Shown: positions 1 to 23,113 of the stretch, in pieces
Layout: every line of letters begins with the position of its first letter
Position numbering within the stretch: position 1 is the stretch's first letter
Virus record (IMG/VR): IMGVR_UViG_3300042197_004161
Coordinates: 1 to 23,113 of that record
Length of the DNA: 23,113 nt
From: a virus
Direction: 5' to 3' (one strand)
Translations under genes and position numbers: made by a program
Notes under the pieces: generated by a model
Databases searched by the model: none
What the model saw: only the letters and a program-made list of their open reading frames with translations
Told to the model about the DNA's origin: nothing

Positions 1-1317
1 TATGTTGCCGCTGACCGAAAGTCCAGTCAAAGTGCCCACGCTGGTTATATTGGGCTGAGCATTCGTCAGCAGCGTACCAGTGATATTTGTACCAATAAGG
101 TTGCCACCGGTGATGTTGCCTGTGGCGTCAACTCGACCTGCTGTAGTTAAATTGCCACCAACCACATTACCAGTAGCAGCTACCTGACCTGCTGTGGTCA
201 AGTTGCCACCTGTGACGTTGCCAGTGGCTGTTATTAAACCAGACGTTCCAAGATTTCCAACATTGGCATTGCCAGCAATGTTGGCAAAACCGGTAGCAGT
301 TATATTGCCTACACTGAGATCACTGATGCTGAGGTTACCAATGATACCGCTGTTGGCAATTACATAGTCGCCCTGGATATTGCCCACGGCACTGACATTA
401 CCGGCACTGATGTTGCCGGTCACTGCTAGGGATGTCAGTGTACCAACACTGGTAATGTTGGGCTGCGACGCAGTGGTTAAAGTACCCGAAATATTGGTAC
501 CTGATAAATTACCGCCTGTGATGTTACCTGTGGCTGTTATTACACCAGCGGTGTCAAGATTTCCCACAGTAGCATTGCCGGTTACTGCAATTTGTCCAGC
601 TGTGCTTATATTTCCAGCTGCGGCATTGCCAGTAACGGCCAAGGAACCACTAGTCGTCAAGTTGCCGCCCGACACATTGCCCGTGGCTGCTACCACACCT
701 GCTGTGGTTATATTTCCACCTGAAACGTTGCCCGTAGCGGTCACCGTGCCGGCTGTAGTTACATTTCCACCTGCTACGTTCCCGGTGGCCGTAATAGCGC
801 CGCTGGTTCCAAGATTTCCCACATTAGCGTTGCCAGAAACTCCCAGAGTTCCTGAGACATTTGCACCCAAAGTTGTGACAACAAACACATTGGCAGTACC
901 GCCCACCGATGTGTTGACATTGCCGTCGGCTACTGGAATGCTGACATTGCTTGTGCCATTAGCAATACTAGAGGTGCTGATTGAAACATTGCTGGCAGAA
1001 GTCAGTCTACCATATTGGTCTACTGTAAAAACACCAACGTTGGTGGCGCTGCCGCTGGTACCACCATAGGTACCCGCTGCCACACCAGTGGTACTCAGCG
1101 TGGCCACGATACTAGTTGTGCCACTGCCGGTTACGTTTCCACTCAGCGTTATGGTTTGATTTTGAGTGAGATCAACGACTGAAACTGTGCCATTATCAAT
1201 CTTGGTATACAGCTTGCCATCAAATGTATTGATGGCCAATTCACCCAAACTTAAATTAGCGGTACTGGGTATCGTATTAGCTACTGCACTTCTTTTTAAT
1301 AATATTGTATTAGCCAC
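1..1317 (-). CDS. Repeat-rich tail fibre-like protein, GTG start, C-terminus cut by window edge
   Basis: The open frame runs 439 codons from a GTG at 1317 to the left edge without a stop. The start is supported by GAGGAATAAACT directly before the GTG, which gives a Shine-Dalgarno at normal spacing that overlaps the TGA of the upstream gene. The N-terminus, MANTILLKRSAVANTIPS then LGELAINTFDGKLYTK, is a form common at the head of aquatic phage fibre proteins. Residues about 162-266 are 17-residue repeats of the type GNVSGGNITTAGVVAAT, and the series resumes at 349. The motif QPNITSVGTL occurs twice and is shared with the 2989..4992 protein. Likely an extended beta-structured, trimeric fibre or its adaptor; this role is inferred from composition and neighbours. 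The distal domain is outside the window. Confidence 0.85.
   Translation of the reverse strand, partial: MANTILLKRSAVANTIPSTANLSLGELAINTFDGKLYTKIDNGTVSVVDLTQNQTITLSGNVTGSGTTSIVATLSTTGVAAGTYGGTSGSATNVGVFTVDQYGRLTSASNVSISTSSIANGTSNVSIPVADGNVNTSVGGTANVFVVTTLGANVSGTLGVSGNANVGNLGTSGAITATGNVAGGNVTTAGTVTATGNVSGGNITTAGVVAATGNVSGGNLTTSGSLAVTGNAAAGNISTAGQIAVTGNATVGNLDTAGVITATGNITGGNLSGTNISGTLTTASQPNITSVGTLTSLAVTGNISAGNVSAVGNIQGDYVIANSGIIGNLSISDLSVGNITATGFANIAGNANVGNLGTSGLITATGNVTGGNLTTAGQVAATGNVVGGNLTTAGRVDATGNITGGNLIGTNITGTLLTNAQPNITSVGTLTGLSVSGNI
520..834 (-). repeat. 51-bp (17-residue) tandem repeats in fibre gene
   Basis: Six successive degenerate units, each beginning with GN and containing a second GN five residues on, followed by T/S-T-A/S-G. 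The phase is kept, so the protein stays in frame. The same unit resumes near residue 349, exactly 11 unit lengths (187 residues) after the first GNANVGNLGTSG. Confidence 0.8.
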
Positions 1318-1327
1318 AGTTTATTCC

Positions 1328-2977
1328 TCAGAACGTCCCACCCTCAAGGGTTTGATCGTCATTTACAATTTTATACCAGCTCGTCCAAACGCCATCTAGA
1401 TAGCTCCTGGCCCACTGTAATTTGACATTTGTCACTGTCACTGTGCCAGGAAAAAATATCTGCGTTACTCCATCTGTTTCGCTGGCCACTTGCAACAAAC
1501 CTTTAAACACAGAACTATCTAAAGGTGTGCCGGTTGTGCCAGACCAACTAGTTCTATTTACCTTGTACACGCCCATTTCTGTCAGGGTATCCCAATTATC
1601 AGTATCGGATCCGCGCTGTGCCATTACTCGAGTCAACGCACGGCCATCGCCTACGAACATATTACCAGTAATATTGCCGGAAACTGTGAGATTTCCTAAG
1701 ATATTTGCGCCGGAGGTATTAACCACCATCACATTACTGGTCCCGCCTACGCTGATCAGGACAGGTCCATCGGTTTGCGGGATAGTTACATTACTGGTTC
1801 CGTTGCCCAGGAAGCTACCCGACGGGAGATTTGTAAGTCCAGAACCATCACCAAAAAAAGCGTTTGCTGTGACAGAATTGGCTGTAACACTGCCAGAGAT
1901 ATTGGCGTTGGCTGTAGTGATTGAATCTGATGTAACTGTGGTATTGCCTACAGAAACATTGCCGGCGGTGATGTTACCTGAAATATTGGCGGTTGAGGTG
2001 GTTAAGGCGTCATTAGTAAGCGATGTATTACCCACGTTGACAGCATTGCCTGTTACAGTGGTATTGCCTACACTGACAGCACTATCTGTAACTGTGGTAT
2101 TGCCAACCGTAACACTGTTGCCCGTGACACTGGTATTGCCTACACTGACGCTGTTGCCTGTTACAGTGGTATTGCCTACACTGACAGCACTATCTGTAAC
2201 TGTGGTATTGCCAACCGTAACACTGTTGCCCGTGACACTGGTATTGCCTACACTGACGCTGTTGCCTGTGACGCTAGTGTTGCCCACTGTTACAGCATTG
2301 CCTGTAATAGCAGTGTTGCCCACACTGACACTATTACTTGTTACACTGGTGTTACCAACACTGATGTTGTTACTAGATATAGAAGTATTGCCTACTGTTA
2401 CAGCATTACCTGTTATCTCAGTGTTGCCCACTGATACGTTGCCAGAACTTATAGTGGTATTACCAGTGGAGATAGCATTGCCAGTGATGGATGTGTTGCC
2501 GGTGGAAATAGTGTTACCAGTGATGGTAGTATTGCCGGTGGAGATAGTGTTCCCACTGATGGTAGTATTGCCGGTGGAAATAGTGTTACCGGTAGTCGTA
2601 GTAGTATTACCGGCTGCTCCGCCAATGCTTGACAGAGTTTGGGATATTTTGGTCCAGGTTCTTAGAGTTGAATTGTAACGATAAGTGTAAGTTCCATCGT
2701 TATAGATTTCATTTACCACCCAGGAAGCGTAGGTGCCGGTGCCGGTAATATCAGTAATGGTAACATTCATGACACCGGTGGCAGAATTATACCCGGTAAC
2801 AGTACCAGCCATTTTAAAATTGTTTTGGTTGGTGCTGCTGCCGCTGCGGGCTATCAAAACATTCCTATTGGGTACATATGATAGTCCGGTGCCAATCGTG
2901 AGAGTAGTAGCGCCGGTAGCTATCGTTAAACTCGTTGTGCTGGTGCTGTTATTTGCTGCTGGTGTAGGAAAAGCCAT
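1328..2977 (-). CDS. Tail fibre-like protein with 12-residue repeats and pyocin-knob-like C-terminus
   Basis: 549 residues. ATG preceded by AAAAGG at about 8 nt. Residues 1-120 form a non-repetitive head ending in a short domain with WVVNEIYNDGTYTYRYN. Residues about 123-325 are a long array of 12-residue units such as VGNTSVTGNSVS, probably a thin beta-rich shaft. Residues 370-450 hold GDGSGLTNLP and GTSNVTIPQTDGPVLISVGG, which recur in the other fibres here. Residues about 452-538 (DTDNWDTLTEMGVYKV, then RSYLDGVWTSWYKI) fit the pyocin-knob pattern found at the tips of phage fibres and R-pyocins, where it contacts surface glycans. A receptor-contact role is therefore likely but inferred. The gene stops 12 nt before the next, and its TGA lies within that gene's ribosome binding site. 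Confidence 0.85.
   Translation of the reverse strand: MAFPTPAANNSTSTTSLTIATGATTLTIGTGLSYVPNRNVLIARSGSSTNQNNFKMAGTVTGYNSATGVMNVTITDITGTGTYASWVVNEIYNDGTYTYRYNSTLRTWTKISQTLSSIGGAAGNTTTTTGNTISTGNTTISGNTISTGNTTITGNTISTGNTSITGNAISTGNTTISSGNVSVGNTEITGNAVTVGNTSISSNNISVGNTSVTSNSVSVGNTAITGNAVTVGNTSVTGNSVSVGNTSVTGNSVTVGNTTVTDSAVSVGNTTVTGNSVSVGNTSVTGNSVTVGNTTVTDSAVSVGNTTVTGNAVNVGNTSLTNDALTTSTANISGNITAGNVSVGNTTVTSDSITTANANISGSVTANSVTANAFFGDGSGLTNLPSGSFLGNGTSNVTIPQTDGPVLISVGGTSNVMVVNTSGANILGNLTVSGNITGNMFVGDGRALTRVMAQRGSDTDNWDTLTEMGVYKVNRTSWSGTTGTPLDSSVFKGLLQVASETDGVTQIFFPGTVTVTNVKLQWARSYLDGVWTSWYKIVNDDQTLEGGTF
2003..2611 (-). repeat. 36-bp (12-residue) tandem repeat array in fibre shaft
   Basis: About 17 degenerate units encoding V-G-N-T-[ST]-[VI]-T-x-[NS]-x-[VI]-[ST]. 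The earliest units, at the protein N-terminal side, are the GNTTISTGNT variant. Units near 2046..2261 are almost identical to each other, the distal ones more diverged. Confidence 0.85.
2046..2261 (-). repeat. Exact 108-bp tandem duplication
   Basis: Bases 2046-2153 and 2154-2261 match at every position on direct comparison. They are equal to three 12-residue units (36 residues), so the frame is preserved. The first 8 bases of a third copy follow before the sequence diverges. Such an exact copy inside an otherwise diverged array indicates a recent event. Confidence 0.9.
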
Positions 2978-2988
2978 CTAGATACCTT

Positions 2989-4992
2989 TTAAAACTCAGG
3001 GGGTAAGAAATCATAAAAGTAATCACTGACCCCATCAGTGACCCACATGTATAACCTTTGGAAACCTGTGTCCGGCTCCTGGAAGAAGAATATATCTCCA
3101 TAAACTAAATTGTCAAAATTGATGTCAGAACCATCGCCTACATAGAAGTGTGTGGCCCAATATGTTTTGCCATTGCCGTCACTGGCCAAATATTGCCCTC
3201 TCGTGCCAAAACTGCCAAGCACATCGGAATAATTTGCGGCAGCGTACACTCCGCCGGCTAACAAGTCGTCTGTGAGAGCCAGATTGCCCGCAAAAACATT
3301 ACCTGAGCTCAAGAGATTGCCGGCCAAAATCAAGTTTGACACTGCCGAGTCAAACGTTAGAGACGAGCTGCCGCCAAATACTCCATTGTTGTTGAACTGT
3401 AGATCGGAGTTGGCACCACCGGGAACACCGCCAAATATATAGGGTTGTCCATTGGCATAATAAATGTTGTCGGTAAGTATGCCGCCAGCAATTACATTGG
3501 CTGCTAGGTTGGCAGATGCGCCCAAGTAAACATTGGCTCGCAGATTGCCATAACTGTCAAATGCCACAACTTCATTGGTGATAGTGGTCCTTGATCCAAA
3601 GCCAAATTCGCCATTGCTGACATCCCACCCCATGAATGCCACTTGGGCCTGCGAATCAAAATAATTTAGAGCAGTGCCAACATCAAACCCAGTGTTGCTG
3701 GTGGGCGGTTCACCGTTGTTGCTGACCTGCAACTGGATGATAGGATCTTGCACACTGAGAGTTTCAACATTGATGTAGACCAAGTTGCCGTCTACTGTAA
3801 GATTGCCAACTGTGGCATTGCCTGAAACATTTAATGCGCTTAGAGTGCCCACAGTGGTGATGTTGGGCTGCGCAGCCGTTGTCAGTGTGCCACTTATCGT
3901 GTTACCTGATAAATTGTTAGCCGATGCATTGCCCGCCACTGTCAACGTCGACAGTGTGCCTAGTTCAGTGATGTTGGGTTGATTGGCAGTGGTTATGATA
4001 CCGGCTATCGAGTTGGCTGACAGCGTATTACTGGTAAGATTCTCTAGCACCGAAACATCAGTGGCCGTTATGTTGCCTGACACCGTAACGGAATTGCTGG
4101 TTTGATCAAATACAAAGGCGCTGCTACCACCAAAGGCACCATTGCTGTTAAACTGTATCTCGGTATTGTTGCCACCAGGCAGTTCTAGATCCCATGGCTG
4201 GCCATTGGCGTAGAGCAGATTATCTGTGAGAACATTGCCTGCAATAACATTGCCTGATATATTTGCCACCGGGGCTGATACCAAAAGATTGGCCGTAACT
4301 GTATTGGCAGTGAAACCACCCGATATAACAATATCGTCGCCGAGTTGAGTCACTACTGCATTGTTGCCCCAAAATAAGGTTCCGCCTTCGTTGGTCAATC
4401 CAGTATTGGCCAAATACAGTGTATTGCCCGCAAGCCAGAGATCTTTCCATTGAAGATCTATGTTGCCCAGGCTGTACACAGCATTGGCCAGGGGCAGTAT
4501 GTTGCCGGCCTGCAGGAGATTGGCTACATTGGCTGTGACTACGTTTAAGTCACGAGTTTGCTGATTGAGAACTGTGTTGCCGTTGGCGGTTAAAACGTTG
4601 CCCTGCAGATTTGCAACAATGGTGTTACCAAAGTTGATGTTACCAAAGAAACTGCCATTCAGCGTGAGATTGCCGTTGATCTCAACGCCACCTGTACCAA
4701 AATAGGCAGATCTAAATCTTAAATCATCAGAACCCAGGCTAAAAGTGTTGTGAAAGCGGGGTAAAACGCTGTTGTTTACCTGCACTACGCCCACGCCCTG
4801 TGGGTTCAATATCAGATTGCCGTTGGTGTTGGTTACCGAGATTTGATTATTGGCAATCTGTATGTTGGAATCAACAGGGCCGTACTGCCACAGCGACGTA
4901 AAGTTTTGATTAACTTTGCTAAAGGCAACGTATAAATCGTCGCCGTCTCCGGTGTCAGGACCGGTACCTGTGTTGATGATCTGCTGTGCCAT
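2989..4992 (-). CDS. Tail fibre-like structural protein
   Basis: 667 residues. The N-terminus (INTGTGPDTGDGDDL, then AFSKVNQNF) is a recurrent head module of fibre-like proteins in aquatic T4-like phages, probably the virion-attachment end. Two copies of a module reading YANGQP, then a glycine-rich stretch, QFN.NG.FGGSS and F.FD occur at about 258-300 and 512-552. LGTLSTLTVAGN and VGTLSALNVSGN are the same repeat type as in the 1..1317 gene. The C-terminus (about 610-667) is aromatic and acidic, ending DFLPPEF, and matches no domain I recognise. An exact late-promoter box TATAAATA lies 18 nt upstream of the ATG. No clear Shine-Dalgarno is visible. Fibre role inferred. Confidence 0.85.
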   Translation of the reverse strand: MAQQIINTGTGPDTGDGDDLYVAFSKVNQNFTSLWQYGPVDSNIQIANNQISVTNTNGNLILNPQGVGVVQVNNSVLPRFHNTFSLGSDDLRFRSAYFGTGGVEINGNLTLNGSFFGNINFGNTIVANLQGNVLTANGNTVLNQQTRDLNVVTANVANLLQAGNILPLANAVYSLGNIDLQWKDLWLAGNTLYLANTGLTNEGGTLFWGNNAVVTQLGDDIVISGGFTANTVTANLLVSAPVANISGNVIAGNVLTDNLLYANGQPWDLELPGGNNTEIQFNSNGAFGGSSAFVFDQTSNSVTVSGNITATDVSVLENLTSNTLSANSIAGIITTANQPNITELGTLSTLTVAGNASANNLSGNTISGTLTTAAQPNITTVGTLSALNVSGNATVGNLTVDGNLVYINVETLSVQDPIIQLQVSNNGEPPTSNTGFDVGTALNYFDSQAQVAFMGWDVSNGEFGFGSRTTITNEVVAFDSYGNLRANVYLGASANLAANVIAGGILTDNIYYANGQPYIFGGVPGGANSDLQFNNNGVFGGSSSLTFDSAVSNLILAGNLLSSGNVFAGNLALTDDLLAGGVYAAANYSDVLGSFGTRGQYLASDGNGKTYWATHFYVGDGSDINFDNLVYGDIFFFQEPDTGFQRLYMWVTDGVSDYFYDFLPPEF

Positions 4993-5010
4993 TTTAAGGT
5001 GCGCCCAGCA

Positions 5011-5018
5011 TATTTATA
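5011..5018 (-). promoter_or_regulatory. T4-type late promoter box, exact TATAAATA
   Basis: Minus-strand TATAAATA in the 50-nt gap between the 809- and 667-residue fibre genes. In T4 the sigma gp55 recognises this box at about -10 with no -35. A start about 6 nt downstream would give a leader of around 13 nt for the 667-residue gene. Confidence 0.65.
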
Positions 5019-5042
5019 GAATTTTGATGTGCGAGATCAGCG

Positions 5043-7472
5043 TCAGTGCTTGCCAACAACTATCTCGATCAAGCCATCATCATTGGCATTTTCTAGACTT
5101 TTACCTATCACTGTGCCCACGCTGGCTTGATTGTTGGTGCGAGCAGCGCCGCTACCAGCACTGACCAACAGATCTCCCTTGCGCACAGGTCCTCGCACAA
5201 AACACTTGACGCGCCCCAACAGTGCCAGCGCCACAGCATGCTCGTGCTCAAGTCCAGAATTCATGAGATATGCCGGAGCTTCGGATACCACACCTGCCAC
5301 AGCAGAACAGTCAGGAATCAAGCATTTTGTGACTTCTTGTGCACCTCCAAATTGCAGTACAGTCCCAGGCGCGTAGTAGGCATCAGCACGATAAAGCTCA
5401 GCCACGTCAGCATACTGTGCCGAGGTGGCTTTGGCAAACACTGTGTTAAAATAGGTTGTGCTGCTGCCAATATTGCCAACACCATTGCTGGCGCCGTTAT
5501 TGATGTTGCCCAAGACAAGATTACCTGTTCCCAGAGTCAAGCCGGCAGGTGTAAACACAGCCACATTGGCCACACCGCTTACAGTCACAGCAATGTTGCC
5601 ATCGGTTGTGGATACTTTGACGTTTGAAGTGCCATTGATGATCTGCGTGGCATCCACACCAGTGAGTTGGCTGCCGTTGCCCAAAAAGTAATTGGCTGAT
5701 ATGTTGCCCGATGCTGTGATGTTGCCTGTTGTGGCAACACTGGTCAAGGATTGAACAGGATCAACACTGAATGTCGTGCCGGTAAGGACCAGTCCGGTGC
5801 CTGCACTGTAGACCTGCGTGGCAGAAAACTGCGTGAATGTTAGATTTGTGTAACCAATTATAAAAGGACCCACTGGCGCAGTCATTACATAGCTTTCGCC
5901 GGCGCCAGTGTTGCCCGAAGTCACATAAAAATAATCGCCTGCGTCTAGAGCATTTGTGTCTTCTGGAGCGTAGGTGTCGGTGTCAGTGCTGCGAGTCAAC
6001 ACCCAAGCGTTGCCCGCATCGCCGGGCACAGTGACAACGTAAACTCCATTTTCATAGGCATTGGTTTGATTATAAATCAAGACACGATCATTGATATTGG
6101 CAGTGACACCATCAATGGTCAGCGCTGCCAGTGCGCCGGTATTGGTCAAAGTTGCACCAACACCGGAGTTAGCACGCAGAGGTTGGGTGAGCCCTGTGCC
6201 GTTAGTCAGGCCTGTGATTTCAGTTCCATTGTACTGGGTAGACAATGTAACACTGTTGGCTGCCGGTGTAGAATAAACTAGATAAGCTAGATTTCCAGTG
6301 ATGCCATTGAAGCTGTTGTCAAACCATAAAACGTCGTTGGTGGACAAACTGTGTGCTGACGACATCACCAAGGTGTTACCTGTGACAATGTCTGTGACAG
6401 TGTGTGTGGTACCACCTTGAACATACGCTGCGTTAAAGCTACCAGCCGAGTCGGGGGATTCCAATCGCACAGGTGTGTGTATGGTTATTCCAGTGCTGGC
6501 CACAGTATCTACATAGAGTTTACTGGCTACGTCGCCAGCTAACACAGGAGATGGTACATTACCTATGGTACCGTTGGTTATGACTACATTACCACTGGGG
6601 GCAAGCACAATGTCAGAGGCGGCTGAGATTCCAAGATCACCCACTGAGCTGATGTTGCCTGTGACATCGCCTGTTACATTACCTGTGAGATCGCCAACAA
6701 CATTGCCTACAATGTCACCAGTGACGTTGCCTGTGACATTGCCTACAATGTTACCCAAGATGTTACCTGTGATATTGCCTGTGATGTTGCCCACCACATT
6801 TCCTGTCAGGGGTCCTACGAAAAATCCATAGTGTGTTTCGGTATTAGCATCCACCAGCACAGTACTGTCTTCTTTCAAGACACTGCCAAAGAGATCGCCC
6901 ACAACACTGCCTGTGACATCACCCGCCACATTGCCAGCGAGATCGCCTACAAAAGTTCCATAGTGTGTTTCGGTATTGGCATCTACCAGCACAGTGCTGT
7001 CTTCTTTCAAGACACTGCCAAAGAGATCTCCCACCACGCTGCCCACAACATCGCCGGTCAAGGGGCCAATAAACCCTGTTGACACAATGCCTTGTGGACC
7101 AAGCTGCACAACATTGGCTACCCCATTGATATCTACCAATATGTTGCCCGATGCAGTGGGTGTTGACAATCTTGTGTTGGCCAGCGGACTTTGTTTGACC
7201 ACGTTAGCATAAGCAATCGCTGCTGAAATGTTGGCCAAAGCGCCACCGTCACCAAGATAATAACCTGCTGTGATATTGCCTATGATGTTGGCTGTGTTGG
7301 CAGTGATGTCATCAATCGTGACATCTTCAAGATTGACGTTGCCAATGGATGCGTTGCCGTTGACGATGAGATTTCCCGTGATTGTGACCTGGTTTGTGTC
7401 CAAGGTCACGATATCCGTAGGGTTTATGGAAACAATGTTGTAATCGCCATCAACGCGCTTGAATGTGGCCAT
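5043..7472 (-). CDS. Large modular tail fibre-like protein
   Basis: 809 residues. ATG abuts the TAG of the upstream gene (TAGATG), with AAAGGA 8 nt ahead. N-terminal GN-rich segment with YYLGDGGALANIS. Residues 151-172 and 195-216 are a near-identical duplicated element (FGSVLKEDSTVLVDANTETH then YG). Residues about 219-275 are four-residue repeats (VTGN/ITGN). Residues about 340-550 form a globular module with INDRVLIYNQTNAYENGVYVV and ltR-type sequence, known from many phage fibres. The C-terminal ~130 residues start at TVFAKATSAQYADVAELY, then PGTVLQFGG, and end LIEIVVGKH, a conserved fibre tail module in aquatic phages. It loosely resembles intramolecular-chaperone/G2-type regions, but I see no clear catalytic pair. 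Fibre role is strong by type, details inferred. Confidence 0.87.
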   Translation of the reverse strand: MATFKRVDGDYNIVSINPTDIVTLDTNQVTITGNLIVNGNASIGNVNLEDVTIDDITANTANIIGNITAGYYLGDGGALANISAAIAYANVVKQSPLANTRLSTPTASGNILVDINGVANVVQLGPQGIVSTGFIGPLTGDVVGSVVGDLFGSVLKEDSTVLVDANTETHYGTFVGDLAGNVAGDVTGSVVGDLFGSVLKEDSTVLVDANTETHYGFFVGPLTGNVVGNITGNITGNILGNIVGNVTGNVTGDIVGNVVGDLTGNVTGDVTGNISSVGDLGISAASDIVLAPSGNVVITNGTIGNVPSPVLAGDVASKLYVDTVASTGITIHTPVRLESPDSAGSFNAAYVQGGTTHTVTDIVTGNTLVMSSAHSLSTNDVLWFDNSFNGITGNLAYLVYSTPAANSVTLSTQYNGTEITGLTNGTGLTQPLRANSGVGATLTNTGALAALTIDGVTANINDRVLIYNQTNAYENGVYVVTVPGDAGNAWVLTRSTDTDTYAPEDTNALDAGDYFYVTSGNTGAGESYVMTAPVGPFIIGYTNLTFTQFSATQVYSAGTGLVLTGTTFSVDPVQSLTSVATTGNITASGNISANYFLGNGSQLTGVDATQIINGTSNVKVSTTDGNIAVTVSGVANVAVFTPAGLTLGTGNLVLGNINNGASNGVGNIGSSTTYFNTVFAKATSAQYADVAELYRADAYYAPGTVLQFGGAQEVTKCLIPDCSAVAGVVSEAPAYLMNSGLEHEHAVALALLGRVKCFVRGPVRKGDLLVSAGSGAARTNNQASVGTVIGKSLENANDDGLIEIVVGKH
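6648..6818 (-). repeat. Tetrapeptide (12-bp) repeat array
   Basis: About 14 consecutive four-residue steps of the form V/I-T/V/L-G-N or G-D, without insertion. The regular period with G and N/D in fixed slots suggests a tight repetitive fold. It is distinct from the 12- and 17-residue repeats of the neighbours. Confidence 0.8.
6825..7022 (-). repeat. Duplicated 22-residue element at 132-bp spacing
   Basis: The coding stretches 6957..7022 and 6825..6890 encode the same residues, from FGSVLKED to TETHYG. They differ at a few third positions, such as gca/gta in context and tcg/tct nearby, so the copy is older than the exact ones elsewhere in the window. Confidence 0.85.
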
Positions 7473-8057
7473 CTATAGATCCTTTCCAGTATTTAGTTGG
7501 TCTAAAAAAACCTGTAGGTCCAGTTTTTCATGGTTTGATATTTTTTCTAGGTCATCAATGCGGGCAGTGGTACTGCCCATTACCCTAACAAACATCTTGT
7601 GCGGGTGTTGCTGCATCACTGTGACCAGTTGTTTGACCCAATTTCCAGTGTATGTGGGCGGGGCTCCTAGGTTTTTATAGTGTTCTGTACCAGCATAAAT
7701 GTTGTTGAAATGCCCGCTTTCGTTGGGGCCAAGATCAAAGCCCAACAGGTAAATCCTGTGATTGTTGTCGTCTGCGGCCAGTGCCGCTGCAATGGGACCC
7801 GAGCTCCAGGCATAATAGGGTTTAGGCACTGGTTGTGCGCCCCAGTCTGCTAATGGTCTGCGCGTATAGAAACGATTTTTCCTGGCATAGCCGCTGAATT
7901 GTATGTCTTTGGCTATGGGAGTATCTGTGGCCACCAAAACATGCACCGTGTTGGTGCGGTAAATGCCGTTGCAGCCGTACACCATGCCGCGCTTCATCAG
8001 ATGATCGGGGTCCACAGCTGATCTGCTTACCCCATTACCCAGTACAAAAGCGGCCAT
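7473..8057 (-). CDS. Conserved phage protein with LGNG/SSGP/LLGFDLG motifs; possible sugar-nucleotide or glycosyltransferase-like enzyme
   Basis: 194 residues, non-repetitive and of enzyme-like composition, unlike its fibre neighbours. The N-terminus VLGNGVSR followed by VYGCNGIYR resembles the nucleotide-binding entry of MptE/DUF115-type and some sialyltransferase-like families. The centre has VATDTPIAKDI, then SSGPIAAALAA and RIYLLGFDLG, an arrangement also seen in such families. PPTYTGNWVKQL follows. No signal peptide or membrane segment is visible. This family assignment is tentative and rests on motif resemblance only. A strong Shine-Dalgarno (AGGGAGGA) is buried in the 3' arm of a hairpin just before the ATG. 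The TAG stop abuts the next gene's ATG. A role in modifying virion or host surface is speculation from context. Confidence 0.8.
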   Translation of the reverse strand: MAAFVLGNGVSRSAVDPDHLMKRGMVYGCNGIYRTNTVHVLVATDTPIAKDIQFSGYARKNRFYTRRPLADWGAQPVPKPYYAWSSGPIAAALAADDNNHRIYLLGFDLGPNESGHFNNIYAGTEHYKNLGAPPTYTGNWVKQLVTVMQQHPHKMFVRVMGSTTARIDDLEKISNHEKLDLQVFLDQLNTGKDL

Positions 8058-8062
8058 AAAAA

Positions 8063-8090
8063 ATCCTCCCTGTTATGTAGCAGGGAGGAT
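8063..8090 (-). terminator. Intrinsic terminator whose stem contains the next gene's ribosome binding site
   Basis: On the minus strand a perfect 10-bp stem (ATCCTCCCTG / CAGGGAGGAT) with an 8-nt loop is followed by five more T residues and then ATG at 8057. The 3' arm carries AGGGAGGA, an excellent Shine-Dalgarno at 7 nt. The hairpin would both end upstream transcription and mask initiation of the 194-residue gene on read-through RNA. Confidence 0.8.
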
Positions 8091-8107
8091 CCAAGAGTCA
8101 CATCAAA

Positions 8108-8665
8108 TCAAGATGTGTAGTTTTCCACAATGCCCAAGCTGAGAATGTTCTGCTGTTGGCTGGTGTTGGCCAGCTGACCGCGGGTTCCTGACTTGATTTC
8201 AGTGCCTTCGTCGGTGAAGAAGTTCACTGCTACTCGCACCGGTGGTGTTGAGTAGTCCAGAGCAAACTTGTTGGTAAGCTTGCTGATGCGCACCAGGCTG
8301 GAGTCATCCAAGCTGTAGCTGATAGTCATGTTGCCTTCGCTTAAAGCACTGTCGGCTTCATTAGACAATGTGCAAACACCTTGATTGCCGTTGGTATCTT
8401 GCACCAGATACTTGATCGTGCCTTTTTGGCGCACGATCCAACCGTCAGCTTCGCTTTGACCAGCGATGAATACACGTACTTTGACCACAGGGTATGTTGC
8501 TGTTGCAACACCACCGCCGTCGCCTTCGCCGCCCACTACGCCGGCATATTCTGTTGTGGTAGCAGGATCAAAGCCTGTGGGAACCACAGGTGCTTCAAGT
8601 GCTGACCACGGATTGAAACCAATGTCTTTGGTTGTTGTTTTTTTGATTTTTAACGGACGTCCCAT
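8108..8665 (-). CDS. Probable virion-associated protein of unknown function
   Basis: 185 residues. Clear TAGGAG 9 nt before the ATG. The N-terminus is a basic stretch MGRPLKIKKTTTKDIGFN, a form I recall among uncharacterised proteins of aquatic T4-like phages. It is followed by a Gly/Glu linker at about 43-56 (GGEGDGGGV). Residues about 60-110 (VRVFIAGQSEADGWIVRQKG and KYLVQDTNGNQGVCTL) look like a compact beta domain. The rest (ISKLTNKFALDYST, then IVENYTS) is also beta-like. No catalytic motif is seen. Placement between adhesin and fibre genes, with its own late-promoter-like box and an 80-nt leader, suggests a highly expressed late structural or head-decoration protein. That is inference. 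Confidence 0.85.
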   Translation of the reverse strand: MGRPLKIKKTTTKDIGFNPWSALEAPVVPTGFDPATTTEYAGVVGGEGDGGGVATATYPVVKVRVFIAGQSEADGWIVRQKGTIKYLVQDTNGNQGVCTLSNEADSALSEGNMTISYSLDDSSLVRISKLTNKFALDYSTPPVRVAVNFFTDEGTEIKSGTRGQLANTSQQQNILSLGIVENYTS

Positions 8666-8692
8666 TTGTTTTCTCCTATCTAGAAGTCCAAT

Positions 8693-8707
8693 CCGGTTTC
8701 TAACCGG
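8693..8707 (-). promoter_or_regulatory. Leader hairpin, 6-bp perfect stem
   Basis: CCGGTT / AACCGG with a 3-nt loop, lying 28 nt before the ATG at 8665 and just upstream of TAGGAG. It is not followed by a T-tract, so it is more likely an mRNA leader structure than a terminator. Confidence 0.5.
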
Positions 8708-8731
8708 TACGCGGGGGGTTAGACCGCATAA

Positions 8732-8746
8732 AACGCAGAGTGCGTT
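8732..8746 (-). promoter_or_regulatory. Hairpin at the predicted mRNA 5' end (or weak terminator)
   Basis: AACGCA / TGCGTT with loop CTC, followed on the minus strand by TTAT. If the CATAAATA box at 8752..8759 is used with T4 spacing, transcription would begin at about 8746, the first base of this stem. Alternatively it is a short terminator for the 218-residue gene. Confidence 0.45.
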
Positions 8747-8751
8747 ATGAG

Positions 8752-8759
8752 TATTTATG
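8752..8759 (-). promoter_or_regulatory. Late-promoter-like box CATAAATA
   Basis: One mismatch to the T4 late box TATAAATA. It overlaps the TAA stop of the 218-residue gene (8755..8757) and precedes the ~80-nt leader of the 185-residue gene. Confidence 0.5.
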
Positions 8760-9411
8760 GAGAGGGGGTGGTTTGCCAGCTCTTGCTATAATTATAGGCC
8801 CATACCGGCTGCGATACTGTGTTGCTCTGATATTCAAAATTGCTGTTGTCGCTGGTGGTCTGTTCAGTCATTTCGCAATAGAACAAATGCGACGAAAAGG
8901 TGTTTTGAGCACCGCCTGCAACAGCCGCTCCTTGTATGACGTAGGTAGCACGCACTGTCTGATAGAAGCCCCATGCTTCGCGATTGCCTAGATCGGTATG
9001 AGTGTAGCCAGCGTATATAATTCCAAAACTATTGAAGCTGTTGCTGTTTTGTTGGCGCACTACATTCCAGCGGCCCGTGATCACGATGCGGCACTGTGAG
9101 GCTGGATATAACACACTGTCGTCGTCCACGTAATCAGTAAGATCGTTGCCTATCACAGCAATGGGCCAGTTTTGGGCTTGTACGCGCAGCACGCCGCCCG
9201 ACAGCGGCCCGGGCTGTCGGCTGGGACTACCATAAAAATATTCCGACTTGGTTTCCTGATTGGGGTAGCCCAAGCTCAAACCAAACGTTGCGCCATCATT
9301 GTAGCCGGGTCGGCTCAACAGCCATGAACCTTGTGAGGTCACTGACAGTCCATTTGCCACTGTGAGCTCTGCGGTACCAGAATACCCGGGTGGTGTAAAA
9401 AAATCAGTCAT
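8755..9411 (-). CDS. Unrecognised protein, probable virion component
   Basis: 218 residues, no family recognised. It starts MTDFFTPPGYSGTAELTVAN and is rich in Ser, Thr, Tyr, Asn and Gly, with few charged residues, like extracellular beta-sheet proteins. Features include a run of PSRQPGPLSGG at about 83-93, an acidic turn DYVDDDS near 112-118, and GRWNVVRQQ at about 133-141. There is no repeat, signal peptide or membrane segment. It follows the third LamG gene by 18 nt. The ATG lacks a Shine-Dalgarno, but TTAAATAC ends 3 nt ahead, as in two other genes here. Position among adhesins suggests a receptor-binding or fibre accessory protein; this is context only. Confidence 0.8.
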   Translation of the reverse strand: MTDFFTPPGYSGTAELTVANGLSVTSQGSWLLSRPGYNDGATFGLSLGYPNQETKSEYFYGSPSRQPGPLSGGVLRVQAQNWPIAVIGNDLTDYVDDDSVLYPASQCRIVITGRWNVVRQQNSNSFNSFGIIYAGYTHTDLGNREAWGFYQTVRATYVIQGAAVAGGAQNTFSSHLFYCEMTEQTTSDNSNFEYQSNTVSQPVWAYNYSKSWQTTPSP

Positions 9412-9415
9412 GCTG

Positions 9416-9423
9416 TATTTAAC
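9416..9423 (-). promoter_or_regulatory. Weak late-promoter-like box (GTTAAATA)
   Basis: Two mismatches to TATAAATA. It sits 4 nt before the ATG at 9411, the same geometry as the boxes before 14792 and 18987. No ribosome binding site is seen. Support comes mainly from that shared layout. Confidence 0.35.
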
Positions 9424-9429
9424 GCATCA

Positions 9430-10149
9430 TCACAGGCTGTAGAGTGATCGATCGTTGTTGAAATTAGTGGTGATTTCAGCGGTGCTCAACGCTCTATTGT
9501 AAAGTCTCACGATGCCAATTCTGCCGGCAAAGAAACTACTGGTTCCCGATAGACTGCCAAGATATAACGGCACTGCCAGATTATTGATACTGCCAAGGGT
9601 ATGCGAATTAGTTCGTATTTTGGTACCATTGTCATAGGTATAAAGTTCTTGTGGACTACGTGAAAGTACATACACACGTTGATACCACTCGTTTGCGAGC
9701 ATAGCCGATTGCGTATTTTGCACACCTGTAGATCCACTGGCCCACCAAGGATAGTTCACTGTGCCAAAAGTTCTTGTCACAGCATAACTCAAGTCTGAAA
9801 AATTATTAAATGGTCCCTTTGATAGTATGTACTGATTGCCATCCTGCAGTCCTGGACTAAACCATATTTCAATACTATAACTACCACTACCTGGTTCTAG
9901 TAAAGCATTGTCTGGCACACTAATATAAGCATTGGTAGTAGGAAAGTTAAACAAGAAGTAAGGCGAAGTCCATGACACATTGGTCATGGTGCCATCTTGA
10001 TTGTTGCCGCTGAGATCATACACAGTGGTTCCAGATTCTGGATAACTGTTTACATCACTGGGATCGTACCACAACACCAACCCATCGGTCACTGGTCCGG
10101 ATTGAGCCGGCTTCACATTGTTCATTATTGATTGCATTATGCCAGTCAT
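9430..10149 (-). CDS. LamG-fold (concanavalin A-like) adhesin, copy 3
   Basis: 239 residues. Begins MTGIMQSIMNNVKPAQSGP, then VTDGLVLWYDPSDVNSYPES, and has YDLSGNNQDGTMTN, YSIEIWFSPG and, near the end, IGIVRLYNRALSTAEITTNF. These are the standard landmarks of LamG-type jelly-roll domains (Laminin_G_3 class), which bind carbohydrates or mediate adhesion. The domain occupies nearly the whole protein, so this is a stand-alone adhesin. Its ATG overlaps the TGA of the 29-codon mini-gene (ATGA), implying coupled translation; TAGG is about 10 nt upstream. Paralogous to the genes at 10250..10990 and 10987..11700. Confidence 0.9.
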   Translation of the reverse strand: MTGIMQSIMNNVKPAQSGPVTDGLVLWYDPSDVNSYPESGTTVYDLSGNNQDGTMTNVSWTSPYFLFNFPTTNAYISVPDNALLEPGSGSYSIEIWFSPGLQDGNQYILSKGPFNNFSDLSYAVTRTFGTVNYPWWASGSTGVQNTQSAMLANEWYQRVYVLSRSPQELYTYDNGTKIRTNSHTLGSINNLAVPLYLGSLSGTSSFFAGRIGIVRLYNRALSTAEITTNFNNDRSLYSL

Positions 10150-10235
10150 GCTGCGAACCTAGCTTGAGATTCACAATCCTGTGGCATAGTTTTTCTCGTA
10201 GTGGACACTTGATTACAAAATAATAAATTAGCCAT
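10146..10235 (-). CDS. 29-codon mini-gene between LamG genes
   Basis: Encodes MANLLFCNQVSTTRKTMPQD followed by CESQARFAA. AGAGGA lies 8 nt before the ATG, a better ribosome binding site than those of its neighbours. The stop overlaps the ATG of the third LamG gene as ATGA. It fills the only gap in the LamG cluster. Two Cys residues are present, and no membrane segment. It matches nothing I recognise. It could be a short functional peptide, a leader that loads ribosomes for the downstream gene, or the residue of a deleted gene. The initiation signals are clear; that the peptide has a function is not. Confidence 0.6.
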   Translation of the reverse strand: MANLLFCNQVSTTRKTMPQDCESQARFAA

Positions 10236-10249
10236 ACTGTATTCCTCTA

Positions 10250-10990
10250 TTATGACAAACCATAAGTGGCACGCATGACATTGAAATTTTGTAGGATTTG
10301 GATAGATGTGAGTGCTGTATTGTAGATCAGGCTTTGGCCTATCTGCCCGTTCATGGGATAACTGCCATTGGGGTTGGTACCACCAGCTGTGTACGCACTG
10401 ATGCCGATATAGCAATTCTGATTGTTGGCCATGAGTCCTGTGGTGGTATCAGTGGTAGAAGCCACCTGCTCACCGTCTACATAGAGAAATATTGTGTCCA
10501 AGGCCACGCTACGCACAACCACAGCATTGTGCCACGATCCATTGCAGAGATTGGTGCTGCCGGCCACGGATTTGCTGTTTGGTCCACTTGAGCCCATGTC
10601 AGCCACGAGGACGCCACTGGTGATATTCAAGTACATCCTGTAGTTCCATGGATAACCCACTGAGGTCTCTTTAGAGAACAGCATCTGATAGGTAGAAGTA
10701 GAGGATGATTTGAACCAAGAACTCAGGGTAAATGTTTCCGCACTCAAGTATTGTCCGGTGTTGATGTATCTGTTGTTGGTGGCACCGTTGAAGCCAAAAC
10801 TGGGTGCCCGTGCTGTGCTGTAAGTCACCCCGTTGACCAATGTTGTGGTGTAACCATTGGGGCTGAGATCGTAGGCCGAAGTTCCCGAGCCGGGATAACT
10901 GGCTGTGAGTTGGGGTTCCAGTCTCAGTTGCAGGCCATTTGTGATGATCTGCCCGGGCTGGGCAGATACAGCGTTCATAACTCCTGTCAT
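10250..10990 (-). CDS. LamG-fold adhesin, copy 2
   Basis: 246 residues. The start MTGVMNAVSAQPGQIITNGL is close to that of copy 3. YDLSPNGYTTTLVNG, FTLSSWFKSSSTSTYQMLFS, YVDGEQVASTTD and, at the end, IGQSLIYNTALTSIQILQNF identify a single LamG/Laminin_G_3 domain. The ATG overlaps the preceding stop as ATGA, so translation is probably coupled to copy 1. Likely a carbohydrate-binding accessory subunit at the tail tip or on the head surface; the family is solid and the location is inferred. Confidence 0.9.
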   Translation of the reverse strand: MTGVMNAVSAQPGQIITNGLQLRLEPQLTASYPGSGTSAYDLSPNGYTTTLVNGVTYSTARAPSFGFNGATNNRYINTGQYLSAETFTLSSWFKSSSTSTYQMLFSKETSVGYPWNYRMYLNITSGVLVADMGSSGPNSKSVAGSTNLCNGSWHNAVVVRSVALDTIFLYVDGEQVASTTDTTTGLMANNQNCYIGISAYTAGGTNPNGSYPMNGQIGQSLIYNTALTSIQILQNFNVMRATYGLS

Positions 10991-11700
10991 AATCCGTAAC
11001 GATCCTTTATGGCATTGAAGTTTTGAGCCACTTGGGGTGCGGACAGCACAGTGCTGTAGATCCTAAAGATGCTGACTTTGCCATCTAGTGTTACGGGACC
11101 ACTCTGTGGTCTAGGGTTTACTTGATAAAGATCGAGGGGAGCTGCTTGTGGTACATTGGCCGGTGTGCCAGTGTATACAGAAGTAGTCACAGAACTACCA
11201 TTGATGTATAATGCACTGCCCGTGGAACCTATGGTGGCAACTACTTGCTGCCAAGCACCTGTGGCGGGTGTAGTACTATAAGTAAGCCCCGTACCAGTGC
11301 CAGTTCCAAATCTATAGGTATATCCAGTGGTGGTCAGGAATCCCAGGTATCCATCGCTGGTTGTTGCACGTTTACTAAACAGCATGTTGGGACCAGCCGC
11401 ATTGACAGTGTCGAGATTGAACCAAGTCTCTATGGTGATTTCTGACATTGAATCCAGACTGGCCGCATCTGCGACGCTGAACCAGTCGCCATCACCGGGC
11501 ACTAGATCAAAATAACCACCGCTGGCTGCGTTCCACGCCGGCGTGCCCTGCAATGCAGCATCGTTGCTGTTGCCTGAAGTGTCCAACCAATCACCTGATC
11601 CTGAATAACCAGCAGCATCCAAGTTCAACACCAGATCCGCAGTCACTATCTGGAGATCATAGACAGAGACTCCTTTGAGAGTGATGCCTTCTATACGCAT
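10987..11700 (-). CDS. LamG-fold adhesin, copy 1
   Basis: 237 residues from the ATG at 11700. I prefer this to the in-frame TTG at 11703, because the ATG overlaps the preceding TGA (TGATG) and GGAG lies about 8 nt before it. The N-terminus MRIEGITLKGVSVYDLQIVT differs from copies 2 and 3. The LamG landmarks follow: LVLNLDAAGYSGSGDWLDTS, ITIETWFNLDTVN, ALYINGSSVTTSV, and VSIFRIYSTVLSAPQVAQNF. It is the most proximal of three tandem paralogues downstream of the 1030-residue fibre, and may be an adhesin assembled with it. Confidence 0.9.
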   Translation of the reverse strand: MRIEGITLKGVSVYDLQIVTADLVLNLDAAGYSGSGDWLDTSGNSNDAALQGTPAWNAASGGYFDLVPGDGDWFSVADAASLDSMSEITIETWFNLDTVNAAGPNMLFSKRATTSDGYLGFLTTTGYTYRFGTGTGTGLTYSTTPATGAWQQVVATIGSTGSALYINGSSVTTSVYTGTPANVPQAAPLDLYQVNPRPQSGPVTLDGKVSIFRIYSTVLSAPQVAQNFNAIKDRYGL

Positions 11701-14700
11701 CAATACACTCCGGTACCGTTGATGAACCAGGTATCTGATGCCACCTTCATCACTGTGGCCATGCCATATGTGCCTACCACCCTGTTGCCGGCAGAGTTGC
11801 TACCGGCCATGTACAGTGTCACCCCCGAATCGGCATTGACCAACACGTTGCCTGCGGCCTGTACCACCAAGGTAAACGCTGTGCCTGTGGGGAACGCCAC
11901 ATTGGCATTGGCAGGGATCAATAATGCGAGATTGCCAGCTGTGGTCGAGTAGAAGTGCTTGCCGCTGTCTGCGAGAGCAGCAGTGGTATTAGCACCAAGA
12001 GATACCTGGGGAATCTCACGATACCCGATGCTGTAACCGTTGACATTAGCTGAAATATTACCGGTCAGCGTGATATCATTGGCAGTGACAGTACCGTTGG
12101 CAAATGCGGTGTTACCAGTGTTGTCAAAGGTCCAGGTATAACTACCAGCCACTAGTTCTACGTTGGCACTAGTGCCGGTGATATTGCCTGTGAGGCTGAC
12201 ATTGCCGATAAAGTTGGCTGCTGTGATATTGCCGGTGGTAGAAATTGTGTTAGATCCAAACGCCGCTAAGAATGTAGACACGTTGCTGTCGCTGTAGCTG
12301 GCCGGCAGGCCTGTAAGCAAACTACCGTCGCCTATGAAATAACCCGCTGTAACATTGCCTGAGCCCGAGATGTTGCCGCCCGCAGGCAGGTTCAAGTCGC
12401 CCAAGGTATCAAAGGTCCAGGTTCGAGCAGTGCCGGCCACATTGCTTTGGATCACGAGATTGGCGTCGCTCTTCAGTCGCGTGGCTGTGATGTTGCCAGG
12501 AACAGTCAAATTACCAGTGTTGTCAAACGTCCAGTTATAAACATTTCCGCCCTCGGCTGTTTGGATGTTTAGATTGCCACGACCAACTGGCACCCTGATT
12601 TCAGGCTCGGCGCCGCTTCGGAATATCTCTAACCAGTTGCCTCCGATCTCTTGGTCATAAAAGCCCAGGCCGCCCGACGAACCTAGATAAATCGAGTTGG
12701 CATTGCCGGTGGTGGTGTTGAGACTGACCAGAGCTAGGGTATCATCGATGGTTCGTATAGCACCTTCACCAACGGGCAGTGTAAGCTCACCATATGCACC
12801 AGCTGAACCAAAGGTCCAAACATGGGTGTTGGCTGCGATTTGCACATTGGGATCCTGTCCTGCCGGCAGTTTCACATAGCTGTTCTCACCGCCCAGGAAT
12901 AGGTCAGCACTGGAGTTGTCTTGTGTGCCACCAGCACGTATGTGTATGTGTCCGGGTGCTGTGGGATCAAGGATGACATACTGATCTGTACCCGTTAAAT
13001 TCTCGTCGGGTATCAATTCTAAAGTAGTATATCCGTTGCCGTCACCTGACGAATTGGCCACGGTGTTGATCTGGCTCACAGCCGATGCACTAACATTGCC
13101 CATACGGATGTTGCCCGGGGCAGTCAGCACGCTGTCGGCACCAAAGGTCCAGGACCAGTTGTTGCCAGAAATGTCGGCGTCGGTGGTGATGGTTGCTGGG
13201 TATCCAAGAGGTGTGTCAATCCTGAAGTAAGGCGTGCCCGCACCGGGTTCGTCACCTATGATGGTGTTGCCAGCGAACCGGATGTAGTTGGGCGCGGTGA
13301 GGTCACCGTTGGTATCAAACAACCACTGCTTAACGGAACCATCCACATTGGTACGGACACCAAAGTTGGCCACTGTGCTGATACCGCTGTCCACAGAGTT
13401 GTTGAGTTGTATCAAAGTATTGCTGGCGGGCTGGGCGCGGAGAACCAAGGTGCTGGCACCGGCTGTACCAGTGATGTCGCCAGCTGTTGTGATGTCACCC
13501 GGAGCAGTCAGGGTGCCATCTGCACCAAACTCCCAGCTTTTCTGGGTGTTATCGTAGTCGGTGATGATCGAAATAGGATCAGTGGTGCTGAGATTTCGCA
13601 AGGAAACCACATCGTTACCAGTGATACGAACGTCGTCGGTGGTCACTACTCGGAAGTCCAAAGCCTGTATGTCAACTTGGCTGTTGGCAGCACTGATAAC
13701 AAGGTCTTGACCGTCGGGCGGTGACATCGTGGTATCTGTGAACGTGATGTTGCCGGTGGAAGAAATCCCTGTGAGCAGGCTACCGTCTCCGATAAAGTAA
13801 TTGGCAGTGATGTTGCCTGTGGTGGAAATTACGTTGGAGCCAAATGATGCCAGAAATCCAGCGACATTGGCGTTGCCATATTGGGAAAGATTTGCATCAG
13901 CAGGTGTGTAAGTAAACACTCCCGAAGTGTTGTTGTAACTCAAGCTACCGTTGCCAGACGGGCTGGCGGTAGTAACCGACAAATTGCCTAATGTAATAAA
14001 GCTTGGGGCACCGGTTATGTTAGCCCATGCAACGTTGCTGATTTGAGCACCGTCTCCAATGATATAGTTGGCGGTGATGTTGCCTGTGGTGGTTATGGTG
14101 GTGGCGCTGTCATTTGACAACAATGGCTCGCCAGCCAATGTGAGAGTGTTGCCGGGGGCAACACTAAGCGGCACGCCACCTATGTAGATTGTGTTACTGG
14201 CCACCCAAAGGCTGTTCCACTGATTGGTGGCATTGCCCAGATTCCAGGTAGTGTTGGCACTGGGCATGATATTGCCAGCAATGCCCGAGGACAGCAGATT
14301 GATAACATTGGCATCACCATAGGAAGTGCTGCCTGCTATCGTGATATTGGCCACAAGGCCATTAAAACTAGAAACAGTTACACCTGCACCTTGGAAATTC
14401 AAAAGCGTTGTTCTTGGTACTATCACAGTGCCGTCTTGTGCAGTTGGCAGATACACAGGACCAATGCGCACTGATTCCAACGGCGTGGGTGTTGGTGTCA
14501 GCACAGTTTCGCTGACTGTGGCCACATCAGACACCACCGGTGGTGCATCATTGGCCACTGCGGGATCTTCGGTCACGGCGGCCGGTGCTGTATCTATAGA
14601 GCTCAAAGGTATTACAACAGGCGTGCTTGTGACTGGCAGTGGTGCTGGTGCACGATCTATTTCCGACAAAGGTATCGGAGTCACATTCAACGGAACGTCA

Positions 14701-14792
14701 ATGGGAGCAGGTTGTCGTTTGATCTGCGATCTTGGTACCACAGGAGTGGTTGTGGTGTTGGTATCTACTGGTGGTGGTTGTTGTGTGGCCAT
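11700..14792 (-). CDS. Large fibre-like virion protein with proline-rich N-terminus and conserved C-terminal domain
   Basis: 1030 residues from the ATG at 14792. An in-frame TTG at 14816 would add 8 residues but lies at the foot of the terminator hairpin. Residues 1-110 are Pro/Thr-rich, with a 21-residue repeat (PRSQIKRQPAPI, PLSEIDRAPAPL, PLSSIDTAPAAV). Then come GN-rich fibre segments, including two GDGSLLTG modules. Between about 420 and 890 there are seven motifs of the form W-x-F-[GD]-x-x-G-x-L-x-x-P, for example WEFGADGTLTAPG. The last ~105 residues (ALADSGKHFYSTTAGN, then IPANANVAFPTGTAFT, and KVASDTWFINGTGVY) match a widespread phage fibre C-terminal domain. Neither start has a Shine-Dalgarno; AATAAATA sits 4 nt before the ATG. 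First gene after the capsid terminator. Confidence 0.87.
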   Translation of the reverse strand: MATQQPPPVDTNTTTTPVVPRSQIKRQPAPIDVPLNVTPIPLSEIDRAPAPLPVTSTPVVIPLSSIDTAPAAVTEDPAVANDAPPVVSDVATVSETVLTPTPTPLESVRIGPVYLPTAQDGTVIVPRTTLLNFQGAGVTVSSFNGLVANITIAGSTSYGDANVINLLSSGIAGNIMPSANTTWNLGNATNQWNSLWVASNTIYIGGVPLSVAPGNTLTLAGEPLLSNDSATTITTTGNITANYIIGDGAQISNVAWANITGAPSFITLGNLSVTTASPSGNGSLSYNNTSGVFTYTPADANLSQYGNANVAGFLASFGSNVISTTGNITANYFIGDGSLLTGISSTGNITFTDTTMSPPDGQDLVISAANSQVDIQALDFRVVTTDDVRITGNDVVSLRNLSTTDPISIITDYDNTQKSWEFGADGTLTAPGDITTAGDITGTAGASTLVLRAQPASNTLIQLNNSVDSGISTVANFGVRTNVDGSVKQWLFDTNGDLTAPNYIRFAGNTIIGDEPGAGTPYFRIDTPLGYPATITTDADISGNNWSWTFGADSVLTAPGNIRMGNVSASAVSQINTVANSSGDGNGYTTLELIPDENLTGTDQYVILDPTAPGHIHIRAGGTQDNSSADLFLGGENSYVKLPAGQDPNVQIAANTHVWTFGSAGAYGELTLPVGEGAIRTIDDTLALVSLNTTTGNANSIYLGSSGGLGFYDQEIGGNWLEIFRSGAEPEIRVPVGRGNLNIQTAEGGNVYNWTFDNTGNLTVPGNITATRLKSDANLVIQSNVAGTARTWTFDTLGDLNLPAGGNISGSGNVTAGYFIGDGSLLTGLPASYSDSNVSTFLAAFGSNTISTTGNITAANFIGNVSLTGNITGTSANVELVAGSYTWTFDNTGNTAFANGTVTANDITLTGNISANVNGYSIGYREIPQVSLGANTTAALADSGKHFYSTTAGNLALLIPANANVAFPTGTAFTLVVQAAGNVLVNADSGVTLYMAGSNSAGNRVVGTYGMATVMKVASDTWFINGTGVY

Positions 14793-14796
14793 ACCG

Positions 14797-14804
14797 TATT
14801 TATT
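14797..14804 (-). promoter_or_regulatory. Late-promoter-like box AATAAATA
   Basis: One mismatch to TATAAATA, just downstream of the terminator that ends the capsid gene and 4 nt before the ATG at 14792. T4 spacing would place the transcript start at or next to the A of the ATG, making the mRNA leaderless. Confidence 0.55.
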
Positions 14805-14817
14805 TTTTATGGCCAAA

Positions 14818-14843
14818 AAGAAAGGGCCTTGCGGCCCTTTCTT
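14818..14843 (-). terminator. Strong intrinsic terminator after the major capsid gene
   Basis: Perfect 11-bp stem (AAGAAAGGGCC / GGCCCTTTCTT) with a GCAA tetraloop. On the minus strand it is followed by TTT, extending the TT of the stem. It begins 21 nt after the gp23 stop. The opposite strand lacks a usable T-tract, so it acts in the direction of the genes. Confidence 0.9.
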
Positions 14844-14864
14844 GTTCCATGGGAACAGCGTCGA

Positions 14865-16082
14865 TCAGGAGAACGACAGGTTCGATACAGCGATCTCACC
14901 CACGTAGTCACCTGCGTTGCCGAAGCTTGACGCAGTGTTTGTGAGCTCGATGTAGCCATAACGTGTCATGAAGCTGACCACTGGTTCAAACGTGGTTGGA
15001 TCCAACACAACGCCTGAGCTCATCAGTGGGATGTATGGGCAGTAGAACGCTGCCGCATCTGCTTCTGACGAACCTTTGTAGCCAACCAGCACTGGTGTGC
15101 TGTCGCTGGCGTAGCTATCAACAAACACGCGCATGGCGCCGTTGAGGGTGCCAACGAACTTGGTGTTTGTGGGAGCTTCAAAGGTACCTTCAGTGGTTCT
15201 TGCGAACGCTGAAGTTGTTGCTGACTGCAGCACAGTGAGGCTGGCTGGTGACACAACTGCCCAGTTGCCAGCACCGCGACGTGTGCGCTGTGCGATCAGG
15301 TTGGCAACGCGGTTGATAAGAACAGCTAGAGCAGCGTGTTCGTCACCAACGAATGTTGCAGTACCCGACACAGTGGCCTGGTTGTATGTGAACTCAGTCT
15401 GGGCCAAGCTGCGCAGCGACAGGAGGATCTCCTGGTCGATTTCAGCAGTGATTTCTTGGGCCAAAGCTGCCATGATTTCTGCTTCAACGTCAATGCCGTG
15501 CATGGCTTGTGCGTCTTGGGCAGCTTCAAAGGTCCAGCGAGCTTGGAGCTTGCGTGTCTTGGCTTCCACAGCCTGCTTGAGGATCTGCACAGAGATCTGA
15601 CGACCGCCGTTGCCTTCCATTGTAGCTGTGGCACCACCTGCGTAGCCTTCAGCAGCAGTCTGTGTGGTGGCAGCATTGGCTGCACCGCGAGGACCAGCTG
15701 AGTAAGCAACAGCAATCTTGAACGGGCTCAGTGCTTCTTCACCGGCTGTGACGCTGGTGGCAGCAGCAGTTTGGTCCGTCATTGTGCTGGCGTAACGCAC
15801 GCGCAGAGTGTGGATCTGACCCACTGGGCCGGTCATGGGCTGCACACCAACGATCTCGTTGGCAATGACAGTGGGCATGACACGTCGTATCACTGGGAGG
15901 ATCACGCGGTTCAATGTGGCAATGTTGCCGCTGACCGTGCTTCCTGCAGAAGCGTTTTCTTTCAAATACTTACGAGTGTTTTCAAGTATCACACTCATAG
16001 CGTTGCGACGATTGCCACGGAGGCCTTCCATGAGGGCTTCTTTGGTCTCGTCCCAGCGGCTTTCTAATAGTTCTTGTGACAT
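14865..16082 (-). CDS. gp23: Major capsid protein, T4 gp23 family
   Basis: 405 residues, clearly shorter than T4 gp23 (521) and without a separate gp24 vertex gene in view. Family hallmarks are the N-terminal helix region to about residue 50, then VQPMTGPVGQIHTLRVRYAS, LQARWTFEAAQDAQAMHGID, EITAEIDQEILLSLR, and SFMTRYGYIELT near the end. It forms the hexamers of the head shell after processing by gp21. The T4 enzyme cuts after Glu in L/I-x-E; here LKE ending at residue 42 or ILE at 34 are the candidates. GAGGAGA before the ATG is a strong ribosome binding site. TATAAAAA just upstream resembles a late promoter. Confidence 0.97.
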   Translation of the reverse strand: MSQELLESRWDETKEALMEGLRGNRRNAMSVILENTRKYLKENASAGSTVSGNIATLNRVILPVIRRVMPTVIANEIVGVQPMTGPVGQIHTLRVRYASTMTDQTAAATSVTAGEEALSPFKIAVAYSAGPRGAANAATTQTAAEGYAGGATATMEGNGGRQISVQILKQAVEAKTRKLQARWTFEAAQDAQAMHGIDVEAEIMAALAQEITAEIDQEILLSLRSLAQTEFTYNQATVSGTATFVGDEHAALAVLINRVANLIAQRTRRGAGNWAVVSPASLTVLQSATTSAFARTTEGTFEAPTNTKFVGTLNGAMRVFVDSYASDSTPVLVGYKGSSEADAAAFYCPYIPLMSSGVVLDPTTFEPVVSFMTRYGYIELTNTASSFGNAGDYVGEIAVSNLSFS

Positions 16083-16099
16083 TTCTGTCTCCTCTAACT

Positions 16100-16107
16100 T
16101 TTTTATA
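16100..16107 (-). promoter_or_regulatory. Possible late promoter before the capsid gene (TATAAAAA)
   Basis: One mismatch to TATAAATA, overlapping the scaffold stop codon and 17 nt before the gp23 ATG. T4 gene 23 has its own late promoter, so the position is plausible. The A-rich sequence makes chance matches easy. Confidence 0.4.
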
Positions 16108-17191
16108 GACCAGCCAAACGTTTGATGTCGATCACATTGCTGCGATCTTCCTGAAACGCCGGTGGTACAACTTTATCACCAGTTACTTCCTTCACGCTTT
16201 CTGTGATCACTTTGCGGCTTTTCTCAGAGGCGTTGTTTAAGACGGCTGGTAGATACTTTTCGTAAGCGTTTTTGAGACGGGACGTCTGCACGCTTTCCAA
16301 GAGATTCTTCATGACCGCTCGCTTGTCCTCGTTGAGAGGGCTCAGCAGTTCCTCCATGACCGCGGTGCGTTCATTGGATTCACGGATCATTCGGATCTCT
16401 TGATCCTTGGATTCCACTAACTTCTTGGCTTGACCAATAACTTTAGCGGCTTCACTTAACTGTGAAGTTTTGGCTTCAAGATCTTTGCGCAGTTTACGCA
16501 CTTCTTGATTTTCATTCAAGTGAGTGTGCGCAAATTCTGCAGCATAAGCTTCAAAAATCTTGCGTCCAAATGTGTTTTCACGCGCCACACGAATGTCTTC
16601 GTGCAGCTGAGTGAGTTCTTGTTTTAGATGCGTGGCAACAGTGGTTCCCAGCTTGCTTGCAGATTCTTTGACAAAACGTCTCTGCAGTTCTTCCAGTTTA
16701 CCGCGTGCTTCTGTGACCAGACGCACTTTGGTTTCCACTAAATCACGTTTGTCTTGAGCAAACTCAGTGATTTCTTTGGCCAGGGCATGCACCACAAATT
16801 CTTCTAGCTTGGCTAGAGCCTGGGTGTGTGCCTTGCGATCCTTGCGGAGTTCACCAATTTCTTCTGCCAGCTTGGATACCATAAAGTCATTGAACTTTGT
16901 GGCACCTTCTTGCATTTGGCTTTGGAACTTGACTCTGTCCTCAACCAGCGCTTGCCGTTCGGCCTGCAGTGATTGGATCTGTTCTTCAAGACCTTCGGTT
17001 ACCATGCGATCTAGAGCTTCGACCATGTTGTTTTTATCATGCTCAAAGCGTTGTGCGAATTCCTCACGGAGTTCGGCACGTACCTGCTCACGAGTCTCGT
17101 TCAGCTTTTGTTCCCAAGCTTCGTTGAGTTCTTGGCTGACGTCTTCGTTGATTAGGCCGCTATCGAGCAATGGTTTGAGTGCTTCTAGCAT
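16103..17191 (-). CDS. gp22: Prohead core scaffold protein, T4 gp22-like
   Basis: 362 residues, longer than T4 gp22 (about 270). Almost entirely charged and helical, with long coiled-coil stretches (EQIQSLQAERQALVEDRVKF, KLEELQRRFVKESASKL). It forms the inner scaffold around which the capsid assembles and is then degraded by gp21. The C-terminal segment VIDIKRLAGL is the kind of short conserved end seen in gp22 homologues. The ATG is preceded by TAGGAGA, which overlaps the end of the protease gene. Identity rests on position between protease and capsid plus coiled-coil character, and is secure in this context. Confidence 0.92.
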   Translation of the reverse strand: MLEALKPLLDSGLINEDVSQELNEAWEQKLNETREQVRAELREEFAQRFEHDKNNMVEALDRMVTEGLEEQIQSLQAERQALVEDRVKFQSQMQEGATKFNDFMVSKLAEEIGELRKDRKAHTQALAKLEEFVVHALAKEITEFAQDKRDLVETKVRLVTEARGKLEELQRRFVKESASKLGTTVATHLKQELTQLHEDIRVARENTFGRKIFEAYAAEFAHTHLNENQEVRKLRKDLEAKTSQLSEAAKVIGQAKKLVESKDQEIRMIRESNERTAVMEELLSPLNEDKRAVMKNLLESVQTSRLKNAYEKYLPAVLNNASEKSRKVITESVKEVTGDKVVPPAFQEDRSNVIDIKRLAGL

Positions 17192-17200
17192 CGACTTCTC

Positions 17201-17827
17201 CTAACGTTTGAGCTCCTTGATGAGGCGTTTGATTTCCTCTTTCAAGTAACCCTGTACTTTTTTGTTGTCCGGTCCAGCTTCACGTGCTAATTCAAGCATT
17301 TTGTGTCCGTAACGCATATTCATCAAGCTTTCATAGATTGCTTTAGGATAAGCATTGGGAGCGCTGGGCTGGGCAACCACATCCACAGTGACTATTTCAA
17401 AGTCACTGACATGTCCATTGTGTCCTACATTTCCGCTGCCGCGGCTGCTGACACCCAGCTTGACATGACTGGTCAAAAGGGTGCGCACTAAATTTCCCAT
17501 GGGAGTTGGCAGGATTTTGAGCTTGCCGTATCCGCAGGGTCCATCCATCCACATGTTCATGATCATGTGGCTCACACGATCAAGGTTGATTTTGAGATCA
17601 TCGGGGTGATCAACTTCGCCTAAGACCGAATGACCGGTCTTGATCTGCTCCATGATGGTGCCAACGGCTTTTTCTATCTCATTGACAGGATACACACGTT
17701 CGTTGGCATTTTTTACGCCACCTTCAATGCATATACCTTGCATGTAAAGATCCTTACCTTCGCCAGTGCCCTCAACTATAATGCGGGCCTGGTCGAAAGT
17801 AAGGTATTCTTTAAGATAAGCTGCCAT
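17201..17827 (-). CDS. gp21: Prohead maturation protease, T4 gp21 family
   Basis: 208 residues, the usual size for the family. The herpesvirus-protease-like fold is marked by LGEVDHPDDLKINLDRVSH with catalytic His74, and by KLGVSSRGSG with the nucleophile Ser among residues 127-128. These correspond to the His and Ser of T4 gp21. QGICIEGGVKNANERVYPV at the N-terminus is also typical. The enzyme sits in the prohead core, cuts capsid, scaffold and core proteins, and then itself. The C-terminal LKEEIKRLIKELKR is a basic helix. Only a weak ribosome binding site precedes the ATG, 14 nt after the upstream gene, so coupling is likely. Confidence 0.97.
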   Translation of the reverse strand: MAAYLKEYLTFDQARIIVEGTGEGKDLYMQGICIEGGVKNANERVYPVNEIEKAVGTIMEQIKTGHSVLGEVDHPDDLKINLDRVSHMIMNMWMDGPCGYGKLKILPTPMGNLVRTLLTSHVKLGVSSRGSGNVGHNGHVSDFEIVTVDVVAQPSAPNAYPKAIYESLMNMRYGHKMLELAREAGPDNKKVQGYLKEEIKRLIKELKR

Positions 17828-17841
17828 TTACTTTGGGTCTC

Positions 17842-18663
17842 TTACTGCTTGGGGAAAGGTGTCTTGGTGTTGACGCCTGTCTCTTGCTTGAGTTGCGGCT
17901 TGGGAGCTGCGTCAAGCTTCACAGTGTTCTGTGCTGGTGTGTTCTGCACCTTGCCAATCATGTCCTTGGCTGTGGGCGCTGAACGACCGCTTTCTGCAGC
18001 GGTGTCAGTCTTGACCGGCTTGGCAACAGCGCCCTTGGCTCCGCTGTTGGCAGCCACAACTGGCTTGGTGTTGATACCCGACTCTTCGCTAGTCACGGCC
18101 TTGGGGGCTGCTTTGAGGTTGATAGCTTCTTCCATGGGCATCTTCATGCCTTCGGTTTCAAGCTCGTCATCCACGACTTCTTCGGCGTCCATGTCTGCGC
18201 CAACATCAACATCGTCGACTTCAACATCCATGTCTAGTTCGTCAGAGCCCATGCCCTCATCGCCCATGAGTTTTTCAAACTCTGCCATGAGATCTTCAAC
18301 TTCTTTCTCAAGGTCAACTACGCGATCCTCGAGATCTTCTTTGTGATCCATGTCGTCTTCGCCGGCTTCGCCAAGACCCACTTCTTCAACTTCTACGTCG
18401 TCGATGAGGTCATCGGCTTGATCGCCGCCAAGATCGCCTTCTTCCACCTTTTCCTTGTCATCATCATGTTCATCTTTGGCTTCGTCGACTTTCTTGTCTT
18501 CGTCGTCCTTGTCGTGTTCGGCTTCTTCAAGCTCGTCTTTCTTCATCATTTCTTCGTAGATAGTGCGGCTCTTTTCCACTACTATCTCGTGAAAGAGTTC
18601 ACGAGCTTTGGCGTCTTCGTCATTGATCACGTATTCGATCAATTGTTCAAATTTGTTTGTCAT
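17842..18663 (-). CDS. Acidic prohead core protein, gp68 position
   Basis: 273 residues, about twice the length of T4 gp68 (141). Residues 1-40 (FEQLIEYVINDEDAKARELF, then EIVVEKSRTIYEEM) are the helical N-terminal signature of prohead core proteins in T4-like phages. Residues about 41-170 are extremely rich in Asp and Glu with scattered Lys. Residues about 170-273 are an Ala/Lys/Pro/Thr linker with two INTK or VNTK elements. The acidic middle may act as a DNA-like charge block inside the prohead; this is inference. Strong GAGGAGG precedes the ATG. The product is presumably removed by gp21. Confidence 0.85.
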   Translation of the reverse strand: MTNKFEQLIEYVINDEDAKARELFHEIVVEKSRTIYEEMMKKDELEEAEHDKDDEDKKVDEAKDEHDDDKEKVEEGDLGGDQADDLIDDVEVEEVGLGEAGEDDMDHKEDLEDRVVDLEKEVEDLMAEFEKLMGDEGMGSDELDMDVEVDDVDVGADMDAEEVVDDELETEGMKMPMEEAINLKAAPKAVTSEESGINTKPVVAANSGAKGAVAKPVKTDTAAESGRSAPTAKDMIGKVQNTPAQNTVKLDAAPKPQLKQETGVNTKTPFPKQ

Positions 18664-18685
18664 AAATCCTCCTCAAAGTAAATGG

Positions 18686-18702
18686 CTGTAAAATATTTAC
18701 AG
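18686..18702 (-). promoter_or_regulatory. Late-promoter-like box inside a palindrome, upstream of the gp68-like gene
   Basis: CTGTAAA / TTTACAG forms a 7-bp perfect palindrome with a 3-nt centre. On the minus strand TGTAAATA (18694..18701) is one mismatch from the T4 late box. It lies about 31 nt before the ATG at 18663 and ahead of GAGGAGG. It could drive gp68-like through gp23, or be a protein-binding or RNA hairpin site. Confidence 0.4.
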
Positions 18703-18752
18703 ATTGCACCGTAAATACATCAATTATCGGCGATTTTTTCGTGAAAATAATG

Positions 18753-18772
18753 GTAAAGTCAGGAGACTTTAC
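18753..18772 (-). terminator. Hairpin at end of the gp67-like gene, weak terminator or processing site
   Basis: Perfect 8-bp stem GTAAAGTC / GACTTTAC with loop TCCT, spanning the TAA stop of the 72-residue gene. The following CATTATTTTC is only a poor U-tract, so partial termination or RNA stabilisation is more likely than full termination. The rest of the gap (18664..18752) holds the palindromic promoter-like site. Confidence 0.5.
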
Positions 18773-18987
18773 ATCATGGGCTGCACAGGTGGTGCGTACT
18801 GAGCCTTGACCTTGGCCAATTTTTCCTTGAACTCTACTGCTCTAACATCGTTGAGCTGACGCAGTTTGTTGATCTGCGCCAAAGTTAGTTTGGTTTTTCT
18901 CAGATCGCCCAGCTTGGGTCGCGAGTTATCCTGACCAATGTCTTGATAACTTTCTTTTTCTCTTTCATAGAGTTCAAGCAAAATCAT
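18769..18987 (-). CDS. Small prohead core protein, gp67 position
   Basis: 72 residues, close in size to T4 gp67 (80). Charged and helical; KLTLAQINKLRQLNDVRAVE then FKEKLAKVKAQYAPP is a pattern I recall in proteins between portal and protease in T4-like aquatic phages. It ends PPVQPMM. By position it should be part of the prohead core, but sequence similarity to T4 gp67 is not evident to me. No Shine-Dalgarno is present. An exact TATAAATA ends 5 nt before the ATG and overlaps the portal stop, predicting a transcript that begins at the ATG itself. Confidence 0.82.
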   Translation of the reverse strand: MILLELYEREKESYQDIGQDNSRPKLGDLRKTKLTLAQINKLRQLNDVRAVEFKEKLAKVKAQYAPPVQPMM

Positions 18988-18992
18988 GCTGG

Positions 18993-19000
18993 TATTTATA
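18993..19000 (-). promoter_or_regulatory. T4-type late promoter box, exact TATAAATA
   Basis: The minus-strand sequence TATAAATACCAGCATG joins the box to the start of the gp67-like gene. With the T4 layout (box at -13 to -6) position +1 is the A of the ATG at 18987. The box contains the TAA stop of the portal gene. Confidence 0.7.
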
Positions 19001-20798
19001 CAGCAGGGGCGCCAGCAGCCGCCGGGGCAGCAGCACCTGCAGCAGGCTGTTGACCGGGTGCAGCGCCGGGGGCACCAGGTGCAGCGCCGGCGGCACCGCC
19101 AGGTGCTTCAGGTTCACCCAAGCCTGACAACTCAGCAGCGGTGTCAAGATCTGACTCAATGCCCGCAGGCGTGACACCCACAGATCTAAGATCCGTTCCG
19201 GCCGCAGGCGGTGCAGTGGCCTCGGTGCGCTCTTGTTCCCAGAGCTCTTCGTTCTCGCGCACTTCATCTTCGCTGAGACCCAGGTAGCGTTTCAGCAGGA
19301 ATCGCTTGCTGAGATAGGGCAAGGCATCCAGTTGTGTAAACGTGCTGACTCGTGTAGTGTCAAGTTCAGCTTCGCGATAGCTGGCGAAGTTCTGCGGTGG
19401 GTTGAATCTAATACTAAACAGGCCAGCATCAATATTGAAGCCGCGCCAGCGCATGAACATCTTGAATTCATCGTCAAGTTTTTGCACCACTAGACGCTGG
19501 AGTCGCTCGCAGTACTGATTAAATCTGTATTCTTGTATCAGTGCAGTGCCCACTCGACCGTCGTTGAGGGGGCGATCGCTGTCATCGGGTCCCGTGGGCA
19601 GATAGCTGCTGGGCACACGCAGTCCGCGACACATCTTGTTGTTGAAATACTTGAGATCGTCGATCTCACCAAGATTGCTGCCGCCCGGCAAGGTTTCCAC
19701 AGAACTACCGCGTCCATCTGCTGTTTGCGGGAAGAAGTAATCTTCGTTGATACTGAGTGGATTGTAGCTGGAATCCATGATGTGCTGGCCGCCACCGGTG
19801 TAGCTGGGTATTCTGCGCTGATGTATTTCGTTCTTGACGCGCTCCACAAACTGCATGGCCATGTGGCTGGGCATGCTGCCCACGTCGATCTTAAACACCC
19901 TACGTTCCGGTGCGCGGGCCACACGGTAAATCAACACAGCATCTTCCAGGAGTTCCTTTTGTTTGAACACACGGAATATGGTTTCCAGCACGCTCTGTCC
20001 AAATGGCCAGTAAAAGTCCAGGCCTTCAGTGAGACTGATGTGAACCACGTGTTTGGCGTCGATCACAGCCTCGTTCATGGCTGCGGCAAAACGGCTCTTG
20101 CCAATGCCTCCGCCGCCTGCGCCGGCCGTGGGCACTGTGTAGTTGTAGGGCGCCACGTAACCCGAGCTGGGCGGATTGCTTTGATAGTCTGTGGTGGTCT
20201 TGGCGGCCACTGTGAGATTCTGGAAGTTGGGATTGATGTCACGGATCACGTACTGCTCGGGACGTTTGCCTTCGCTTTCGTTTACAATCACACGCGCCAC
20301 TTTGGTCATGTCGACCCAGTACATCTCAAAGGTTTCGGGGTCGCGCACAAACACCTGGTCGCCGTACTTGATGGTGTTGCGGAATATGCGGAAGATGCGC
20401 TGATCCAGCTTGTTGAGCTTGACCCACTGCTGTAGCTGCTGCTTGATGATGCGCACTTCGTTGTCAGTGGGCGATTCTGTGTACTGCACATCAAAAGGCA
20501 TGGCTGTGTCGGGATTGGTCTGGGTACTGAACTCAGCCAGGATATCCAGACATGAATTGATCTCAGAATCCATGTCCATTTGTTCGTACTGATTGTAGCG
20601 TTCTATGCGATTGGGATGACCGCTGTAGACTTCTGGCAAACGGCTGGCGTAGTTTCTATAAACGATGTCGGCTTGGCCGCGCAAAGGATCCACCACGCTG
20701 TTGCGTCCGTAGCCCGGCAGACCATCGGCGCCACGTCCTGATATGGGACTGAGCTGACCATACTCGTTTGAAACCTTGAAATACTTTTTCCAAGACAT
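18996..20798 (-). CDS. gp20: Portal vertex protein, T4 gp20 family
   Basis: 600 residues (T4 gp20 is 524). It forms the dodecameric ring through which DNA enters the head. Family landmarks: MDMDSEINSCLDILAEFSTQ near the N-terminus, YGDQVFVRDPETFEMYWVD, YRVARAPERRVFKIDVGSMP, the long helix FVERVKNEIHQRR, and DDLKYFNNKMCRGLRVPSSY. A glycine-rich insertion (GAGGGGIGKSRF) lies near residue 230, about 20 residues before HVVHISLTEGLD. The last 40 residues are almost only Ala, Pro and Gly (GEPEAPGGAAGAAPG onward), which is not a feature of T4 gp20. Start ATG is 8 nt after the preceding stop, with no clear Shine-Dalgarno. Confidence 0.97.
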   Translation of the reverse strand: MSWKKYFKVSNEYGQLSPISGRGADGLPGYGRNSVVDPLRGQADIVYRNYASRLPEVYSGHPNRIERYNQYEQMDMDSEINSCLDILAEFSTQTNPDTAMPFDVQYTESPTDNEVRIIKQQLQQWVKLNKLDQRIFRIFRNTIKYGDQVFVRDPETFEMYWVDMTKVARVIVNESEGKRPEQYVIRDINPNFQNLTVAAKTTTDYQSNPPSSGYVAPYNYTVPTAGAGGGGIGKSRFAAAMNEAVIDAKHVVHISLTEGLDFYWPFGQSVLETIFRVFKQKELLEDAVLIYRVARAPERRVFKIDVGSMPSHMAMQFVERVKNEIHQRRIPSYTGGGQHIMDSSYNPLSINEDYFFPQTADGRGSSVETLPGGSNLGEIDDLKYFNNKMCRGLRVPSSYLPTGPDDSDRPLNDGRVGTALIQEYRFNQYCERLQRLVVQKLDDEFKMFMRWRGFNIDAGLFSIRFNPPQNFASYREAELDTTRVSTFTQLDALPYLSKRFLLKRYLGLSEDEVRENEELWEQERTEATAPPAAGTDLRSVGVTPAGIESDLDTAAELSGLGEPEAPGGAAGAAPGAPGAAPGQQPAAGAAAPAAAGAPAV

Positions 20799-20806
20799 AG
20801 ATATAC

Positions 20807-23113
20807 TTAGTTTGTAGACACACGCACCAGCTTTTCGCTGATCTTGTTGCTGCGACTCTGGAGATCCACAAGCTTGGTGAGCTGCGACATCATTTCAGCC
20901 ATGCCCCCGGCGGCCATTTCAGGAGCAGCGCCCAGTGCAGGAGCAGCGGCTGCTGCCGTTGGCGTGCTGCCCGGAGTCATGCCAGCCTTGGCAAACACAT
21001 TTTCTATGTCAGTGAGAGCCGATGTGACATTGGGTGTGATCAAGGATTGAGCAGGAGCGGTCATGCCGGTCATTGCAGCGGGATTGTCTAGCATGCCTCC
21101 TAGGCCCGCTGTGCTGATGTCAGCAAAAGCCTGCATGGGGCGACTTATCATCTCGCCTATCATGTCTGTGCCGTCAAGGTCTACAGCTTTTACTTGGCTA
21201 GTGAGTTCTTTGAATGCAGAATCAATGAACTGAGCATCAAGAGCCTCAATATCTAAATCCTGCGCTGTGGCAGCTAGATTTTGCACCGTGCCGTTGACGT
21301 CGGCGAATGCCGCAGTAACATCTTGAAAAACATCTCCAACTGAGGTTTGCTGTTGTGTGAATCCAGCAAAACTGTCGGCGAATGCCGCAGTAACATCTTG
21401 AAAAACATCTCCAACTGAGGTTTGCTGTTGTGTGAATCCAGCAAAACTGTCAGTAAACACAGTTTGTAGTTGCGGGAATGGATTGGGCTTTAGTGTTACT
21501 GGTAATACTTTGCCTATGGGCAACACAGCCTCAGGACCAGCCTCGCCCACGATACTGGGACCTTGTGTAATGCCACCTTCAGCCATTTGTGGCAATTTTC
21601 TCAATGCCTCGCGAGACCGCATATCTCCTTGCAACACTTCCATGCCACTCAAGGCATCGCGGATGATGCCGTAGCCAGCATCAAAGCCGATCTGCTTGGC
21701 TCCGTCACGCATTTGGGTCATTTGGGCATCAAAACTTTGCTCGCCAAGCTGCTGAAGAATCGCTGCGTACTGGTCGCTGAGTCGTTTGTTTTCGCCGCGC
21801 TGCTGGAATTCGCTGGTGTTTTGACCAAATGCGTTTTGTGCCGCCCAAACCTTGCCTTCGGGGGTGCGCATCAAGAAGCTAAGGTAATCTGCTGCCGTAA
21901 TGGCACCGCCGCTGCGATCTCGGAGGGTTTCAACTTCTCGCCTAAAATCTCGATCAATGGCCAACATTTCTTGGTAGGCCTGATCAAGCTTGCCAGCAAC
22001 GGACATGGGATCTATGGACCAGCTTTCTTCGTCTTGAATATTGAGACCTGGGATCATGGAGGTGTTGCTGAGACTGTCGCCCATGCCGTAGGCCTTGCGT
22101 ATTTGATCTGCTGTGGGTGCGCGGTAGGCGCCTTTCATTTCCACAGGTATATTCTTACCGTCAGGCAGTGGAACAAACGCTTCGTTCTGTCCAGCTTCGC
22201 CAGCTACTACTCTGGTGCCACCCTGTCGCGCGGGAATCACGCCACCATCTCGCATGTAGATGTGCGGTGGATCATTGGCCAGCGTCTTGAATCCGTACTT
22301 GCTGAGCAGGCCCATTTGGGCCAAGGCTTGAACTTCTTTGCTGTTCAAATCCGCTGCCATACCAAAATTATGCTTGCTACGACCTGGTTGTGCCTTGGGA
22401 TTCGCACCGGGATTGATACTAGCCTGTTCTTCAATGCTACGGAACGCTGAATTGAGATTTAATTTTTGACCAGTCTGCAGGTTGTACTCCTGGGCCATGC
22501 TGACCAAGGCCTGCCGGAAGCCAGGATCCAGTTTTTCAAAATGAGCTTGGCTGCCGGTGCCGCTGCCAAAGTTAAACAATTGATCTGGTGTAATTGCGCC
22601 CGTGGGTGGACCTCCAGCACCGCCTCGAACAGCCGGTGGTTGGCCACCTTTGGCACCGCCTGCTGGGGCTGCGGGTTTAGCAGCAGCGCCTGCACCGCCA
22701 GCTGGCATACGGCCTGTGTCTTTCAGGGTCTCTACCTGGCTGGCCACTCTTGCTTCACGACCCGACTTGCCCAGGGCGGTAAATGTCTGTCCAACGCGGT
22801 CGAGTCCAATTAGATCAAAGCCAGATCCAATGATTTCCGCTGTGTCATTGATGGCTTCGCCCAGGAGGATTCCAGCTTTCTCCGTAGTGGTAGCCAGCTT
22901 GTAATTGGCATCCTGTTGACGCTGTATGGCTTCTTCTCTAGACTCAGCGTCTGCTATCATCTTGGTGGGATCAACCGCGATATCAACTGCGTCGCCGATG
23001 GCCTTGGTGGTATCGTTTAATTTTTCAATTTCTTCCGTGCTGGGTTCTTTCTGCTGGGCAAGTCCTTCAAGACCCAGCTTATCACTGATCACGCTGAGAA
23101 ATTCATTCAGTGT
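20807..23113 (-). CDS. Virion-type protein with M15/VanY-like peptidase motif and tape-measure-like segments, N-terminus outside window
   Basis: The frame stays open to the right edge; the GTG at 23092 is an internal option, and the residues before it (TLNEFLS) look coding. Numbering from that GTG, residues 125-165 are an Ala/Pro/Gly linker. About 170-285 resembles M15 D-Ala-D-Ala carboxypeptidase-like hydrolases, with SKHNFGMAAD (239-248), the SxHxxGxAxD zinc motif, and DPPHIY (His277). Asp274 stands where the family usually has Glu in ExxH. GGVIPARQGG/VVAGEAGQNEAFVPL (283-309) and GGITQGPSIVGEAGPEAVLPIG (506-527) are the VGEAGPE-type motifs of tape-measure proteins. A perfect 25-residue tandem duplication lies near 548-597. 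Likely a tail-associated muralytic protein used at entry; inference. Confidence 0.88.
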   Translation of the reverse strand, partial: TLNEFLSVISDKLGLEGLAQQKEPSTEEIEKLNDTTKAIGDAVDIAVDPTKMIADAESREEAIQRQQDANYKLATTTEKAGILLGEAINDTAEIIGSGFDLIGLDRVGQTFTALGKSGREARVASQVETLKDTGRMPAGGAGAAAKPAAPAGGAKGGQPPAVRGGAGGPPTGAITPDQLFNFGSGTGSQAHFEKLDPGFRQALVSMAQEYNLQTGQKLNLNSAFRSIEEQASINPGANPKAQPGRSKHNFGMAADLNSKEVQALAQMGLLSKYGFKTLANDPPHIYMRDGGVIPARQGGTRVVAGEAGQNEAFVPLPDGKNIPVEMKGAYRAPTADQIRKAYGMGDSLSNTSMIPGLNIQDEESWSIDPMSVAGKLDQAYQEMLAIDRDFRREVETLRDRSGGAITAADYLSFLMRTPEGKVWAAQNAFGQNTSEFQQRGENKRLSDQYAAILQQLGEQSFDAQMTQMRDGAKQIGFDAGYGIIRDALSGMEVLQGDMRSREALRKLPQMAEGGITQGPSIVGEAGPEAVLPIGKVLPVTLKPNPFPQLQTVFTDSFAGFTQQQTSVGDVFQDVTAAFADSFAGFTQQQTSVGDVFQDVTAAFADVNGTVQNLAATAQDLDIEALDAQFIDSAFKELTSQVKAVDLDGTDMIGEMISRPMQAFADISTAGLGGMLDNPAAMTGMTAPAQSLITPNVTSALTDIENVFAKAGMTPGSTPTAAAAAPALGAAPEMAAGGMAEMMSQLTKLVDLQSRSNKISEKLVRVSTN
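21299..21448 (-). repeat. Exact 75-bp tandem duplication
   Basis: Units 21299-21373 and 21374-21448 are identical base for base and keep the frame. The protein unit reads FAGFTQQQTSVGDVFQDVTA plus AFADS. Perfect identity including third positions indicates a very recent duplication or a slippage product. Confidence 0.92.

Follow-up and report, generated by a model that had tools for sequence, protein, structure and literature searches.

Late promoter boxes placed against start codons point to a class of predicted leaderless late genes in large T4-like phages

Late transcription in bacteriophage T4 is among the best studied developmental switches. Leaderless mRNAs tend to be regarded as exceptions, found in individual phage genes or particular hosts. 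In T4 the late box covers positions -13 to -6 (PMC2988020), and leaderless initiation in E. coli needs a 5'-terminal AUG (PMC9031893). Regarding the pelagimyophages, late promoter prediction was reported to be unsuccessful, and the passages found in that paper contain no mention of a leaderless layout (PMC7029224). Such a layout may be one reason for the failed prediction. T4-type late promoters and leaderless initiation are each already known; the new part would be their joining as a regular class of late genes. No description of such a class was found in the open-licence papers searched; an earlier account elsewhere is possible.

The window, i.e. the whole stretch of DNA analysed here, is a 23,113-bp IMG/VR virus fragment with all likely genes on the minus strand. 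The gene order reads: structural protein with a VanY-like domain, portal (gp20), 72-aa protein, acidic 273-aa protein, head protease (gp21), 362-aa coiled-coil protein (gp22 position) and major capsid (gp23), followed by tail-fibre-like and LamG-like proteins. The nearest cultured portals, from PA5oct, Atu_ph07 and Phosso, show about 50% identity, and the nearest cultured capsid, from Vibrio phage 2.275.O, shows 66%. Since its IMG/VR relatives include contigs of 170-353 kb, the window most likely belongs to a T4-like jumbo phage. A host search by matching phage contigs in genome bins yielded a single, uninformative bin. Positions 20807-23113 encode the long structural-type protein with the VanY-like D-Ala-D-Ala carboxypeptidase domain (Pfam PF02557), and 1-7472 encode long tail-fibre-like proteins with repeated Gly-Asn/Thr-rich units (GNITA.GN...). 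Three adjoining LamG/concanavalin A-like lectin-type proteins at 9430-11703 are probably serial duplicates of a gene for tail or capsid decoration. The genes and boxes relevant to this study are:

18996..20798, minus strand: portal protein (gp20), phrog_213, E 8e-103
18769..18987, minus strand: 72-aa protein gene, predicted leaderless, in the portal-protease interval at the position of T4 gp67/68, phrog_13986
11700..14792, minus strand: 1030-aa tail-fibre-like repeat protein, predicted leaderless
8755..9411, minus strand: 218-aa protein with no assigned function, predicted leaderless
18993-19000, minus strand: late box TATAAATA, exact, 5 nt before ATG 18987
14797-14804, minus strand: late box AATAAATA, one mismatch, 4 nt before ATG 14792
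9416-9423, minus strand: late box GTTAAATA, two mismatches, 4 nt before ATG 9411
20804-20811, minus strand: variant box ACTAAGTA, (AC)TAAGTA, 5 nt before portal ATG 20798
18694..18701, minus strand: late box TGTAAATA, 30-nt leader and strong Shine-Dalgarno (SD) sequence (GAGGAGG), gene 17842-18663
8752..8759, minus strand: late box CATAAATA, leader of about 86 nt and SD (AGGAG), gene 8108-8665
7490..7497, minus strand: late box ACTAAATA, 17-nt leader and SD (AAAGGA), gene 5043-7472
5011..5018, minus strand: second copy of late box TATAAATA, 18-nt leader without clear SD, gene 2989-4992

The initial annotation had described exact, one-mismatch and two-mismatch boxes ending 4-5 nt upstream of the starts at 18987, 14792 and 9411, and both mismatch counts and spacings are as it gave them. 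It had also stated that these starts have no SD, and none of the three indeed carries an SD 4-mer at -18..-5. That this absence is specific to them was borne out in part: 10 of the 17 starts checked have an SD 4-mer, but those at 17827, 10149 and 4992 also lack one and have no adjoining box. A fourth box of the window adjacent to an ATG, the TAAGTA near-match before the portal gene, had been overlooked, and the portal gene is probably leaderless as well. TAAATA occurs eight times on the coding strand of the window; three of the 17 starts follow it by 4-7 nt where 0.024 are expected (Poisson P ~2e-6, a post hoc value for a question then tested in independent genomes). The boxes at 18694, 8752, 7490 and 5011 stand 17-86 nt off, mostly with a strong SD, and the window thus holds both classes. 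Homologues of gene 17842-18663 have a leader and SD in 94/117 contexts, and those of gene 2989-4992 have box and leader, with SD in most.

With the box spanning -13 to -6 in T4, +1 coincides with the A of the ATG when 5 nt separate box and ATG, in agreement with the earlier placement of +1 at or beside this base. With a 4-nt gap the A would lie at -1 by strict T4 spacing, so that start-site choice must be slightly flexible. Leaderless late transcription at these boxes is, as far as sequence comparison can tell, highly probable. The T4-type late box would be recognised by the host RNA polymerase with gp55, the phage sigma factor, bound to it, and the first transcribed base would be the A of the ATG or lie no more than about 3 nt from it. 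Such a late mRNA would be leaderless and be translated from its 5'-terminal AUG without an SD. A second late class in the same phages has the same box with a leader of at least 10 nt and usually a strong SD. The conserved box, its conserved spacing, the missing SD, the two separate spacing classes, the empty zone dividing them, the ATG-only starts and the gp55 homologues are observations; from these we infer the exact +1, translation from a 5'-terminal AUG and each step that leads from the position of the box to a 5' end and on to leaderless translation.

Concerning the generality of this layout, open reading frames (ORFs) were called in Python in seven large relatives (G001, G004-G009), and the distance from each box to the gene ATG was measured; gene calls in uncultured genomes are ORF-based. 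NATAAATA lies 4-7 nt before a gene ATG in 56 cases (13, 27, 9 and 7 at 4, 5, 6 and 7 nt), compared with about 7 in total for permuted motifs. It is absent at 9-12 nt and forms a broad second class from 15 nt up. The core TAAATA precedes 156 starts by 4-7 nt versus about 21 expected from permuted motifs, some of which overlap the box itself and inflate the control maxima, and only six starts by 9-13 nt. An enrichment of boxes before start codons, named in the initial annotation as a computational check, is thereby present in 7/7 large relatives. In most cases the box-to-ATG spacing equals the T4 box-to-start distance, and a box 9-13 nt away, the empty zone, would give a leader of 4-8 nt. Mapped leaders of Lactococcus cremoris show the same gap, with none of 4-14 nt (PMC10986495). 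The share of genes with an SD 4-mer is 5% where the box stands at 4-7 nt (the close class), 76% where the box is followed by a leader, and 39% among the remaining genes. Start codons of the close class are ATG in 156 cases and GTG or TTG in nine, and the first 40 nt of its mRNAs are the least structured of the three classes. Each genome has 11-34 such genes. Distant large contigs are alike, G017 having 23 starts at exactly 5 nt and G016, a partial one, 26 at 4-7 nt. Taken together, a large, mostly uncultured T4-like group appears to place the late promoter of selected structural genes right at their start codon.

The 72-aa gene was followed through related loci found by tblastn with the 72-aa protein, and every close relative listed has the box just before the ATG. 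The full set of 194 loci also includes more distant portals retrieved with PA5oct and Atu_ph07 queries. TAAATA stands 4-8 nt before the ATG in 149/194; 13 others have TAAGTA at 5 nt, 14 have a box with leader and SD, 17 an SD without box, and PA5oct has neither. Among 121 different contexts the gap is exactly 5 nt in 98 and 4 nt in 16; the letters of the spacer vary, its length barely. ATG 18987 must be the start, since the next Met of the window's 72-aa protein comes only at residue 71; the alignment begins at the same Met in all relatives. The annotation of the PA5oct homologue says that this protein was detected by mass spectrometry. Relatives lacking the box, or having a ribosome binding site in its place, had been named as evidence against the leaderless layout; in all 93 tested loci whose portal shares 60% identity or more with that of the window, the 72-aa gene still has the box directly before its ATG, as do 4/4 homologues of the 9411 gene. 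Where the adjoining box before the 72-aa gene is lost, an SD is present, except in the TAAGTA clade and PA5oct. In a portal tree (FastTree, 161 rows) whose deep branches are unsure, the leaderless state changes about seven times and occupies 114/116 rows of one well supported side. The 14792 gene has no close homologue among the fetched loci; G005 encodes at 156296 a protein with an N-terminus similar to that of the 1030-aa protein, with the box at 7 nt and predicted leaderless. TAAGTA 5 nt before the 72-aa gene marks a separate portal clade (L255, L259, L262-L265, L268, L274, L275, L277, L285, L293, L298), and the same variant precedes the portal of the window; it is possibly an accepted late-box variant.

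The boxes might instead be late promoters for downstream genes, the abutting gene being translated mainly from longer read-through mRNAs, by coupling to the gene upstream or SD-independent initiation. Indeed, in 81/155 of the close class an upstream gene on the same strand ends within 30 nt, and in 32 of the 155 that gene's stop codon is formed by the TAA of the box. Many members of the class have no upstream gene end nearby, however, and read-through, which we consider unlikely, predicts neither a constant gap of 5 nt nor an empty zone between 9 and 13 nt, nor the gain of an SD upon loss of the box. AU-rich, unstructured starts are able to recruit ribosomes without an SD. The motif could accordingly be an AU-rich translation signal acting at the RNA level in place of the SD, without any promoter, and the weak structure of the first 40 nt would suit this. 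Yet the same motif stands 15-40 nt before SD-led genes of the same genomes and fits the T4 late consensus including an Aeh1-like variant (PMC2988020), with a matching sigma factor encoded, which makes such a signal very improbable.

TAAATA could also arise by chance or by constraint at gene ends, as a stop codon followed by AT-rich sequence; the three sites of the window are few, and the portal gene ends with the TAA inside the 18993-19000 box. Against this stand the permuted-motif controls (56 vs ~7 for the 8-mer, 156 vs ~21 for the 6-mer) and the fact that the upstream stop lies inside the box in no more than the 32 cases above. Together with the conservation at the 72-aa gene across 194 loci, the controls refute this explanation, to which we give practically no credence. 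Leaderless late transcription is the preferred reading.

Which genes are predicted leaderless differs between virion parts. In the large relatives, the portal gene, with TAAATA 5-7 nt before its ATG, and the gp25-like wedge gene are predicted leaderless in 7/7 each and the terminase gene in 2/5; sheath (6/6) and gp13-like neck protein (5/5) have the box with leader and SD, and the major capsid has an SD in 7/7. In the fetched loci an SD precedes the genes for capsid, scaffold and 273-aa protein with almost no exception; the portal switches, with 34 contexts predicted leaderless and 16 having leader and SD. A division into leaderless minor and SD-led major parts would agree with this, with gp13 as a counter-example and a small sample. 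Tentatively, leaderless genes may form a second built-in late class, with minor virion parts (portal, gp25-like wedge, 72-aa core protein) leaderless and major ones (capsid, scaffold, sheath) SD-led, where the position of promoter to ATG would set part ratios or serve a late ribosome switch; we regard this as doubtful. A conserved gene predicted leaderless, with its box 4 nt off, encodes a 182-aa iron/manganese superoxide dismutase (Pfam PF02777, E 4e-21):

G005 137960 (L107:17960-18508): superoxide dismutase gene, also in G001, G006 and G009

A homologue of the gp55-family late sigma factor is found in 7/7 large relatives (phrog_12791, E 7e-74), the window itself being a fragment of only 23 kb. 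GG and GC variants of the first two bases of the box resemble the Aeh1 variant (PMC2988020). The gp55-type sigma factor of G005 (303045-303944, L116:3045-3944) and its orthologues have about 300 aa versus 185 in T4, with an N-terminal extension or insert, which also occurs in PA5oct, 121Q and Vibrio 2.275. With the extension present in these phages and the gp55 of HTVC008M being short, an enlarged gp55 was rejected as the cause. Neither gp33 (PF16805) nor the gp45 clamp (PF02916) gave a match in the jumbo relatives, but PF02916 also misses the annotated processivity factor of HTVC008M and is hence poorly sensitive; gp33 is present in HTVC008M by PF16805. Ribosomal protein bS21 sits near the anti-Shine-Dalgarno sequence, and it is encoded by eight large records with an excess of boxes at the ATG (G002, G005, G006, G008, G013, G015, G016 and G018) and by HTVC008M. 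As a requirement it was dismissed: G001, G003 and G014 lack it despite their close class, whereas PA5oct, Atu_ph07, Phosso and Vibrio 2.275 encode it and do not clearly show the class. It may nevertheless have some link to late translation.

Among cultured phages, the Pelagibacter phage HTVC008M, a pelagimyophage, has 15/198 CDS whose deposited starts follow TAAATA by 4-7 nt, the gap being exactly 5 nt in 12 (permuted mean 1.6). An SD is found in 13% of these 15 CDS versus 63% of the rest. The box-adjacent genes include those for baseplate wedge protein, tail tube cap, head closure, DNA end protector, tape measure and tail completion. No excess of boxes at the ATG was detected by distance counts in T4, Syn9, PA5oct, 121Q and Vibrio 2.275, nor by pattern count in KVP40, Aeh1, P-SSM2, Cr30, RaK2 and XaC1, which rules out a universal T4-like trait.

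T4-like jumbo phages, a widespread group, and at least one cultured SAR11 phage thus seem to join both mechanisms in a regular gene class. Filters that expect a leader would miss such late promoters and starts. The switching of the portal gene between leaderless and leadered forms among close relatives is a natural experiment, and with HTVC008M in culture, leaderless translation in lytic phages becomes directly testable.

Compared with known systems, the layout shares with T4 the 8-bp box, a gp55-type sigma factor and a distance, since the box-to-transcription-start distance of T4 equals the box-to-ATG distance found here. T4 (TATAAATA; gp55, gp33, gp45) differs in that 0/65 of its NATAAATA copies sit 4-7 nt before a gene ATG, most of those near starts being 15-30 nt upstream; the layout is foreign to T4, as had been suspected. 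Cyanophages (Syn9, S-PM2, P-SSM2) likewise have a T4-type late box but no adjacent class, with 0/38 boxes at 4-7 nt in Syn9 and pattern matches of 4 vs 4 in the control for S-PM2 and 13 vs 11 for P-SSM2. HTVC008M shares the box-adjacent, mostly SD-less class, in a smaller, AT-rich genome. Bacterial leaderless mRNAs and lambda cI are alike in having the AUG at or near the predicted 5' end, no SD, a strong preference for AUG and leader lengths that are bimodal around an empty zone (PMC9031893, PMC10986495). Unlike these cases, which concern an isolated gene or a host trait, the genes described here would make up a large class of late genes that a phage controls through its own sigma factor.
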